Shown here: one piece after another, positions 1 to 64,000 of the stretch | How positions within the stretch are numbered: the first letter of the stretch is position 1 | Layout: every line of letters starts with the position of its first letter | Source: Paraburkholderia youngii | GTDB lineage: Bacteria > Pseudomonadota > Gammaproteobacteria > Burkholderiales > Burkholderiaceae | DNA: 64,000 nucleotides | Direction: 5' to 3' | Assembly: GCF_013366925.1 (NCBI RefSeq) | Contig: NZ_JAALDK010000002.1 | Location: 310,001-374,000, forward strand | Program-made: the position numbers and the translations under genes | The notes under the pieces: model-generated | Told to the model about the DNA's origin: nothing | Database searches by the model: none | What the model saw: the letters and a program-made list of their open reading frames with translations, nothing else

Positions 1-331
1 TCCCGACGATTTCATCCGCGTACGGTTCCCAACGCGCGTACTTGAGGAAAGCGCTATTGACGAACACGAGCGCATCGTTGTCGAGTAACGCGGCGGGCAT
101 CGAAAGATTCGCAGCAAATGCGCGCAGATCGGGCAACTTGACTGCGCGTGCAACGCGTGGCGTCGTGCGGCGGGCACTGTAGGCCATCGCCAGCAGAAAT
201 GCGGCAAGGCATCCCGACAGTACAATCGCGACGTACAATAAACCACTATTACCGGGACCGTAGCCAAGTCGGGGCAACACTAGCGCGGCGACCGCACCAA
301 GAAGTATCGTGGCGAACAGATAAACCGACAT
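1..331 (-). CDS. Membrane protein with PAS-like region (partial)
   Basis: The gene runs off the left edge, so only the first 110 residues are visible. They begin with a hydrophobic segment at about residues 3-20 and a second at about 29-50, giving a two-helix membrane anchor with almost no periplasmic loop. After a basic linker (SARRTTPRVAR) comes a stretch with the look of the start of a PAS fold: MPAALLDND at about 79-87, then LVFVNSAFLKYARWEP. A sensor or signalling role is likely, but the output domain is outside the window. It is transcribed away from the neighbouring sensor kinase gene, with about 70 bp between the two starts, so a shared control region is possible. The start was chosen from the first ATG of the open frame. 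Confidence 0.6.
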   Translation of the reverse strand, partial: MSVYLFATILLGAVAALVLPRLGYGPGNSGLLYVAIVLSGCLAAFLLAMAYSARRTTPRVARAVKLPDLRAFAANLSMPAALLDNDALVFVNSAFLKYARWEPYADEIVG

Positions 332-404
332 GACATCTTCGCTCGGAAAAATACGATTACAGCTCGGTGACCGGGTTCGGTGCACGTTATTACTTCATTC
401 ACCC

Positions 405-2213
405 ATGAATACTGCCCGGTCTGAGGCCTCTTACCACTATCCGCTCTTTGCGAAGGTCTGTTCGCTGCTCGCCTGCATCGTCGGCTTGATCGCGCTGCTC
501 TATGTGAGTGGATATATGCAGGCCAAAGGAAACGAAGGATTCCGGCAGACCCTCTCTTCTCTCGACGAAGTCGCTCGTCTGCGAACAGCCGCCGCGAAAG
601 CACAGCCAGGCTCGCCAGGAAAGGCTCAAGCGCTAACTGAGCAGGCCGATTGGCTTGTCAGCAACGATACCCTACTGAACGACTGGAGGCAACGTGGCGC
701 TCCGACGAAAGAACTAGCTAGCGCACTCATAGCCGCGACTGCAGGGTCGACATCAGATAGTGCCCGCGGGCCGGATGCAAAAATTTCGGCACTACGTGCG
801 CTACGTTCGCAAGTCGCTTACCAGGCGCAAGTGCAAAAGGCCGTGCTCGGGCTGCTGCAGGGCGCAACCGCTTGCCTTCTGGTTCTTGGCATCGTTGCGC
901 TCGCAAGGGGTGCGCATCGCGCCTTTGTCACGCGACCAGCCGCGGCGCTGCAGGCGCTCGCGGAATCCGGGCAGACAATACCGCAAGGGGACGACGAAAT
1001 CGACCGGCTTTTAAAGCTTCAGGCGCAACTTGCCGTTCGACTGCGCACCGAGCAAAGCGAGTCGGCGCAACTCAAGCGAATCGTCGAAGACTACATTGCA
1101 TTTGCGGACCAATCGCTCGAGCTGCTTCACCACATCTGCGCGCAGCTTGCCGAGCAAGAGCCATCGGGCCGCACACTCGAGGCGCTGTTGCAGCGTCTCG
1201 TCGGTGTGTTGCGCGCCCAACGTATTGCGCTGGTGGTCACCGAATCGACGGCCCAGCTGCTCGATATCGATCCCGTCGTAGCGCCGAACGGCGACGTGCC
1301 GCAGATCGTCAAGGCACGCGTCACGAACGAACTGATGACGCTTGCGGGCAACTATACGTCTTCTTTGCTCAATGACGGCGGGGTGTCGCCCCCGGTGCTC
1401 GCCGCCCCGGTACGCGTGCCGCTCGCAACCTATGGGGTGCTGATCGCGGAGGGCGAGCCGGACACGCGCTTCGAGCAGCGGCATCTGTATCTGCTCGAAA
1501 CGATCGCCAGCGTGCTCGCACACGCGATCTCCAATGTCAGCCGCGATGTGCGCGACCGGCGTATGGCGCTTTTCGAGGAACGCAATGCCATTGCGCGCGA
1601 GTTGCATGACTCGCTCGCGCAATCGCTCTCATATATGAAGATCCAGCTCGCGCGGCTGCAAGCCGTGCTGCCGCCTCAGCTCTCGCAGAGCGATGTCGCC
1701 GAAATCGCGCGCGCGATTCGCGAGGGCATCGACAGCGCCTACCGGCAGCTGCGCGAATTGCTCACGACCTTCCGCGCGCCGATGCATGCGCACGGTCTTG
1801 CGTCCACGCTCGAGGAGCTTGCCGAAGAATTCGGATCGCGCAGTGAGGTACAAATCTCGATTGACAATCGTGTGCCGCGTATGCGTCTCTCAGTCAACGA
1901 GGAAATGCATGTCGTGCAGATCGTGCGTGAAGCGCTGACAAATGTAATCCGTCATGCGCGCGCCACGACGGCGCAGGTGCAACTCATGTCGGACGGACTC
2001 ACGATGACGGTGACGATCGAGGACGATGGCAAAGGTGTCACCCGCTCACGGGGCGACGAACATCACTACGGCCTCGCAATCATGCGCGAGCGAGCCCGCA
2101 GCCTCGGTGGACGTCTGGAACTGAAGCCCGCCGAACGCGGCTCGCGCGTGGTATTGAACTTCATCCCCGCAGCGCACAAGGCTCGCGCCGTCAGTGGTGC
2201 CGGTGTCCGTTAG
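405..2213 (+). CDS. NarX-type sensor histidine kinase
   Basis: This 602-residue protein is an inner-membrane histidine kinase of the NarX/HisKA_3 class. A first membrane helix lies at about residues 19-37 and a second at about 146-166, enclosing a periplasmic sensor of about 105 residues. A cytoplasmic linker and a GAF-like region (about 230-380) follow. The dimerisation motif is ARELHDSLAQSLS, with H401 as the expected phosphoryl acceptor. The C-terminal HATPase_c domain shows the N box (REALTNVIRHA) and G box (DDGKG). An upstream in-frame start at 330 would add 25 residues without hydrophobic character, so the ATG at 405 is preferred. The response regulator gene follows 366 bp downstream on the same strand and is the probable partner. 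The ligand is unknown; nothing links it specifically to nitrate. Confidence 0.85.
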   Translation: MNTARSEASYHYPLFAKVCSLLACIVGLIALLYVSGYMQAKGNEGFRQTLSSLDEVARLRTAAAKAQPGSPGKAQALTEQADWLVSNDTLLNDWRQRGAPTKELASALIAATAGSTSDSARGPDAKISALRALRSQVAYQAQVQKAVLGLLQGATACLLVLGIVALARGAHRAFVTRPAAALQALAESGQTIPQGDDEIDRLLKLQAQLAVRLRTEQSESAQLKRIVEDYIAFADQSLELLHHICAQLAEQEPSGRTLEALLQRLVGVLRAQRIALVVTESTAQLLDIDPVVAPNGDVPQIVKARVTNELMTLAGNYTSSLLNDGGVSPPVLAAPVRVPLATYGVLIAEGEPDTRFEQRHLYLLETIASVLAHAISNVSRDVRDRRMALFEERNAIARELHDSLAQSLSYMKIQLARLQAVLPPQLSQSDVAEIARAIREGIDSAYRQLRELLTTFRAPMHAHGLASTLEELAEEFGSRSEVQISIDNRVPRMRLSVNEEMHVVQIVREALTNVIRHARATTAQVQLMSDGLTMTVTIEDDGKGVTRSRGDEHHYGLAIMRERARSLGGRLELKPAERGSRVVLNFIPAAHKARAVSGAGVR

Positions 2214-2579
2214 CGTAAATTCGTCAAGCTAACACTCCGGGAGTAGCTCAGGCTACTCACCAGGAGGTAGAGACCTGCACCGATCCATCAAAAAATCCTC
2301 TTCCGCAGCCACGAAGGGTATTGCCGACGTGCTTTCTATACCGCGTTAAATGGCGCCGTATCGTTGGGGTTGCGTCTAAGGAAAACCCGCAAAGCGTCAG
2401 CATCGGGCAGGAATCTATTTTTCCCATCGCGTCATGTTGCTAGAATGATTCAGGCATCAAGTCTGAACAATAAAAGCCTCTTCTCCATGTACTCGAGATC
2501 GCACTGCCGTGCGCATCGCAGTTGACGGAGCCAGGCCGATCTAGCTGGTCGATCTGGCATATGAGCCCAGGAAGAGCCG
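2214..2579. other. Intergenic region between sensor kinase and regulator
   Basis: No gene is supported in this 366-base stretch. It contains a perfect 7-bp inverted repeat just after the kinase stop codon (listed separately) and an AT-richer part near 2405-2480. TAGAAT at 2441-2446 could serve as a -10 box for the regulator gene, but no good -35 hexamer stands at the right distance. The regulator may therefore have its own promoter rather than depend on read-through. Confidence 0.4.
2241..2258. repeat. Perfect 7-4-7 inverted repeat
   Basis: GAGTAGC TCAG GCTACTC forms a perfect palindrome 27 bp after the sensor kinase stop codon. No run of T follows on either strand, so it is a poor intrinsic terminator. 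It could be an operator, or an RNA hairpin separating the kinase and regulator messages. The arms face the wrong way for a classical NarL 7-2-7 site. Confidence 0.4.
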
Positions 2580-3233
2580 ATGGTCACTAACACAGTACTT
2601 CTGATCGACGATCACGCGTTGTTTCGAAAGGGAGTCGCGCAACTCATTCAGATGAATCCCGCCTTCGAAGTGGTGGGCGAAGCGATTTCCGGAGAAGACG
2701 GCGTTGAGATGGCCGTGCGCCTGAAGCCGGACGTCATCCTGATCGACCTGAACATGCCGCGCATGAACGGGATCGAAACGTTGGACCGCATGCGCGAAGC
2801 CGGCGTCGAAGCGCGTTTCATCATGCTGACGGTGTCGGATAACGAGCGCGACGTGGTGGCCGCGTTGCGCGCCGGCGCGCATGGCTATTTGCTAAAGGAC
2901 ATGGACCCCGAGGACTTGTGCCTCTCGCTCGAAAAGGCGCTCAGGGGATCTGCCGTTCTCAGCGAGTCGGTGACGGGCGCGCTGGTTCATGCATTGTCGG
3001 GTGGCCAGCGCCTTCCTGTCACACAGAACGAGCTGACCGCGCGCGAGCTCGAGGTCTTCGACTTTCTGGTTGCCGGCCTGAGTAATAAGGCCATCGCGCG
3101 CAAACTCGATATCAGCGTCGGCACCGTGAAAGTTCATGTTAAGCACGTGCTGCGGAAGCTCGATCTTCACTCCCGGCTCGAGGCCGTGCTCTGGCAGCGG
3201 GAACACGGCGCGCGCGCGCACTCTTATTCATGA
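2580..3233 (+). CDS. NarL/FixJ-type response regulator
   Basis: This 217-residue protein has an N-terminal receiver domain with the acidic pair D10-D11, phospho-acceptor D56 in LIDLNMP, and the conserved lysine in YLLKDM near residue 106. A C-terminal LuxR-type helix-turn-helix lies at about 150-208 (LTARELEVFDFL, then GTVKVHVKHVLRKL). It should bind DNA when phosphorylated by the kinase encoded upstream. The start has a good AGGAAG ribosome binding site. It is a close paralogue of the regulator at 31458-32117: both share LLIDDHALFRK, TVSDNERDV and the entire recognition helix. The two may therefore recognise related DNA sites. Confidence 0.9.
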   Translation: MVTNTVLLIDDHALFRKGVAQLIQMNPAFEVVGEAISGEDGVEMAVRLKPDVILIDLNMPRMNGIETLDRMREAGVEARFIMLTVSDNERDVVAALRAGAHGYLLKDMDPEDLCLSLEKALRGSAVLSESVTGALVHALSGGQRLPVTQNELTARELEVFDFLVAGLSNKAIARKLDISVGTVKVHVKHVLRKLDLHSRLEAVLWQREHGARAHSYS

Positions 3234-3239
3234 TGGCGC

Positions 3240-3261
3240 GGCGCGGCTTGAAACCCGCGCC
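3240..3261. terminator. GC-rich hairpin between convergent genes
   Basis: GGCGCGG and CCGCGCC form a 7-bp stem around an 8-base loop, directly after the regulator stop codon and before the convergent phosphatase gene end. There is no T-run after it on either strand, so it is at best a weak or Rho-assisted terminator. Confidence 0.3.
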
Positions 3262-3293
3262 GGCACATCGAGCTGTCACGCGCCTCGTTGAAT

Positions 3294-4061
3294 TCAATTC
3301 GGCTGCTGCGCTTGCATCGCCCGCATAGGGATTCTCTGATCAGCATGAGTAGCACTATGCCCCCTGTGAAGACCGCCGAGCAAATCCGTCAGCTCGCCGA
3401 TGCGGTGAATGACGCGCAAGCAAGGCAACTCCGATACCGGGTGATTGTGGCTGTATCCGTAGCTGACGCACACCATCGGCATATTGGCCGCCTGTGCCGC
3501 GAGCGCATCCGTCACGCAATCGCCAACGAATAGCGTATGGGTCGGGTCGACGCCGAGCGCTTCGCACGCCTGCAGGAGTGGCTCGGGATCGGGCTTACGC
3601 GGCAAGCGGGCATTTGCATCGACCACCATGTCGAACCATGCATGCAAGCCGAAACGCCATATCAGCGGATCGACGAAGCGCGACTCCGAGTCGGTGACGA
3701 GGCCCAGCTTGAGACCCATCTTCCGCAAGCTGTCGAGCGTCGCTTCCGCGCCCGGGTAAAACTCGCTCAACTGGTTCTTATCGCGGCAGATCTGATGATA
3801 GGACGCCTCATAGCGGCGCAGGACCAGATCCAGTGTGGCGGGGCGCGCATCGATGCCGAGCAGCGTCAGCGCGCGATCGACGAGGATCTCTGAACCACCG
3901 CCTATCAACGTTTGCGCGACGCCAGGCGCGAGCAGGGGAAAACCGTTCTCGGCGAGTGCCCGGTTGAGCGCGTTGCCGATATCGGGCGACGTATGCAACA
4001 GCGTGCCATCGAGATCGAATAGCACGGCATCGATCGGCATATTGCGCGGCATGACTTGCAT
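3294..4061 (-). CDS. gph: HAD-family phosphatase, phosphoglycolate phosphatase-like
   Basis: This 255-residue HAD-superfamily hydrolase resembles phosphoglycolate phosphatase (Gph/CbbZ). Motif I is FDLDGTLLHTSPD with the nucleophile Asp; motif II lies near LVTDS; a lysine precedes PDPEPL (motif III); motif IV is FVGDCVTDALAA. A helical cap domain lies at about residues 20-95. The chosen ATG has an AGGAGA site 7 bases upstream; a longer in-frame start would reach into the kinase gene. It is the last gene of an operon with the FBPase-like protein and phosphoribulokinase. In autotrophs CbbZ removes 2-phosphoglycolate, but with no Rubisco nearby the real substrate is uncertain. Another sugar phosphate, possibly ribulose bisphosphate, is conceivable. 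Confidence 0.85.
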   Translation of the reverse strand: MQVMPRNMPIDAVLFDLDGTLLHTSPDIGNALNRALAENGFPLLAPGVAQTLIGGGSEILVDRALTLLGIDARPATLDLVLRRYEASYHQICRDKNQLSEFYPGAEATLDSLRKMGLKLGLVTDSESRFVDPLIWRFGLHAWFDMVVDANARLPRKPDPEPLLQACEALGVDPTHTLFVGDCVTDALAAQAANMPMVCVSYGYSHNHPVSELPCLRVIHRIGELTDLLGGLHRGHSATHADQRIPMRAMQAQQPN

Positions 4062-4105
4062 GTTCGTGTCTCCTGTCTGGTGAGTACAAGTGTTCCGGCG
4101 GATGG

Positions 4106-4978
4106 TCACAATGCCCGTTTCTGGCGGTCGATCATCTGCAGGATCATAGGGGTGAAGATCAATTGCATCGCAAGTCCCATCTTGCCGCCCGGAACGACGA
4201 TGACATTGGGCCGGCTCATGAACGAGTCATGCAGCATGGTGAGTAGATAAGGAAAGTCGATGCCCTTCGGATTGGCAAAGCGGATGACAACGAAGCTCTC
4301 GTCGGCGCTTGGTATGTCGCGGGCTGCAAACGGATTCGACGTGTCCACGGTCGGCACGCGCTGGAAGTTCACGTGCGTTCTGCTGAACTGAGGGCAGATA
4401 TGGTGAGCATAGTCCGGCATGCGCCGCAGGATCGTATCCATGACAGCCTCCCGCGAATAGCCGCGCAGCGCCTCGTCCCGATGAAGCTTCTGTATCCATT
4501 CCAGATTGATGATGGGGACGACCCCCACCAGCAGGTCCGTATGTTGTGCGACGTCGATGCCACGGCCGATAAAGCCGCCATGCAGCCCCTCGTAGAAAAG
4601 CAGATCGGTGGGCGGCTCGATGTCTGTCCACGGCGAGAACGTACCGGGGTCCACACCATACGGCGCAGCCTGGGCGTCGTCATGGAGGTATTTACGCAAC
4701 CTCCCCCGCCCCGTCGCCGAATACTCACGAAACAATTCCGCGAGTTCCTGCAGCAGATTCGCCTCAGGGCCGAAGTGGCTGAACTGGTGACGGTTTTCCT
4801 CTGCGGCTTTCATTGCAGACTGCATGCCCGCGCGGTCGAAGCGATGAAATGCGTCGCCCTCCACGATCTGCACGTTCAGCTTTTCGCGGCGGAAAATGTG
4901 CTGAAAACTGTTCATGACAGTCGTGGTACCGGCACCGCTCGACCCCGTTACCGCAACGATTGGATGTTTGATCGACAT
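4106..4978 (-). CDS. prkB: Phosphoribulokinase
   Basis: This 290-residue protein matches the proteobacterial class of phosphoribulokinase, which makes ribulose-1,5-bisphosphate from ribulose-5-phosphate and ATP. The P-loop is GSSGAGTTT at residues 12-20. The catalytic segment GDAFHRFDR places D42, H45 and R49 exactly as in characterised enzymes, and K164, R167, D168 and R172 in the QKLHRDEALR segment are intact. The gene sits 14 bp after the FBPase-like gene and 44 bp before the HAD phosphatase, with a GGAGC ribosome site. No Rubisco genes are in the window. In Methylobacterium/Methylorubrum extorquens, PRK is needed for methylotrophy because RuBP activates the serine-cycle regulator QscR. 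The neighbouring LysR genes and serine-cycle operon make the same role likely here. Confidence 0.95.
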   Translation of the reverse strand: MSIKHPIVAVTGSSGAGTTTVMNSFQHIFRREKLNVQIVEGDAFHRFDRAGMQSAMKAAEENRHQFSHFGPEANLLQELAELFREYSATGRGRLRKYLHDDAQAAPYGVDPGTFSPWTDIEPPTDLLFYEGLHGGFIGRGIDVAQHTDLLVGVVPIINLEWIQKLHRDEALRGYSREAVMDTILRRMPDYAHHICPQFSRTHVNFQRVPTVDTSNPFAARDIPSADESFVVIRFANPKGIDFPYLLTMLHDSFMSRPNVIVVPGGKMGLAMQLIFTPMILQMIDRQKRAL

Positions 4979-4992
4979 GCTCCAACCCCCAT

Positions 4993-6141
4993 CTACACGC
5001 GTGCTTCCGGGCGAAACAGGGAGCGCTCGTTGAAAAGCGGTGACGTGAATGGCGTGTCCTCGCCCCGATCGTGTTCCCAGTGGTATCGCTCGATACGCTC
5101 GACTTCACCCTGGCTGCCGACGAATAGCGGCGTGAGTGCATGCGCATCGGCGTCGACATCGAATATCCGTGCACGCCCCGAGCTGGCAAGTCCGCCCGCC
5201 TGTTTGAGGATCCAGGCGAGCGACTGCGCCTGATATAACAACGGTTGACGTGTCGCACTGGGCCCCCGGCGCCTTTCGCACGGGAAAAGACACAGGCCGC
5301 CGCGCATCAGCGTGTGGTGCGCATCGGCCGCCAACGAATCGTTCCAGCGTGTGTCGAAATCGCGCTGGCGCACACCCGCGCTTCCGTCACGGCACTCGTT
5401 CACATAACGCTGCACAGGCCGCTCCCACGAGCGCTCATTGCTGCAATCGATGGCGACCACAGGGCCTTGTTCGGGGATGCGCATTGCGTGATGCGTCAAC
5501 ATGAATTCGCCCCGTTGACGGCAAAGCGTGAACCCATGGGTGCCGCGCCCGACGGTGATCACCAGCATCGTGGAAGGACCATAGAGAGCGTAGCCAGCGG
5601 CAATCTGCTTCGTGCCGACGATCTCGCAGTCACCGTCATGGCTTCGCGCCTCTGTCTGCCGTATCGAGAATACGGTTCCGAGCGCAACGTTCGATTCGAT
5701 ATTGGCCACACTATCGAGCGGACTGGCAAACAGGACATATGGCCCTGCAACCGCAGGATGCCGCGCCTGCGCGCAATGCAGCACAATGCCCGCTTTCTGC
5801 GTCCTGCACTCGCTCGACGCGATGAAGGCTTCCTTCGCGGCATCACGGCACGACCCGCTATCTGGCGAGGCGCTCGCCACCTTCAGCGTCTGCGAATCGA
5901 CGATCGTACCCTGTGCGATACGCGCCGCAATGATTTTCGCCGCTTGCGCAATGCCCTGAAGAACGTTACGCAGCGAGACGGCATGCGGATCCTGCTCGAC
6001 GGCAAGCGCTTGCTCGCGGCCGGTGCCGAGGTGGGCCGCAAGAAAAACCGGCAGCGTCGGTTGGGTCACGATCGCCGCGGTACGTCGATTTCCTGCGCCA
6101 ACCGCCTGCGCATGCTCAGCTGATTCAATTCGTGCATTCAT
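4993..6141 (-). CDS. FBPase class I homologue with altered metal-binding site
   Basis: The 382-residue protein aligns along its length with class I fructose-1,6-bisphosphatase: [37 protein letters not shown] and EVERIERYH are all recognisable. Key catalytic positions differ, however. The metal-binding DPLDGSS motif reads SPLDSVA, with S140 replacing the first Asp while D143 remains. The metal-binding Glu of the LLYE motif is Q304. One of the paired glutamates of the SEE motif is also lost (SSE, E111). The NEG substrate segment reads DCS. The frame is intact and the GAGG ribosome site is good, so this is not a simple pseudogene. It leads the prk-gph operon. Loss of catalysis, a changed substrate or a regulatory role are all possible. 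Confidence 0.8.
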
Positions 6142-6236
6142 CGCTACCTCGATCGTCCATTGCTCGCCAGGACTGCTGACTAGAACGGTAAGCCAGCGCG
6201 TACTCGGGGAAAACTCAAATGTTTTTACTTGCGTTT

Positions 6237-6249
6237 TAAGCGATGCTTA
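6237..6249. promoter_or_regulatory. LysR-type T-N11-A palindrome
   Basis: TAAGC GAT GCTTA is a perfect T-N11-A dyad of the type bound by CbbR/QscR-like LysR regulators. It lies 25 bp upstream of the LysR start at 6275, in the 133-bp gap shared with the divergent FBPase-like/prk operon. It could serve both autoregulation and activation of that operon. Confidence 0.55.
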
Positions 6250-6274
6250 TCTGTCGCATCCAGGAGTGCCGATC

Positions 6275-7246
6275 ATGCTCAATCTCCTTCGCAATCTCAC
6301 GCTACGTCAGTTGCAGATCTTCTCTGCCGCCTCTCAATACGAGAGCTTCGCCCGCGCCGCGGAAACCCTGCACCTGACCCAACCCGCCGTCTCAATGCAG
6401 ATCAAGCAGCTCGAAGAGGCGATTGGAGTGCCTCTATTCGAGCGCATCGGCAGGCGCATTGCCCTGACCGAAGCGGGTATGACGCTTTCTCACCACGCAA
6501 AGCGGATTCTCGGTGACATCAAGGATGCCGAAGATGCGATGCGTTGCCTTTCATCGGCGGATGGCGGCAATATCTCCATCGGAATCGTCAGCACGGCCCG
6601 CTATTTCATTCCTCGCCAGATTGCGCGCTATGTGGAACGTCAACCCAAGGTCGATATCAGCTTTTCAATCGGCAAGCGTGATGTACTGCTGCGCCAGTTA
6701 CAGGACAATGAGATCGACCTCGCCGTCATGGGCCGGCCTCCCGTCGAGCTCGATGCGCACAGCGAGCCGCTCGCGTACAACCCGCATGTCGTCGTCGCGA
6801 GCACGAATCATCCTTTTATCGACGCCGCATGCTTCGACTTGCACGAAATGCGCAGCGAGACGTTTCTGATGCGTGAGCCAGGTTCCGATACGGAGGGCGT
6901 CGCGAGCGAAATGTTTCGCCATCATCTTTTCACTCCGGCCCGCACCCTCACCTGCGACAGCGACGAAACAATCAAGCAGGCGGTGGCTGCTGGCATCGGC
7001 GTCAGTGTGTTGCCGCTGCATACGTTACGGCTCGAACTGCTGACAGGCGAAGTGTCAGTCCTGCATGTCAACGGCACGCCCATTAACCGTGTGTGGCACG
7101 TGGTTCACATGAACGCGAAGCGGATGTCTCCGACCTGCGTGGCCTTCCGCCGTTTCTTGATCGAGAAGTCGGGTGCGTGGCTCGAAGGCCAGTTCGCCGA
7201 CCTCACCCCTATGGACCCGGCCGCCCGCCCCTTCGTGCAGATATGA
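6275..7246 (+). CDS. LysR regulator, CbbR/QscR type
   Basis: This 323-residue LysR-family regulator has a winged helix-turn-helix at about residues 8-67 (LTLRQLQIF, SFARAAETLHLTQPAVSMQIKQLEE). The effector-binding domain follows at about 95-300, with IGIVSTARYFIPRQIARY and LAVMGRPP typical of the CbbR branch. The ATG at 6275 has a GGAG site and starts at the usual LysR position; the open frame extends further upstream without homology. It is divergent from the FBPase-like/prk/gph operon, with a T-N11-A site between them. CbbR-type proteins respond to metabolites such as RuBP, phosphoenolpyruvate or NADPH. This one probably controls the prk operon. Confidence 0.88.
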   Translation: MLNLLRNLTLRQLQIFSAASQYESFARAAETLHLTQPAVSMQIKQLEEAIGVPLFERIGRRIALTEAGMTLSHHAKRILGDIKDAEDAMRCLSSADGGNISIGIVSTARYFIPRQIARYVERQPKVDISFSIGKRDVLLRQLQDNEIDLAVMGRPPVELDAHSEPLAYNPHVVVASTNHPFIDAACFDLHEMRSETFLMREPGSDTEGVASEMFRHHLFTPARTLTCDSDETIKQAVAAGIGVSVLPLHTLRLELLTGEVSVLHVNGTPINRVWHVVHMNAKRMSPTCVAFRRFLIEKSGAWLEGQFADLTPMDPAARPFVQI

Positions 7247-7275
7247 CGCACAAACCAGGCGAGCCGAAGTGCCGC

Positions 7276-7689
7276 TTACGGCCATCGTATGGTGCGCTCG
7301 ATAGTCACGCCGACAGCCTTCACGTTTGCGAACTTCGCTGGCTTCGCAATTGAAATGCGCACCCAATGCGCGTTGAAATCGGCCAATAGCATCTGCGCAA
7401 TCGACTCTGCCAGCGCCTCCAGCAATTTCACCCTATGGTTCACGAGTTGCAATTGCAGCGCCTCATGAACCTTGCCGTAGTCGATCGTGTCGGCAATAGC
7501 GTCCGTATCGCATGCGTGGCTATGCGGCACTCCGGCCCACAAGTCGATTCGCACGGGTTGCAGCGCAGTCAGTTCGTCGGGATCTATCCCGATGACGGTA
7601 TCGCCCTGAAAGCCTTCGATGAAGATCATGTCCATCCCCGACGAAGCGAGGTAGGGTCTCGCCGCGAGGTTTTTGTCGATCATATTCAT
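7276..7689 (-). CDS. folB: Dihydroneopterin aldolase-like protein
   Basis: The 137-residue protein belongs to the FolB family, which converts 7,8-dihydroneopterin to hydroxymethyl-dihydropterin in folate or methanopterin synthesis. Visible family features are FIEGFQGDTVIGID near residue 23, IDLWAGVPHSHA, DTIDYGKVHEAL, LLEALAESIAQ and the lysine-containing ISIAKPAKF. It follows the LysR gene by 39 bp on the same strand, with an AAGGAAA ribosome site, so the two probably form an operon. The cluster depends on tetrahydrofolate C1 carriers, so a dedicated extra FolB may raise pterin supply during growth on C1 substrates. Whether the product feeds folate or tetrahydromethanopterin cannot be told from the sequence. 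Confidence 0.85.
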   Translation of the reverse strand: MNMIDKNLAARPYLASSGMDMIFIEGFQGDTVIGIDPDELTALQPVRIDLWAGVPHSHACDTDAIADTIDYGKVHEALQLQLVNHRVKLLEALAESIAQMLLADFNAHWVRISIAKPAKFANVKAVGVTIERTIRWP

Positions 7690-7728
7690 GTGGTTTCCTT
7701 TTCGCTATGGTCGCGGGAGCTCCGGGGC

Positions 7729-8652
7729 CTAGGCTTGCATTGCGACGCGCTCGCCCGCCTCTTGCGCCCCGCTCATCAGGCTCTCCCTGAACGCGGACGC
7801 GGCTGAAGAAAGCTGCTTGGATTCTCTGTGCACCAGATACAAATACCGGAGGATCGGAAAGTTCTCGACGTCAAGCACCTTCAGTCGCAAGGTTTCCAAT
7901 TCGGCCATTATCGTTGCGAGCGCGACGACAGACAGTCCCATTCCCGCCTGCACGGCCCATTTGATGGCCTCATTGCTGCTCACTTCCATCCCGGGCCGCA
8001 AATTGATGCGATGCTCGGCAAAGAAGCGCTCTACCGCGCGGCGGGTTCCCGAACCCGACTCACGCATGAGAAAGGTTTCGCGTTCGATCGTGCTCAACGC
8101 GATGCGGCGCTCCCGTGCGAGCGCGTGATCGGGTGGCGCGATCATCACAAGCGGATTGCTCGCCACATGCACAGCGACCAGACCCTGTCCTTCAGGCGGG
8201 GCCCCCATGATCGCGACGTCCGTTTCGTTGGTAGCGAGCTCGTTGAGAACACACTCCCGATTCCCGACCGAGAGGCTCACCGTCACGCCAGGAAACGCGC
8301 GAGTAAATTTCGCGATCAACTGCAGTGCTAGCGGGTTGGCGGTGCCACTAACCAGGGACACTTTCAGCTTTCCTTGCTTCGTGTCGCGCAACTGGTCGAG
8401 CGACTCTTCGAGGACGGACAGTTGCTGTTGAAGCAGCCGCGTATGGTTGTAAAGCTCCTTGCCGGCCGCGGTCAGAAACACCTGTCTGCCGACCTGTTCG
8501 AACAGCGGCATACCGACGATCGCTTCGAGCTGCTTCAATTGCGACGAAACGCCTGGCTGAGTCAGGTGAAGCTCCCTGGCTGCGCGCGAAAAGCTCAGAT
8601 GCCGCGCGCTCGCTTCGAATACCTGTAACTGGCGCAAAGTCAGATGCAGCAT
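7729..8652 (-). CDS. LysR regulator of serine-cycle operon, QscR/CbbR-like
   Basis: This 307-residue LysR protein has the helix-turn-helix at about residues 2-60 (LTLRQLQVFE, SFSRAARELHLTQPGVSSQLKQLE) and a CbbR-like effector domain (LSVGNRECVLNEL, DVAIMGAPPEG, MGLSVVAL). The start at 8652 has an AAGGAA site; a longer frame adds 19 residues without family match. It is divergently transcribed from glyA and the serine-cycle genes, the arrangement expected of QscR, the LysR regulator of serine-cycle operons in Methylobacterium. A TTA-N9-TAA dyad lies between them. It is a paralogue of the LysR at 6275-7246. RuBP made by the nearby phosphoribulokinase is the most likely effector, by analogy. Confidence 0.88.
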   Translation of the reverse strand: MLHLTLRQLQVFEASARHLSFSRAARELHLTQPGVSSQLKQLEAIVGMPLFEQVGRQVFLTAAGKELYNHTRLLQQQLSVLEESLDQLRDTKQGKLKVSLVSGTANPLALQLIAKFTRAFPGVTVSLSVGNRECVLNELATNETDVAIMGAPPEGQGLVAVHVASNPLVMIAPPDHALARERRIALSTIERETFLMRESGSGTRRAVERFFAEHRINLRPGMEVSSNEAIKWAVQAGMGLSVVALATIMAELETLRLKVLDVENFPILRYLYLVHRESKQLSSAASAFRESLMSGAQEAGERVAMQA

Positions 8653-8953
8653 CGCTTTTCCTTGCCTCCCGAATGCCCGGGCCGCACGCTCGAAGCGGCC
8701 TGATTTCACGCCTCAACTCTATCAGCCGGGCTTGGGCGCGCAATGCCCATGAAGAGGTACTCCGCAAGGCGAAAAGGCCGTCCTGCAAGGCTCGCATGCA
8801 GGGTTATGGGTCGAATAAGTAAGCCGAATGAGTGTTTCCGCGTGCATGGCGCTACGATCGTTTCACAGGAATGCCAACCAGCCGACCGCAGCAAAGCGGC
8901 AAGGGAACGCGCGGGTTGCCGAGTGAACGACTCCACTAAAGCGAGGTTCAGCC
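8653..8953. other. Divergent control region of serine-cycle operon
   Basis: This 301-base gap separates the minus-strand LysR gene from glyA. No gene was seen in it. It contains the LysR-type dyad at 8804-8818, about 135 bp ahead of glyA, and a GAGG-type ribosome site just before the glyA ATG. No convincing sigma70 hexamer pair was identified, consistent with an activator-dependent promoter. Confidence 0.5.
8804..8818. promoter_or_regulatory. LysR-type dyad upstream of glyA
   Basis: TTAT GGGTCGA ATAA is a perfect dyad that includes a T-N11-A core, the shape recognised by CbbR/QscR proteins. Its place between the LysR gene and the serine-cycle operon makes it the best candidate operator for that regulator. 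Confidence 0.5.
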
Positions 8954-10276
8954 ATGTTCAGCTACAAAAACACGATTGCGGTGACGGACCCCGAACTGCA
9001 TCGGGCCATCGCAGGCGAGACTCAGCGCCAGCAGGACCACATCGAGCTGATCGCATCCGAAAACTACACGTCGCCCGCCGTACTGGAAGCGCAAGGGTCG
9101 CAATTGACCAACAAGTACGCGGAAGGTTATCCGGGCAGGCGTTACTACGGCGGATGTGAACATGTCGACCTGGTCGAGCAACTCGCGATCGACCGCGCAA
9201 AGCAGTTGTTCAACGCAGAATATGCAAACGTTCAGCCCCACTCGGGCTCGCAGGCCAATCAGGCCGTGTATCTCTCCGCACTCAAGCCGGGCGACACGAT
9301 TCTCGGCATGTCGCTCGCGCATGGCGGGCACCTCACGCACGGCGCCTCCGTCAACGTGAGCGGCAAGCTGTTCAATGCGGTGTCGTATGGCCTGAATCCG
9401 GATACGGAAGTCATCGACTACGACGAAGTACGCAAGCTGGCACAGACGCATCGCCCGCGCATGATCGTCGCAGGCGCGTCAGCCTATTCGCTCGTGATTG
9501 ACTGGCAATGCTTTCGCGAGATCGCCGACAGCGTCGGTGCAACGCTGCTCGTCGACATGGCGCACTATGCCGGTCTCATCGCGGCGGGACTCTATCCCAG
9601 TCCGGTCGGCATTGCAGATTATGTGACCACCACCACTCACAAGACGCTGCGCGGGCCACGTGGCGGGCTGATTCTCGCCCACGCACAAGCGGCGAAGGCG
9701 ATCGACTCGACGATCTTTCCAGGCATCCAGGGCGGCCCCCTGATGCACGTGATAGCGGGCAAAGCAGCCGCCCTGCGCGAAGCGATGACCGGCGAATTCC
9801 GTCAATACCAGCAACAGGTACTCCTGAATGCGCGAGTCATGGCGCAAACGCTTCAGCAACGCGGCCTTCGTATCGTGTCGGGACGCACCGACTCACACGT
9901 GTTCCTGGTCGATCTGCGCGCGAAGAACGTGACAGGCAAAGAGGCCGAAGCCGCGCTTGGCCGCGCACTCATAACCGTCAACAAGAACGCCATTCCCAAC
10001 GATCCGCAAAAGCCGTTCGTCACGAGCGGCGTGCGCATTGGCTCGCCTGCCATCACGACACGCGGCCTGCGCGAAGCCGAAACGAGCGAGCTTGCCCATC
10101 TGATCGCCGACGTGCTGGATGCGCCCGCCAACGATCTCGTCATCCGCCGCACAGCCGACGCCGTGCTCGCCCTCACCGCGAGGTTTCCGGTCTATCGCGA
10201 TGGGCCCGTCGCCACGACGCCCGGCGCGTCTGCGAACGACGACGCATCGGCCGCAACTGCGCGCACCGCGCACTGA
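8954..10276 (+). CDS. glyA: Serine hydroxymethyltransferase
   Basis: The 440-residue PLP enzyme adds the C1 unit of methylene-tetrahydrofolate to glycine to give serine, the entry step of the serine cycle. Family marks include [14 protein letters not shown] near residue 34, [23 protein letters not shown], and [14 protein letters not shown] with K230 as the PLP lysine. The last 25 or so residues (Ala/Thr/Asp-rich) are an extra tail not needed by the family. It is the first gene of the serine-cycle operon, and the next gene starts 44 bp later. Burkholderiales carry a separate housekeeping glyA, so this copy is probably dedicated to C1 assimilation. Confidence 0.96.
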
Positions 10277-10320
10277 AACCTCCAGACGATTTCTCACGAC
10301 CACTACCCAAGGAGACAGTC

Positions 10321-11568
10321 ATGTCAAACACGCCAGTCACGCGCATTCCGGGACGTAACATCCTCGCAGTCCCCGGTCCGACGAACATTCCCGACGCCGT
10401 ACAACGCGCGATGGTCGTATCGATGGAAGATCACCGCTCGACGAAGTTTCCCGAACTCGCGCATGGTCTGCTTTCCGATCTGAAAACGCTCTACCGGACG
10501 GCAGACGGCCAGCCCTTCATCTTTCCGTCGTCAGGCACGGGCGCGTGGGAAGCGGCTCTCACCAACACGCTCTCGCCCGGTGACCGCGTTCTCGTTCCGC
10601 GCTTTGGCCAGTTCAGCCACCTTTGGGCCGATATGGCGCAGCGTCTCGGACTCGACGTGGAAATTCTCGATGTCGATTGGGGCGAAGGGGTGCCCGTCGA
10701 ACGGATCGGCGAGATCCTGAAGGCGGACCGCCAGCATGCGATCAGGGGCATCCTCGCCTGCCACAACGAAACTGCGACGGGCGTGACGAGCGATATCCGC
10801 GCACTGCGCCGCGTGATGGATGACGCGGGCCACCCTGCCTTGCTGTTCGTGGACGGTGTGAGTTCGATCGGCTGCATCGACTTCCGCATGGACGAATGGG
10901 GCGTGGATCTCGCCGTGACCGGCTCGCAAAAAGGTCTGATGCTGCCTGCGGGACTCGGCATCCTGTGTGTGAGCCAGAAGGCGCTGAAGATGATTACGCA
11001 GGCGAAATCGCGCCGCTGCTACTTCGATCTCGCCGATATGGTGCGCGCCAACGCAACCGGCTACTTCCCTTACACGCCTGCGCTGTCGCTCCTCTACGGG
11101 CTGCGCGCAGCGCTCGACCTGCTGTTCGACGAGGGTCTCGACCGGGTCTTCGCACGCCACCACTACCTCGCGTCTGGCGTGCGCGCCGCCGTCGCGGAAG
11201 GCTGGGGTCTGGAGTTGTGTGCAAAGGCGCCAAAGTGGCACTCGGACACGGTCTCGGCAATCGTCGTGCCCCAAGGGTTCAACGCCGCACAGGTCATCGA
11301 CACGGCCTTTCGCCGTTACAACCTCGCGCTCGGCGCCGGGCTCTCGAAGGTCGCCGGCAAGGTATTCCGCATCGGCCACCTCGGAGACCTGAACGAACTG
11401 ATGCTGATGAGCGCGATAGCGGGCGCGGAGATGGCGATGCTCGATGCCGGTATCGACGTTTGCCCGGGCAGCGGCGTGGGTGCAGCCGGGCAGTACTGGC
11501 GCACCCACACGCAAGCCGCGGCAGACCCCGTCGCCAAGCCGGCGCTGCGCCGTGTCGCCGCGGCCTGA
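10321..11568 (+). CDS. sgaA: Serine-glyoxylate aminotransferase
   Basis: The 415-residue class V aminotransferase moves the amino group from serine to glyoxylate, giving hydroxypyruvate and glycine. It shows the N-terminal NILAVPGPTNIP motif, FPSSGTGAWEAAL near residue 60, FVDGVSSIG, and TGSQKGLM with K204 as the PLP lysine. The start is an ATG with a CAAGGAGA ribosome site. An open frame runs on upstream inside glyA but is only a shadow. Its position between glyA and hydroxypyruvate reductase fixes its role in the serine cycle: it regenerates glycine for GlyA and passes hydroxypyruvate to the next enzyme. Confidence 0.95.
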   Translation: MSNTPVTRIPGRNILAVPGPTNIPDAVQRAMVVSMEDHRSTKFPELAHGLLSDLKTLYRTADGQPFIFPSSGTGAWEAALTNTLSPGDRVLVPRFGQFSHLWADMAQRLGLDVEILDVDWGEGVPVERIGEILKADRQHAIRGILACHNETATGVTSDIRALRRVMDDAGHPALLFVDGVSSIGCIDFRMDEWGVDLAVTGSQKGLMLPAGLGILCVSQKALKMITQAKSRRCYFDLADMVRANATGYFPYTPALSLLYGLRAALDLLFDEGLDRVFARHHYLASGVRAAVAEGWGLELCAKAPKWHSDTVSAIVVPQGFNAAQVIDTAFRRYNLALGAGLSKVAGKVFRIGHLGDLNELMLMSAIAGAEMAMLDAGIDVCPGSGVGAAGQYWRTHTQAAADPVAKPALRRVAAA

Positions 11569-11650
11569 TTGCGGCGGTCTCGATGAAATCTTCAGGCCGA
11601 GGCGCGTCAGATCGCAATCCTTCCGATCACTCTATGGCAGGAATGACATC

Positions 11651-12607
11651 ATGCAACACGAAATCGTCTTTCTCGACCGATCGACATTGAACGCCGATGT
11701 CCGTCGCCCGGCGTTCGAACATGGGTGGGTTCAGTTCGCGTCGACATCGTCGCACGAGGTCGCGCATCGGCTCGAACGCGCGACCATCGCCATCACCAAC
11801 AAGGTGCCGCTGCGAGCCAATGTGCTCGAAAGGCATCCGTCGATCAGGATGATCGCAGTGGCGGCGACGGGCTACGACTGTGTCGATACCGAGTACTGCC
11901 GCGAGCGTGGCATCGCGGTCGCGAACATTCGCAACTACGCGACCCATACCGTGCCCGAGCATACCTTCGCGCTGATCCTCGCGTTGCGGCGCAACCTGCT
12001 CGCTTACCGCAGCGATGTGTCGCGCGGGCGCTGGCAACAGGCAAAGCAGTTCTGCTTCTTCGATCATCCCATCCGTGACCTGCACGGTTCGACGCTCGGC
12101 ATCATCGGCGGCGGCGCTCTGGGCCAGGCAACGGCACAGATTGCCCGGGCCTTCGGTATGCGTGTCGTCTTTGCGGCTCACGACGCGAAGCGCTCCCGCT
12201 CGCCAGACCTCGAATACGTCTCGCTCGACACGCTGCTGCGCACGTCGGACGTCATCTCCGTGCATGCGCCGCTCACCGCCGCCACGCGCAACCTGATCGG
12301 ACTCGACGAGTTGCGCCTCATGAAGCGTAGCGCTCTGTTGATCAACACGGCACGAGGCGGGCTCGTGTGCGAGGCGTCGCTTGCCACTGCACTCAAGGAA
12401 GGACTAATCGCGGGCGCAGGCTTCGACGTGCTGAGCCAGGAGCCGCCTGTCGCGGGCAATCCCCTGCTCGGGCTCGATTTGCCCAACTTCATCCTGACCC
12501 CGCACGTCGCCTGGGCTTCCGGCAATGCCATGCAGTTCCTCGCGGACCAGCTGATCGAGAACATCGAGGCATTCGCGCGCGGCGAGCCCCGCAACCTCGT
12601 GGTCTGA
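11651..12607 (+). CDS. hprA: Hydroxypyruvate reductase (glycerate dehydrogenase)
   Basis: This 318-residue D-2-hydroxyacid dehydrogenase reduces hydroxypyruvate to D-glycerate with NAD(P)H. The Rossmann fold is marked by [17 protein letters not shown] near residue 155. Catalytic landmarks are the Arg in [10 protein letters not shown], a Glu in LSQEPP, and the His in LTPHVAWAS. Substrate-side motifs [10 protein letters not shown] and [14 protein letters not shown] are also present. The gene lies 82 bp after sgaA. The next serine-cycle enzyme, glycerate kinase, is not in this operon or elsewhere in the window. Confidence 0.93.
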
Positions 12608-12668
12608 GCGCCACGGGACCACGCATAACCTCGCAACGCAAACGACGCAAACCACCGGAGACACCGAT

Positions 12669-13856
12669 ATGGACATTCACGAATATCAGGCCAAGGACCT
12701 GCTGGCTGGGTTCGGCGTGCCGATCCAGCGCGGCGCGGTCGCCTACACACCTGACCAGGCCGTGTACTGCGCGACGGAACTCGGCGGCTGGCATTGGGCC
12801 GTCAAGGCTCAGGTCCACTCTGGCGCGCGCGGCAAGGCGGGGGGGATCAAGCTATGCGAGACCTACCACGACGTGCATGAAGCGGCCACGGGTCTCTTCG
12901 GCAAGCGCCTCGTGACGGCGCAGACGGGACCGGATGGCAAGATCGTCGAGCGTGTCTACATCGAGGTCGCGGAGAGATTCGAAAGGGAAATCTATCTCGG
13001 TATCGTGCTGGACCGCAAAGCCGAACGTGTGCGCGTCATCGTTTCCGCCCACGGTGGCATGGATATCGAAGAGGTCGTGCACACGAACCCGGAAGCCGTG
13101 CTCCAGACAGTCGTCGAGCCCGCCGTCGGCTTGCAGCCATTCCAGGCGCGCGAACTCGCCTTCGGACTCGGCCTGAACATCAAGCAGGTGAGCCGCGCGG
13201 TGTCCGCGATCATGGGCGCATACCGGGCGTTTCGTGACCTCGATGCGACGATGGTCGAAATCAATCCGCTCGTCGTGACCGATGACGATCGCGTCATTGC
13301 CCTCGACGCAAAGATATCGTTCGACGACAACGGCCTGTTTCGGCATCCGCACGTCTCGGAGATGCGCGACCCGACGCAGGAGGATCCCCGTGAGGCCGAG
13401 GCCGCTCAGTTTGGCCTGAACTATGTTGGGCTCGACGGCGATATCGGCTGCATCATCAACGGCGCCGGGCTCGCGATGGCCACCATGGACACGATCAAAT
13501 ATGCCGGGGGCGAGCCCGCCAACTTTCTCGACGTCGGCGGCGGCGCATCGCCCGAGCGCGTGGCGGCCGCGTTTCGCCTCGTGCTCTCGGACGGCAACGT
13601 GTCGGCCGTGCTCGTCAACATCTTCGCCGGCATCAATCGTTGCGACTGGGTCGCCGAGGGCGTCGTACGGGTGGCCCGGGGGCTGACGGTGCCTCTCGTG
13701 GTACGCCTCGCGGGGACCAACGTCGAGGCGGGGCGACGCATCATCAAGGACAGCGGCCTGCCAATCATCACAGCAGATTCGCTGCTGGAAGCGGCGCAAA
13801 AGGCCGTCGAGGCCTCGAAAGCGCATCGTGCGCGCCGCGCGGCCAACCACAGATAA
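12669..13856 (+). CDS. mtkA: Malate-CoA ligase, beta subunit
   Basis: The 395-residue protein resembles the succinyl-CoA synthetase beta subunit: N-terminal ATP-grasp ([33 protein letters not shown]) and a C-terminal ligase domain ([30 protein letters not shown]). In the serine cycle, malate thiokinase makes L-malyl-CoA from malate, ATP and CoA. Its placement directly before the alpha subunit, PEP carboxylase and malyl-CoA lyase separates it from the TCA-cycle enzyme, which normally sits with 2-oxoglutarate dehydrogenase genes or alone. A GGAGA ribosome site precedes the ATG. mtkB follows 11 bp later. Confidence 0.94.
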
Positions 13857-13867
13857 GGACTACCGAC

Positions 13868-14773
13868 ATGAGCATCCTGATCGACGAAACCACTCGCGTC
13901 ATCGTACAGGGATTTACAGGTGACAAGGCCTCATTCCACGCGAAAGAGATGATCGCCTATGGGACGAACGTGGTCGGCGGCGTGACTCCCGGCAAGGGAG
14001 GAAAGCATCACCTCGAGCGACCCGTGTTCGACACCGTGAAAAACGCCGTAAGCGAAACAGGCGCAACTGCGAGCCTCGTGTTCGTGCCGCCCCCTTACTG
14101 CGGCGACGCCATCATGGAAGCCGCCGACGCGGGCCTGAAACTCGTCTGTGTGATCACGGACGGCATTCCGGCGCAGGACATGATGCGCGTGAAGCGCTAT
14201 CTCCTTCGCTATCCGAAGGAGACCCGAACCTTGGTGGTCGGTCCGAACTGCGCGGGCATCATCAGCGCGGGACGCGCGATGCTCGGCATCATGCCCGGCC
14301 ATATCTACCGCCGCGGCAATGTCGGCATCGTCTCGCGCTCGGGCACGCTCGGTTATGAAGCCGCTGCGCAACTCAATGCGCTCGGCCTCGGCGTCACCAC
14401 GAGCGTGGGCATCGGCGGCGACCCGATCAACGGCAGCTCGTTTCTCGACCACCTGAAATTGTTCGAGCAGGATCCCGAAACCGAGGCTGTCGTGATGATC
14501 GGGGAAATCGGCGGGCCGCAAGAGGCCGAAGCGGCCAGGTGGGTCAGCGAGCATATGACCAAACCTGTCGTCGGCTATGTAGCGGGCTTGACCGCGCCCA
14601 AAGGACGGCGCATGGGACATGCGGGCGCCATCATCTCGGCAGCGGGCGACAGCGCGGCCGAAAAAGCGCAAATCATGCAGTCCTACGGTCTCGCGGTTGC
14701 GCCCAGCGCGTCCGACCTGGGTTTCACGGTTGCCTCTGTGCTCGAACAAAATGTCACGCGCCGCGTTGCCTGA
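13868..14773 (+). CDS. mtkB: Malate-CoA ligase, alpha subunit
   Basis: The 301-residue alpha subunit of malate thiokinase has an N-terminal CoA-binding domain (VIVQGFTGDKASFHAKEM, GTNVVGGVTPGKGG) and a C-terminal ligase domain. The phosphohistidine is H251 in RMGHAGAIIS. The GPNCAG and SRSGTLGYE motifs are intact. The start lies 11 bp after mtkA, so translation is probably coupled. The last 23 bp overlap the most likely start of ppc. Together with mtkA it activates malate for cleavage by malyl-CoA lyase. Confidence 0.94.
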   Translation: MSILIDETTRVIVQGFTGDKASFHAKEMIAYGTNVVGGVTPGKGGKHHLERPVFDTVKNAVSETGATASLVFVPPPYCGDAIMEAADAGLKLVCVITDGIPAQDMMRVKRYLLRYPKETRTLVVGPNCAGIISAGRAMLGIMPGHIYRRGNVGIVSRSGTLGYEAAAQLNALGLGVTTSVGIGGDPINGSSFLDHLKLFEQDPETEAVVMIGEIGGPQEAEAARWVSEHMTKPVVGYVAGLTAPKGRRMGHAGAIISAAGDSAAEKAQIMQSYGLAVAPSASDLGFTVASVLEQNVTRRVA

Positions 14774-17663
14774 CTGGGGCTATGGCACAGACACACAGTC
14801 CGACCCGCCGCGCGTCGAGACTGTGCGCCCCCTCCATGCGCTCGGACACACCGCCGACGACGGGCTGCACAAGCTCGCAGCGGCCTCGGCGTCCTTGCCC
14901 ACGCTCAGCGCGGAGAACTATGAGCACGCAGTGATCGACCTCCTGTCGCAACTGTTGTGCGACGTCGCGCGCGCCCATCAGCCCGAGGTGGAACGTTCGT
15001 TGCGCGGCGAGTCCGCACACGAGTCGATGAGCGAACTGATGCACGAACGGATGAACGATCGCACCGCGCGCGTCGTCCTGCGACGCATGCTGCAGGCCCA
15101 GGGCATGTGGTTCCAGTTGCTCAGCATCGCCGAGCAGAGCACCGCCATGCGCCGGCGCCGCGAGATCGAGATCGAAGGCGGCTACGACCGGCTGCCTGAC
15201 TCGTTTGCACGGGTCATCGCCGAAGTCGCCGGCGCCGGCGTCCCCGCCGCCGCAGTTCGCCACGCGCTGAGCCATCTGAAGGTGCGGCCGGTGCTGACGG
15301 CTCACCCGACCGAAGCGAAGCGAGTCACCGTGCTCGAAAGCCACCGGCGCGTCTACCGGCGTCTAATGGAACTCGAATCCCCGCGCTGGACGCCGCGAGA
15401 GCGCTACACGCTCGTCCTCGCGCTCCGCAACGACATCGAACTCTTGTGGATGAGCGGTGAATTGCGGCTTGAAAAGCCCACCGTTGCGCAGGAAGTCGCA
15501 TGGGGACTGCACTTCTTCGGCGAAACGCTTTTCGAAGCCGTGCCGCAACTCATCGACAAGCTGCAGAGCGCGCTCGAGCGTTGTTATCCGGGCGAGCGAT
15601 TCGACATGCCGCGCTTTTTCCAGTTCGGCTCGTGGATAGGCGGAGACCGCGACGGCAATCCATTCGTCGATGACTGCGTCACACGCGCCACCTTGCACGA
15701 GCACCGGGCCGCGTCTCTCAAGCGATACCGGCTACGTCTCGTCGAGTTGACGCAGATGCTCAGCATCACGTCCGAAGCGCTGCCCGTACCGGACAGTTTC
15801 CACGCAGCGTTGGCTCGCGCGCTGACGCGCAGCGGCGAACCCGGGCCGATCGCATCGCGCAATCCGGGGGAATTGTTCCGGCAATACCTGACCTGCATCC
15901 TGCGCCGCCTCGATGCGACGCTCGTCGACATCAATCAGGCGAGCCACGCTTCGCCGGTTGCGGGCGCATACGCGAGCGCGGATGATCTGGCGGCCGATCT
16001 GCTCGTGATCGAGCAGGCGCTGCTCGCGACACAAGGCCAGCAGCTCGCACGGATGCTCGTGCGGCCGCTGCGTCATGAAGTCGAGACGTTTCGCTTCAGC
16101 ACCGTGCAACTCGACCTGCGCCAGAACACAACGGTCATCGGGGAAACGCTGCGCGCGCTGTGGCGCGCGACATGCGGGACCGCGGGCGAACCGCCCGCGA
16201 GCGACTCGCCCGAATGGAAAGCATGGCTGATCGGCGAACTGGGAAAGCCCTTGGAGAGCGAAGCGCAAAGAACCCGCCGTTTCGAATCACTGCCGCCCGA
16301 CGAAGCGCAGACACTGCAGATGTTCCGTACGGTGCTCGAAATGCGTCAACGGGTGGACCGTCATGCGTTCGGCGCGTTCATTCTGAGCATGACGCATCGA
16401 GCGAGCGACGTGCTCGGCGTCTATCTGCTGGCAAAAGAAGCCGGCCTCTTTTCCGACTCGCTCGGCACCGAGAGCTGCACGTTGCCCGTCGTGCCCCTGC
16501 TCGAAACCATCGACGACCTGCGCCGGGCACCCGAGATACTGCGCGAGTTGCTGGCTGTGCCGATGGTCCGTCGCAGCATACGCGCGCAAGGCGGCGTGCA
16601 GGAAGTCATGATCGGCTACTCCGATTCAAACAAGGATGGCGGCTTTCTCGCCAGCAACTGGGAACTGTCGAAGGCGCAAACGAAGCTCAAGCGGCTTGGC
16701 GACGAGCTTGGCGTCACGATCGCGTTTTTTCATGGACGCGGTGGATCGGTGAGCCGCGGCGGCGTTCCCGCTGGCCGCGCCATCGCCGCGCTGCCCGCCG
16801 GTTCGGTCAATGGACGTTTTCGCGTCACCGAACAGGGTGAAGTGGTCTCGTTCAAATATGCGAATCGCGGCACGGCGCAGTATCACGTCGAATTGCTTGC
16901 ATCGAGCGTACTTGAACATACGCTGAAGTCCGAGCGGGAGGACGCATTGTTGCCCAAGGGCGAATTCGACGAGGCGATGGAAGCGCTCAGCGGCGCGTCG
17001 CGGGCAGCGTACGTGAAGTTCATCGAACAGCCTGGCATGCTTGCGTATTTCCAGGCCGCCAGTCCGCTCGAAGAACTGTCGATGCTCAACATGGGCTCGC
17101 GCCCTGCCCGCCGGTTTGGCGCAAAGAGCCTCGAGGATCTGCGTGCGATTCCGTGGGTGTTCGCATGGGCGCAGAACCGGCATGCGCTCACTGGCTGGTA
17201 CGGCGTCGGCAGCGCGATAGAGGGCTTTCTCGCGGTACGCCAGGAGCGCGGCGCCGAGCTGCTGCGGCGGATGTTCGACGAGTCACGGGTGTTCCGGCTC
17301 GTCATCGATGAAGTCGAGAAAACGCTGGCACAGGTGAACCTGACTATCGCGCGCGAATACGCGAGCCTCGTGCAGGATGCCCACATCCGCGACACGATCT
17401 TTTCACAAGTCGAAGCCGAATACCGGCTCACCGTGAAGATGGTGCAGGCCGTCACGGGTTCGGCCGGCCTGGGCACGCGCTTTCCGAAGTTCAGCGCCCG
17501 CCTGCAGCGGCGCGTGCCCGCCATCGACCTCATCAGCCGGCAACAAATCGAACTGCTGCGCCTCTACCGCACGGCGGAGACCGAACGGCAGCGCCGGGCC
17601 TATCAGGTGCCCCTGCTGCTTTCCATCAACTGCATTGCGTCAGGCTTCGGCGCGACGGGCTGA
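14751..17663 (+). CDS. ppc: Phosphoenolpyruvate carboxylase
   Basis: This 970-residue enzyme carboxylates PEP to oxaloacetate, the CO2-fixing step of the serine cycle. Catalytic segments are VLTAHPTEAKR (H185), GYSDSNKDGGF (K628) and FFHGRGGSVSRGG. The C-terminus ends in GFGATG, close to the usual -NTG end. The start is uncertain: the ATG at 14751 overlaps mtkB by 23 bp and has no clear ribosome site, while a GTG at 14823 is an alternative that would shorten the N-terminus by 24 residues. The first convincing family match begins near LHALGHTADDGLHKLAAAS. Its place between mtkB and mcl matches the mtkA-mtkB-ppc-mclA order of known serine-cycle methylotrophs. Confidence 0.94.
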   Translation: MSRAALPDWGYGTDTQSDPPRVETVRPLHALGHTADDGLHKLAAASASLPTLSAENYEHAVIDLLSQLLCDVARAHQPEVERSLRGESAHESMSELMHERMNDRTARVVLRRMLQAQGMWFQLLSIAEQSTAMRRRREIEIEGGYDRLPDSFARVIAEVAGAGVPAAAVRHALSHLKVRPVLTAHPTEAKRVTVLESHRRVYRRLMELESPRWTPRERYTLVLALRNDIELLWMSGELRLEKPTVAQEVAWGLHFFGETLFEAVPQLIDKLQSALERCYPGERFDMPRFFQFGSWIGGDRDGNPFVDDCVTRATLHEHRAASLKRYRLRLVELTQMLSITSEALPVPDSFHAALARALTRSGEPGPIASRNPGELFRQYLTCILRRLDATLVDINQASHASPVAGAYASADDLAADLLVIEQALLATQGQQLARMLVRPLRHEVETFRFSTVQLDLRQNTTVIGETLRALWRATCGTAGEPPASDSPEWKAWLIGELGKPLESEAQRTRRFESLPPDEAQTLQMFRTVLEMRQRVDRHAFGAFILSMTHRASDVLGVYLLAKEAGLFSDSLGTESCTLPVVPLLETIDDLRRAPEILRELLAVPMVRRSIRAQGGVQEVMIGYSDSNKDGGFLASNWELSKAQTKLKRLGDELGVTIAFFHGRGGSVSRGGVPAGRAIAALPAGSVNGRFRVTEQGEVVSFKYANRGTAQYHVELLASSVLEHTLKSEREDALLPKGEFDEAMEALSGASRAAYVKFIEQPGMLAYFQAASPLEELSMLNMGSRPARRFGAKSLEDLRAIPWVFAWAQNRHALTGWYGVGSAIEGFLAVRQERGAELLRRMFDESRVFRLVIDEVEKTLAQVNLTIAREYASLVQDAHIRDTIFSQVEAEYRLTVKMVQAVTGSAGLGTRFPKFSARLQRRVPAIDLISRQQIELLRLYRTAETERQRRAYQVPLLLSINCIASGFGATG

Positions 17664-17717
17664 GCGCCCTTGCGCCGGTCCGCGGCTCGCCTATTCAACA
17701 ACCCAGGAGATTTCACC

Positions 17718-18701
17718 ATGAGTTTCACTGTCATCGAGCAGGCCAAAGCACGGTTGCACCGTTCCGAGTTAGCCGTCCCCGGTTCGAACACCGCGATGTT
17801 CGAAAAGGCCGCACGTTCGGCCGCGGACATCGTCTTCCTCGACTGCGAAGATGCCGTCGCGCCGGACGACAAGGAGCAGGCACGCAAGAACATCATCGAA
17901 GGACTCCACGACATCGACTGGGGAAACAAGACGATGATGGTCCGCATCAACGGACTCGACACGCATTACATGTATCGCGATGTCGTCGATATCGTCGAGG
18001 CATGCCCGCGCCTCGACATGATCCTGATCCCCAAAGTCGGCGTGGCTGCCGACGTGTACGCCGTCGACATGCTCGTCACGCAGATCGAAACGGCACGCAA
18101 TCGCACACGACGGATCGGCTTCGAGGTGCTGATCGAAACCGCGCTCGGCATGGCGAACGTCGAGAGCATCGCTCAGTCGAGCCGGCGGCTCGAAGCCATG
18201 TCGTTCGGCGTCGCGGACTATGCGGCCTCGACGCGCGCGCGCACGACGGTGATCGGCGGCGTGAATCGCGATTACGGCGTGCTCGCGGACAAGAATGAGC
18301 GCGGCGAACGCGACTACTTCTGGGGCGATCAGTGGCATGGCGCACAAACGCGGATGATGGTCGCCTGCCGCGCGTACGGTCTGCGTCCCATCGATGGACC
18401 GTTCGGCGACTTCAGCGACCCCGATGGCTACATAGCAGCAGCCCGCCGCGCCGCCGTGCTCGGCTACGAAGGCAAATGGGCCATTCATCCGTCGCAGATC
18501 GAACACGCGAACCAGGTGTTCACGCCCGCCGAAGCGGAAGTGACGAAGGCGCGCCGCATCATGGACGCCATGGCACAAGCCGCACAGGAAGGCAAAGGCG
18601 CGGTATCGCTGGATGGCCGCCTGATCGATGCCGCCAGCATCCGGATGGCCGAGGCGCTGCTCGCGACGGCCAGCGCGATCGGCAATGACAGCAGCCGTTA
18701 G
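17718..18701 (+). CDS. mclA: L-malyl-CoA lyase
   Basis: The 327-residue HpcH/HpaI-type lyase splits malyl-CoA into glyoxylate and acetyl-CoA, closing the serine cycle. It shows RSELAVPGSNTAMFEKAARS, FLDCEDAVAPDDKEQAR (acidic metal-binding residues), MMVRINGLDT, VLIETALGM, and WAIHPSQIEHAN near the C-terminus, all typical of Mcl. The chosen ATG has an AGGAGA site. It is the last gene of the operon; 85 bp separate it from the convergent folD. Its glyoxylate feeds SgaA directly, while acetyl-CoA would need an ethylmalonyl-CoA or glyoxylate route that is not in this window. Confidence 0.95.
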   Translation: MSFTVIEQAKARLHRSELAVPGSNTAMFEKAARSAADIVFLDCEDAVAPDDKEQARKNIIEGLHDIDWGNKTMMVRINGLDTHYMYRDVVDIVEACPRLDMILIPKVGVAADVYAVDMLVTQIETARNRTRRIGFEVLIETALGMANVESIAQSSRRLEAMSFGVADYAASTRARTTVIGGVNRDYGVLADKNERGERDYFWGDQWHGAQTRMMVACRAYGLRPIDGPFGDFSDPDGYIAAARRAAVLGYEGKWAIHPSQIEHANQVFTPAEAEVTKARRIMDAMAQAAQEGKGAVSLDGRLIDAASIRMAEALLATASAIGNDSSR

Positions 18702-18734
18702 CGATCCAGGAGCGTGGGCCGAGGCAAACAAAAA

Positions 18735-18752
18735 GGGCGTCCGTAGACGCCC
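18735..18752 (-). terminator. Intrinsic terminator after folD
   Basis: GGGCGTC CGTA GACGCCC is a perfect 7-bp stem with a 4-base loop. On the minus strand it is followed by TTTTTGTTT, a proper intrinsic terminator for the minus-strand folD/N-methylglutamate operon. No T-run follows on the plus strand, so the serine-cycle operon gets little from it. Confidence 0.8.
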
Positions 18753-18786
18753 GAAACACACTGGATGAAGCAGAATAATTTGCCGC

Positions 18787-19686
18787 CTAATTTGCCGGCA
18801 CCTGCCAGAACGGCTGCGGCGGGTGAAACGCCTGGCCGTCCGCAAACCGTTCGGCGGAGCGCAGCGTGTTCTCGATCAGCATCGTGACCGTCATCGGACC
18901 CACGCCGCCCGGCACCGGCGTGATCCATGCCGCCCGCTCGCGCACGGGCTCGAAGTCCACATCGCCGACGATGCGCCCGTCCTGCATTCGGTTGATCCCG
19001 ACGTCGATGACGATCGCACCCTCCTTCACCATCTCGGCCTTGATGAGCCCGGGCTTGCCCGCCGCAACGACAAGAATATCGGCGTGTATCGTGTGCTGTG
19101 CGAGGTCCCGCGTCTTCACGTGGCAAACGGTGACGGTCGCTTCCTTCTGCAGCAACATCAACGCCATCGGCTTGCCGACGATATTGCTCGCGCCTACTAC
19201 CACGACGTTTTTCCCCGCCACATCGATTCCCGTCGTCTCGAGCAGAAGCTGGACCCCGTACGGCGTACAAGGCGGAAAGATCGAGTTGCCCACCACCAGC
19301 GCGCCGACGTTGTACAGATGAAAACCGTCGACGTCCTTGTCGACCACGATGCCTTCCAGCACGCGCCGCACGTTGATCTGCGGCGGCAACGGCAGTTGCA
19401 CGAGAATGCCGTGCGTGCTGCGCTCGACGTTGAGGGCGGCAATTCGGTCGAGCAGTTCCGCCTCGCGGCAGTCCGCGTGAAAGCGATGCATGAACGAACG
19501 TACACCGCATTCCGCGCACGCCTTCACCTTGTTCGCCACGTACAGCTCGGACGCGGCGTTGTCGCCGACCAGCACCACCGCGAGACCGGGCACGACACCT
19601 CGCACGGACAAGGCCGCCACGCGCTCGCGAAAGCGCGTGCGCAGACGTCGCGCGAGGTGGCGGCCGTCGATCAGTTGCGCCGTCAT
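18787..19686 (-). CDS. folD: Methylene-H4F dehydrogenase/cyclohydrolase
   Basis: This 299-residue bifunctional enzyme oxidises methylene-tetrahydrofolate to methenyl- and then 10-formyl-tetrahydrofolate. Visible marks are YVANKVKACAECG with the catalytic lysine, HGILVQLPLPPQI, DKDVDGFH, the Rossmann segment VVVGASNIVGKPMA, and TPVPGGVGPMTVTML. The start overlaps the upstream mgsC stop codon in an ATGA arrangement, so translation is coupled. A longer frame upstream is only a shadow of mgsC. Placed at the end of the methylamine operon, it handles the methylene-H4F released by N-methylglutamate dehydrogenase and feeds PurU. Confidence 0.94.
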   Translation of the reverse strand: MTAQLIDGRHLARRLRTRFRERVAALSVRGVVPGLAVVLVGDNAASELYVANKVKACAECGVRSFMHRFHADCREAELLDRIAALNVERSTHGILVQLPLPPQINVRRVLEGIVVDKDVDGFHLYNVGALVVGNSIFPPCTPYGVQLLLETTGIDVAGKNVVVVGASNIVGKPMALMLLQKEATVTVCHVKTRDLAQHTIHADILVVAAGKPGLIKAEMVKEGAIVIDVGINRMQDGRIVGDVDFEPVRERAAWITPVPGGVGPMTVTMLIENTLRSAERFADGQAFHPPQPFWQVPAN

Positions 19687-21050
19687 CGTGCGCCGTTCAC
19701 GCCGGGGATCCAGTTGGTCCCGGCAAGCGGCACGCGGGCCATCGCCGCTGCTTCGACCGTGAGCGCCACGAGGTCCTCCAGCTCCAGGTGATGCACGTTC
19801 TGCTTGCCGCACGCTCGCGCGATCGTCGTCAGCTCCATGTTCAGCGTCTTCAGATAGTTCTTCAAACGCTTCGCGCCGACATCGGGTTTCAGCCGCTCCT
19901 GCAACACGGAGTCCTGCGTCGTGATGCCCACGGGACACTTGCCCGTGTGGCAATGGTGGCAGAAACCAGGCGCCGTGCCGAGTCGCGCATAGTCGTCGAG
20001 CGCGTTGACATGGTGGCCGTCCTCGACGTACGAAGCGCTATTGCAGCCGAGCGACACCAGCACCCCCTGACCGATCGCAACGGCGTCGGCGCCCATCGCC
20101 AGCGCCTTCGCAATGTCGGCGCCGCTGCGGATGCCCCCGGAGATGATGAGCTGCACCTGCCCCTTCATGTTGAGGTCTTCGAGTGCGTCAACGGCTTGGC
20201 GCAGGGCGGCAAGCGTCGGAATGCCGACGTTTTCGATGAAGCAGGTTTGCGTGGCCGCCGTACCGCCCTGCATGCCGTCGACGACGATCACGTCCGCGCC
20301 GGCATGCACCGCAAGCTTGACGTCATTGAACGTGCGCGTCGCGCCAACCTTCACGTAGATGGGCTTCTCCCAATCCGTCATTTCGCGCAGTTCGAGGATC
20401 TTGATCTGCAGATCGTCGGGGCCCGTCCAGTCCGGATGGCGCGATGCCGAGCGCTGGTCGATACCCTCGGGCAGCGTGCGCATCTTCGCGACACGCGGCG
20501 AGATCTTCTGGCCGAGCAGCATGCCGCCGCCACCCGGCTTCGCGCCTTGTCCGATCACGACCTCGATGGCGTCCGCCTTGCGCACGTCGTCGGGATTGAA
20601 GCCGTAGCGCGACGGCAGGCACTGATAGACGAGCGTTTTCGACGACATCCGCTCTTCTTGTGTCATACCGCCGTCGCCGGTCGTCGTCGAGGTGCCCATC
20701 TCCGTGGCCGCACGGCCGAGCGACTCCTTCACATTGGCCGACAGCGCACCGAAACTCATGCCCGCAACCGTGATGGGAATCGCGAGTTCGATCGGCTTTT
20801 TGGCGAAGCGTGTGCCGAGCACCGTCTTCGTCACGCACTTCTCGCGGTATCCCTCCAGCGGATAGCGCGACAGCGATGCACCGAGAAACAGCAGGTCGTC
20901 GAAGTGCGGCACGCGCCGCTTCGCCCCCAGGCCACGGATCTCATACAGTCCGTGTGCCGCGGCGTTCTGGATATAGTCGATCGTCTTGCGGTCGAAGCCC
21001 CAGGACTCTTCAGTGGCGATGTGTTTCATGTGTACGGGCTTGATTTCCAT
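19683..21050 (-). CDS. mgsC: N-methylglutamate synthase, FMN/Fe-S subunit
   Basis: The 455-residue protein matches the FMN-binding core of glutamate synthase. The synthase domain includes MSFGALSANVKESLGRAA, TGDGGMTQEE, IGQGAKPGGGGML, YVKVGATRTF and VVDGMQGGTAATQ. Near the C-terminus FCHHCHTGKCPVGI supplies the iron-sulfur cysteines. In methylotrophs using the N-methylglutamate pathway, MgsABC converts gamma-glutamylmethylamide (or methylamine and 2-oxoglutarate) to N-methylglutamate. The split of glutamate synthase into three small genes (mgsA, mgsB, mgsC) next to gmaS and a sarcosine-oxidase-like dehydrogenase is diagnostic. mgsB lies 15 bp upstream and folD overlaps by 4 bp. Confidence 0.93.
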   Translation of the reverse strand: MEIKPVHMKHIATEESWGFDRKTIDYIQNAAAHGLYEIRGLGAKRRVPHFDDLLFLGASLSRYPLEGYREKCVTKTVLGTRFAKKPIELAIPITVAGMSFGALSANVKESLGRAATEMGTSTTTGDGGMTQEERMSSKTLVYQCLPSRYGFNPDDVRKADAIEVVIGQGAKPGGGGMLLGQKISPRVAKMRTLPEGIDQRSASRHPDWTGPDDLQIKILELREMTDWEKPIYVKVGATRTFNDVKLAVHAGADVIVVDGMQGGTAATQTCFIENVGIPTLAALRQAVDALEDLNMKGQVQLIISGGIRSGADIAKALAMGADAVAIGQGVLVSLGCNSASYVEDGHHVNALDDYARLGTAPGFCHHCHTGKCPVGITTQDSVLQERLKPDVGAKRLKNYLKTLNMELTTIARACGKQNVHHLELEDLVALTVEAAAMARVPLAGTNWIPGVNGAR

Positions 21051-21065
21051 GGCGGGGTCCCTGGT

Positions 21066-21764
21066 TCAATATTCCTGATTCGCGTCGGCATTCCAGTGGT
21101 ACAGCGAGCGAGCCGATGCTACGCGTCTGAATTCCTTGGGGTCGAACTCGGCGAATGCCGGGCCGGCTGCGCGCAACAGCTGTGCAACGGCTTCCACGTC
21201 GGCGCCTTGCATCGGCTCTTCACGCGCATCCGCACCCAGCGACTTGACCTTGCCGCGCACGTAGATCACCGCCTCGTACAACGAGTCGCCCAGCGCATCA
21301 CCCGCATCGCCGCAGATCACGATCCGGCCGGCCTGCGCCATGAACGCCGAAAAGCTCCCAACCGATCCCCTCACGACGATGTCCGCCCCTTTGAGCGAGA
21401 TGCCGCAACGCAAGCCCGCATCGCCTTCGATGACGAGCAGACCGCCGTGCGCGGATGCACCCGCCGCATTGGAGGCGAAGCCCTTCACGTGCACGCGCCC
21501 GCTCATCATGTTCTCGGCCACACCCGTACTGGCGCTACCCGAGATCGTCACTTTCGCTTCCTTGTTCATGCCGGCGGCGTAGTAGCCCGCGTGGCCGTCG
21601 ATCTCCACCTCGATGGGCAAATCGAGTCCCACGGCGATGTTGTGCGCACCATCGGGATTGGAGATGAACACCTTGCGCGTGCCCGCTTGCGCGGCCTCGC
21701 GATGCAGGAAGCCATTCACGTCGGTCACCGAGGCGGACGCCAGGTCGAAGTTCACACTGTCCAT
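21066..21764 (-). CDS. mgsB: N-methylglutamate synthase, GXGXG subunit
   Basis: This 232-residue protein corresponds to the C-terminal GXGXG beta-helix domain of glutamate synthase. It shows repeated turns such as EIDGHAGYYAAGM, TISGSASTGVAENM, VIEGDAGLRCGISLKG and VICGDAGDALGDSLYEAVIYVRG. In the split enzyme it bridges the amidotransferase (mgsA) and FMN (mgsC) subunits. The ATG at 21764 has an AGGAGA site and overlaps the end of mgsA by 13 bp, suggesting coupled translation. A longer frame into mgsA shows no homology. Confidence 0.9.
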   Translation of the reverse strand: MDSVNFDLASASVTDVNGFLHREAAQAGTRKVFISNPDGAHNIAVGLDLPIEVEIDGHAGYYAAGMNKEAKVTISGSASTGVAENMMSGRVHVKGFASNAAGASAHGGLLVIEGDAGLRCGISLKGADIVVRGSVGSFSAFMAQAGRIVICGDAGDALGDSLYEAVIYVRGKVKSLGADAREEPMQGADVEAVAQLLRAAGPAFAEFDPKEFRRVASARSLYHWNADANQEY

Positions 21765-22660
21765 ACGTACATCTCCTCTGGGGCCGGTTCGAAAACACGC
21801 GCGTGCTTGATGTCGGGAAGGTGCGCGAGCGAGCGGAACTCCGAAGCAATGGCGACGAAGTCGTCCGTCTCGGCCACGACGGCCGGCTTGCACGCGAACG
21901 GATCGCGGATCAGCGCGAGCTTGTCCGGCGTGCCCATCAGGAACGTGTAGAAACCGTCGAGCTGCTCGAAGCCCTTTTGCAAGGCGGTTTCGAGATCGTC
22001 GCCCTCACGCAGCCGGTATTCGAGAAAACGGCATGCTGCTTCCGTGTCGTTGTCCGTGTCGAAGCGAATGCCATGCGGTTCGAGCATGCGCCGTACGCCG
22101 TTGGGGTTCGACAGCGAGCCGTTGTGCACGAGGCAAAAGTCTTCGCCAGCCGTGAACGGGTGTGCCCGATCGGGCGTCACGGCCGACTCCGTCGCCATAC
22201 GCGTATGGCCGACCAGATGCGTGCCCGTCAGCGCGCTGAACGCGTAGCGGTCTGCGACCATGCCGGGCGTGCCCGTGTCCTTGTACAGGTCGATCATGCG
22301 GCCGGTCGACAGCACATGCAGCCGGGGATGTGTTTCGCGGATCCAGTGCTTGACCGTCTCGGGATCGATGGCGACGCTCAGGATCGCGTGATTGTCCTTC
22401 GCATGCACCGACGCCTTCGCGCCGAGATGCTCGTTCAACTCATGCGCGAGCCCCTGCCAGTTGAAGTCGGCGCCCTCATCGGTGAGGCCCGAGTAGAGGC
22501 TGATCTTGCGCACGCCATCCGCAGTGGGCTCCGTGAACACGGCCAACCCTGCCGAATCGGGCCCCCGCTCCGTCATGCCCAGCAACATCGGCACCATCAA
22601 TTCTCCGAGCCGGCCCCGCAGCTCGGGCTTTTTAACAAGTAATCCTACAATTCCGCACAT
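21752..22660 (-). CDS. mgsA: N-methylglutamate synthase, amidotransferase subunit
   Basis: The 302-residue class II glutamine amidotransferase begins MCGIVGLL, so Cys2 becomes the N-terminal nucleophile after Met removal. Further marks are RGPDSAG near residue 32, GHTRMATES, LVHNGSLSNPNG, DNDTEAA and the Ntn-fold core. In glutamate synthase this domain releases ammonia from glutamine; in the N-methylglutamate enzyme the substrate is thought to be gamma-glutamylmethylamide, releasing methylamine. gmaS lies 51 bp upstream, consistent with the product of GmaS being handed on. Confidence 0.92.
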   Translation of the reverse strand: MCGIVGLLVKKPELRGRLGELMVPMLLGMTERGPDSAGLAVFTEPTADGVRKISLYSGLTDEGADFNWQGLAHELNEHLGAKASVHAKDNHAILSVAIDPETVKHWIRETHPRLHVLSTGRMIDLYKDTGTPGMVADRYAFSALTGTHLVGHTRMATESAVTPDRAHPFTAGEDFCLVHNGSLSNPNGVRRMLEPHGIRFDTDNDTEAACRFLEYRLREGDDLETALQKGFEQLDGFYTFLMGTPDKLALIRDPFACKPAVVAETDDFVAIASEFRSLAHLPDIKHARVFEPAPEEMYVWTV

Positions 22661-22711
22661 CGTTTTCTCCTCGCGATCACATTCAAATCGACAAACTGTC
22701 CTGGTTTTTGG

Positions 22712-24040
22712 TCAGAAAAATTCGAGGTACGTCTTCTGTTCCCAGTCCGACACATGGCGCATGTACTCGATCCATTCCATGTTCTTCAGACGCAGGAATT
22801 CCCCGCCCGCCGGTCCCAGCGCTTCGAGCATCACTTCATCGCGCTCCAGTGCCTGCAGCGCGGCCGAGAGGTTCTGCGGCAGGATGCTGATGCCGTGCTC
22901 ATTGAGTTCCTGCGGGGACATTTCGTAGAGATTGGCATTGCACGGCTTGCCTGGCTCCAGACGGTTCTCGACGCCATCGAGCCCGGCCGCGATCACGGCG
23001 GCCGTCGCGAGATATGCGTTGCAGGCGGCGTCGGGCAGGCGCAGTTCGATCCGGCCGCCCGGAATACGCACCATCGACGAACGATTGTTGTCGCCATAGC
23101 TCACGTAGGCGGGTGCCCATGTCGCGCCAGTCAAGGAACGGCCCACGACAAGACGCTTGTATGAATTGACCGTCGGGGCGCAGATCGCCGTGAGCGCCGC
23201 GGCATGCTTGAGAATGCCCGCCGTCCAGTGATACGCGAGCTTCGAAAGGCCAAGACCGTTCTCGTCGTGGTCGTCGGCGAAGAGGTTTTTCTTTCCGTCC
23301 GAAATCGACATATGCATATGCATGCCGTTGCCGGGCCGGTTCGCGAAGGGCTTCGGCATGAACGAACAGATCAGGCCGAGTTCGTTCGCGATCTCCGCGG
23401 CCGCCATCTTGAAGAAGACGTAGTGATCGCAGGACTTCAGGCAATCCGTGTACGTGTAGTTGATCTCGAACTGGCCGTTGGCGTCTTCGTGGTCGATCTG
23501 ATAGACATCGATGCCTGCCTTGATGAGCGCATCCGTCAGGCGTTCGAGGAACTCGCGCGAGCGCGAGAGCCCCTTGTAGTCATAGCAGGGTTTGGGCAAC
23601 GCGTCGGTGTGATCGCATGGCACGATCGCGCCGTCGGGGCCCTTGCGCAGCAGGGAGAACTCGGGCTCGAGGCCCGTGTTCAAAATCCAGCCCCGTTCTT
23701 CGAGACGCCGCACCTGCTTCTTGAGCGTCACGCGGCTTTCGAACGGCCAGGGTTCGCGCTTGACATGTCCATCGCACACGATGCGGGCGTAGCCCGGCTG
23801 CCATGGCACGAGTTGCAACGTGTCGATGTCGCCGACGGCCATGAAGTCAGGCCCCTGCGGATCGATACCGAGCCCCCACACTGCGAAGCCTGCGAAACCG
23901 GCGCCTGCCGTCAGAATGCTGTCCAGGTGAGCGGCGGGCACGGACTTCGTCTTCGCCACTCCGTGGATGTCGACAAACTGGGCGAGGATGTACTTTATCT
24001 CGTTTTCTGCTAGAAACTTGCGGGCGAATTCGGGGGTCAT
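22712..24040 (-). CDS. gmaS: Gamma-glutamylmethylamide synthetase
   Basis: The 442-residue glutamine-synthetase-fold enzyme ligates methylamine to glutamate with ATP. It carries the usual catalytic segments: [48 protein letters not shown] and [14 protein letters not shown]. It is shorter and more divergent at the N-terminus than housekeeping GlnA and lacks the adenylylation loop typical of GlnA. Its position between the mgd and mgs genes identifies it as GmaS rather than a nitrogen-assimilation enzyme. An 81-bp gap separates it from mgdD. Confidence 0.92.
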
Positions 24041-24121
24041 GTGAATGTCCTCAAACGTAATAAGTCCAGGGGTTTCGGAGAACGCTGGCCCGTGTTCGCG
24101 CCCGCGTCGACCACGTGCTCA

Positions 24122-24796
24122 CTACCGGGGCGGCGACTGATCGATATCCGTAATCGCGGCGATCCCGACCGGGCCGCCGCCAAGCTCGGCAGCGATGCCC
24201 GAGAAGGTTTCCCACAGATACAGCCCGTACGTTCCGTCGGCCCAGATCCGGTAGTAAGGCTTGCCTGCCCGGGCGCCTGGCATGACGGTGACGGCGACTC
24301 CCGCCATCGAGGTCAGCACGACTGGCCGGGCCGCCAGATCGAGCGCGCGGAAGTTGACATTGCAGGTTTGCAGCAACAACTCGTGCACCGCTTCGCCGCA
24401 CAGCACGAGCGCGACATCCTGATGCAGCACGGGATACACGTGCACGGGCGTGTCGAGATGCGACATCCGCACCGAGCTGCCTTGAATGACTCCGTCTTCG
24501 ATCAGATACTCGGCGAGGCCCAGCCGCAACACCACGCCACCGGCGGCGAGCGGCGCCCAGCTATTGGGCTGCGCCGGCACGGGAATGCCCTGTGCCTGTA
24601 GCCAGGCGGCCACGCCATTGCCCTTGAAGCCGGTGCGGGCAAGGTACGAAACGTCGGCAATCCCGAGCGTCTGTGCCCGTGCGCTGTCTGCGTCATCGAT
24701 CTGCTCGACGACGCGCATGTCGTCGCGCACGCTCCATCGCAGGCTCGCCGGCTTGCGTGCATCGCTGACCGGGCTCATTCGAAGTGGCGCGTTCAT
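24122..24796 (-). CDS. mgdD: N-methylglutamate dehydrogenase, gamma subunit
   Basis: This 224-residue protein resembles the gamma subunit of heterotetrameric sarcosine oxidase (SoxG), a small relative of the folate-binding aminomethyltransferase fold. Recognisable parts are ADVSYLARTGFKG, the AEYLIED segment, HLDTPVHVYPVLHQDVALVLCG, and LYLWETFSGIA. The ATG overlaps the mgdC stop codon (ATGA). With MgdABC it forms the complex that oxidises N-methylglutamate to glutamate and methylene-tetrahydrofolate or formaldehyde. Low sequence conservation makes the function depend largely on gene order. Confidence 0.85.
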   Translation of the reverse strand: MNAPLRMSPVSDARKPASLRWSVRDDMRVVEQIDDADSARAQTLGIADVSYLARTGFKGNGVAAWLQAQGIPVPAQPNSWAPLAAGGVVLRLGLAEYLIEDGVIQGSSVRMSHLDTPVHVYPVLHQDVALVLCGEAVHELLLQTCNVNFRALDLAARPVVLTSMAGVAVTVMPGARAGKPYYRIWADGTYGLYLWETFSGIAAELGGGPVGIAAITDIDQSPPR

Positions 24797-27756
24797 GCGG
24801 TCTCCTTTTTCGGCGAAGCGGTTTCGGTCGTGACGCTGTCCTTCTGACGTTCGTTCTCCGGGTCGTAGAACGGTGTGGAAACGACCGTTGCGGGAACCAT
24901 CCGGCCATCCGTCAAACGGAAGCTGATGCGCGTGCCGGGCTCGGTCTGGTCCGGCCGCACGAACGCGAGACCGATCGTCTTTTTCAGGGTTGCGCTCCAT
25001 GCGACGCTCGTCACGCGCCCCGCAATCTCGCCGCGATCGATCACGAGATGACACTCGCGCAGCCCGGTTTCGCGTTGACCCGCGTCCAAAGCAAAGCCGA
25101 CGAGGCGCTGTTTGGCCGGCGCCCTGTCGATGATCTGCAGGCTGCGCTTGCCGACGAAGAACGGCTTGTCCATCTTCACGGCCCATTCCATGCCCGCGTC
25201 GCGCGGCGTCGTCAGACCATCGGTGTCCTGGCTGACGATCACGTGGCCCTTCTCCAGCCGCAACAGACGCTGAGCTTCGACACCGAATGCACGAATGGCG
25301 TGTTCCTTGCCGGCTTCGAGAAGCGTGCGCCAGAGCGCTGCGCCGTACTCGGCGGGAATGTGGATTTCGTAGCCCCATTCGCCGACGAAGCCGACCCGCA
25401 TGAGCCGTGCTGGCACGCGATGCTGATCGAGCGCGATGCCCGTCACGCGCACACCGAGATACGGAAACGCGGCGGACGACAGATCCAGATCGACGAGCCT
25501 GGCCAGCACCGCACGCGACGCCGGGCCGGCGAGATTGACCGCCGCAAACGCGCCCGTGACGTTGACGATGCCGCAATCGAGTTGCCAGATGGTGTTGAGC
25601 CGCGACAGCTCGCGATAGATGGCGGCAGCGCCCGAGGTCGTCGTCGTGAAGTAAAAGTGATCATCCGCGAGACGCGCGATCACCCCGTCGTCGATCACCA
25701 CACCCGATTCGTCGCACATCACCGCATAGCGCGTCATGCCGGGCTTCAGGCCTGCGTACTTCGACACGTACACGCGTTCCAGAAATTCGGCGGCCTGCGG
25801 CCCGCGCACCTCGATCTTGCCGAGCGTGCCCACGTCGATGACGCCCACGCCATTGCGCACCGCGAGCGCCTCTTCCTCGATGCATGCCCCGCGCGCCTTG
25901 CCCGGGACCGCGTAATACTCCGGCCGCTGCCAGACCCCTGCCGCCATCCAGACTGCATTGAGCGACTGATGCTGCGCGTGCAGCGGCGTGCGCCGCTCGG
26001 GATTGAAACCACGGCCGGCGAGATGCGACATCGGCACCGGATGGAAGAACGGCCGCGCCGTGGTCGTGCCGACTTCCTGCGGCTTTTTGCCGGTGAGCCG
26101 TGCAAGGATGCGCAGGCCGTTCATGTTCGAGTGCTTGCCCTGGCTCGGCCCCATGCCGTTTGTCGAGAAGCGCTTCAACAGTTCGATGTTGTCGAAACCC
26201 TCCTGAACCGCATTCGCGAAGTCCTTCAGTTGCAGGTCCTCGTCGAAATCCACGAAGTTCTTGCCGGAATCATGGCCCACGATCGGCCAGGGATGAGAAG
26301 GCGATTCCTGCTCCGCGAGACGCGACCCGGTCGCGCTCGCCGTCTTCACATCGCAGAAGCCGCTGCGCGCCGCCGCCTGAATGCCGGCGCGCGCGCCGTC
26401 CAGCATCTTGCTCTCGAACGTATAGACGCCATTGACACGGCCGCACGCGAAGACACCGGGCGGCAACTGCTCCGGCACGAACTGCTCGACGTCATGGTCG
26501 AAGCGCATCTTCGTGTTGGCCTGGTACAGAAGGTTCGCCGCGGGCGCCCAGCCCACGCTCATGAGCAACGTGTCGCATTCGATCAGGCGCGTCGCGACCG
26601 TCGAGGCGCGCAAACCGTCTTCCGCCGAGAACGCGCCGACGCGTACGCCCGTCAACTGGCTGCCCTTGGCGTCCGGCACGGCCTCGACGACACAGCTCGA
26701 CATCAGCACGTCGACACCCTTCGCTCTCAGAACGCGTTCGAGCTCCTGGCATTTGTGCGATGCGCGCAGGTCCACGACCGCAGCGACCGGGATGCCGCGA
26801 GCGAGCATGTCCAGTGCCGCGCGATAGCCATCGGCGTTGGCCGTGAGCACCACGGCCCGTTTCCCGGGCGCGACGCTGTAGCGATACGCGAGTCGCTGCG
26901 CCGCCGAAGCCAGCATCACACCGGGCAGGTCGTTGTTGCGAAATACTGCCGGCTGCTCGAATGCACCGCTCGCGACGATCACCGCTTTCGCGCGCATCTT
27001 CGTAATGCGGGTCGGCTCCACAAGAGGCACCCACAGGTCAGCGTAATACGCCGCCGCGAGCGTTTCCGTCATCACGCGGATGCGCGGGTGTCCAAGCGCC
27101 GCCGTCTCCAGCTCACGGGTCCGCTCGAATCGCTTCTCGTCGCCACCCAGTTGATAGCCGCCGCTGCCGCCGATGCGCGCGTTCTCGTCGACGATGACGA
27201 CGTCGGCGCCCTGTTGAGCCGCAGCGAGCGCCGCCGAAAGACCCGACGGGCCCGCGCCGATCACGAGGACGTCACAGAAGCCATAGCGTTTCGGTGTGCG
27301 AATATGCGGCGCGTTGAAGTCGACGGTACCAAGGCCCGTCATCGCGCGAAACATGCGTTCCCAACGCGGAAACCAGCGCTTGCTGTGGAACGCCTTGTAG
27401 TAGAAGCCGACGGGGAGGAACGCGGCGAGCTTGCCAATGACGCGCCCTCGATCCGCGTCCACGCCGCCGAACGTGTTGACCGAATGCCAGTTGCCCTGCG
27501 TCAGGGCCGTCACATCTGCGCGCACATTCAATCTCGCGCCGTCCTGAAGCATCACGTTGACATCGTGATTGGCGAGCGAAAGCACGCCGCGTGGCCGGTG
27601 GTATTTGAAGCTGCGGCCGAGCACGTGCACGCCGGATGCCCACAGTGCGCTCGTGATCGTATCTCCTGTAAGGCCGCTATAGTGCTTGCCTTCGTACGAG
27701 AAGCCGATGTGCGTATTGCGTGTGATCCATTCGCCGCGATGAGGTGTGAGACGCAT
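24793..27756 (-). CDS. mgdC: N-methylglutamate dehydrogenase, alpha subunit
   Basis: This 987-residue subunit matches sarcosine oxidase alpha (SoxA). The N-terminal part (about 25-90, GDTITSALWASGVHVLGRSF) is the 2Fe-2S-like fold. A Rossmann NAD-binding domain begins near residue 167 (VIGAGPSGLSAALAA). A second FAD/NAD region contains SVGWAPAANLLYQ. The C-terminal third (about 590-960) is a glycine-cleavage T-protein-like folate-binding domain with MRVGFVGEWGYEIH and DAGMEWAVKMDKPFFVGK. The C-terminal domain would pass the methyl carbon to tetrahydrofolate. mgdB ends immediately upstream with no gap. The neighbouring gmaS and mgs genes argue for N-methylglutamate rather than sarcosine as substrate. 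Confidence 0.92.
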   Translation of the reverse strand: MRLTPHRGEWITRNTHIGFSYEGKHYSGLTGDTITSALWASGVHVLGRSFKYHRPRGVLSLANHDVNVMLQDGARLNVRADVTALTQGNWHSVNTFGGVDADRGRVIGKLAAFLPVGFYYKAFHSKRWFPRWERMFRAMTGLGTVDFNAPHIRTPKRYGFCDVLVIGAGPSGLSAALAAAQQGADVVIVDENARIGGSGGYQLGGDEKRFERTRELETAALGHPRIRVMTETLAAAYYADLWVPLVEPTRITKMRAKAVIVASGAFEQPAVFRNNDLPGVMLASAAQRLAYRYSVAPGKRAVVLTANADGYRAALDMLARGIPVAAVVDLRASHKCQELERVLRAKGVDVLMSSCVVEAVPDAKGSQLTGVRVGAFSAEDGLRASTVATRLIECDTLLMSVGWAPAANLLYQANTKMRFDHDVEQFVPEQLPPGVFACGRVNGVYTFESKMLDGARAGIQAAARSGFCDVKTASATGSRLAEQESPSHPWPIVGHDSGKNFVDFDEDLQLKDFANAVQEGFDNIELLKRFSTNGMGPSQGKHSNMNGLRILARLTGKKPQEVGTTTARPFFHPVPMSHLAGRGFNPERRTPLHAQHQSLNAVWMAAGVWQRPEYYAVPGKARGACIEEEALAVRNGVGVIDVGTLGKIEVRGPQAAEFLERVYVSKYAGLKPGMTRYAVMCDESGVVIDDGVIARLADDHFYFTTTTSGAAAIYRELSRLNTIWQLDCGIVNVTGAFAAVNLAGPASRAVLARLVDLDLSSAAFPYLGVRVTGIALDQHRVPARLMRVGFVGEWGYEIHIPAEYGAALWRTLLEAGKEHAIRAFGVEAQRLLRLEKGHVIVSQDTDGLTTPRDAGMEWAVKMDKPFFVGKRSLQIIDRAPAKQRLVGFALDAGQRETGLRECHLVIDRGEIAGRVTSVAWSATLKKTIGLAFVRPDQTEPGTRISFRLTDGRMVPATVVSTPFYDPENERQKDSVTTETASPKKETA

Positions 27757-28014
27757 TCAGGCCTCCGCGCCGGCAAGGTAAGTACGCAGCACGAGATCTT
27801 TCGCAGTATCGCGCTCGGCAATGAACCACGTGTTGCTCGAGGTGTGGCACCACCACTCCTGCTTCACGCCCGCAGCGCCGTTGCGGCAGAACACGTAGTC
27901 GGCCCATTGCGCATCGTCCGCGACCAGCGGGTCTGGCATCGGCCGTATCTCGCCCCAGTATGTAAACTCCGACATCGGGCGCGCACCATTAACCGGACAG
28001 GTCATGATCTTCAT
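27757..28014 (-). CDS. mgdB: N-methylglutamate dehydrogenase, delta subunit
   Basis: This 85-residue protein resembles sarcosine oxidase delta (SoxD), the small zinc-binding subunit. The N-terminus reads MTCPVNGARPMSEF, with CPVNG in place of the CPYCG of classical SoxD, so one of the zinc cysteines is absent. The C-terminal half keeps ADYVFCRNGAAG, W-W-C-H and WFIAERDT. The start at 28014 has a GGAGA site and sits 13 bp after mgdA; an in-frame ATG at 28050 would overlap mgdA. Confidence 0.87.
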   Translation of the reverse strand: MKIMTCPVNGARPMSEFTYWGEIRPMPDPLVADDAQWADYVFCRNGAAGVKQEWWCHTSSNTWFIAERDTAKDLVLRTYLAGAEA

Positions 28015-28027
28015 CGTCTTCTCCAGG

Positions 28028-29269
28028 TCAGTGGCCAACGGATGCCGCACCCTTTTCGCCCGTCAGCGAGAAGCGGCGGAACCGGTCAAGCGAGAAACCC
28101 TCGATCAGCGGGTGGCTGGTGTCGTTCGCCACCGTGTACGACATCGTCTTGCCGCATACGGGCGTGGCCTTGAAGCCCCAGGTGCCCCATCCCGCATCGA
28201 GGTAGAAGCCCTCAACGGGAGTCTTGCCCATGATGGGCGCAAAGTCAGGCGTCATGTCGGCCATCCCCGCCCATTGCCGCATCACCTTCGCGTGCGACAG
28301 GAACGGGAACATTTCGAGCATGTGGGCAGTGAGGCCTTCCACGAAATCCAGCGTGGAGCGGGTCGAATGCAGCTCGTACGGATCGAGCGACGCACCCATC
28401 ACGAGTTCCCCGCGCGCCGACTGGCTGATGTAGACATGCAGGCTGCCGGACACGAGGATCGGATCGAGCCAGGGCTTGAGCGGCTCGCTCACCATCGCCT
28501 GAAGCGGATGGATGAAGATGGGCGTGCGCACGCCTACCATGTCCGTCATGCGAGGGGTCGAGCCCGCGACGGCGCACAGCACCTTGTTCGTCGAGATGTA
28601 GCCGCGCGAGGTCTTCACCCCTTTGACCTTGCCCCCCACCACGTCGATGCCGAGCACCTCGGTTTGCTGATGAATCTCGACGCCTCGCTGATCCGCCCCG
28701 CGCCCGTAACCCCAAGCCACGGCATCATGCCGCGCGACGGCGCCTGGCGCGTGATACAGCGCTCCCATGATCGGCGCGACACCCCCGCATGAAATATCGA
28801 TCATCGGCGCGGCTTTCTTGACTTCGTTCGGCCCGACGACTTCCGAATCCACCCCGTAGTGTTTGTTGACTTCCGCGCGCCAGCGCATCGTGCGCATCGC
28901 AGAATCGGTATGGGCAAGCGTGTAGTGGCCGCGCGTCGAATAGAACAGGTTGAGGTCGAAGTCCTGAGAAAGGTCCTGCCAAAGTTTCACGGACTCGTCG
29001 TAGAACTTCACGCCTTCGGGCGTCAGATAGTTCGAGCGGATGATCGTGGTGTTACGCCCGGTATTACCTCCACCGATATACCCCTTTTCCAGCACTGCTA
29101 CGTTCGTAATGCCGTGCTCCTTCGCAAGGTAGTACGCCGACGCAAGACCGTGGCCTCCAGCGCCGATGATCACCACGTCATATGAACGACGCAACGTGTC
29201 GTGTCTGGTAAACATTCTCGGTTCGGGGTGTTTCTTCGAGAGAGCGAAGCGGACAAGACGCCATGGCAT
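28028..29269 (-). CDS. mgdA: N-methylglutamate dehydrogenase, beta subunit
   Basis: The 413-residue FAD-dependent amine dehydrogenase subunit resembles sarcosine oxidase beta (SoxB), where the N-methyl group is oxidised. The FAD-binding Rossmann motif is VVIIGAGGHGLASAYYLA near residue 30. Further marks are GNTGRNTTIIRSNYL, GALYHAPGAVARHDAVAW, and the C-terminal DAGWGTWGFKATP flavin segment. The ATG at 29269 has a clear AAAGGAG site and gives the SoxB-like leader (RLVRFALSKKHPEP); the first ATG of the open frame lies 72 bases upstream and has no such support. It is the first dehydrogenase gene of the operon, after purU. Confidence 0.92.
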   Translation of the reverse strand: MPWRLVRFALSKKHPEPRMFTRHDTLRRSYDVVIIGAGGHGLASAYYLAKEHGITNVAVLEKGYIGGGNTGRNTTIIRSNYLTPEGVKFYDESVKLWQDLSQDFDLNLFYSTRGHYTLAHTDSAMRTMRWRAEVNKHYGVDSEVVGPNEVKKAAPMIDISCGGVAPIMGALYHAPGAVARHDAVAWGYGRGADQRGVEIHQQTEVLGIDVVGGKVKGVKTSRGYISTNKVLCAVAGSTPRMTDMVGVRTPIFIHPLQAMVSEPLKPWLDPILVSGSLHVYISQSARGELVMGASLDPYELHSTRSTLDFVEGLTAHMLEMFPFLSHAKVMRQWAGMADMTPDFAPIMGKTPVEGFYLDAGWGTWGFKATPVCGKTMSYTVANDTSHPLIEGFSLDRFRRFSLTGEKGAASVGH

Positions 29270-29341
29270 AACACACACTCCTTTGTGTTGCCCCGCAAGG
29301 GGGCGACTCTGCGACCTGAACAACCAAAGATGACCGAGCAA

Positions 29342-30205
29342 CTACCGCAGGACGATGGTCTTGTTGCCGTGGACGAGCACACGATCCTCGAGGTGATAGC
29401 GTAAGCCCCGCGCCAGTACGGCCTTTTCGATATCGCGGCCAAGCCTCACGAGATCGTCTGGCCGGTCCGAATGGCGCACGCGAATCACGTCCTGCTCGAT
29501 GATCGGCCCCTGGTCCAGTTCTTCCGTCACGTAGTGACAGGTGGCACCCGTGAGCTTCACGCCGCGCCCGTATGCCTGGTGATAAGGCTTGGCGCCCACG
29601 AAGCTCGGCAGGAACGAGTGATGGATGTTGATGATTCGCCCCGGATAGGCCGAGCAAAGGGTCGGAGACAGAACCTGCATGTAGCGCGCGAGCACCATCG
29701 TGTCGGCGCGCGCATCGTCGAACAGGCGCTGGACTTGGTCGTACGCCTGTGCCTTGTTGTCGGGGGTGACGGGCACGTAGTGAAACGGAATGCCGTGCCA
29801 CTCGACGAAGCTGCGCCACGTCTCGTGATTCGAGATCACGCACGGAATCTCGATGTCCAGCTCACCCGCCTTCCAGCGCGCGAGCAGATCGTAGAGACAG
29901 TGTTCGAGCTTCGATACGAGTATCACGACCCGCTTCTTGACCGAGTTGTCGGAGATCTTCCAGTCCATCGCATACTCGCGAGCGATGTTGGCAAAGCGCT
30001 CGCGAAACGCGTTGATGCCGAATGGCAGCGACTCCGCTGCAATCTCATGACGCATGAAAAAGCGCTTTTCGATCTCGTCCGCGTGATGAGTGGCCTCGGT
30101 GATCCACGCGTGATGTTCGGCCAGGAACGTGCTTACAGCGGAAACGATCCCGATGCGGTCGGGACACGAAAGGGTAAGCGTGAAGCGGTGCATGGAGGAG
30201 GACAT
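29342..30205 (-). CDS. purU: Formyltetrahydrofolate deformylase
   Basis: The 287-residue protein hydrolyses 10-formyl-tetrahydrofolate to formate and tetrahydrofolate. An N-terminal ACT domain (FTLTLSCPDRIGIVSAVSTFLAEHH) is followed by a formyltransferase-fold domain with VVILVSKLEHCLYDLL, CVISNH, NIHHSFLPSFVGAKPYHQA and TGATCHYVTEELDQGPII; the catalytic Asn/His/Asp set is present. Several in-frame ATGs exist (30214, 30205, 30193) and none has a clear Shine-Dalgarno; 30205 was chosen. With FolD it forms a route from methylene-H4F to formate, replacing the FtfL/MtdA/Fch set of other methylotrophs, and frees H4F for the dehydrogenase. Confidence 0.92.
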   Translation of the reverse strand: MSSSMHRFTLTLSCPDRIGIVSAVSTFLAEHHAWITEATHHADEIEKRFFMRHEIAAESLPFGINAFRERFANIAREYAMDWKISDNSVKKRVVILVSKLEHCLYDLLARWKAGELDIEIPCVISNHETWRSFVEWHGIPFHYVPVTPDNKAQAYDQVQRLFDDARADTMVLARYMQVLSPTLCSAYPGRIINIHHSFLPSFVGAKPYHQAYGRGVKLTGATCHYVTEELDQGPIIEQDVIRVRHSDRPDDLVRLGRDIEKAVLARGLRYHLEDRVLVHGNKTIVLR

Positions 30206-30683
30206 GGTGCGCATCGAACCGAAGTGGAGAGTCGTTGAGCACAACAGTAGCCAGATAAAACGCCACCGTCAACGTGAATCAACTTTTTTTCTTGTCAGGA
30301 AACACCCGTACGACTTTTCTACCCATGGGGGAGTATCGCGATGCATGTAATCCCACCACCCAGAAAATCGCTCCCGTCTACCCCAAAAATGCTCTGCAAT
30401 CCCCACCCCGAGTCCGTGGTACATCTATGCTCGCGACACGTATCTGTCGAAAGCTTGCCTTTTGAATAGCGTGAATGCGAAGAGCGGGATGAGTGCGCAC
30501 CCCCGACAGGCAGGTGCGGATTTGCGCGAGGCGTCGAACTTGTCGATGTGCGCTCGGTCGACGCAGCGCTCAATCGCTGTCAGTTCGACCGTGCGCTAGT
30601 TGATGCCGTGGCGCGCGAAAGGCAGTCGTCCCGCCGGCGCGCCAGTTTGTGGAAGGTCGTGATGCCAGAACGCAGGTGAAATG
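30206..30683. other. Upstream region of methylamine operon
   Basis: No gene is supported in these 478 bases between purU and the XRE regulator. It carries a sigma70-like promoter for purU at its left end (listed separately), with AT-richer sequence from about 30275 to 30480. Short open frames here have no homology or ribosome sites. The operator of the XRE-cupin regulator is expected in this region but was not pinpointed. Confidence 0.4.
30244..30272 (-). promoter_or_regulatory. Sigma70-like promoter for purU/mgd operon
   Basis: On the minus strand TTGACG and TACTGT are separated by 17 bases, giving a predicted transcription start near 30237, about 30 bases ahead of the chosen purU start. 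The -10 box is weak, as expected for a regulated promoter. Confidence 0.45.
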
Positions 30684-31328
30684 CTATTCACTCACGTCGG
30701 GCGAGTGCCCGTAGATGATGACGGTAATGAAGCGGATGGGCAATTTGATTAGTCGTTCGGGGCCATGCGCAACCGAACCTTGAAAGGTCAGTGCGTCGCC
30801 GGGCTGCAGCAGATAACTGCGATTGCCATGGCGATATTCCATTTTTCCCTGCAGCATATAGATGAACTCGGTGCCGGGGTGCTCGAAAGTAGGAAATACC
30901 TCGGCTTCGTCGTCCAGCGTGATGAGGAACGGTTCGAACAGCTTGACGGGCCCCTGGTCATAGGCGAGCAGATGATACGTGTGCCCTTTGGTGGTACCGC
31001 GCCGCACTACCTCCATTCCAGTGCCCGACTTCACGTGCTGCGCATTCCCCTGGCGATGCTCGAAGTTCTTGAATAGCGCGGAAATCGATATGCCCAGTGC
31101 GCGCGCAAGGCTCACGATAGAGTCCAGGCTGGTCGAGACCTGCCCGTTCTCGATCTTCGACACCATGCTGCGCGACAGACCGCTTTGCTCCGCGAGGTCG
31201 GCAATCGTCAGTCCCTGATTCGTCCGGTGCTCCTTGACGACCTTCCCAAGGAATGCCTCGATCGACCTCCCGTCGCCAGTCTCATCAGACTCACTGGCAA
31301 ACAACTCGGAATCTTTTTCGCTTTTCAT
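30684..31328 (-). CDS. XRE-cupin transcriptional regulator
   Basis: The 214-residue protein has an N-terminal XRE helix-turn-helix at about residues 28-85 (LTIADLAEQSGLSRSMVSKIENG) and a C-terminal cupin at about 125-205 (FEHPGTEFIYMLQGKMEYRHG, LLQPGDALTF). Such regulators bind small molecules or metals in the cupin and control amine and amino-acid catabolic genes. It lies upstream of, and in the same direction as, the methylamine operon, 478 bp before purU, so control of that operon is the natural inference. The effector, perhaps an amine or a glutamate derivative, is not known from sequence. Confidence 0.85.
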   Translation of the reverse strand: MKSEKDSELFASESDETGDGRSIEAFLGKVVKEHRTNQGLTIADLAEQSGLSRSMVSKIENGQVSTSLDSIVSLARALGISISALFKNFEHRQGNAQHVKSGTGMEVVRRGTTKGHTYHLLAYDQGPVKLFEPFLITLDDEAEVFPTFEHPGTEFIYMLQGKMEYRHGNRSYLLQPGDALTFQGSVAHGPERLIKLPIRFITVIIYGHSPDVSE

Positions 31329-31457
31329 CGCTCGGCTCTACACGTGACTATCGACAACCGGATGCGGAGACCCATGCGTAACGGCCCGCACTCGCATAGT
31401 ACCAGCGGCTGGCGAAGGAAGGACGAGTTCTTTCCGTCTGGCTATCGACGTGCGATG

Positions 31458-32117
31458 TCAGCCACGGGACAGATTGCGGCGCGCATGGTGCTCCTGGTGC
31501 CAGACGACGGCCTCAACCCTCGAATGCAGATCGAGCTTGTGCAACAGGTGCTTGACGTGCACCTTGACGGTTCCCACGCTGATATCGAGCTTGCGCGCTA
31601 TTTCCTTGTTGCATAGGCCTTTTACCAGATATTCCAGGACTTCGTACTCGCGTGGCGAGAGGCCCGTCCCGTTGACGTGAGGAGGCTGTCTGGCGGACAA
31701 AGCATCAAACAGCTTGCCCGTCACCGCTTCGCTGAGCACGGACGTGCCCTGCAGCGCTTTCTGGAGGCAAAGGCACAACTGCTCGGGCTCCATGTCCTTC
31801 AATAGATACCCGCTTGCGCCAGCGCGAAAAGCTGCGATGACATCGCGCTCGTTGTCCGATACGGTCAGTATCAAAAAGCGGGCTTGTACGCCATGTTGCC
31901 GTAGCGACTCTAGCGTTTCGATTCCACTCATATCCGGCATGCTCAGATCGACCAGGACAAGATCGGGCTTGAGCTGAATCGCAAGTTCAACGCCTGCACG
32001 GCCGGACGAGGCTTCCCCGACGACTCGAAACGCCTGATTCATCTGAATGAGCTGCGCAACACTCTTGCGAAAGAGCGCATGATCGTCGATTAGCAGTACG
32101 GTATAGACGGGGTCCAT
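31458..32117 (-). CDS. NarL/FixJ-type response regulator, orphan paralogue
   Basis: This 219-residue response regulator has a receiver domain with D11-D12 and phospho-acceptor D57 (LVDLSMPD), and a LuxR-type helix-turn-helix at about 152-210 (LSPREYEVLEYL, GTVKVHVKHLLHKL). It is highly similar to the regulator at 2580-3233, especially in the DNA-binding helix. The second of two nearby ATGs (32117) has the better spaced GAGGA site. No intact histidine kinase is adjacent: the 850 bases upstream hold only a decayed frame. It may be an orphan, or may be served by the kinase at 405-2213. Confidence 0.88.
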   Translation of the reverse strand: MDPVYTVLLIDDHALFRKSVAQLIQMNQAFRVVGEASSGRAGVELAIQLKPDLVLVDLSMPDMSGIETLESLRQHGVQARFLILTVSDNERDVIAAFRAGASGYLLKDMEPEQLCLCLQKALQGTSVLSEAVTGKLFDALSARQPPHVNGTGLSPREYEVLEYLVKGLCNKEIARKLDISVGTVKVHVKHLLHKLDLHSRVEAVVWHQEHHARRNLSRG

Positions 32118-32971
32118 TCCCATTCCTCATGCTTGACCAGCTTGGGCCGGGATTCAGCCACTTGTCACAACTCGATCATCACCCTTGCAGCGAAATCAAT
32201 CTGCGCGGCTGTGTGAAATCCTCATCACCCCGCGTGCGATCCCCATCCGGTCAGCCAATTGCCGTACCGAGTTTGTGAACTGACTCGCACCTAGTGCGTA
32301 GATCCGCAGACCAACGTGCACCGTGTGCATCGAGTGCTCGAGCGCCCACAAGAGGTCCGCTTCCTCGGAGAACCACCGGGCAACGGCGGTCGGCAACACG
32401 TGTGCTGCACCGGTGCCGGCCTGCGCCATCAATGGGTCCCCCGTCCAAACTTCGATCCGCGAAAGATCCGCCTACGCGGCGAACGCATTCGCGCAATCTT
32501 CCAGAGCCGCTTCCGACATGACGAACCGGTGTTCGGTGCCGTTCGGATCCGCTGGAAAAAGAACTCATCGCGGCTTCTCCAGATTAGCCTTCTGACGTCC
32601 GAAACAGGATCCTGGAGATTCAAGGCTATATCAATGCCCAGTGCGAGGTAGTCCTGGGAGAAGGTCCTTGAAGGGGCCGCAAACGGTCGCCACCCCCAGA
32701 TAGCGTCTCGACGATGGGGTACGTGGATGCGCTCCTGTCTTGCCGTGGCGCCTGGCCCCTGCTGGGGCTGCCTACCCCCTGGAGGTATTACTAGAATGAA
32801 GTTGCCATATCTAGCACCTGAACTGACACTATGGGCCAATGGAATTCAAGCAAAGATCTGGTCGTGCCGGTGTCATCGCGCTTCTTCGAACGCCGCCCCC
32901 TCGCCTGGCTCCCGCTCCAGCACCGAAAATGACCAGGTCCTGGACGGCACGGCAACCGGATCGATTTGCAC
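32118..32971. other. Stretch without an intact gene
   Basis: This 854-base stretch between the orphan regulator and the MHS transporter holds no intact gene. Its minus strand carries a broken coding remnant (listed separately) at about 32190-32690. The 32700-32971 part shows nothing recognisable apart from a GC-rich block. Confidence 0.5.
32193..32687 (-). pseudogene. Remnant of a possible PilJ/NarX-type sensor gene
   Basis: On the minus strand a coding-like segment reads SQDYLALGIDIALN, then DPVSDVRRLIWRSRDEF and RIRTAPNT. The order and spacing recall the PilJ/NarX N-terminal sensor domain, which has a SQR..YLAL helix followed by a second helix and an APxT turn. The frame is then lost; about 130 bases on, another frame continues with FSEEADLLWALEH and SQFTNSVRQLADRMG up to a stop. 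No start, kinase domain or continuous frame remains. It lies directly upstream of the orphan regulator on the same strand, so it could be the decayed sensor once partnered with it. The family assignment is by eye and tentative. Confidence 0.3.
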
Positions 32972-34357
32972 TCACCGCGCCAGAGGATGCGGCGAGTGCG
33001 CGGACGCTCGCGCGCCCGGCGCCACGGCCGCCTCATCTCCCGGCTCCGCGGACAGATCGCGCTTGAAAGTCTCTGCGAGGAAAAACGCGCACACGAGGCT
33101 CAGCAATCCTGTCACCGCGATATAGATCGAAATGGGCAACGTGTGGCCAAAGGTCGCGAACAGATAGGTGGCGATCAATGGCGTCGGTCCCGACGTGATG
33201 ATGCCGGCGATTTGATACGGCAGCGAAGCACCTGTATAACGCACCCGGGTCCCGAACAGTTCAGCGAACCACGTCGATTGCACGCCGTACACCGACGCCT
33301 GGCTCAACGCGATGCCGCAGACGTACGCCACGAAAATCAAAGTCGGATTGCGTGTGTCGAGCAACGGGAAGAACGCGAATCCATAGATTGCCACGAATAC
33401 CGCGCCGAGCATGAAGACGGTCCGGCGTCCGATAGCGTCCGACAGCTTGCCGAACAGCGGCAGCGTGAACAGCGCAACCACGCAGCCCACAATGATGGCG
33501 TTCAGCAGCAGTCCGCGCGACAAGCCGAGCCGCGTCGTTCCGTACACCAGCACGAACACGTTGATCACGTTGAAGGTGATGTCGACCGCGAAGCGCGTGC
33601 CGATCGTCAGCACGAGGTCTTTCGGATGCCGGCGCAGCAATTCGATCAGCGGCGCTTTCACGACCTGCCTGCTCGCCTTGATCTGTTCGAATACCGGCGA
33701 CTCCATGACGCGCAGGCGGATGAACAGGCCGATCGCGATCAGCGCGACGCTCAGCAGGAACGGCAGGCGCCATCCCCAAGAGTAGAACGCCTCCGACGGC
33801 AGACTCGAGACGGCTTTGAACACGGCGGTCGAGAGCATCAATCCGAGCGGCACGCCCAATTGCGGGAACGCGCCGAAGAAACCACGTTTTCTGGCCGGTG
33901 CCGTTTCGACCACCATCAGCACCGCCCCGCCCCATTCGCCGCCGACGCCGAGCCCTTGCAGGAAGCGCATCGCGACCAGCAGCATCGGCGCCCAGACGCC
34001 GATCGAGGCGTAAGTCGGCAGCAGGCCGATCACGAAGGTGCCGACGCCCATGATCGTCAGCGTCGCGACGAGCGTCGCCTTACGTCCGATGCGATCGCCG
34101 AAGTGCCCGAAAAACACGGCGCCGAAGGGCCGGGCGAGATAGCCGACCGCAAAACTTCCGAACGCCGCGATGGTGCCGACCATCGGATCGAACGAGGGAA
34201 AGAACAGCTTGGCGAAGACCAGCGCCGAAGCGGTGGCATAGAGAAAAAAGTCGTACCACTCGATAGCGGTCCCGACCACCGAGGCGACCAGCACACGGTT
34301 GACGGCCGACCGACCGATAACCGGCGCGTTGCCGGATGAAATGGGCGATGTTTTCAC
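32972..34357 (-). CDS. MHS-family major facilitator transporter
   Basis: The 461-residue inner-membrane protein has about 12 hydrophobic segments and the MHS signatures: GTAIEWYDFFLYATAS at the first helix, GYLARPFGAVFFGHFGDRIGRK in loop 2-3, and RFLQGLGVGGEWGGAVLM in helix 4. The family takes up organic acids, betaines and proline with protons. It starts at GTG with a strong GGGAGGAG site. The next gene upstream on the same strand, an M24-fold enzyme, starts 89 bp away, so the pair probably takes up and processes one compound. The substrate cannot be deduced from the sequence. Confidence 0.88.
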   Translation of the reverse strand: MKTSPISSGNAPVIGRSAVNRVLVASVVGTAIEWYDFFLYATASALVFAKLFFPSFDPMVGTIAAFGSFAVGYLARPFGAVFFGHFGDRIGRKATLVATLTIMGVGTFVIGLLPTYASIGVWAPMLLVAMRFLQGLGVGGEWGGAVLMVVETAPARKRGFFGAFPQLGVPLGLMLSTAVFKAVSSLPSEAFYSWGWRLPFLLSVALIAIGLFIRLRVMESPVFEQIKASRQVVKAPLIELLRRHPKDLVLTIGTRFAVDITFNVINVFVLVYGTTRLGLSRGLLLNAIIVGCVVALFTLPLFGKLSDAIGRRTVFMLGAVFVAIYGFAFFPLLDTRNPTLIFVAYVCGIALSQASVYGVQSTWFAELFGTRVRYTGASLPYQIAGIITSGPTPLIATYLFATFGHTLPISIYIAVTGLLSLVCAFFLAETFKRDLSAEPGDEAAVAPGARASAHSPHPLAR

Positions 34358-34446
34358 GTCTCCTCCCTTCTCTGGGAATCTATGTTTTGAACTGCTGCGT
34401 GTCGGCGGCGCAGGGCCGCCCGCACGTTACGATCAGTTCACTGTGC

Positions 34447-35613
34447 TCACCAGTGCAGTTCCATCGGGAAATGGTCGAGCGTTTCGACGCCGCCCGAGGT
34501 CAACCGCACGATACGTTCCGTGCGCAGGCCGCCGACGTTCGGCACCGTGATCGTCGCCTTCAGCGTAAAGACCATGTTTTCCTGCAGCACGGTCCTGTTG
34601 CCCGGCCCGATCCACGGCGCTTCTTCTTCCGGGTCCATGCCGGTGCCGTGACCGGTGCCATGGCCGCGCGCTTCGCTCGAGTATTGCTCGTAGTTCGACT
34701 TCACCAGCGCCTGCTGGATCACCGCGTTCAACTCCATGGCCGCCATGCCGGGACGCGCGGCGGCCAGCCCCGCTTCGACCGCGCGCGCCGCTGCCGCGAC
34801 GATCGCCATCTTCTCTGGATTCGCCGGACCGTAGGTAAAACCGCGTCCGCCGTCGGCCACGTACCCACGATAACGCGCACCGATGTCGGTCATGATGAGG
34901 TCGCCCGGTTGCAGGATGCGGTCGGTGGGGCGCGCCAGGTTATACGCCGAGCGCGGACCGGATTGCACCATCGAATCGAACGCGGTCCGGTCCGCGCCTC
35001 CCGCGAGCATCGCGCGGTCGGCGATCAAAGCGAGTTCGCGCTCGGTGTAGGGACGGCCGTCGGCGAGCGCGTCGCGAATCGCGGCCATCGCCGAATCGGT
35101 CAAGGCCGCGGCTTTGCGCATCAGCGCGACCTCGGGCTCGCTTTTGATCGCCTTGATCTCGGCCAGCACCATCGTCGGTTCGAGCTTCAGTTCGCCGAGA
35201 CCGGCGTTCAGGCGCTGCAACAGGTCCGCGGGGATATAGGCGGCGCCAGCGAGGCCGACCGTGCCGCTGCGGTGCCGCGCAGAAAAGGCCTGCACCTGTT
35301 GCGTGACTTCACGCAGACTGCGCACCTCGAAGGCGGTCACGCTCGTCGCGTAATCGAAGCATTGATCCGACACGAACAGCACGGGGTCGCCGTCCACCGG
35401 CAGCAGCAGGATCGCATTGGCAATGTCCGAGACGCCGTCGAGCGGGCGGAACTCGGTGAAGTAGCCGATGTTCGCGCCACGCCAGCAATCGCCGAATGCA
35501 AGCAGGCCGACCAGGCCCGCCTTGTCGAGCGCGCTGCGGACCTTGGCGACGCGGCCGAGGAATTCGTCGGTGGTGATGCCTTCCGGCGGGATGTCTGCAG
35601 TACGGATGTTCAT
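34447..35613 (-). CDS. M24-family aminopeptidase/creatinase-fold enzyme
   Basis: The 388-residue protein has the creatinase-type N-terminal domain (about 1-160) and the pita-bread catalytic domain (about 165-388). Metal-ligand positions seen are the two Asp of DIGARYRGYVADGGRGF, the His in RGHGTGHG and the Glu in LRTERIV. The position usually held by Glu in the TxEPG motif reads TLKATI, so a Lys stands where a metal-binding Glu is expected, and the usual HExP segment reads DPEEEAPW. It may bind metal differently or, like true creatinase, act without metal. Xaa-Pro peptidase, creatinase and ectoine hydrolase-type activities are all conceivable. It is co-directional with the MHS transporter. 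Confidence 0.82.
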   Translation of the reverse strand: MNIRTADIPPEGITTDEFLGRVAKVRSALDKAGLVGLLAFGDCWRGANIGYFTEFRPLDGVSDIANAILLLPVDGDPVLFVSDQCFDYATSVTAFEVRSLREVTQQVQAFSARHRSGTVGLAGAAYIPADLLQRLNAGLGELKLEPTMVLAEIKAIKSEPEVALMRKAAALTDSAMAAIRDALADGRPYTERELALIADRAMLAGGADRTAFDSMVQSGPRSAYNLARPTDRILQPGDLIMTDIGARYRGYVADGGRGFTYGPANPEKMAIVAAAARAVEAGLAAARPGMAAMELNAVIQQALVKSNYEQYSSEARGHGTGHGTGMDPEEEAPWIGPGNRTVLQENMVFTLKATITVPNVGGLRTERIVRLTSGGVETLDHFPMELHW

Positions 35614-35799
35614 TACCTCTTCGCCTCCTGTGCGGCTGCATGCGCGGATGCTGGATGCAGCCGGTCTCGATGCCCATGATGGGAAACCGCCCGCCTTGAA
35701 ATGCAGGGCGACTGCTGCATAGTAGGATTGTTCGATATGCTTTTATAATGAAAAATAACGCAAGATCTATATCAATACGGAATACATGGAGGCGGCATC

Positions 35800-36795
35800 G
35801 TGAGCTCGGCACTTCATCCGGACAGCGGCGCGGGGGTCATCGCGCCGGGCCGCTTCGACCCCACGCGCCTGAAGACGCGCCAATTGGCCCTGATCGTTCA
35901 GCTCGACACCCATCGCTCGGTATTGCGCGCGGCGGACGCCGCGCACATGACCCAACCCGGGGCGACCAAGTTGCTGCGGGAACTGGAAGAGACGATGGGT
36001 GTGCCATTGTTCGAACGCCATCCGCGCGGTGTCGAGCCCACCTGGTACGGCGAGGTGCTGATCCGCCATGCGCGCAGCGTGCTGGCGGAGCTGCAGCACG
36101 CGTACGACGAAGTGTCCGCGCTCAAAGCCGGCCTGACCGGGCAGGCGATGATCGGCACCGAGGTCACGGCGGCCACCAACCTCGTGCCGCAGGCCGTGGC
36201 GCTACTCAAGAAGCGCTTTCCGCAGATTCGCGTCAACATCGAGATGGAGTTCAGCGAGGTGCTGGTGCAGCGTTTGCAGGAAGGCAAGCTGGATATGATC
36301 GTCGCGCGAATCCGCAATCCGGACGATCTGGCGGAACTGCACTACGCCCCGCTCGCAGAAGCTCAGCACGCGCTGTTCGCGCGCGTTGGCCATCCGCTCG
36401 CCAAGCGTAAGGCTCTCAGTTGGAACGAACTGGCGCCGCAAACGTGGATCCTGCCGCCGAAGGGCAACGTGATGCGTAATCAGTTCACACAACTTTTTCT
36501 CGAACGGCAGCTCGCGTTGCCAACGGATGTGGTCGAGAGCTCATCGCTGCCTGTCATCACGAGTCTGCTGCAGATCAGCGATATGATCGCGCCGCTTGCG
36601 CGCGAGCCGGTGCGCCCGTATTGCATTGCCGGCGCGCTCGAACCGCTGCCGTTCGAGCTCGATCTGAAGCTCGGGCCGGCGGGCATCGTCACACGGCGCG
36701 GGGACAGGCTCTCACCGGGTGCGCGGGCGATGCTGCAAGCGCTGCGCGAGGCCGCCGGATTCGATACCGGAACCCCCGACGCCGACAACGACTGA
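35800..36795 (+). CDS. LysR-family regulator
   Basis: This 331-residue LysR regulator has its helix-turn-helix at about residues 25-85 (LKTRQLALIVQLDTHRSVLRAA, MTQPGATKLLRELEE) and an effector domain of the GbpR/PcaQ branch (GTEVTAATNLVPQAVALLKKRFP). It starts with GTG behind a GGAGG site. It is divergent from the M24 enzyme/MHS transporter pair with 186 bp between the starts, and most likely controls them. The downstream convergent gene is the XdhC-like maturation factor. Confidence 0.87.
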   Translation: MSSALHPDSGAGVIAPGRFDPTRLKTRQLALIVQLDTHRSVLRAADAAHMTQPGATKLLRELEETMGVPLFERHPRGVEPTWYGEVLIRHARSVLAELQHAYDEVSALKAGLTGQAMIGTEVTAATNLVPQAVALLKKRFPQIRVNIEMEFSEVLVQRLQEGKLDMIVARIRNPDDLAELHYAPLAEAQHALFARVGHPLAKRKALSWNELAPQTWILPPKGNVMRNQFTQLFLERQLALPTDVVESSSLPVITSLLQISDMIAPLAREPVRPYCIAGALEPLPFELDLKLGPAGIVTRRGDRLSPGARAMLQALREAAGFDTGTPDADND

Positions 36796-36920
36796 CTTAC
36801 CTGGACGGGACTCAGCGCAGGCCGTCCACGGCGAAGGTGCGCGTGGCGGTCGATTTCCTGCGCCAGCAGTTGAGCGATGGACCGCTCGCCTTACGGCACC
36901 TGTGGTGAAATCGGTTCCGC

Positions 36921-37943
36921 TCACAAGGCGTCACAGCCCACCGCGTTGCCCGCCATCTCCCGGACCGCCTTGGCGCCTTCGACCCGCAGCAGTTCCGGCA
37001 ACGACACGCCGTTTTTCGCGGCCGTCAATTCGGCCAGTATCGACAGGGCGATCTCCGGCGGCGTCCGGCTGCCGATGTAGATGCCCACCGGCCCGTGCAG
37101 GCGCGCGAGTTCTTCATCGGTGAGATCGAACTCCTTCAAGCGCTTGCGCCGCGCCGCGTTATTGCGACGCGAACCGAGCGCACCCACGTAGAACGCAGGC
37201 GTTTTCAGCGCTTCCATCAGCGCGAGATCGTCGAGCTTCGGATCGTGCGTCAGCGCGATCACCGCAGAGCGTTCGTCGAGCTTCATGTCCATCACGGTGT
37301 CGTCGGGCATGGCGCGAACGAGGGTCGTGCCGGGCACGTTCCACTCGTCCGTATATTCCTCGCGCGGATCGCATACCGTGACCTGATAATCGAGCCCCAC
37401 CGCGATGCGGCACAGATAGCGCGACAACTGTCCCGCGCCGATCACCAGCATCCGGTAACGGGGCCCATGGATGCTCAGCAGCGTCGTCCCGTCGAACAGA
37501 AGACCGTCCGTCGCCTGCGCGGGTTCGAGGCGCGCAGCCCCCGTCGCCATGTCGAGCGTGCGCGCGACGAGCCTGCCTGCCTCCACCGCTGCACACAGCC
37601 CGGCGATATCGCTCGCGAGCGTCAACGGCTCCAGCACGAGCTGAATGGTGCCGCCGCAAGGCAGGCCGAAGCGATGCGCCTCCTGCGCGCTGACGCCGTA
37701 CTTCAGCACCTGCGGACTTTCCTGTTCGATGCCTCGCTGCCGCACGCGATCGATCAGATCGTCTTCGATGCATCCGCCCGACACCGACCCGACCACCTGC
37801 CCATCGGCGCGCACCGCGAGCATCGCGCCCACGGGACGCGGTGACGATCCCCACGTCTTCACGACCGTCACCAGCAGCACGCGATGCCCGTCTGCCAGCC
37901 ATCGCGCGCTGCTTTTCAGGACTTCGAGATCCACGCTATCCAT
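36921..37943 (-). CDS. XdhC/CoxI-family molybdenum hydroxylase maturation factor
   Basis: The 340-residue protein matches XdhC. An N-terminal XdhC/CoxI domain (about 10-85) has GSSPRPVGAMLAV, SVSGGCIEDD and FGLPCGGTIQLVLEP with conserved cysteines. A C-terminal Rossmann domain (about 165-310) has YRMLVIGAGQLSRYLC, VIALTHDPKLDD, YVGALGSRRN and YIGSRTPPEIALSILAEL. XdhC proteins bind the molybdenum cofactor, help its sulfuration and insert it into xanthine-dehydrogenase-type enzymes. Its client here is probably the Mo hydroxylase encoded at 42724-47113. It ends the LysR-aldehyde dehydrogenase-xdhC operon, 19 bp after the dehydrogenase gene. Confidence 0.9.
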   Translation of the reverse strand: MDSVDLEVLKSSARWLADGHRVLLVTVVKTWGSSPRPVGAMLAVRADGQVVGSVSGGCIEDDLIDRVRQRGIEQESPQVLKYGVSAQEAHRFGLPCGGTIQLVLEPLTLASDIAGLCAAVEAGRLVARTLDMATGAARLEPAQATDGLLFDGTTLLSIHGPRYRMLVIGAGQLSRYLCRIAVGLDYQVTVCDPREEYTDEWNVPGTTLVRAMPDDTVMDMKLDERSAVIALTHDPKLDDLALMEALKTPAFYVGALGSRRNNAARRKRLKEFDLTDEELARLHGPVGIYIGSRTPPEIALSILAELTAAKNGVSLPELLRVEGAKAVREMAGNAVGCDAL

Positions 37944-37962
37944 TGACTCGCCTCCCTGCCGT

Positions 37963-39402
37963 TCACCGCAACGGCGCGATACCTTCCGCCACGCCGGCCG
38001 GCATGCAAATGTGCTTCAACTCGGTGAAGTCCGCCAGCGCATCGTAGCCGTGCAGCCGACCCAGTCCGCTTTGGCGATACCCGCCCGTTTCGGCTTCGGC
38101 GAAAAGCTTGTTGTGGTCGTTGATCCACACCGTGCCGTTGCGCAGCGCACGCGCGACGCGCAATGCGCGCGCTCCGTCGTGCGTCCATACGCTCGCCGAG
38201 AGACCGAAGACCGTGTCGTTGGCTTTCTCGATCGCTTCCATTTCGTTCTCAAAGACCTCCAGCGTGACGAACGGGCCAAATATCTCGTCCTGGCAAAAGA
38301 ACGCCTTCGGATCGTCATGCTCGACGAGCGTCGGCGACAGAAACGCGTGCCCCGAGCAAGTGCCTCGCAGCAGCACACGCTCGGCCGTTCCGCACGCGCG
38401 CTCGATCGTCCGTGCCACCGCATCGCGCGTCGTGCCGTCGATGAGCGCGCCGATATCCGTCGCCGGATCGATGCCCGGTCCAACGCGCAGCGACGCAAGC
38501 GCCGACGCGAGGTGCTCGCGCATCTCCGCGGCGCGCGACGCATGAACCAGCACCCGGCGCGCCGCCGTGCATTGCTGCCCGGAGATGATCGTCGCGGCGC
38601 GCGCGAGACGCGGCGCTATCGCCGCAATGTCGGCATCGTCGAAGACGACGCAGCATGACTTGCCGCCAAGTTCGAGCGACAGCTTCTTCATGCTGTCGGC
38701 AGCGGCCGCCATGATCTTCTTGCCCGTCGCCGTCGATCCCGTGAAGCTCACCACGTCGACGCCGTGCGAATCGACGAGCCGCTGGCTGGCCGCGTATCCG
38801 CGTTCGTTGACGAGGTTCACCGCGCCTTCAGGCAACGCCGTGTGTTCGAAGCAGCGCAACATCGCGGCCGTGAGCAGCGACGTTTGCGCCGCCGGTTTGA
38901 CGATCGCCGTGCAGCCGGCCGCGAGAGCGGGCGCGAGCGAGCGCACGAGCAGCACGGCGGGCGCGTTCCAAGGCACGATGATCGCCGCGACGCCGGCCGC
39001 TTCGCGCAGCATCGTCGATATCGTGCCCGGTTCCGGTTCGAGCACGTGCCCGGCAATATGGCGCGCGAGCCCCGCGTAATAGCGCACCTCCGATATCGCG
39101 CCGGCAATCTCGCCGCGCGATTGCGCGATCGCCTTGCCGTTTTCGCGCGTGAGCAGCGTCGCGAGCATGTCGCGTTCGGCTTCGAGCGCCGAAGCCCAGC
39201 CGAGCAGCACGTCCTGGCGCAAGCGCGCGTCTTGCGCCCATGTCGTGCGATCGAACGCGTGGCGAGCGGCGGCAATGGCGGCATCGGCTTCGCTCGATCC
39301 GCCGTCGGCGAACCGGCCGATGGCCTCGCCCGTCGCGGGATCGATGCTGTCGATGTTGGGCGTGCCGGTCCATTCGCCGGCAATCCAGTGTCGTGCGTTC
39401 AT
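37963..39402 (-). CDS. NAD(P)-dependent aldehyde dehydrogenase
   Basis: The 479-residue ALDH-superfamily enzyme has VPWNAPAVLLVRSLAPALAAG near residue 143, the FTGSTATGKKI nucleotide-binding segment, the general base E244 in LELGGKS, the nucleophile C278 in SGQQCTAARR, and EIFGPFVTLEVF near the C-terminus. It overlaps the upstream LysR stop codon by ATGA. In this furan cluster, oxidation of furfural or 5-formylfuroate to the acid is the most likely job, working beside the GMC oxidase. Substrate range cannot be read from the sequence. Confidence 0.88.
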   Translation of the reverse strand: MNARHWIAGEWTGTPNIDSIDPATGEAIGRFADGGSSEADAAIAAARHAFDRTTWAQDARLRQDVLLGWASALEAERDMLATLLTRENGKAIAQSRGEIAGAISEVRYYAGLARHIAGHVLEPEPGTISTMLREAAGVAAIIVPWNAPAVLLVRSLAPALAAGCTAIVKPAAQTSLLTAAMLRCFEHTALPEGAVNLVNERGYAASQRLVDSHGVDVVSFTGSTATGKKIMAAAADSMKKLSLELGGKSCCVVFDDADIAAIAPRLARAATIISGQQCTAARRVLVHASRAAEMREHLASALASLRVGPGIDPATDIGALIDGTTRDAVARTIERACGTAERVLLRGTCSGHAFLSPTLVEHDDPKAFFCQDEIFGPFVTLEVFENEMEAIEKANDTVFGLSASVWTHDGARALRVARALRNGTVWINDHNKLFAEAETGGYRQSGLGRLHGYDALADFTELKHICMPAGVAEGIAPLR

Positions 39403-40340
39403 GAAGATCGTTCCTTGATGGTGTGTGAGGGCTCGTCGCCCGACAGGCTCGACGCGCGGTGCAACTCGTCGCCGATGATCGCGATCAGTGCTTCCGCCGC
39501 CGCGCTCAACGGGCGGCGCGGATGATTCACGCAGACGATGTGCCGCACGATGCGAGGCGCCAGAATCGGGTACGCGCGCAACGTGCCGTGCCGCGCGGCG
39601 CGCTCGACGACGATGCGCGGCAAAATCGTCGCAAAGCGCGTGTGCTCGACGAGCTTGAGAATCGTCGAAAGCACGTCGATCTCGAAGCGCGGCGCGAGCA
39701 GCACGTCCTCGTGTTGCGCGGCGCTGTCGAGCACGCCGCGCAGGCCGTGACGTTTGGTGGGCAACACGAGTTCCAGTTCGGGCAATTGCGCGAGTTCGAT
39801 TGCATGCGGCAAGTCGGGGCCATGCGCGGCGCTGGTGGCTAGCACCATCTCTTCGTCGAGCAGCGGGCGCGAGTCGAGCGACAAGCGCGCGCGCGGCTTG
39901 TTGATGAGGGCGGCATCGAGCTGCCCGCCCGCCACCCAGTCGATGAAGGTCGCGCTGTAGCCATCGGCGACGGTGACTTCGACATCGGGGTAACGCGCGT
40001 GAAAGCGCGACAGCGAATCCGCGAGCACGCTTTCCGTCACCGATGCGATCAGCCCGATGCCGACATGCCCCGTCACCACTTCATCGCGCTGCACGAGTTG
40101 CTGCCGTGCGTGGGCAAGGTCACGCACGATCGGTAAAAACAGCCGGTACATCAGCCGTCCCGCGGCGGTCGGCGCCATGCCGTGCGCGCCGCGCTCGAAC
40201 AGCTGTTGATGCAGTTCGTCCTCGAGCTTGGCGATCTGCATGCTCAGGGCCGGTTGCACGATGTTCAGCCGCTTCGCGGCACGGGTGACCGAGCCGTCCT
40301 CGAATAGTGCGATGAAGTACTGGATTTGCTTGAGGTCCAT
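39399..40340 (-). CDS. LysR-family regulator, HmfR-like (1)
   Basis: This 313-residue LysR protein has the helix-turn-helix at about residues 1-60 (LKQIQYFIALFEDGSVTRAA, IVQPALSMQIAKLEDEL). The effector domain carries DGYSATFIDWVAGGQLDAALINKP. The ATG at 40340 has a GAGG site. It overlaps the aldehyde dehydrogenase start and is divergent from the hmf operon. It is a clear paralogue of the LysR at 53464-54384, sharing QIQYFIALFE-G-VTRAA-RLNI-QPALSMQIAKLE and ERG-HGMAPT. The two bracket the hmf genes. Confidence 0.87.
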   Translation of the reverse strand: MDLKQIQYFIALFEDGSVTRAAKRLNIVQPALSMQIAKLEDELHQQLFERGAHGMAPTAAGRLMYRLFLPIVRDLAHARQQLVQRDEVVTGHVGIGLIASVTESVLADSLSRFHARYPDVEVTVADGYSATFIDWVAGGQLDAALINKPRARLSLDSRPLLDEEMVLATSAAHGPDLPHAIELAQLPELELVLPTKRHGLRGVLDSAAQHEDVLLAPRFEIDVLSTILKLVEHTRFATILPRIVVERAARHGTLRAYPILAPRIVRHIVCVNHPRRPLSAAAEALIAIIGDELHRASSLSGDEPSHTIKERSS

Positions 40341-40618
40341 GTTCCCTCGTGGCATCAGCGATGCTAATGGGGCACGGTGACATTATCACCCCGCGTTCAT
40401 CGACGATGCAGGGCCCCTTTTGGTAGTGCGCCTTTCAGTACGGGCGTGCGTGAGCGGTCTATTGATACGTAACTGTATGAGCGCTGTCATCCGGGCTAAC
40501 ACCGATATAACGACGAATGATTCATCGCATCAGTAAACAGTATTAGATGTTATGGCACGATCTCGCTACGCTTCATCCCATGCGCTTGCTACGGTAGCGC
40601 GCACAGATGGAGACGCTG
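40341..40618. promoter_or_regulatory. Divergent control region of hmf operon
   Basis: This 278-base gap lies between a LysR gene and the hmf operon. Candidate operators are an imperfect 8-1-8 palindrome CGACGAATGATTCATCG at 40511-40527 and ATAC-N6-GTAT within 40440-40480. An AT-rich part before 40555 may hold the hmf promoter. The sites are by inspection only. Confidence 0.4.
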
Positions 40619-42112
40619 ATGAACACACGCGATGCCGCAACGCACGGCAATCCCTCATTCACCTGGGCAGGAGATCACGCCGACACCGGCTCGCTGTCGC
40701 TGCGCGACTGGCTCGCGCATCTCGGGAAAACCGGCCGGGTCGCGACGATCGACAAGCCGGTCGCGCTCGAGCACGAACTCGCCGCCATTGCAAAGCGCCT
40801 CGACGGCGAACAAGCTGCGTTTTTCGCGCAGCCGCACGGACATGGGATTCCCGTTGTGAGCGGCTTCATGTCGAAGCGCGCGTGGATCGCCGAAGCGATG
40901 GGCGTCGATCAATCGGCGTTGCTCGCGCGTTTTTCCGCTGCGGCCGCGGCGCCGCTCGCATCGAAACTGATTCAACGTGAAGACGCGCCCTGTCAGCAGG
41001 TGGTGCACACGAGCGGCATCGATCTCCACGCGCTGCTGCCCATTCCCACGCACAGCGAACACGACAACGGCCCGTACATCACCGCCGGTCTCGTGATCGC
41101 GCGCAATCCGCGCACCGGTGTGCAGAACGTCTCGATCAACCGCATTCAGGTGCACGGCCCCGATCGCATGGCGATCCTGCTGCTGCCGCGTCATCTCTAC
41201 GCGTTCCAGCGCGACGCGGAAGCCGCGGGCGATGCGCTCGACGTCGCCATCGCGATCGGCGTCGATCCCCTGACGATGCTCGCGTCGCAAGCGATCACGC
41301 CGATCGATCACGACGAACTCGAAATCGCGGGCGCGCTGCACGGTGCGCCGCTGCCTGTCGCGCGGTGCGTGACGAACGGCGTGCACGTGCCGGCGTTCGC
41401 GGAGATCGTCATCGAAGGGCGCATTCTGCCGAACGTGCGCGAGCCGGAAGGTCCGTTCGGCGAATTTCCGAAGTACTACAGCGCGAAGGAAGCACGGGAA
41501 GTCATCGAAGTGACGGCCGTCACGCATCGGCGCGATCCGATCTTTCATACGATCGTGCCCGCCGAAATGGAGCATCTGCTGCTCGGCGCGATTCCGCGCG
41601 AAGCCACGTTGCTCGCGCATCTTCAGCGCAGCCATCCCGCCGTGAAGGACGTGCATCTGTCGGTGGGCGGCGTGTGCCGCTATCACCTGTGGGTGCAATT
41701 CGACAAGAAGCGCGAAGGCGAAGCGAAGAACGTCATTCTGTGCGCGTTCGGCGCGCATTACGACATCAAGCAGGTCGTCGTCGTCGATACCGATGTGAAC
41801 GTGCACGATCCCGCCGAAATCGAATGGGCCATCGCGACGCGCTTCCAGGCAGACCGCGATCTCGTCGTGATAGCAGGCGCGCAAGGCTCGCCGCTCGATC
41901 CGTCGACGACGGTCGGTCAGCCCGACGATGCGCCGTCGCATCTGCAAGGCGTCAGCGCGAAGATGGGTCTCGATGCGACGCGCCCCGTCGTCTACCCCGC
42001 GCATGTGTTCACCCGCGTGCGCATACCGGGGCAGGACACGGTCGATCTGCAAGCACTCGTCGCCGCCGACAACAGCGCGTTCGACGCCTATCTGTCACGC
42101 GATCATGGCTGA
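40619..42112 (+). CDS. hmfF: UbiD-family decarboxylase, furandicarboxylate type
   Basis: This 497-residue UbiD-family enzyme uses prenylated FMN to decarboxylate aromatic or heteroaromatic acids. Family marks are NVSINRIQVHGPDRMAI (prFMN-binding Asn/Arg), FAEIVIEGRILPN, the catalytic E-x-x-x-R-x-x-E region EGPFGEFPKYY, and AEMEHLLLGAIPREA. The ATG at 40619 has a GGAG site; another ATG lies 12 bases upstream. It overlaps ubiX by 8 bp. In the furan pathway of Cupriavidus basilensis, HmfF/HmfG decarboxylate 2,5-furandicarboxylate to 2-furoate, and every following gene fits that pathway. Confidence 0.88.
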   Translation: MNTRDAATHGNPSFTWAGDHADTGSLSLRDWLAHLGKTGRVATIDKPVALEHELAAIAKRLDGEQAAFFAQPHGHGIPVVSGFMSKRAWIAEAMGVDQSALLARFSAAAAAPLASKLIQREDAPCQQVVHTSGIDLHALLPIPTHSEHDNGPYITAGLVIARNPRTGVQNVSINRIQVHGPDRMAILLLPRHLYAFQRDAEAAGDALDVAIAIGVDPLTMLASQAITPIDHDELEIAGALHGAPLPVARCVTNGVHVPAFAEIVIEGRILPNVREPEGPFGEFPKYYSAKEAREVIEVTAVTHRRDPIFHTIVPAEMEHLLLGAIPREATLLAHLQRSHPAVKDVHLSVGGVCRYHLWVQFDKKREGEAKNVILCAFGAHYDIKQVVVVDTDVNVHDPAEIEWAIATRFQADRDLVVIAGAQGSPLDPSTTVGQPDDAPSHLQGVSAKMGLDATRPVVYPAHVFTRVRIPGQDTVDLQALVAADNSAFDAYLSRDHG

Positions 42113-42719
42113 ACGAAAGAAACGCATCGTCGTCGGCATTTCGGGCGCAAGCGGCGCGGTGATCGGCGTGCGCTTGCTCGCCGCCCTGCGCCGGCTCGGC
42201 ACGCACGAGACGCATCTCATCGTGTCGTCGTCGGGCGCGGTGACGGCCGCCCAGGAACTCGGCCTCGCGCGCGGTGATCTCGAAGCCGCTGCCGATGTCG
42301 TGCACAACGTGCGTGATATCGGCGCGGCCGTGGCGAGCGGATCGTTTCTGACCGAAGGCATGGTGATCGCGCCATGCTCGATGAAAACGCTCGCGGGCGT
42401 CGCGAACGGCTTCGCGGACAACCTGCTGACGCGCGCCGCCGATGTGATGCTCAAGGAGCGCCGCCGCCTCGTGCTGGTCGCGCGCGAAACCCCGCTCAAT
42501 CTCGCGCATCTGCGCAACATGACGCTCGCCACGCAAATGGGCGCGATCGTGATGCCGCCGGTGCCCGCGTTCTACGCGCATCCGCAGACTATCGACGACG
42601 TGGTCGACCACACTGTCGGGCGCATTCTCGATCTGTTCGAGATCGAGCACGACGAGATTGCGCGCCGCTGGAGCGGTCTAGCCGATGAATTCGGCGGCCG
42701 CGCCGCACGTGAGGAGTAA
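42105..42719 (+). CDS. hmfG: UbiX-family prenylated-FMN synthase
   Basis: The 204-residue flavin prenyltransferase makes the prFMN cofactor of the UbiD enzyme. It shows VVGISGASGAVIGVRLL at residues 8-24, HLIVSSSGAV, the EGMVIAPCSMKTLAGVANGFADNLL segment split by conserved Ser/Cys, and LVARETPLNLAHLRNM. Its start overlaps the hmfF stop by 8 bp (ATGGCTGA), so synthesis is coupled. A dedicated UbiX next to UbiD is the usual arrangement in catabolic decarboxylase operons. Confidence 0.92.
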   Translation: MAERKKRIVVGISGASGAVIGVRLLAALRRLGTHETHLIVSSSGAVTAAQELGLARGDLEAAADVVHNVRDIGAAVASGSFLTEGMVIAPCSMKTLAGVANGFADNLLTRAADVMLKERRRLVLVARETPLNLAHLRNMTLATQMGAIVMPPVPAFYAHPQTIDDVVDHTVGRILDLFEIEHDEIARRWSGLADEFGGRAAREE

Positions 42720-42723
42720 GGTC

Positions 42724-45700
42724 ATGAATCAGCGCGAAACCGCATTCGCCGATATGGACGCGCGCGCCGGCAACGAGGTGCGCGAAGCGAGCGCACCGCA
42801 GCGTCACATCGGACGCTCGATAGAGCGCCTCGAAGACCCGGCGATCCTGACTGGCCGTGGCCGCTATGGCGACGACATCGCTGTCAAGCCGGGCACGCTG
42901 CACGCCGCGATTCTGCGTTCGCCGCACGCGCACGCGGACATCCTGTCGATCGATACGCAAGCCGCGTCGAAACTCGCGGGCGTGCGTGCCGTGCTCACGC
43001 GCGACGATTTGCGTCCGTGGTCGCGACCGTTCGTCGTCGGCGTGAAATCGCCGATGGAACAGTGGGCGCTCGCGATGGACCGTGTGCGCTACGTCGGCGA
43101 GCCCGTCGCGGTCGTGATGGCCGAATCGCGTGCGCTCGCGGAAGACGCGCTCGATCTCATCAAGGTCGACTACGCGATGCTCGATCCCGTGACCTCGATC
43201 GAACAGGCCGCGAAGGACGACGCGCCGGTGCTGCACCAACGCGTCGGCAGCAACGTCATCAGCGACCGGCATTTCCGCTACGGCGAGCCCGAAACGGCCT
43301 TCGAGCGCGCGCCGCATCGCGTGAAGCTGGTCGCGCATTATCCGCGCAACACCTGCGCGCCGATCGAGTGCGGCGTGGTCATCGCCGAGTATCTTTCGGG
43401 CGAAGAAGGCTACGACGTCACGTCCAATTTCATGGGGCCGTTCTCGCTGCACGCCGTCATGGCGATGGCGTTGAACGTGCCTGCCAATCGGCTGCGTCAT
43501 AAGGCCCCGCGCGATTCCGGCGGCAGCTTCGGCGTGAAGCAGGCGGTGTTTCCGTATGTCGTGCTGATGTGCCTCGCGTCGCGCAAGGCCGGCGCGCCGG
43601 TGAAGTGGGTCGAGGATCGGCTCGAACACTTGAGCGCGGCGACATCGGCGACGGCGCGTGTTTCAACCATAGAAGCGGCGGTCGAAGCCGATGGCCGAAT
43701 CGTCGCGCTGTCTTACGATCAGCTGGAAGACGTCGGCGGCTACGTGCGCGCGCCCGAGCCGGCGACGTTCTACCGGATGCACGGCTGCCTGACGGGCGCG
43801 TACGCGATCCCGAATCTGCTCGTGCGCAATCGCGTCGTGCTGACGAACAAGACGCCGACGGGGCTCGTGCGCGGCTTCGGCGGCCCGCAGGTGTACTTCG
43901 CGCTGGAGCGGCTGATCCAGCGTATCGCGATCGACCTGAAGCTCGATGTGCTCGACGTGTATCGCCGCAACTTCGTTCCCGCCGATGCGTTCCCGTATCG
44001 AGCAGCGGCGGGCGCCCTGCTCGATTCGGGCAACTATCAGGAAGCGCTGCGCCGTTCACTCGACGAAGGCGGATACCGGGAACTCGTTGCGCGCCGCGAC
44101 GCCGCGCGCAACGAAGGGCGGCTGTATGGCATCGGCTTCGCGGCGATCGTCGAGCCTTCGGTATCGAACATGGGCTACATCACGACCGTGATGCCAGCCG
44201 ACGCACGCAAAAGAGCCGGGCCGAAGAACGGCGCGATCGCGAGCGCGACCGTCAGCGTCGATCTGCTCGGCGGCGTGGTCGTCACGATCGCATCGACGCC
44301 CGCGGGCCAAGGCCACATGACCGTGTGCGCGCAAGTCGTCGCCGATGTGCTCGGGCTCGATCCGAAGGACATCGTCGTCAACGTCGAATTCGATACGCAC
44401 AAGGACGCCTGGTCCGTCGCGGCGGGCAATTATTCGAGCCGCTTCGCAGGCGCGGTGGCGGGCACGGTGCATCTCGCGGCGACGCGCGTGCGCGACAAGC
44501 TCGCGCGCGTGCTCGCGAAGCAGTTCAACTGCGCGCCCGGCGACGTGCGCTTCGAAGGCGCGCGCGTCTTTCCGCACGACGCCGAAGACCGCGCGCTGCC
44601 GTTCGCGCGTGCCGCGAGCAATGCGCCGCACTGGGCGCCCGCGCTCCTGCCCGAAGGCGAAGAGCCGGGCCTGCGCGAAACCGTGTTCTGGTCGCCGCCG
44701 CATATGGATGCGCCCGACGAACAGGACCGCATCAATACCTCGGCGGCATACGGCTTCGCGTTCGACATGTGCGGGGTCGAAGTGGATCGCGCGACGGGAC
44801 GCGTGCGCATCGACCGGTATGTGACCGCGCACGACGCCGGCACGCTCCTCAATCCCGCACTCGCCGATGGCCAGATTCGCGGCGCGTTCGCACAAGGCCT
44901 CGGCGCGGCGCTGATGGAGGAGTTCCGCTACGGCGCGGACGGCAGCTTCCAGTCGGGCACGCTCGCCGACTATCTGATGCCGACCACCTGCGAAGTGCCC
45001 GATCCGCTGATCGTGCATCTGGAGACGCCTTCGCCTTTCACGCCGCTTGGCGCGAAGGGTCTCGGCGAAGGCAACAACATGAGCACGCCGCCGTGCATCG
45101 CGAATGCGGTGGCGGACGCGCTCGGCGTCGAAGACATTCGCCTGCCGCTCACGCCGCCCAGAGTGATGGCGATGATCGGCATCGACGATCCCGAACCGTC
45201 GCGGCCGGAATATCGCGAAGCGCCCGCCGCGAAGCCGGCGACGCCAGGCGGCGGTCGCGCACTGACGGCGCAGGGCGCGGTCGACCTGCCCGCGACACCC
45301 GAAGCCGTGTTCGCCGTGCTGCTCGATCCGAAGGCACTCGCTAAGGTCATTCCCGGCTGTCACGCGCTCGAAGAGACGGCGCCGAACCAGTATCGCGCTG
45401 ACGTGACCGTCGGCGTCGGCATGATCAAGGCGCGTTTCGAGGCGCGTATCGGCTTGTCGGAGATCGATGCGCCGCGCCGCCTGCGACTCGCCGGCGCGGG
45501 AATCTCGCCGCTCGGCAGCGCGCGCGGCAGTGGTCTCGTCGAACTGACGCCGCAAGGCAGCGGCACGCGGCTCACGTACGACTACGAAGCACAGGTGTCA
45601 GGCAAGGTTGCGGCGGTCGGCGGCCGGATGCTCGAAGGCGCGGCGAAGGTCGTGCTCAAGCAGTTGTTCGAATCGCTCGGACGGCAGGCGGCGGGCAAGC

Positions 45701-45762
45701 CCGTGCAAGCGCACGGATCGTGGATCGCAAGACTCCTTGCACGTTTCAGGAGGCACGCATGA
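42724..45762 (+). CDS. hmfA: Furoyl-CoA dehydrogenase-like Mo subunit fused to SRPBCC domain
   Basis: The 1012-residue protein is a xanthine-oxidase-family molybdopterin-binding subunit (about 25-830). Visible marks are RSIERLEDPAILTGRGRY, the Mo-cofactor segments GGSFGVKQAVFPYV and VRGFGGPQVYFALE, AGQGHMTVCAQV, and E782 in GLGEGNN as the catalytic base. It lacks the Cys motif of CO dehydrogenase. From about residue 846 to 1000 there is an extra CoxG/SRPBCC domain (DLPATPEAVFAVLLDPKALAKVIPGC, GRMLEGAAKVVLKQLFESL), normally a separate small protein. It probably hydroxylates 2-furoyl-CoA at C5. Ribosome site GAGGAG. It overlaps hmfB by ATGA. Confidence 0.88.
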   Translation: MNQRETAFADMDARAGNEVREASAPQRHIGRSIERLEDPAILTGRGRYGDDIAVKPGTLHAAILRSPHAHADILSIDTQAASKLAGVRAVLTRDDLRPWSRPFVVGVKSPMEQWALAMDRVRYVGEPVAVVMAESRALAEDALDLIKVDYAMLDPVTSIEQAAKDDAPVLHQRVGSNVISDRHFRYGEPETAFERAPHRVKLVAHYPRNTCAPIECGVVIAEYLSGEEGYDVTSNFMGPFSLHAVMAMALNVPANRLRHKAPRDSGGSFGVKQAVFPYVVLMCLASRKAGAPVKWVEDRLEHLSAATSATARVSTIEAAVEADGRIVALSYDQLEDVGGYVRAPEPATFYRMHGCLTGAYAIPNLLVRNRVVLTNKTPTGLVRGFGGPQVYFALERLIQRIAIDLKLDVLDVYRRNFVPADAFPYRAAAGALLDSGNYQEALRRSLDEGGYRELVARRDAARNEGRLYGIGFAAIVEPSVSNMGYITTVMPADARKRAGPKNGAIASATVSVDLLGGVVVTIASTPAGQGHMTVCAQVVADVLGLDPKDIVVNVEFDTHKDAWSVAAGNYSSRFAGAVAGTVHLAATRVRDKLARVLAKQFNCAPGDVRFEGARVFPHDAEDRALPFARAASNAPHWAPALLPEGEEPGLRETVFWSPPHMDAPDEQDRINTSAAYGFAFDMCGVEVDRATGRVRIDRYVTAHDAGTLLNPALADGQIRGAFAQGLGAALMEEFRYGADGSFQSGTLADYLMPTTCEVPDPLIVHLETPSPFTPLGAKGLGEGNNMSTPPCIANAVADALGVEDIRLPLTPPRVMAMIGIDDPEPSRPEYREAPAAKPATPGGGRALTAQGAVDLPATPEAVFAVLLDPKALAKVIPGCHALEETAPNQYRADVTVGVGMIKARFEARIGLSEIDAPRRLRLAGAGISPLGSARGSGLVELTPQGSGTRLTYDYEAQVSGKVAAVGGRMLEGAAKVVLKQLFESLGRQAAGKPVQAHGSWIARLLARFRRHA

Positions 45763-46580
45763 AGCCCGCACCGTTCGATTACCTGCGCGCGATGACCGCG
45801 CAAGACGCGCTCGACGCGCTCGCGCAATACGGCGAGGACGCCCGCGTGCTGGCGGGCGGCCAATCGCTGATGGCCGTGCTCAATATGCGGCTCGCGCAGC
45901 CGAAGGTGCTCGTCGATATCTCGCGCACCGCCGAACTCGATGCCGTGCGCGTGGACCAGCAGGCGCGGCATCTGGTCGTGAACGCAGCGGCGACGCAAGG
46001 CAGCGTCGAATGGCGCAGCACGCTCACCGACGAAGCGCCGCTGCTCGCGATGGCGTTCCCGCATATCTCGCACTTTCAGATTCGCAATCGCGGGACCGTG
46101 TGCGGATCGATCGCGCATGCGGACCCGAGCGCGGAGTTGCCGCTCGTGCTTGCGGCGCTCGGCGGTGACGTGATGCTGCGCTCGCGAAAAAGGCGCCGCA
46201 CGCTCGCGGCGCAGGACTTCTTTCAGGGAATGCTGATGACCGCGCGCGAGCCTGACGAACTCGTCGAAGCGGTGCGCTTCCCGCTGCGCAAGGAAGGCGA
46301 GCGCTACGCGTTCGCCGAATTTTCCGCGCGGCACGGCGACTTCGCGATCGTCGCGTGCGCGGCCGTGGTCACCGACGAGTCGATCCGCATTGCTGTCGGC
46401 GGCGTCGCGGACCGGCCGGTGACGGAGCAATGGCCGCGTCTGCGGGGCGACGACCTGCGCGGCGCACTGAACGATTTGAGCTGGAAACTGAACGCGCAGG
46501 ACGATGCGCAGATCAGCGCGGCGTATCGCCGGAATCTGGTCCGGCAACTCGGATGGCGCGTGATCGAGGAGGCAAAGTGA
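45759..46580 (+). CDS. hmfB: Molybdenum hydroxylase FAD-binding subunit
   Basis: This 273-residue medium subunit carries FAD between the Fe-S and Mo subunits. The first FAD motif is VLAGGQSLMAVLNMRLAQP near residue 28, and the second is RNRGTVCGSIAHADPSAELPL near 107. It overlaps the large-subunit gene (ATGA) and the small-subunit gene (GTGA), so the three chains are probably translated together. Order large-medium-small is typical for this type of cluster. Confidence 0.9.
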   Translation: MKPAPFDYLRAMTAQDALDALAQYGEDARVLAGGQSLMAVLNMRLAQPKVLVDISRTAELDAVRVDQQARHLVVNAAATQGSVEWRSTLTDEAPLLAMAFPHISHFQIRNRGTVCGSIAHADPSAELPLVLAALGGDVMLRSRKRRRTLAAQDFFQGMLMTAREPDELVEAVRFPLRKEGERYAFAEFSARHGDFAIVACAAVVTDESIRIAVGGVADRPVTEQWPRLRGDDLRGALNDLSWKLNAQDDAQISAAYRRNLVRQLGWRVIEEAK

Positions 46581-47113
46581 GCAAGATGTCGGACACCATC
46601 ATGCGGCACGGCGAAGTGCGGCGCATCGCGCTGACGCTGAACGGCCGCGAACGAAGCGGCTATTGCGAGCCGCGCGAACTGCTGTCGGACTTCATCCGGC
46701 ACGAACTGGGCGCGACGGGCACGCACGTCGGCTGCGAACACGGCGTGTGCGGCGCATGTACCGTGCAGGTCGATGGCGTCGCGGCGCGCTCGTGCCTGAT
46801 GCTCGCGGTGCAGGCCGACGGTCGGCGTATCGATACCGTCGAAGGCCTTGCGCCCGATCAGACGCTCGGCGACCTGCAGCAGGCGTTCCAGCGGCATCAC
46901 GCGCTGCAATGCGGCTTTTGCACGGCGGGCATTCTGATGTCGTGCGCGGATTATCTGCGGCGCGTGCCCGATCCTTCCGAAGAGCAGGTGCGCGAGATGC
47001 TCTCGGGTCATATCTGCCGCTGTACGGGCTACACGCCCATCGTGGCCGCCGTGCTCGACGTAGCGGCGCGCCGCCGGGCCGAGGCAAGCGCGAAGGAGGC
47101 CGAACATGCTTGA
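46577..47113 (+). CDS. hmfC: Molybdenum hydroxylase 2Fe-2S subunit
   Basis: The 178-residue small subunit binds two 2Fe-2S clusters. The plant-ferredoxin-type site is GCEHGVCGACTV followed by a cysteine in RSCLML; the second site is QCGFCTAGIL and CRCTGY. The GTG start at 46577 overlaps the previous stop and has an AGGAGG site 4 bases upstream; an ATG at 46586 is the alternative. It overlaps the CoA ligase start by 8 bp. Confidence 0.91.
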   Translation: MSKMSDTIMRHGEVRRIALTLNGRERSGYCEPRELLSDFIRHELGATGTHVGCEHGVCGACTVQVDGVAARSCLMLAVQADGRRIDTVEGLAPDQTLGDLQQAFQRHHALQCGFCTAGILMSCADYLRRVPDPSEEQVREMLSGHICRCTGYTPIVAAVLDVAARRRAEASAKEAEHA

Positions 47114-48680
47114 TCTCGGACGCACGTTCCTGCAAAGCGTCGAGCGCAGTCCGAACGCGCTCGCGCTCGTCGATGGCGATGTGCAACTGACCTACGCGCA
47201 GTGGCATCGCATGATCCTGAATGTCGCCGATGGCCTGCGCGAACTGGGCCTGGAACACGGCGACCGGCTGCTCGTCGTACTGCAAAACCGCTGGGAAATG
47301 GCGACGCTGCATTGGGCCGGACAGTTCGCGGGCATCGTGATCGTGCCGCTCAACTGGCGCGCGAAGCCGGAAGAAGTCGACTACTGCGTGACCGACGCGG
47401 GGGTGAAGGCGATCGTCTACGAACCCGTCAGCGCGGATTCCGTCGCGCAGAGCGCCGCCGCGCAAAAAGTGCCGCGCGTCGGACTCGACGATGCGCCCGG
47501 CCGCACCACCACCTTCGATGCGCTCATCGTCGAACGAACGCGCAGTGGAGAGGTGACCGACACGACGCACGCCACCGCCGACGATATCTCGCTGATCCTC
47601 TATACGTCCGGCACGACGGGCAAAGGCAAGGGCGTGCCGCGCCGGCATCGGCATGAACGCGCGGGCGCGCTCGCGCACGTCGCGCAGAACCTCTACAGGC
47701 GTGGCGAACGCACGCTCGGCGTGATGCCGCTCTATCACACGATGGGCGTGCGCTCGTTGCTCGCGATGGCGCTCGTTGATGGCCTGTTCGTCTGCGTGCG
47801 GCGCTGGAACGCGAAGCTCGCGCTCGATTGCATTTCGAAGCACGCGCTCACCTGCCTCTATCTCGTGCCGACGCTCTATCACGATCTGCTCGCCGACAGC
47901 GCGTTCGCGAGCACGGACACGTCGTCGGTCAGAAAGCTCGGCTTCGCGGGCGCACCGATGAACGACGGCCTGCTCAAGCGCCTCTCGGCCGCGTTCGAGC
48001 CGGAGCTCTTCGTCAATCACTACGGCTCGTCCGAGGTCTACACGTTCAGCATCGACCAGGACGCGACGAAGAAACCCGGCAGCGCTGGCCGCGCGGGCAT
48101 CAATACGCGGCTGCGCGTCGTGAAGCTCGATGCCCTCTCGCCCGATGCGATCGCCGAAGCCGGCGAAGAAGGACAGATCATCGTGGACCTGCTCGGCGAC
48201 GAAGCCTTCGAAGGCTACTGGAATCGTCCGGACGCGAATGCGAAGTGCCTGCGCGAGGGCTGGTACTTCACCGGAGACACGGGCTATCTAGACCGCGACG
48301 GCGATCTGTACGTGACGGGCCGCGTCGACGACATGATCATCAGCGGCGGAGAAAACATCTCACCGGTGGACATCGAATCGGTGCTGTCGCTGCATCCCGC
48401 CGTCGATGAAGTCGCGGTCGCGGGCGTCAAGGACGAGCGCTGGGGGCAACGTGTGGTCGCGTTCATCAAGCGCCGCGAGTACGTCGATGCCGACTCGCTC
48501 GATGCATGGTGCCGTCAGTCGGACCTCGTCAACTTCAAGCGCCCGCGCGACTATGTGTTCGTCGACGACATTCCGAAGTCGCCGGTCGGCAAGATCCTGC
48601 GCCGCAAGCTGCAAGCGGGCGAGTACACGCCCGATTCACACGCCCTGCCCGCGCAACCTACAGCAACCACCAAGGAGTAA
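47106..48680 (+). CDS. hmfD: Acyl-CoA synthetase, 2-furoyl-CoA synthetase-like
   Basis: The 524-residue adenylate-forming enzyme activates a carboxylic acid with ATP and CoA. It shows the P-loop-like LYTSGTTGKGKGVP, YHTMGVRSLL, NHYGSSEVY, the GWYFTGDTGYLDRDG core, GRVDDMIISGGENISPV and the catalytic lysine near PKSPVGKILRR. It resembles benzoate and related aromatic-acid CoA ligases. Its place right after the Mo hydroxylase genes fits 2-furoate as substrate, giving 2-furoyl-CoA for HmfABC. It overlaps hmfC by 8 bp, and hmfE follows 6 bp later. Confidence 0.87.
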   Translation: MLDLGRTFLQSVERSPNALALVDGDVQLTYAQWHRMILNVADGLRELGLEHGDRLLVVLQNRWEMATLHWAGQFAGIVIVPLNWRAKPEEVDYCVTDAGVKAIVYEPVSADSVAQSAAAQKVPRVGLDDAPGRTTTFDALIVERTRSGEVTDTTHATADDISLILYTSGTTGKGKGVPRRHRHERAGALAHVAQNLYRRGERTLGVMPLYHTMGVRSLLAMALVDGLFVCVRRWNAKLALDCISKHALTCLYLVPTLYHDLLADSAFASTDTSSVRKLGFAGAPMNDGLLKRLSAAFEPELFVNHYGSSEVYTFSIDQDATKKPGSAGRAGINTRLRVVKLDALSPDAIAEAGEEGQIIVDLLGDEAFEGYWNRPDANAKCLREGWYFTGDTGYLDRDGDLYVTGRVDDMIISGGENISPVDIESVLSLHPAVDEVAVAGVKDERWGQRVVAFIKRREYVDADSLDAWCRQSDLVNFKRPRDYVFVDDIPKSPVGKILRRKLQAGEYTPDSHALPAQPTATTKE

Positions 48681-48686
48681 CCCACA

Positions 48687-49493
48687 ATGATTGATCTCAC
48701 CCATCGCGGCCAGACGCTGCTGCAAGACCTCGACGGCTTCTCGGTCGAAATCGACGCGCAGCGCGAGCGCGCCGACATCATCCTGCATCGGCCGCCGTTC
48801 AACGTCATTTCGATGCACGCACGCGATCAGTTGCGCGCTGTGTTCGAAGCCCTCGACGAGGACGATCGCGTGCGCGTGATCGTCGTGCGCGCGAAGGGCG
48901 AGCATTTTTCGAGCGGCGGCGATATCAAGGGCTTTCTGGAAGCATCGCCGGAACACGTGTCGAAGCTCGCCTGGAATATCGCGGCGCCCGCGCGCTGCTC
49001 GAAGCCGGTGATTGCGGCCAATCGCGGCTTCTGCTTCGGCGTGGGCTTCGAGCTGTCGCTGGCCTGCGATTTCCGGATCGTCACCGATACGACCTTCTAT
49101 GCGCTGCCGGAGCAGAAGCTCGGCCAGATTCCCGGCTCGGGCGGCTCGGCGCGTTTGCAGTCGATGGTCGGCATCGGCCGAACGAAGGACATCGTGATGC
49201 GCTCGCGCCGCATTCCTGGCGAGCAGGCGTACGAGTGGGGCATCGCGGTCGAATTCGTCGCGGACGCCGAACTCGAAGCGGCGACGGACGCGCTCGTCGA
49301 CGAACTGCGCGCATTCTCGCCGCTCGCGCAGCGCACCGCGAAGAAGCTCTTGAACGATTCGGAAGACGCGCCCTTGTCGATCGCGATCGAACTCGAAGGC
49401 CATTGCTATAGCCGTCTGCGCTCGTCGGACGATTTCCGCGAAGGCGTCGAAGCGTTTCATGGCAAGCGCAAGCCGGTGTTTCGCGGCAGTTGA
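48687..49493 (+). CDS. hmfE: Enoyl-CoA hydratase-family, 2-oxoglutaroyl-CoA hydrolase-like
   Basis: The 268-residue crotonase-fold protein has the oxyanion-hole segments AKGEHFSSGGDIKGF near residue 70 and ANRGFCFGVGFELSLACDFRI near 112, and the substrate segment ALPEQKLGQIPGSGG. In the furan pathway HmfE hydrolyses 2-oxoglutaroyl-CoA, formed when 5-hydroxy-2-furoyl-CoA opens, giving 2-oxoglutarate for the TCA cycle. Hydratase or hydrolase activity cannot be distinguished by eye, so the call rests on order. GGAG ribosome site. Confidence 0.83.
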   Translation: MIDLTHRGQTLLQDLDGFSVEIDAQRERADIILHRPPFNVISMHARDQLRAVFEALDEDDRVRVIVVRAKGEHFSSGGDIKGFLEASPEHVSKLAWNIAAPARCSKPVIAANRGFCFGVGFELSLACDFRIVTDTTFYALPEQKLGQIPGSGGSARLQSMVGIGRTKDIVMRSRRIPGEQAYEWGIAVEFVADAELEAATDALVDELRAFSPLAQRTAKKLLNDSEDAPLSIAIELEGHCYSRLRSSDDFREGVEAFHGKRKPVFRGS

Positions 49494-49538
49494 TACCTGA
49501 CACGCCGCACGGCGGACGAGACAAGAGGAGACAACGCG

Positions 49539-51260
49539 ATGAATCGCTTCGACTACGTGATCGTAGGCGGCGGCTCGGCAGGATGCGTGCTCGCGCATCG
49601 GCTGTCGGCCGTGCCGTCGGTGCGCGTCGCGCTGATCGAGGCGGGCGCCGACACGCCGCCGGGCGCGGTGCCCGCGGCGATTCTCGACAGCTATCCGATG
49701 CCCGTCTTCTGCGGCGACACGTACATCTGGCCCGATCTGAAAGCGAAAGCCACGCCGCACGCCGCGCCGCGCGTCTACGAGCAGGGCCGCGTGATGGGCG
49801 GCGGCTCGAGCATCAACGTACAGTCGGCCAATCGCGGCCTGCCGCGCGACTACGACGAATGGGCCGCCAACGGCGCCGAAGGCTGGTCGTGGCGCGACGT
49901 GCTGCCGTACTTTCGCAAGCTCGAACGCGACGTGAACTTTCCCGGCGGCGAATTGCACGGCAGCGACGGACCCGTGCCGATCCGCCGGATCATGCCGAAG
50001 GACTGGCCGGCGTTCTGTCATGCATTCGCGCAGGGTTTGCGCGCGAACGGCTTCGCGGAACTTCAGGACCAGAACGGCGAATTCGGCGACGGCTTCTTTC
50101 CGGGCGCATTCTCGAACATCGACGACAAGCGCGTGTCGACGGCCATTGCCTATCTCGACGAAGCCACGCGCAAGCGTCCGAATCTCACCATCTATTCGAA
50201 TCTGCGTGTCGAACGCATCGTGATGGAAGGCGCGACGGCCCGCGGTGTCGTCGCGATCGCGGCGAACGGCGAGCGCGTGGGGTTCGATGCGGGCGAGGTG
50301 GTGCTGAGCGCGGGCGCGTTGCAGTCGCCCGCGATGCTGATGCGCGCCGGTATCGGTGATGCGCGCCAACTCGTGGCGATGGGTATTCCGTGCGTGGCTG
50401 ACCTGCCGGGGGTCGGACGCAATCTGCAGGATCATCCGTCGCTCACGTTCTGTCATTTTCTCGAGCCGCGCTTTCGCATGCCGCTCGCGCGACGCCGCGC
50501 GAGCATGATGGCCGCGCGCATGAGTTCGGGCGTCGCGGGCTGCGACGAGTCGGACCTGTATCTGTCGAGCGCGACGCGCGCCGCGTGGCATGCGCTCGGC
50601 AACCGGCTCGGCCTCTTTTTCCTCTGGTGCAACCGGCCGTATTCGCGAGGCCGCGTGCAACTGGCATCGCCCGATGCGGCCGTTGCGCCGCGCGTCGATC
50701 TGAATCTGCTCGACGACGAACGCGATTTGCAACGGCTCGCCGCCGGCGTGCGGATGCTGGCGCGCGTCGTCGACGCATCCGGTCTTGGCCGCGATTCACG
50801 CGACTTCTTCCCGGCCGCGTTCTCACCGCGCGTGAAGGCGCTGAGCAAGGTCGGTGAAGGCAATGCGCTTCTGACTTCGATCCTCGGCGTGCTGCTCGAT
50901 ACGCCCGCGCCGCTGCGGCGTCTGCTGATCGAACGCTTCTTCACGCGCGGCCTGCAGATGACTTCGCTGCTCCGCGACGAGCGCGCGCTCGCCGATTTCA
51001 TCCGCGCGAACGTGTTCGGCGTGTGGCATGCGAGCGGCACGTGCCGCATGGGCGGCGCGCAGGACCGCGACGCGGTCACCGATACCGAAGGCCGCGTGCG
51101 AGGCACGCGCGGGCTGCGCGTCGCGGATGCATCGCTGATGCCGCGACTGCCATCGGCGAATACCAACATACCGACCATCATGATCGCCGAGAAGATCGCC
51201 GATGCGATGGTCGCCCAGCGACGGGCGAGCGTGGCATCGCCGTTCGCCGCCGCGCACTGA
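49539..51260 (+). CDS. hmfH: GMC oxidoreductase, HMF/furfural oxidase-like
   Basis: The 573-residue FAD-dependent GMC oxidoreductase has the N-terminal dinucleotide motif VIVGGGSAGCVLAHRLS, the GMC signature RVMGGGSSINVQSANRG, GALQSPAMLMRAGIG, and the C-terminal active-site part WHASGTCRMG and DASLMPRLPSANTNIPTIMIAEKIAD. HmfH of Cupriavidus oxidises 5-hydroxymethylfurfural and its aldehyde intermediates towards furandicarboxylate. The gene begins 45 bp after hmfE with an AGAGGAG site. Choline- or other alcohol-dehydrogenase activity cannot be excluded from sequence alone. Confidence 0.87.
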   Translation: MNRFDYVIVGGGSAGCVLAHRLSAVPSVRVALIEAGADTPPGAVPAAILDSYPMPVFCGDTYIWPDLKAKATPHAAPRVYEQGRVMGGGSSINVQSANRGLPRDYDEWAANGAEGWSWRDVLPYFRKLERDVNFPGGELHGSDGPVPIRRIMPKDWPAFCHAFAQGLRANGFAELQDQNGEFGDGFFPGAFSNIDDKRVSTAIAYLDEATRKRPNLTIYSNLRVERIVMEGATARGVVAIAANGERVGFDAGEVVLSAGALQSPAMLMRAGIGDARQLVAMGIPCVADLPGVGRNLQDHPSLTFCHFLEPRFRMPLARRRASMMAARMSSGVAGCDESDLYLSSATRAAWHALGNRLGLFFLWCNRPYSRGRVQLASPDAAVAPRVDLNLLDDERDLQRLAAGVRMLARVVDASGLGRDSRDFFPAAFSPRVKALSKVGEGNALLTSILGVLLDTPAPLRRLLIERFFTRGLQMTSLLRDERALADFIRANVFGVWHASGTCRMGGAQDRDAVTDTEGRVRGTRGLRVADASLMPRLPSANTNIPTIMIAEKIADAMVAQRRASVASPFAAAH

Positions 51261-51326
51261 CGATTTTTCAACCTCGACAAGAGCGCGCATCCAACAAAGC
51301 GCGCCTGTGACACAAAGGAGACGCAA

Positions 51327-52703
51327 ATGTCTGTAGCAGCGCAAGACGGGGCCACCGTGCTTTCGGTCAATCAGCGCCAGGTGATGGGCGCTGTGATGGC
51401 TTCATGCTTCGGCTGGGCCCTCGACCTGTTCGACCTGTTCGTATTGTTGTATGTGGCGCCGGTTGTCGGGCGTCTGTTCTTTCCGTCCGAACATGCGATG
51501 CTCTCGCTCGCGGCGGTGTACGCGTCCTTCGCGGTGACGCTGCTGATGCGCCCGCTCGGTTCCGCGCTGTTCGGCTCCTATGCCGACCGTCATGGCCGCA
51601 AGGGTGCGATGATCGTCGCGGTCGTCGGCGTCGGGCTTTCGACGGCGGCCTTCGGCGCGCTGCCGACGGTCGCCCAGGTCGGGCTCGTGGCTCCGGTCCT
51701 GTTTCTGCTGCTGCGTCTCGTGCAGGGCGTGTTCGTCGGCGGCGTGGTGGCGTCGACGCATACGATCGGCACCGAATCCGTCGCGCCGAAGTATCGCGGC
51801 GCGGTATCCGGTCTCATCGGTGGCGGCGGGGCCGGGCTCGGCGCGTTGCTCGCATCGCTCACGTATCTGGCGATGTCCGCGGTCTTTCCAGGCGATGCGT
51901 TCGACGCCTGGGGCTGGCGTTGCATGTTCTTCACAGGCATCCTGAGTTCGGTGCTCGGTCTGTTCGTGTTCAACGGTCTGGAAGAATCGCCGCTCTGGAA
52001 GAAGCTCGCCGCGGAAAAAGCTGCGAAAGCCGCTGATCAGAAGAAGATCGTCAACGCCGATAACGCGCGCTCGCCGATCCGCACGCTGTTCTCGCGGGAA
52101 TATCGCGGCGTGCTGTTCGTCAATCTGCTGCTGACTATCGGCGGCGGCAGCGGCTACTACCTCACATCAGGCTATCTGCCGACCTTCCTGAAAGTCGTGA
52201 GTCATGCGCCGAACGGCGCCGCCGCCGCGATCCTGATGATCTGCAGCGTGGCCGTGGTGATCGCTTCGGTCGCGGCAGGGCACGTCAGTACGTTCATCGG
52301 ACGCAAGGGCGCGTTTATCTGGATCGGCATCATCCGGCTCATCGCGATGCCAGCGCTGTTCCTGCTGCTGCCGACGGCGCAAAGCATCACGATGGTCGGC
52401 GTCTACGCGGTGCTGCTTTCCGCGCTCGGCAGCGCCGGCTATGCGCCCGTGCTGATCTTCCTGAACGAACGCTTCCCGACCGCGATCCGCGCGACCGGCA
52501 CGGGTCTGTCGTGGAACATCGGCTTCGCGATCGGCGGAATGATGCCGACCTTCGTTTCCCTCGTCGCGAAGGACGCGGGCCAGTTGCCGTCGACGCTCGC
52601 GATCTTCGTCGGTGCGATCAGCGTGATCTTTCTCGTGGGCGCGTTCGTGGTGCCCGAGACGCTCGGCAAGCTCGAAGGCGGTTCCGCGCGCAGTCGATCC
52701 TGA
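51327..52703 (+). CDS. MFS transporter, aromatic-acid type
   Basis: This 458-residue, 12-helix major facilitator transporter shows WALDLFDLFVLLYVAPVV in helix 1, RPLGSALFGSYADRHGRKG in loop 2-3 and RLVQGVFVGGVVASTH in helix 4. It resembles proton symporters for organic and aromatic acids. It lies in the hmf operon, 66 bp after hmfH, with an AAAGGAG site, so uptake of furoate, HMF-acid or a similar compound is likely. Substrate is inferred from context only. Confidence 0.86.
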   Translation: MSVAAQDGATVLSVNQRQVMGAVMASCFGWALDLFDLFVLLYVAPVVGRLFFPSEHAMLSLAAVYASFAVTLLMRPLGSALFGSYADRHGRKGAMIVAVVGVGLSTAAFGALPTVAQVGLVAPVLFLLLRLVQGVFVGGVVASTHTIGTESVAPKYRGAVSGLIGGGGAGLGALLASLTYLAMSAVFPGDAFDAWGWRCMFFTGILSSVLGLFVFNGLEESPLWKKLAAEKAAKAADQKKIVNADNARSPIRTLFSREYRGVLFVNLLLTIGGGSGYYLTSGYLPTFLKVVSHAPNGAAAAILMICSVAVVIASVAAGHVSTFIGRKGAFIWIGIIRLIAMPALFLLLPTAQSITMVGVYAVLLSALGSAGYAPVLIFLNERFPTAIRATGTGLSWNIGFAIGGMMPTFVSLVAKDAGQLPSTLAIFVGAISVIFLVGAFVVPETLGKLEGGSARSRS

Positions 52704-52765
52704 GTCATTGGACGTGACGGCGCACGCCAACGGGCGCACGCCTTTCACTATAGCCGGAGACATCG

Positions 52766-53467
52766 ATGAAATACGAAGAAGACGTTCGTGCGCGTTCCTA
52801 CAAGTTCCGTGACGAGTATGTCAATACCACGCCATGGTGGTATCGCGGCGAAATGCACCTCGGCTTCACATTGCTCTTCACCGGCGGCGTGATCGTGTAT
52901 TGCCTGATGCAGCTTCATGCACCGACGCTTGCCGAATGGCTGGCGGTCATTCCGCTCTTTCTGTTCGGCAACTGGGCGGAATGGGCGGCGCACCGCTACG
53001 TGCTGCATCGTCCGACGAAGTATTTCAGCATGATCTACAAGCGCCATTGCGCGGTCCATCACCGGTTCTTCACGCATGTGACGCTTGAATACAAAGGGCA
53101 CCGTCACTGGCGCGCGCTGCTGTTTCCGCCTTTTGCGCCGGTTGCGTTCGTGCTGGCGGCCGTGCCGTTCGCGCTCGTGATTGGGTTCGTATTCTCCCGC
53201 AACGCAGGTTGCATCGCGCTGCTCACGATGGCGGTGTACTTTCTGATGTACGAGGGCCTGCATACGCTTTCACACGTCACCGACAGCCCGTTGCTCGACC
53301 GCGTTCCGCTCGTCAACACAGTGCGGCGCCTGCACGCCACACACCACGATCCCGAAGTGATGGCGACACAGAACTTCAACCTCACGTTCCCGATCTGCGA
53401 CACGCTGTTCGGCACGCGCAGCGACGTTCCGAGCCGTGCGCGCGAACCGTTGGAACGCGGCCGCTAA
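52766..53467 (+). CDS. Fatty acid hydroxylase/sterol desaturase-family membrane protein
   Basis: The 233-residue integral membrane protein has about four hydrophobic segments and the eight-histidine di-iron pattern: HRYVLH near residue 78, HCAVHH near 95, HTLSH near 172 and HATHH near 192. These metal-dependent enzymes hydroxylate or desaturate lipids or small hydrophobic compounds. It follows the MFS transporter by 62 bp with a GGAGA site and is the last gene of the hmf-strand run. Its stop codon overlaps the convergent LysR stop at CTAA (53464-53467). No role in known furan pathways is established. It may modify membrane lipids against furan stress or attack a different substrate. Confidence 0.85.
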   Translation: MKYEEDVRARSYKFRDEYVNTTPWWYRGEMHLGFTLLFTGGVIVYCLMQLHAPTLAEWLAVIPLFLFGNWAEWAAHRYVLHRPTKYFSMIYKRHCAVHHRFFTHVTLEYKGHRHWRALLFPPFAPVAFVLAAVPFALVIGFVFSRNAGCIALLTMAVYFLMYEGLHTLSHVTDSPLLDRVPLVNTVRRLHATHHDPEVMATQNFNLTFPICDTLFGTRSDVPSRAREPLERGR

Positions 53468-54384
53468 GGCGCCTGTTTCCCCAAAACACCCGTCGTCACG
53501 CGCTTTATCTCATCAGTGATAATCGTGATGAGCGCCTGGGCGGCCGGTCCGATCGGCCGCTTCGGATGCGTGACCTGAATGATGTGGCGCACGATCGGCG
53601 GCGACGCTATCGTGCGTGCGCGCAAGCGCCCTTCCTCCACTTTCGCCTGCACGACGACGCGCGGCAGGATGGTCGCGACACCGCTCTGCTCGACGAACTG
53701 CACGATGGTGCTGAGCAGATCGATCTCGAACTTCGGCTGGATGACGACGTCAGCCGCCATCAGCGCGGCATCGAGCGCGCCGCGCAGGCCGTTGCGGCGC
53801 GTGGGCAACACGAATTCGATGTCCGACTGCTGCGTGAGATCGATCTCGTCGGGCAGCTTTGGGCCGTGCTCCACGCTCGTCACCAGCACCATTTCCTCGA
53901 CCAGCAACGGCTCTACGTGCAGCGTCAGCCGTCCGCGCGGCTTGTTGATGATGGCGGCATCGAGCCGGCCCGATTCGACAGCGTCGATCAGCTGCGCGCT
54001 GAAGCCATCGGCGACGGAGACTTCGACTTGCGGGAAAAGCGCATCGAATCGGGCGAGCGATTCGGGCAATACGCTCTGCGCCTCCGACGACACCATTCCC
54101 AGCGACACGCGGCCCGTCACGATGACATCGCGACGGCTCAGGTGCTCGCGTGCGTGATCGATGTCGCGCATGATCGGCGTGTAAAGGCGGTACATCAACC
54201 GTGCGGCTTCGGTCGGCGCCATGCCGTGCGGCCCCCGCTCGAAGAGCTTCTGCCGAATCTCCGTTTCGAGCTTGGCGATCTGCATGCTGAGCGCCGGTTG
54301 CGCGATGTTGAGCCGCCTGGCGGCGCGCGTGACGGTGCCTTCTTCGAAAAGCGCGATGAAGTACTGGATCTGCTTCAGTTCCAT
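53464..54384 (-). CDS. LysR-family regulator, HmfR-like (2)
   Basis: The 306-residue LysR protein has the helix-turn-helix at residues 1-60 (LKQIQYFIALFEEGTVTRAA, IAQPALSMQIAKLETEI) and an effector domain with SVADGFSAQLIDAVESGRLDAAIINKP. The start at 54384 is the normal LysR position; a longer open frame is unsupported and there is no strong ribosome site. It is a paralogue of the LysR at 39399-40340 and lies convergent to the hmf run at its far end. It probably senses a furan compound, or divides control of the cluster with its sister. Confidence 0.87.
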   Translation of the reverse strand: MELKQIQYFIALFEEGTVTRAARRLNIAQPALSMQIAKLETEIRQKLFERGPHGMAPTEAARLMYRLYTPIMRDIDHAREHLSRRDVIVTGRVSLGMVSSEAQSVLPESLARFDALFPQVEVSVADGFSAQLIDAVESGRLDAAIINKPRGRLTLHVEPLLVEEMVLVTSVEHGPKLPDEIDLTQQSDIEFVLPTRRNGLRGALDAALMAADVVIQPKFEIDLLSTIVQFVEQSGVATILPRVVVQAKVEEGRLRARTIASPPIVRHIIQVTHPKRPIGPAAQALITIITDEIKRVTTGVLGKQAP

Positions 54385-54771
54385 GGGACAGGCGTATACG
54401 TGACGGGCCGACGAAGATAGTACCGCGCACCGTCTTTCATGAGGTGGGCGTCGTATGACTAACCCACGGTATCGAGTCGCTGTTCGCAGCCGAGCGTCCC
54501 TATGCGTGCGACGATCGCGCAACTGATGGGCACCGATCTCTCCGGCACGCGCATCGTCCCGATCCGGTCGATATGTTCCCAGTACTTTCATGCGCGAGCG
54601 CGAAGGTGTGAGCAATCGTAAAGCTTATCGCCGTCTTCGAGCGGCTTTTCTTTTCTCGTAATGAGTCACCATCATGAAAAAACGCACTTATCTGTCCGCC
54701 ACGATCGAGCTGCTTGCTCTTTCCTTTCGCTCGCGCTGTACCGAGGCTGGCACCTGCCGTCGGCTGACATG
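54385..54771. other. Intergenic stretch, weak hairpin only
   Basis: No gene is supported in these 387 bases. A short GCCG/CGGC hairpin at 54630-54645 is followed by TTTTCTTTT on the plus strand, which could end a short transcript. A 32-codon frame starting at 54674 has no ribosome site or recognisable product. This stretch separates the furan cluster from the stress island. Confidence 0.35.
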
Positions 54772-55347
54772 TTAGATATTTGAACGAAAGACGCGCAGTT
54801 CAGGGTTGTTGAGGACAACTCTCGAATCGCGCGAGCCCTCAAGGTTCCGGCCGCGGTGGACCGAGCGGTGTACTTGCGGGAGCCTGTCGCGGCCGACCGG
54901 CAAGCCAATCGCCGAAAGAGAGTATCGGGCGTGCGAGAAGCCGCTTTCGGGGTAGCGCTCGAAAATCCGGTTAATCTCCGCGACAAGCGGACGGACACGC
55001 TCTGGCAACGGCGCGTCAGGCCCCAACGTCAAGGCGGTCTGTCCAAACCTGACAGGTCCGGCCTTGATCATGGCACGCAGCGCGGAATTCGCACTGCCGC
55101 GCCCAAACAGTTCAGTGCCATATGCACGGATCATGGCCCGCACAATTGCTTCGGCTGCCGGTGTAAGCGGCGGCATGACCTCAACGAGGCGCAGTTGCGA
55201 TGAACGGACGTCCGGCGCGGTGAAGCGTCCGATATCGTCGATATCGGATTCCAAACGCTGCGCCGGCAGGTCCGCGCTAAAGAGCAGGATCCGGATGCGT
55301 TCATAGAGCGCGTCTTCGGCGGGATCGATGACAGCGGTGTCCGTCAT
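54772..55347 (-). CDS. Hypothetical protein
   Basis: This 191-residue protein was not recognised. It starts MTDTAVIDPAEDALYERIRI behind an AGGAAA-like site, is mixed alpha/beta in character without membrane segments, and contains an LVEVMPPLTPAAEAIVRAM helix. The last 40 or so residues turn Arg- and Ser-rich (VHRSVHRGRNLEGSRDSR), unlike the first 150, which may mean a frameshift or decayed C-terminus. It shares direction with the small protein gene upstream. It opens the stress island on the left, but nothing shows what it does. Confidence 0.55.
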   Translation of the reverse strand: MTDTAVIDPAEDALYERIRILLFSADLPAQRLESDIDDIGRFTAPDVRSSQLRLVEVMPPLTPAAEAIVRAMIRAYGTELFGRGSANSALRAMIKAGPVRFGQTALTLGPDAPLPERVRPLVAEINRIFERYPESGFSHARYSLSAIGLPVGRDRLPQVHRSVHRGRNLEGSRDSRVVLNNPELRVFRSNI

Positions 55348-55454
55348 TCTCTTTTCCTCGCGGTGAGTTGAGCCCAAACGGCTCGGGATATCGAACCAGA
55401 AGCGGATCGACAGGTGTCCAACTCGCGTCCGGCCAGAGGTTGCTGACCGGCGCG

Positions 55455-55697
55455 CTAGGTCCGTCGAACATACCGGTCCGAAACAACCGAGCGTTGCTGG
55501 ATCCATGCGATAGCAAGCTCGAGTGCTTCGTCGCGAGCCTCCTGGGCGTTGGCAAAGTCCACATCGACGCCGAGCGTGCGTGTATCGCCGGCCCGGTCGG
55601 TGACAATGGCCGCCGCCGCGTAGCGACCCGTCTCCGTGGGGGTAACCATCGGCCGGATCTCGTAGCCGTGATACTCCATCACTTTGTCCGTATGCAT
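55455..55697 (-). CDS. Small conserved hypothetical protein
   Basis: The 80-residue protein begins MHTDKVMEYHGYEIRPMV and continues with AAAAIVTDRAGDTRTLGVDVDF and an acidic helix ARDEALELAIAWIQQR. The HGYEIRP start is seen in small Burkholderiales proteins of unknown function, often near stress genes. A GGAGG site lies 6 bases ahead of the ATG. The fold looks like a short beta hairpin pair plus one helix. No catalytic motif is visible. Confidence 0.65.
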   Translation of the reverse strand: MHTDKVMEYHGYEIRPMVTPTETGRYAAAAIVTDRAGDTRTLGVDVDFANAQEARDEALELAIAWIQQRSVVSDRYVRRT

Positions 55698-55934
55698 ATG
55701 ACACCTCCGCAAAGCGTCGCGGCGCACCCGAAACGCGCGAGGCGACGCGGTTTTTCAACCAGTCCTGCCGCCCGCGGCTTGCCGCGTAGACCCAAGCCCG
55801 CGACACCGGCATGCGCGAGCAACGTTTCAATGACCGCGGGCGTCGCCCGCACGTCCGCCCGGCCTGCCCTGACAGCCCCGCACCCGCGCGTCACGGCGAG
55901 GACGACACGCCTGTCGTTGCGATCGCGCAGCCAT

Positions 55935-56243
55935 TCAGCCTGCGTGTCCCGGCACCACGATGTCAGGCGTGCGGCTACCTGGCACGAGGGGCGTCTCCGA
56001 TCTTTCCCCACCGCCATTGCCGGCGGCTTGCCGGCTTACACGCGGTGTGTCGCCCGGGTGAAGCGCGTCGAGAAGCGTTCTGCCCTTCCCTGACAGGTAC
56101 GCGCGGCGTGCGCCCGAGGCACAATGTTCCAGCATGACCAGCTGGCGCTCGAGCAGCGCGTCGAGCTCGGCGCGATTCATGTCGATCTGGTCCGGCGCCT
56201 GGCGAACCAGTATCAGGGTCGCAAATTCGTGTGGACTGAGCAT
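55935..56243 (-). CDS. Small hypothetical protein
   Basis: This 102-residue protein begins MLSPHEFATLILVRQAPDQID, followed by the helix RAELDALLERQLVMLEH and YLSGKGRTLLDALHPG. The pattern suggests a small winged-helix-like domain: helices followed by a strand with a trailing SxxGxxLL segment. A GGGAGA site precedes the ATG. Similar short proteins occur in Burkholderia stress regions. The last 30 or so residues are low-complexity and may be non-essential. Function is unknown. Confidence 0.6.
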   Translation of the reverse strand: MLSPHEFATLILVRQAPDQIDMNRAELDALLERQLVMLEHCASGARRAYLSGKGRTLLDALHPGDTPRVSRQAAGNGGGERSETPLVPGSRTPDIVVPGHAG

Positions 56244-56305
56244 TTCCGTCTCCCGTAAAACACGGCCCCTTTAGCAGGCGCACGATGCATAAAAACGACA
56301 CGTGC

Positions 56306-56680
56306 TTACTTCAGGCCGTACAAGGGCCGCGCTGCCATGCAGCGTGGCGCCGCGCCGGTGAACCGGCGTCGTCTGAACAGCCCGCGTTGGGTGGCGGGTC
56401 TCGTGTAATGCGTCGTTTGATGTTCGACCTCCGGTTCGGGGGCTTGCGTTCGCCGCTGATCGACAGCCCCCTTGTCAATTGGGAGCTCGATCGCTGCCAG
56501 GCGAGGCCCCGGCGCGGACGCGACGATCTCGGCGCAGTCGTCGCTGCTGCGACGGTTGACGGAAGGAAAGGATGCGCATCGCGCGCAGGCTCGCGGGAAA
56601 GCCGCAAAGACGCCGGCCATCTGCCGGTGCAGGCGGTCGAATTCGCCCAGCCGGTCGATGCTGAAGAAAAGATCGCTCAT
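56306..56680 (-). pseudogene. Broken hsp20 (small heat-shock protein)
   Basis: The N-terminus reads MSDLFFSIDRLGEFDRLHRQ, matching the Hsp20 start, and continues to IVASAPG and IELPIDKG. There the expected GLSISGERKPP appears only in the +1 frame, after a run of four G, and the original frame resumes after a run of five C (PEPEVEHQTTHYTR). This looks like two compensating single-base changes. The second half of the alpha-crystallin domain is then unrecognisable and the frame ends with GLFRRRRFTGAAP and a basic tail. The gene has a good GGGAG site and a sigma32-like promoter at 56817-56846. It is probably non-functional, unless the runs are sequencing errors. Confidence 0.72.
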
Positions 56681-56767
56681 GGCTGGCTCCCTGAAACCGG
56701 CGCCTCTCACGAAGAACGAACCCGACCACGCGCTCCAGTTCGCCCGTCCGTGGAAAAACACCGCCGA

Positions 56768-56788
56768 CAAACAAATCGAAACACGCAG
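56768..56788 (-). repeat. Shared heat-shock leader element, copy 1
   Basis: This 21-bp sequence, read on the minus strand as CTGCGTGTTTCGATTTGTTT plus G, is identical to that at 57634-57654 on the plus strand. In both places it lies between a sigma32-like promoter and an ATGAGC start, and a second shared block (GGCGAACTGGAGCGCG) follows: at 56729-56744 here and near 57669-57684 there. It is thus part of a duplicated 5' leader. It could bind a protein, act as an RNA thermosensor, or only mark a past duplication. Confidence 0.7.
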
Positions 56789-56816
56789 CGCTTATCGCGA
56801 CTGCCTGAGCGATGAT

Positions 56817-56846
56817 TAAAATAGCGCAAGGAACGGAAATTTCAAG
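56817..56846 (-). promoter_or_regulatory. Sigma32-like heat-shock promoter (hsp20 side)
   Basis: On the minus strand CTTGAAA (56840-56846), a perfect heat-shock -35 box, is followed after 15 bases by CTATTTTA at 56817-56824, a plausible -10. It points to the broken hsp20 gene, leaving a leader of roughly 130 bases. Confidence 0.6.
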
Positions 56847-56877
56847 AGGCCCTGCAACATGTCACCCAGGAGGCTGC

Positions 56878-57357
56878 ATGGTCCTTTTCGATATGCTTCA
56901 GGAACAGATGGACAGCGTGCGCCTGCCACTCTTTGCCGTCACGGTCACGGCGGCTGCGCAGGTAAATACGCCGCTCATTGCGATACTCCACTGGCACGGT
57001 TTCCGGCGAGCGACACCGCTTGTCCTGCCCGGCGTTGATATCCCTCCACGGCCCGTGCCGGCCTCGGCGATCCAGCTTGATGCGCCGTGGCACAGGTTCG
57101 AGACCGTGGACACCGTGCTGCTGGATGCAGCACGGCAATGCGGTGCGCGGGATGTCGAGCGCGTCGAGCGGCGCGGCTGCAATGTGATCGGCGCCAGCGC
57201 CGCCGAGGCGCTGGCCTGCCGTCAGGCGTTCGGCACCTATGGAGAGGACGTGGCGCCTGGTCCGCAGCTTCTCGATGAGGAAACCGGTCGCGAGGACTTT
57301 GGCGTGTATGAAAGGATGCTCGCTGAAAAACTGGGCGCGGCGCCGCCGATCCAGTGA
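56878..57357 (+). CDS. Hypothetical protein of the stress island
   Basis: The 159-residue protein begins MVLFDMLQEQMDSVRLPLFA and contains TVTAAAQVNTPLIAILHWHGFRR, PRPVPASAIQLDAPWHRFETVDTVLLDAA and a Cys-containing helix. There is no signal peptide or membrane segment. It is preceded by an AGGAGG site. An earlier in-frame ATG at 56812 lies inside the promoter region. It is divergent from the broken hsp20 and lies between the two copies of the shared leader. I do not recognise the family, and its role is unknown. Confidence 0.65.
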   Translation: MVLFDMLQEQMDSVRLPLFAVTVTAAAQVNTPLIAILHWHGFRRATPLVLPGVDIPPRPVPASAIQLDAPWHRFETVDTVLLDAARQCGARDVERVERRGCNVIGASAAEALACRQAFGTYGEDVAPGPQLLDEETGREDFGVYERMLAEKLGAAPPIQ

Positions 57358-57559
57358 CACGGCACCGTTAAGGGCGGCGCCGTCCGGCAGGACACGGACG
57401 GGGGTCTCATCAGGTCACACCACTGCGCTGGTCGCCCTCGTTAGATGCGAAAAGTTCTGAGGATTTTCCGCCGAAGGCGCTGGCAGAGAGGGTTGGTAGC
57501 GCCGACGTGGGGGCTGACATGAGGTGTCGCGGCGTCACGCATCTGAGTGTCAGATGTAT

Positions 57560-57590
57560 CTTGAAATTTTTAGTCAGTGAAGCTAAGTTA
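57560..57590 (+). promoter_or_regulatory. Sigma32-like heat-shock promoter (small gene side)
   Basis: CTTGAAA at 57560-57566 is a perfect heat-shock -35 box. After 16 bases CTAAGTTA (57583-57590) could be the -10. It shares CTTGAAATTT with the minus-strand promoter at 56817-56846 and leads into the same leader sequence, here followed by the gene at 57726. Confidence 0.55.
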
Positions 57591-57633
57591 TATCCAGCTC
57601 AGGCAGTGTGCCCCATGATCCACGGGTCGCACA

Positions 57634-57654
57634 CTGCGTGTTTCGATTTGTTTG
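57634..57654 (+). repeat. Shared heat-shock leader element, copy 2
   Basis: This is the plus-strand copy of the 21-bp leader element, identical to the minus-strand copy at 56768-56788. It lies about 44 bases after the -10 box and 71 bases ahead of the start codon at 57726. A second conserved block follows 14 bases later. Confidence 0.7.
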
Positions 57655-57725
57655 CCCCGCAGCATGGCAGGCGAACTGGAGCGCGCAAGCCCGTTCTCTT
57701 CCTTGCTGCCTCTGAGGAGAAGACG

Positions 57726-57905
57726 ATGAGCAACCTCCATCCACGCTCGGACTCCCCTCTGATCGAGCGCCTCCACCGCACGACAGCCTCCCTTGCCGAC
57801 GTTCTGCGACCGCTCCCTGAGCGCGCCCGTCGCATGCTCCATGCACAGGTCAATGCGATGCGACCCACGATCCGACAGTTGAGATCACGCATGCGCAGGC
57901 GCTAG
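57726..57905 (+). CDS. Small basic protein
   Basis: The 59-residue protein begins MSNLHPRSDSPLIERLHRTT and ends in the strongly basic RQLRSRMRRR. It is largely helical and Arg-rich, which suggests nucleic-acid or membrane association, but no family is recognised. A strong GAGGAGA site lies 5 bases before the ATG, and a sigma32-like promoter and the shared heat-shock leader lie upstream. This makes it a probable real heat-induced small protein rather than a chance frame. Confidence 0.55.
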   Translation: MSNLHPRSDSPLIERLHRTTASLADVLRPLPERARRMLHAQVNAMRPTIRQLRSRMRRR

Positions 57906-58354
57906 CCGGGCGGTTGTGCTGTCGATTCTCTTCGCCGTCATTCTCGCGGTGATCATGGCACCTTTCAGCCTGGATTCGAGCGTCGGGCTGGCGTCGCTGT
58001 GCGAGGCTGGGTGAATTTTCTCAATCACATCCTGTTCGGACTGGTGGCAACTGACACGTATCTGGCTCTGGAAGGCCGGGAGTCGGACGTCAATGGAAGG
58101 ACGGGCGCCGGTTGAACAGGACCAACATTCAGGTGGGCGCCCGGTGATGATCCGGACGCATCGAGTGAGGCGGGGGTTCTCGTGTGCGTGTCTAACATAA
58201 GCAGGATCACTAATGACATTTAGGCAAGGCTGCCACGGATGACGAGGCATCAAGGGTGCCGGGATGCGCTGAAAATCCCTGCTCGCCGGGGATGCCGGCT
58301 CTGCGTGCTGCGTAGGGTCGCGGACGGCCGGGCGATACCATTAGGCGGTGGGCC
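57906..58354. other. Stretch without supported gene; possible membrane-peptide remnant
   Basis: No complete gene is supported in these 449 bases. A GTG frame at 57914 encodes a short hydrophobic peptide (LSILFAVILAVIMAPF) that stops after about 34 codons, and a shifted frame continues WVNFLNHILFGLVATDTYLALEG, so a small membrane-protein gene may have decayed here. The sequence near 58190-58200 (TAACAT) may belong to the promoter of the following gene. Confidence 0.35.
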
Positions 58355-59512
58355 ATGGACAGGTTTGAGATGAAAACGGCGATCAGTTACCGTAATGTCG
58401 CGAAATTTTCCCGCCCCGGGCTGGAAGACCTGATCAGCCGGCTCACGGATCGGCGTCTGACGCCCCATCTGTCGCACTTCCCGTCCGGGCTGGTACGGCT
58501 GCAGGCGACGCTGGAAAGGAGTCTGCATCGCAGTCTCTACCGCGTCCGGCTCAGGCTGGTGCTCCCGGGCGCAACGCTTGCGTGCGGCCACGATGCGCCG
58601 GAGCCAGAGACGGCGATCGAGCACGCCATCACTGAACTGGAGCGGCAACTGGAACGCCACGTCGCACACCTGCGTCACGAGGACGCCTGGCGTCGCAAGG
58701 AGCGGCGCGCCGGGTTGCGGCAACTCAGGACGGCGGTGGCCGAACAGACGGACGCCGCGTCCACGCTGTTCGGCGAGACCGTTCGTCCGCTGCTCGCGTC
58801 GCTCCAGCGCTTCGTGCAGCGGGAACTCGCCTATCTTCAGACGCGGGGTGATCTCGCTTCGGACGACCCATCGGTCGACGATATTGTCGACGAGGCGCTC
58901 GCGCGCGCCTGCGAGCGGTTTGCTGAGCGCCCGCGTCGGCTCGAACCCCTGCAGTGGCTCTACCAGATCGCACTGGAACTGCTTGAAGCAGAAGTCGCAC
59001 ATCGCCAGATGGAGGAAGGCCGATGCATCTCGCTTGAGGGCCGGCTGCCCGTCCAGTTGCACGAACCGCGTGAAGACGATGACGAGCTGCTGTTCGAGTA
59101 CTGGCAGCCCGATGAAGTGCTGCGCCTTGAGGACGTGGTGCCAGCGACGGACGGCACGCCTGAGGACGCCGTCATCTCGAGGGAGCTGCGCGAGCTGGTC
59201 GCCGCGCTTCTCGCCGAGCTGCCAGAGCCATGGCGTCGCGCCGTGACGCTCTGCCGTCTTGAAGCGCAGCCGGAAGCCGCCGCGGCACAGGTTCTGGGGA
59301 TCACGGAGGAGGAACTCCGGCACCGGCTTGCCCATGCTGACGCTTTTCTCACGGCGAGGCTCGGTGATCTGCGGCTGACACCGCAGCCGTCGGTCGAGCC
59401 TGCCGGTTACATCGCGCGGGGCACGCTGCCGCCTGCATCCGGGCTTTCCAGGGATTTTGACGAGGCGACGCGGCGCGATACCCCACAGGGGGCACGGCCC
59501 GTTCATGATTGA
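58355..59512 (+). CDS. Fusion of HPF/RaiA-like domain and sigma-70-like factor
   Basis: The 385-residue protein joins two unrelated modules. Residues about 6-125 resemble a ribosome hibernation factor (HPF/RaiA): an N-terminal strand (TAISYRNV), a helix, then YRVRLRLVLPGATL and the helix AIEHAITELERQLERHVAHL ending in a basic patch. Residues about 160-345 resemble an ECF-type sigma factor. Region 2 is near DDIVDEALARACERFAERP and PLQWLYQIALELLEAEV; region 4 is near LRELVAALLAELPEPWRRAVTLCRLE and LGITEEELRHRLAHADAFL. No anti-sigma gene follows. Starts at 58355 or 58370 are possible. It sits ahead of groES, groEL and dnaK, so it may link ribosome state to stress transcription. This role is inferred. 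Confidence 0.75.
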   Translation: MDRFEMKTAISYRNVAKFSRPGLEDLISRLTDRRLTPHLSHFPSGLVRLQATLERSLHRSLYRVRLRLVLPGATLACGHDAPEPETAIEHAITELERQLERHVAHLRHEDAWRRKERRAGLRQLRTAVAEQTDAASTLFGETVRPLLASLQRFVQRELAYLQTRGDLASDDPSVDDIVDEALARACERFAERPRRLEPLQWLYQIALELLEAEVAHRQMEEGRCISLEGRLPVQLHEPREDDDELLFEYWQPDEVLRLEDVVPATDGTPEDAVISRELRELVAALLAELPEPWRRAVTLCRLEAQPEAAAAQVLGITEEELRHRLAHADAFLTARLGDLRLTPQPSVEPAGYIARGTLPPASGLSRDFDEATRRDTPQGARPVHD

Positions 59513-59554
59513 GTGCGGACGCTGCAACGTCCGAACCAATGACGGAGGGCAACG

Positions 59555-59815
59555 ATGAAAACAGCCACGAGACCAACGCGAGACCGTATCGATGACGTGG
59601 ACAGAATGCTCGACGAGACGCTGGAGGAAACCTTCCCCGCGAGCGATCCTGTCGCGTGCACGGCGATGCCTTCGATCAGCTCATCAGTCGCGCTGTCGCA
59701 TAGGCCTGTGCAGACAGTGAAGACGCTGCCCCGGGCAAACCGCACTGCACGCGATCCGAAAACCTATGTGGACCGATCATGCGAGCAGGATCATGAAACT
59801 CATGCCCTTGCATGA
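59555..59815 (+). CDS. Small protein with [10 protein letters not shown] motif
   Basis: This 86-residue protein contains [39 protein letters not shown] segment of this kind is common in small bacterial proteins of unknown function. The rest is Ser/Thr/Arg-rich. A GGAGGG-type site precedes the ATG. It overlaps groES by 23 bp and is 42 bp after the HPF-sigma gene, so all are probably in one transcript. Function is unknown. Confidence 0.6.
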
Positions 59816-60008
59816 CCGGGTCGTGCTCAGGCGCGTGCCGCCGGAGCGTACGACCGCAGCCGGTATCGTCATCCCCGATACTGCGGTCGAAAAGCCGGAC
59901 GAGGGAGAAGTCATCGCGATAGGCCCCGGCAGGCGGCTTGAGGACGATCGCCCTTGTGCGCCCGACGTCAACGTCGGCGACCGCGTACTGTTCGGCGCGG
60001 CCCCATAG
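59793..60008 (+). CDS. groES: Truncated GroES co-chaperonin
   Basis: The 71-residue protein begins [15 protein letters not shown] and keeps the mobile loop region ([12 protein letters not shown]) and [11 protein letters not shown], then ends at [10 protein letters not shown]. Usual GroES has about 95 residues, so the last 25, which form the final strand and inter-subunit contacts, are missing. No other frame restores them. It is co-directional with groEL 53 bp downstream, which has an AGGAGG site. The chaperonin may work with this short form, use a housekeeping GroES, or carry a decayed partner. Confidence 0.82.
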
Positions 60009-60055
60009 GCCCGTGCCCGGTGCAACCGTGCTTCGTTTGACAGGTCAGGAGGTAG

Positions 60056-61681
<1,626 letters not shown>

Positions 61682-61761
61682 TACGGCGGTCCGCACGGCG
61701 GCAGAGGGCGTCCGCCTGAGCGGGCGATGCAGTGCAAAGACTGAGCATCGGCGAGGACATC

Positions 61762-63702
61762 ATGGGCAAGATCATCGGTATCGACCTTGGCACCACCAAC
61801 TCATGCGTGGCGCTGATGGAAGGCAAGCAGGTCAAAGTGATTGAAAACTCGGAAGGCGCCCGTACGACGCCGTCGGTGGTCGCGTATCTCGATGACAACC
61901 AGATACTCGTCGGGGCGCCCGCCAGACGCCAGGCCATCACCAATCCCGGGAATACGCTGTTCGCAGTGAAGCGCCTGATCGGTCGCCGCTTCGAGGAAAA
62001 GGAAGTCCAGAAGGACATCGGCCTGATGCCCTACAGGATCATCAGGGCCGATAACGGCGACGCGTGGGTCGAAGCGCACGACGAAAAACTCGCGCCACCG
62101 CAGGTGTCCGCAGAGGTGTTGCGCAAAATGAAGAAGACGGCCGAAGACTACCTCGGCGAGCCAGTCACGGAAGCCGTGATTACCGTGCCAGCGTACTTCA
62201 ACGACAGCCAGCGCCAGGCGACCAAGGACGCGGGCCGTATCGCGGGGCTCGAAGTCAGGAGAATCATTAACGAGCCGACCGCAGCTGCCCTCGCGTTCGG
62301 TCTGGACAGGCAGGAAAACCGTGACCGCAAGATCGCCGTATTCGACCTCGGTGGTGGCACCTTTGACATATCCCTGATCGAGATTGCCGACGTGCGCGGT
62401 GAAAAACAGTTCGAGGTACTGTCGACGAACGGGGACACGTTCCTCGGCGGTGAAGATTTCGACCAGCGCATCATCGACTATCTCGTCGGCGAGTTCAGGA
62501 AGGAGCAAGGCATTGATCTGTCGAAGGACGTGCTCGCACTGCAACGCCTGAAAGAAGCGGCCGAAAAGGCGAAGATCGAACTGTCTTCGAGCCAGCAGAC
62601 CGAGATCAACCTGCCCTACATCACGGCAGATGCCTCCGGGCCGAAGCATCTGAGCGTGAAGCTCACGCGCGCCAGACTCGAGGCACTCGTCGAGGATCTG
62701 ATCGAGCGCACGATGGAGCCGTGCCGAATTGCGATCAAGGACGCCGGGTTGTCCACGGACAAGATCGACGACGTCATCCTCGTTGGCGGCATGACACGGA
62801 TGCCAAGGGTGCAGGAGGCGGTCAAGGCGTTTTTCGGGCGCGAACCCCGCAAGGATGTCAATCCCGACGAGGCGGTCGCCGTGGGCGCGGCGATCCAGGG
62901 GGCAGTGCTGTCCGGTGAACGAAAAGACGTGCTGCTGCTTGACGTCACGCCGCTCTCGCTTGGCATCGAGACGCTCGGCGGGGTCATGACCAGGATGATC
63001 GAAAGGAACACCACCATACCGACCCGGTTCTCGGAGGTTTTTTCGACCGCGGACGACAACCAGTCGGCAGTCGGCATCAAGGTCTATCAAGGCGAACGCG
63101 AGATGGCGAGCGGGAACAAGCTGCTCGGTGAGTTCAAACTGGAAGGCATCCCTCCTGCGCCGCGTGGCATGCCGCAGATCGAGGTGATGTTCGACATCGA
63201 TGCGAATGGAATCTTGCACGTGTCGGCCAGAGACAAGGCGACGGGCAAGGAAAACCGGATCACCATCAAGGCCAGTTCGGGCCTGTCCGAAGGCGAAGTT
63301 GAAAAGATGGTGAGAGACGCCGAAGCGCACGCCGCGGAGGACCATCGGCTGCGTGAACTGGCCGAGGCGCGCAATCAGGGCGACGCCCTGATACACCGCA
63401 CGCGCAAGGCCCTCGGCGAATACCACGAGAAGCTGAGTGCGGACGAGAAGGCGAAGATTGAAGCCGCGACCAGGGAACTGGAGGCCGCGCTCAAGGGTTC
63501 CGACCGGGACGAAATCGACGTCAGGACCCGCGCACTCGCTACCGCCTCGCAGCAACTCGGAGAAAAAGTCTACGCAGACGTGCAGTCACAGGGGAGCAGT
63601 CCCGGGCCTGCGACCAGCCCGCAAGAGGCAGGCCGCCCGGGGCAAGACGTGGACGATGACGTGATCGACGCGGAGTTCAGGGAAGTGAACACCAAACGGT
63701 GA
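61762..63702 (+). CDS. dnaK: Chaperone DnaK (Hsp70), extra copy
   Basis: The 646-residue Hsp70 has [18 protein letters not shown] at the start, [17 protein letters not shown], the phosphate-binding [23 protein letters not shown], the linker [19 protein letters not shown], and a substrate-binding domain followed by a helical lid. It ends [14 protein letters not shown], close to the usual conserved tail. The ATG at 61762 has a GAGGA site; an earlier ATG in frame adds 10 residues that no Hsp70 has. No dnaJ or grpE follows in the window. A separate housekeeping dnaK is expected, so this is probably an accessory copy of the stress island. Confidence 0.95.
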
Positions 63703-63742
63703 CGCGCAGGTGGGCAGCACTGGACGGTAAGAGGCCTTCGCC

Positions 63743-64000
63743 ATGAAGAGACGATTGTGTGGATTACTCGCGGTAGCGGCGATTGCCGGGTTCTGGCCAG
63801 AGACCACGATGCCAGCCAGCCCGCCGCTGCCGACGTTGCCTCTGCAGCGCGATATCTGGATCACCGGGACAATCGGACGTGGCAGCGGGACGTATGCGCC
63901 GGGCGACTATACGACGATCACGCTGGATCGCCCCTCGACCTCCCCCTGCACTGACAAGGTGGTGACCGACATCCTCCTTGGCGAAGGCGGTGCGATGCCC
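63743..64000 (+). CDS. Small exported protein (partial)
   Basis: The gene is cut by the right edge; 86 residues are visible. A signal peptide is likely: MKRRLCGLLAVAAIAGF, with positive residues and a hydrophobic core. A Pro-rich linker (PASPPLPTLPLQRD) and a beta-type segment (IWITGTIGRGSGTYAPGDYTTITLD) follow. No family is recognised. It lies 40 bp after dnaK on the same strand and may be part of the same transcript, though its role in the stress island is unclear. Confidence 0.6.
   Translation, partial: MKRRLCGLLAVAAIAGFWPETTMPASPPLPTLPLQRDIWITGTIGRGSGTYAPGDYTTITLDRPSTSPCTDKVVTDILLGEGGAMP

Follow-up and report, generated by a model that had tools for sequence, protein, structure and literature searches.

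RESULTS

Organization of the prk locus

The window, a 64,000-nt stretch of the genome of the soil bacterium Paraburkholderia youngii (G000:C2:310001-374000; coordinates below count within it), carries a phosphoribulokinase (PRK) gene close to a serine-cycle operon. The gene order is HAD phosphatase, prk, FBPase-like gene, LysR1, folB, LysR2, and then the serine-cycle operon (Table 1). The initial annotation had described prk together with an FBPase-like and a HAD open reading frame, as well as a LysR gene divergent from serine-cycle genes; the frames are seen as described, and family matches support the operon from glyA to mcl. All of the genes that it listed are confirmed, but the FolB-family gene had been overlooked. 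Comparison with relatives indicates that the HAD protein likely starts at 4061.

Table 1. Features of the prk locus and the adjoining serine-cycle operon
Feature	Position in window	Strand	Evidence
HAD-IA phosphatase, phosphoglycolate phosphatase (CbbZ) type	3294..4109	-	TIGR01449, 169.2 bits; NF009695, 178
prk, phosphoribulokinase, additional copy	4106..4978	-	NF011997, 490.5 bits (cut-off 362)
Class I FBPase-like protein, predicted inactive	4993..6141	-	243 bits (cut-off 349)
Divergent promoter region	6142..6274	.	Dyad TAAGCGATGCTTA at 6237-6249, candidate LysR1 site
LysR1, CbbR clade	6275..7246	+	NF045990 CbbR, 256 bits (cut-off 450)
FolB-family (dihydroneopterin aldolase) gene, between LysR1 and LysR2	7279..7692	-	PF02152, 91.4 bits
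LysR2, CbbR family, divergent from serine-cycle operon	7729..8652	-	NF045990, 236 bits (cut-off 450)
Candidate LysR2 operator GGTTATGGGTCGAATAA, upstream of glyA	8802..8818	+	Block kept among relatives
Serine-cycle operon glyA, sga, hprA, mtkA, mtkB, ppc, mcl	8954..18701	+	Family matches

Among 144 genomes of the genus, 74 of which bear prk, the same 17 carry the window-type prk, mtkA, and LysR2 (the module genomes), a concordance that reflects linked genes inherited together and not 17 independent events. Each gene is set off by a gap in identity (prk, at least 84% versus 76% for the next match; mtkA, at least 89% versus 60%; LysR2, at least 67% versus 48%). The physical linkage emphasized at the outset is tight in the window, where mtkA lies ~8 kb from prk, but looser in most relatives: the distance is 10 kb in G072 and 24 to 34 kb in the 14 other genomes with both genes on one contig, and in G062 the two genes are found on two contigs. 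Elsewhere in the phylum, 5 of the 15 mtkA-bearing genomes examined gave no prk match.

An intact PRK in a genome with Rubisco

The locus had been presented as PRK without Rubisco. This holds for the window, in which the genome's own cbbL found no match, and for the locus itself, which has no cbbL, cbbS, or cbbX, but not for the genome (9.49 Mb): the same query matched elsewhere, with a form I cbbL on contig 1 (C1:3317154; 447 bits), behind which come cbbX, fbp, prk, fba, and rpe. A second protein with a RuBisCO_large domain is encoded at C2:551231 (215 bits). The whole-genome cbbL search proposed in the initial annotation thus returns a CBB operon, one with its own prk (74% identical to the window prk) and a CbbR gene nearby; the window prk is therefore an additional copy. 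The contig-1 operon is linked to the C1-oxidation genes fae, PQQ alcohol dehydrogenase, mch, and mtdB.

The window PRK has the P-loop and residues D42, H45, R49, K164, R167, D168, and R172, is 84 to 92% identical to its 16 relatives, and belongs to a set in which the active site is intact in 17/17 module genomes. Median dN/dS is 0.053 for prk (11-locus subclade), compared with 0.114 for lysR1, 0.150 for the HAD gene, and 0.271 for fbp; it is 0.060 for prk pairs within the window's own species. Judged by these residues and substitution rates, the PRK of the module is intact, as first annotated, and under strong purifying selection.

The FBPase-like and HAD proteins

The FBPase-like protein expected beside prk is present, but most of its catalytic residues are gone. 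In the window, SPLDSVANI stands in place of DPLDGSSNI and one of five metal ligands is left (which we take to be E97, E98, D118, D121, and E280 in pig numbering), and one or two of the five are kept in all 17 module loci; in the comparison set, 14 reference rows have five of five and 5 further rows have one. The fbp product of the contig-1 operon scores 524 bits, versus 243 for the window protein. The module protein is thus predicted to be catalytically inactive. We considered FBPase decay as a sign of Rubisco loss and rejected it: 3 of 14 CBB copies in the genus (G021, G053, and G108) are without the motif although cbbL lies no more than 4 kb away, and G110 (C48) and G070 have likewise lost it in their CBB copies. 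Because CBB operons that have Rubisco can show the same decay, a degenerate FBPase alone is no proof of a changed role.

The HAD protein of the window has DLDGT and three other HAD motifs intact, and it scores under the curated cut-offs of both models that match it (180 for TIGR01449 and 225 for NF009695). It had been proposed to remove RuBP. As a general role this was abandoned because DxDGT is gone in 4 of 17 loci, which have DLAS instead and include both Rubisco-free genomes (G046 and G062); DLDGT is intact in the other 13. In the window's species, the protein may still remove RuBP.

LysR1, LysR2, and their candidate sites

NF045990 (CbbR) is the best family for both regulators, and both fall below the cut-off of this Rhodobacteraceae model. 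In a quick tree, the two sit in different CbbR-family clades. LysR1, divergent from the prk operon, belongs to the CbbR clade and groups with the CbbR near the genome's own CBB operon. LysR2 falls outside the clade (support of 100) formed by the prk-linked LysR proteins of Methylobacterium-like genomes, which would be QscR. The proposal of two CbbR/QscR-like regulators stands for the CbbR family and the ligand pocket, whereas this tree gives no support for QscR orthology of LysR2, which was probably recruited to the serine cycle independently of the Methylobacterium-like system.

The ligand-pocket residues R130, N164, R195, T201, and R267 are invariant in the 17 LysR1 and 17 LysR2 proteins. 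As a control, four other LysRs of the genome keep 0, 0, 0, and 2 of the five; two methylaspartate-linked LysRs keep four, so that RuBP sensors are not the only LysRs with such a pocket. In the window's species, LysR1 has D at the equivalent of CmpR N227, and LysR2 keeps the equivalents of S226 and N227, with N at the K106 position.

The operators suggested at 6237-6249 and 8804-8818 both lie within blocks conserved in relatives, and the two candidate sites differ from each other. The candidate LysR1 site, TAAGCGAYGCTTAT, occurs in all 11 loci of the window's subclade, with variants in the other 6. At 3 mismatches its motif occurs 8 times in the window against 5.1 expected, which is not an enrichment, and at 2 mismatches no LysR1-type site was found at the genome's own CBB promoter, in L093 or L094. 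The candidate LysR2 site, GGTTATGGGTYGRATAA, is exact in 16 of 17 loci and differs by one change in G047, so that a CbbR-family LysR with a phospho-ligand pocket stands at a serine-cycle promoter with a conserved site in every module genome. Its motif has a single match within the window, a count that carries no independent weight, as the motif was itself derived from this site.

Distribution and history of the locus

Form I Rubisco is present in 15 of the 17 module genomes. The other two, G046 and G062, are the only ones of the 74 prk-bearing genomes without it, and genome-wide searches of both found no RuBisCO_large match and no other prk. At the locus itself, cbbL is absent in 15/17 and lies behind the same LysR1 promoter in G087 and G008. 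The cbbL of these two forms a separate deep branch (99, quick tree), which disfavors a recent insertion of the genus CBB Rubisco. A gain in their ancestor is possible, as neither the PRK nor the cbbL tree settles the base. The locus resembles a second CBB operon, from which Rubisco would have been lost in 15/17 genomes rather than gained in two.

At their other CBB locus, which is H4MPT-linked, G023 and G034 likewise keep prk; what is left of cbbX there is a fragment, and cbbL is absent. Separately, in C. glathei, prk is kept although LysR1 is reduced to a fragment.

DISCUSSION

RuBP as a possible signal

We propose, with a probability of roughly 60%, that a second CBB operon, minus Rubisco, has been kept as a source of RuBP as a signal. 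PRK would convert ribulose-5-phosphate and ATP into RuBP, which would serve as the ligand of LysR1 and LysR2 and not for carbon fixation. As a CbbR, LysR1 would act on the module, whereas LysR2, also of the CbbR family, would activate the serine-cycle operon once RuBP is present, a sign that the cell has pentose phosphate and ATP; the pairing of each regulator with its site and the direction of regulation are inferred. The computations establish the gene content, the intact PRK, the decayed FBPase, the intact LysR pockets, the conserved sites, the serine-cycle linkage, and the two Rubisco-free carriers. The prk kept at the cbbL-free CBB locus of G023 and G034 and the precedents in Methylorubrum and Methyloversatilis, described below, point the same way.

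Since the genome has Rubisco and another prk, RuBP would also come from that source, and the window prk could feed Rubisco. Also speaking against the proposal are the mtkA-bearing genomes elsewhere in the phylum that gave no prk match, the pocket shared with methylaspartate-linked LysRs, the substitutions at the N227 and K106 equivalents, the other reported effectors of QscR, the prk retained in C. glathei beside a LysR1 fragment, and the fitness score on prk repression in Methylococcus capsulatus. The module PRK may accordingly be an auxiliary Calvin-cycle enzyme that adds RuBP for the contig-1 Rubisco on methylamine or formate, its C1 neighbors reflecting co-expression. The C1-oxidation genes linked to that Rubisco operon and the form I Rubisco of 15/17 module genomes are in keeping with this role, which we nevertheless regard as rather unlikely: the module is kept in G046 and G062, the contig-1 operon already has a prk, and the module FBPase is without catalytic residues throughout. 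It is improbable that RuBP acts via LysR1 only, on the module and its neighbors, with LysR2 sensing formyl-H4F, acetyl-CoA, 2-phosphoglycolate, or another metabolite; the differing promoter sites and clades would fit, as would the other QscR effectors on record (formyl-H4F, NADP+, and acetyl-CoA; PMC3486813), but LysR2 has all five pocket residues plus the S226/N227 equivalents in the window's species. Finally, it seems equally improbable that a CBB operon is simply decaying here, with its PRK not yet gone: the lost cbbL, the degenerate FBPase (17/17) and HAD proteins (four loci), and the fragments in C. glathei would fit, but the low prk dN/dS, the intact PRK active sites, and the retained promoter blocks speak against it.

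Beyond the signaling role proposed for the module, we speculate, with little confidence, that RuBP is a dedicated second messenger and that C1-linked CBB operons repeatedly lost Rubisco and became signal generators. The dead FBPase that was retained might then bind bisphosphates and modulate PRK or the RuBP pool. Such a system might have originated in Paraburkholderia separately from that of Methylobacterium, by recruiting another CbbR-family protein to the serine cycle.

If RuBP is indeed the signal, the making of a Calvin-cycle intermediate purely for signaling would be no peculiarity of Methylorubrum; old Calvin operons would have given rise to it on more than one occasion. The presence of prk, CbbR, or an adjoining FBPase is an unsafe marker of CO2 fixation, and the two carriers with PRK and without detectable Rubisco offer natural test strains. 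The open literature searched yielded no description of a prk module without Rubisco in Paraburkholderia.

Comparison with known systems

In the CBB operon of Cupriavidus necator pHG1 (cbbL, cbbS, cbbX, HAD, rpe, fbp, prk, tkt, gph), a CbbR gene likewise lies close to fbp, prk, and a gene of the phosphoglycolate phosphatase type; in contrast, the window locus has no cbbL, cbbS, or cbbX, and its FBPase is predicted to be inactive. In Methylococcus capsulatus, which has Rubisco, prk repression is reported to have given a positive fitness score (PMC13108547).

Methyloversatilis universalis FAM5 is, like the present host, a betaproteobacterium that combines the serine cycle with a CBB operon. It too has a second prk, whose locus tag adjoins those of a separate CbbR and Fbp3. 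This Prk reached 381 to 484 RPKM, versus 27 to 32 for the CbbP of the CBB operon. In that organism, however, transketolase, GAPDH, Pgk, Pyk, and Fba tags adjoin, and serine-cycle genes are not shown beside them (PMC5023235).

The Methylobacterium-like set comprised all five genomes of one genus code plus M. aquaticum plasmid pMaq22A_1p. As in the window, a CbbR-family LysR lies 1.1 to 1.3 kb from prk in 5 genomes with an fbp-like gene between, the LysR is divergent from fbp-prk, and cbbL was not found in the region examined. The FBPase, however, is intact in 4/6 and degenerate in 2/6, and in G171, the one genome examined in this respect, the serine-cycle genes are distant from prk.

In Methylorubrum extorquens, PRK, RuBP, and QscR are reported to control the serine cycle (Ochsner 2017, as cited in PMC8388818 and PMC11252147), and QscR is described as responsive to RuBP (PMC8388818). 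The shared elements are PRK, the serine cycle, and a CbbR-family LysR. The systems differ in that P. youngii additionally encodes Rubisco in a CBB operon and that LysR2 lies outside the clade of Methylobacterium-like prk-linked LysRs; moreover, whereas the QscR gene is reported to be away from the serine-cycle genes (PMC2680597), here LysR2 is divergent from the serine-cycle operon itself.

Results

The open reading frames and families assigned by the initial annotation were borne out by our matches.

Features of the LysR and serine-cycle region (window coordinates)
Feature	Position	Strand or orientation	Basis
HAD	3294-4109	minus	ORF/family match
prk	4106-4978	minus	ORF/family match
FBPase-like	4993-6141	minus	ORF/family match
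LysR1	6275-7246	directed away from fbp-prk-HAD	ORF/family match
FolB-family gene	7279-7692	between LysR1 and LysR2 genes	
LysR2	7729-8652	minus, directed away from serine-cycle operon	ORF/family match
Serine-cycle operon	8954-18701	divergent from LysR2	family matches

Downstream, a gene resembling type III glutamine synthetase (TIGR03105) and glutamate-synthase-like genes are followed by sarcosine-oxidase-like genes, a set consistent with the N-methylglutamate pathway of methylamine use. The window also encodes a second NarL-type regulator (31479-32102), which shares 70% identity with that at 2580-3233.

The claim that prk occurs here without Rubisco is true of the window, which spans positions 310001-374000 of contig 2, but not of the genome (9.49 Mb), since contig 1 carries form I Rubisco with cbbX, fbp, prk, fba, and rpe after it; the window prk is therefore an additional copy, 74% identical to that of contig 1. 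A CbbR with 62% identity to LysR1 is encoded about 24 kb from the contig 1 cbbL, and fae and a PQQ methanol/ethanol-family dehydrogenase gene lie near this CBB operon. A second RuBisCO_large-domain protein (215 bits) is encoded on contig 2 at 551231-552070.

Among 144 genus genomes, our own included, the window-type prk (at least 84% identity; next best, 76%) is present in 17, and the same 17 carry mtkA (at least 89%; next, 60%) and, among the best 16 candidates scored per genome, LysR2 (at least 67%; next, 48%). In 16 of the 17, prk and mtkA lie 8 to 34 kb apart on one contig; because the three genes are linked, this concordance reflects block inheritance and not 17 independent events. Any prk match occurs in 74/144 genomes and form I Rubisco in 72/144, the two exceptions, G046 and G062, both being carriers of the module (HAD, prk, FBPase-like gene, and LysR1). 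Genome-wide, a RuBisCO_large search at E 0.001 returned no match in either, and no second prk was found in them. At least one further prk is present in 13/17 module genomes, and the module copy is the sole prk of G008 and G087. One stop codon was flagged within the LysR2 match of G134 (locus L192) and within the mtkA matches of G079 and G134.

The window PRK retains its P-loop and active-site residues. In the 11-locus window subclade, median dN/dS was 0.053 for prk, 0.114 for lysR1, 0.150 for HAD, and 0.271 for fbp, and in a 4-locus subclade it was 0.042, 0.101, 0.133, and 0.410, respectively; in genus CBB copies (n = 14), prk gave 0.088 and fbp 0.210. Pairs including the window's own prk gave 0.060, versus 0.051 among the other ten loci. 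Of the 17 loci, 13 keep the HAD motif DLDGT; in the remaining four, those of G046, G062, G079, and G134, it reads DLAS.

The FBPase-like protein keeps one or two of five metal ligands in all 17 module loci, compared with four in Caballeronia glathei and five in 14 reference rows. Since its reading frame is unbroken throughout the 17, it looks like a retained pseudo-enzyme. This decay does not track Rubisco loss, as three Rubisco-bearing genus CBB copies (and two Methylobacterium-type copies) also keep just one ligand. DPLDGSSNI is lost (DPLN...) in the Rubisco-bearing CBB operons of G021, G053, and G108 (L119, L123, and L124), G070 (L274), and G110 (contig C48, L273), so FBPase decay is recurrent in the genus. 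Far from the Paraburkholderia lineage, loci L257 (G310) and L215 (Methylobacterium aquaticum plasmid pMaq22A_1p) carry, between prk and the gene of a CbbR-family LysR, a degenerate FBPase gene whose product keeps 1/5 metal ligands.

In a quick tree, LysR1 groups with the CbbR near our genome's CBB operon (support, 91). LysR2 groups with Rubisco-adjoining CbbRs of G245, Nitrobacter, and Cereibacter (support, 98, with a warning of long branches in this group). The prk-adjoining LysRs of Methylobacterium-like genomes form a clade of their own (100), to which LysR2 does not belong. PMC13249358 gives the NdhR residues binding 2-phosphoglycolate and the CmpR residues binding RuBP, which we transferred by alignment. 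R130, N164, R195, T201, and R267 are invariant in 17/17 LysR1 and 17/17 LysR2 sequences, and four other LysRs of our genome retain 0, 0, 0, and 2 pocket residues. Two methylaspartate-linked LysRs retain 4; the pocket thus marks a wider family, not RuBP sensing alone. The equivalents of CmpR K106 and N227 vary.

The dyad TAAGCGAYGCTTAT lies at the LysR1 promoter in 11/11 window-subclade loci, with variants in the other six, and a different site, GGTTATGGGTYGRATAA, is exact upstream of glyA in 16/17 loci. A search of the 40 kb retrieved for our genome's CBB region, allowing up to 2 mismatches, found neither site.

Discussion

In G008 and G087, cbbL sits between LysR1 and fbp, with the conserved LysR1 site upstream of it, and forms a separate branch (quick tree support, 99) outside the genus CBB clade. 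The 17 module prk genes and that of C. glathei group together (99), next to a clade formed by the prk genes of the genus CBB operons (99). The simplest reading of these sequences is that the locus would be an old second CBB operon from which Rubisco was lost in 15/17 genomes. Rubisco may instead have been gained in G008 and G087, a reading for which the prk and cbbL trees leave room at their base. In the C. glathei locus (L003, 4068-8400), mch and an ATP-grasp gene are matched in two pieces; LysR1 is a fragment only, and the adjoining prk, fbp, and HAD match near full length.

Another, H4MPT-linked locus of G023 (contig C20, L271) and G034 (C180, L272) combines a short fragment of cbbX with a degenerate fbp and a prk of intact length, and no cbbL was found in the fetched 20 kb; it is a second case of a CBB-type locus without cbbL. 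G072 (C81, L270) shows the same pattern, but on a contig that stops about 0.9 kb past the cbbX fragment. All three genomes have form I Rubisco elsewhere, with a further prk. At the module loci L155, L163, L165, and L166, H4MPT-linked genes (a GHMP kinase like beta-RFAP synthase, mtdB-like, mch, and RimK-like ATP-grasp) occupy the LysR1-folB interval or the region upstream of folB; the window and G072 lack them there.

As a mechanism, PRK would convert ribulose-5-phosphate and ATP to RuBP, and we infer that RuBP may be the ligand of both LysR1 and LysR2, through which it would set how strongly the module and the serine cycle are expressed. Assimilation would thus begin once pentose phosphate and ATP suffice. 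Sequence supports the individual parts of this scheme, with ligand and regulation as the inferred steps. In G046 and G062, there is no detectable Rubisco to drain RuBP, and HAD is degenerate.

Beyond the genus, mtkA was detected at E 1e-150 in 22/398 genomes of a phylum draw; 15 of the 21 others were tested, six of one genus code being left out. Serine-cycle genomes lacking prk exist, since prk is present in 10/15 and absent from 5/15. A LysR at E 1e-38 occurs in 8/15. In five genomes of one genus code, probably Methylobacterium-like, the only such LysR is encoded 1.1 to 1.3 kb from prk; an fbp-like gene separates the two, and the 20 kb retrieved there contain no cbbL. A LysR-fbp-prk arrangement without Rubisco is thus not unique to Paraburkholderia.

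In published work, Methylorubrum extorquens QscR is reported to be a RuBP-responsive serine-cycle activator (PMC8388818) with further effectors (PMC3486813), encoded away from the serine-cycle genes (PMC2680597), and CbbR is activated by PRK-made RuBP (PMC4806589). In Methyloversatilis universalis, a Prk whose locus tag adjoins Fbp3 and CbbR reached 381 and 484 RPKM on methanol and methylamine, versus 27 and 32 RPKM for CbbP of the CBB operon, values below 50 being counted by the authors as not expressed; the available part of PMC5023235 contains no discussion of a signalling role for this Prk. We give a probability of 0.6 to the module being a second CBB operon without Rubisco that supplies PRK-made RuBP as a signal to LysR1 and LysR2, a variant of the known PRK-RuBP-QscR control.
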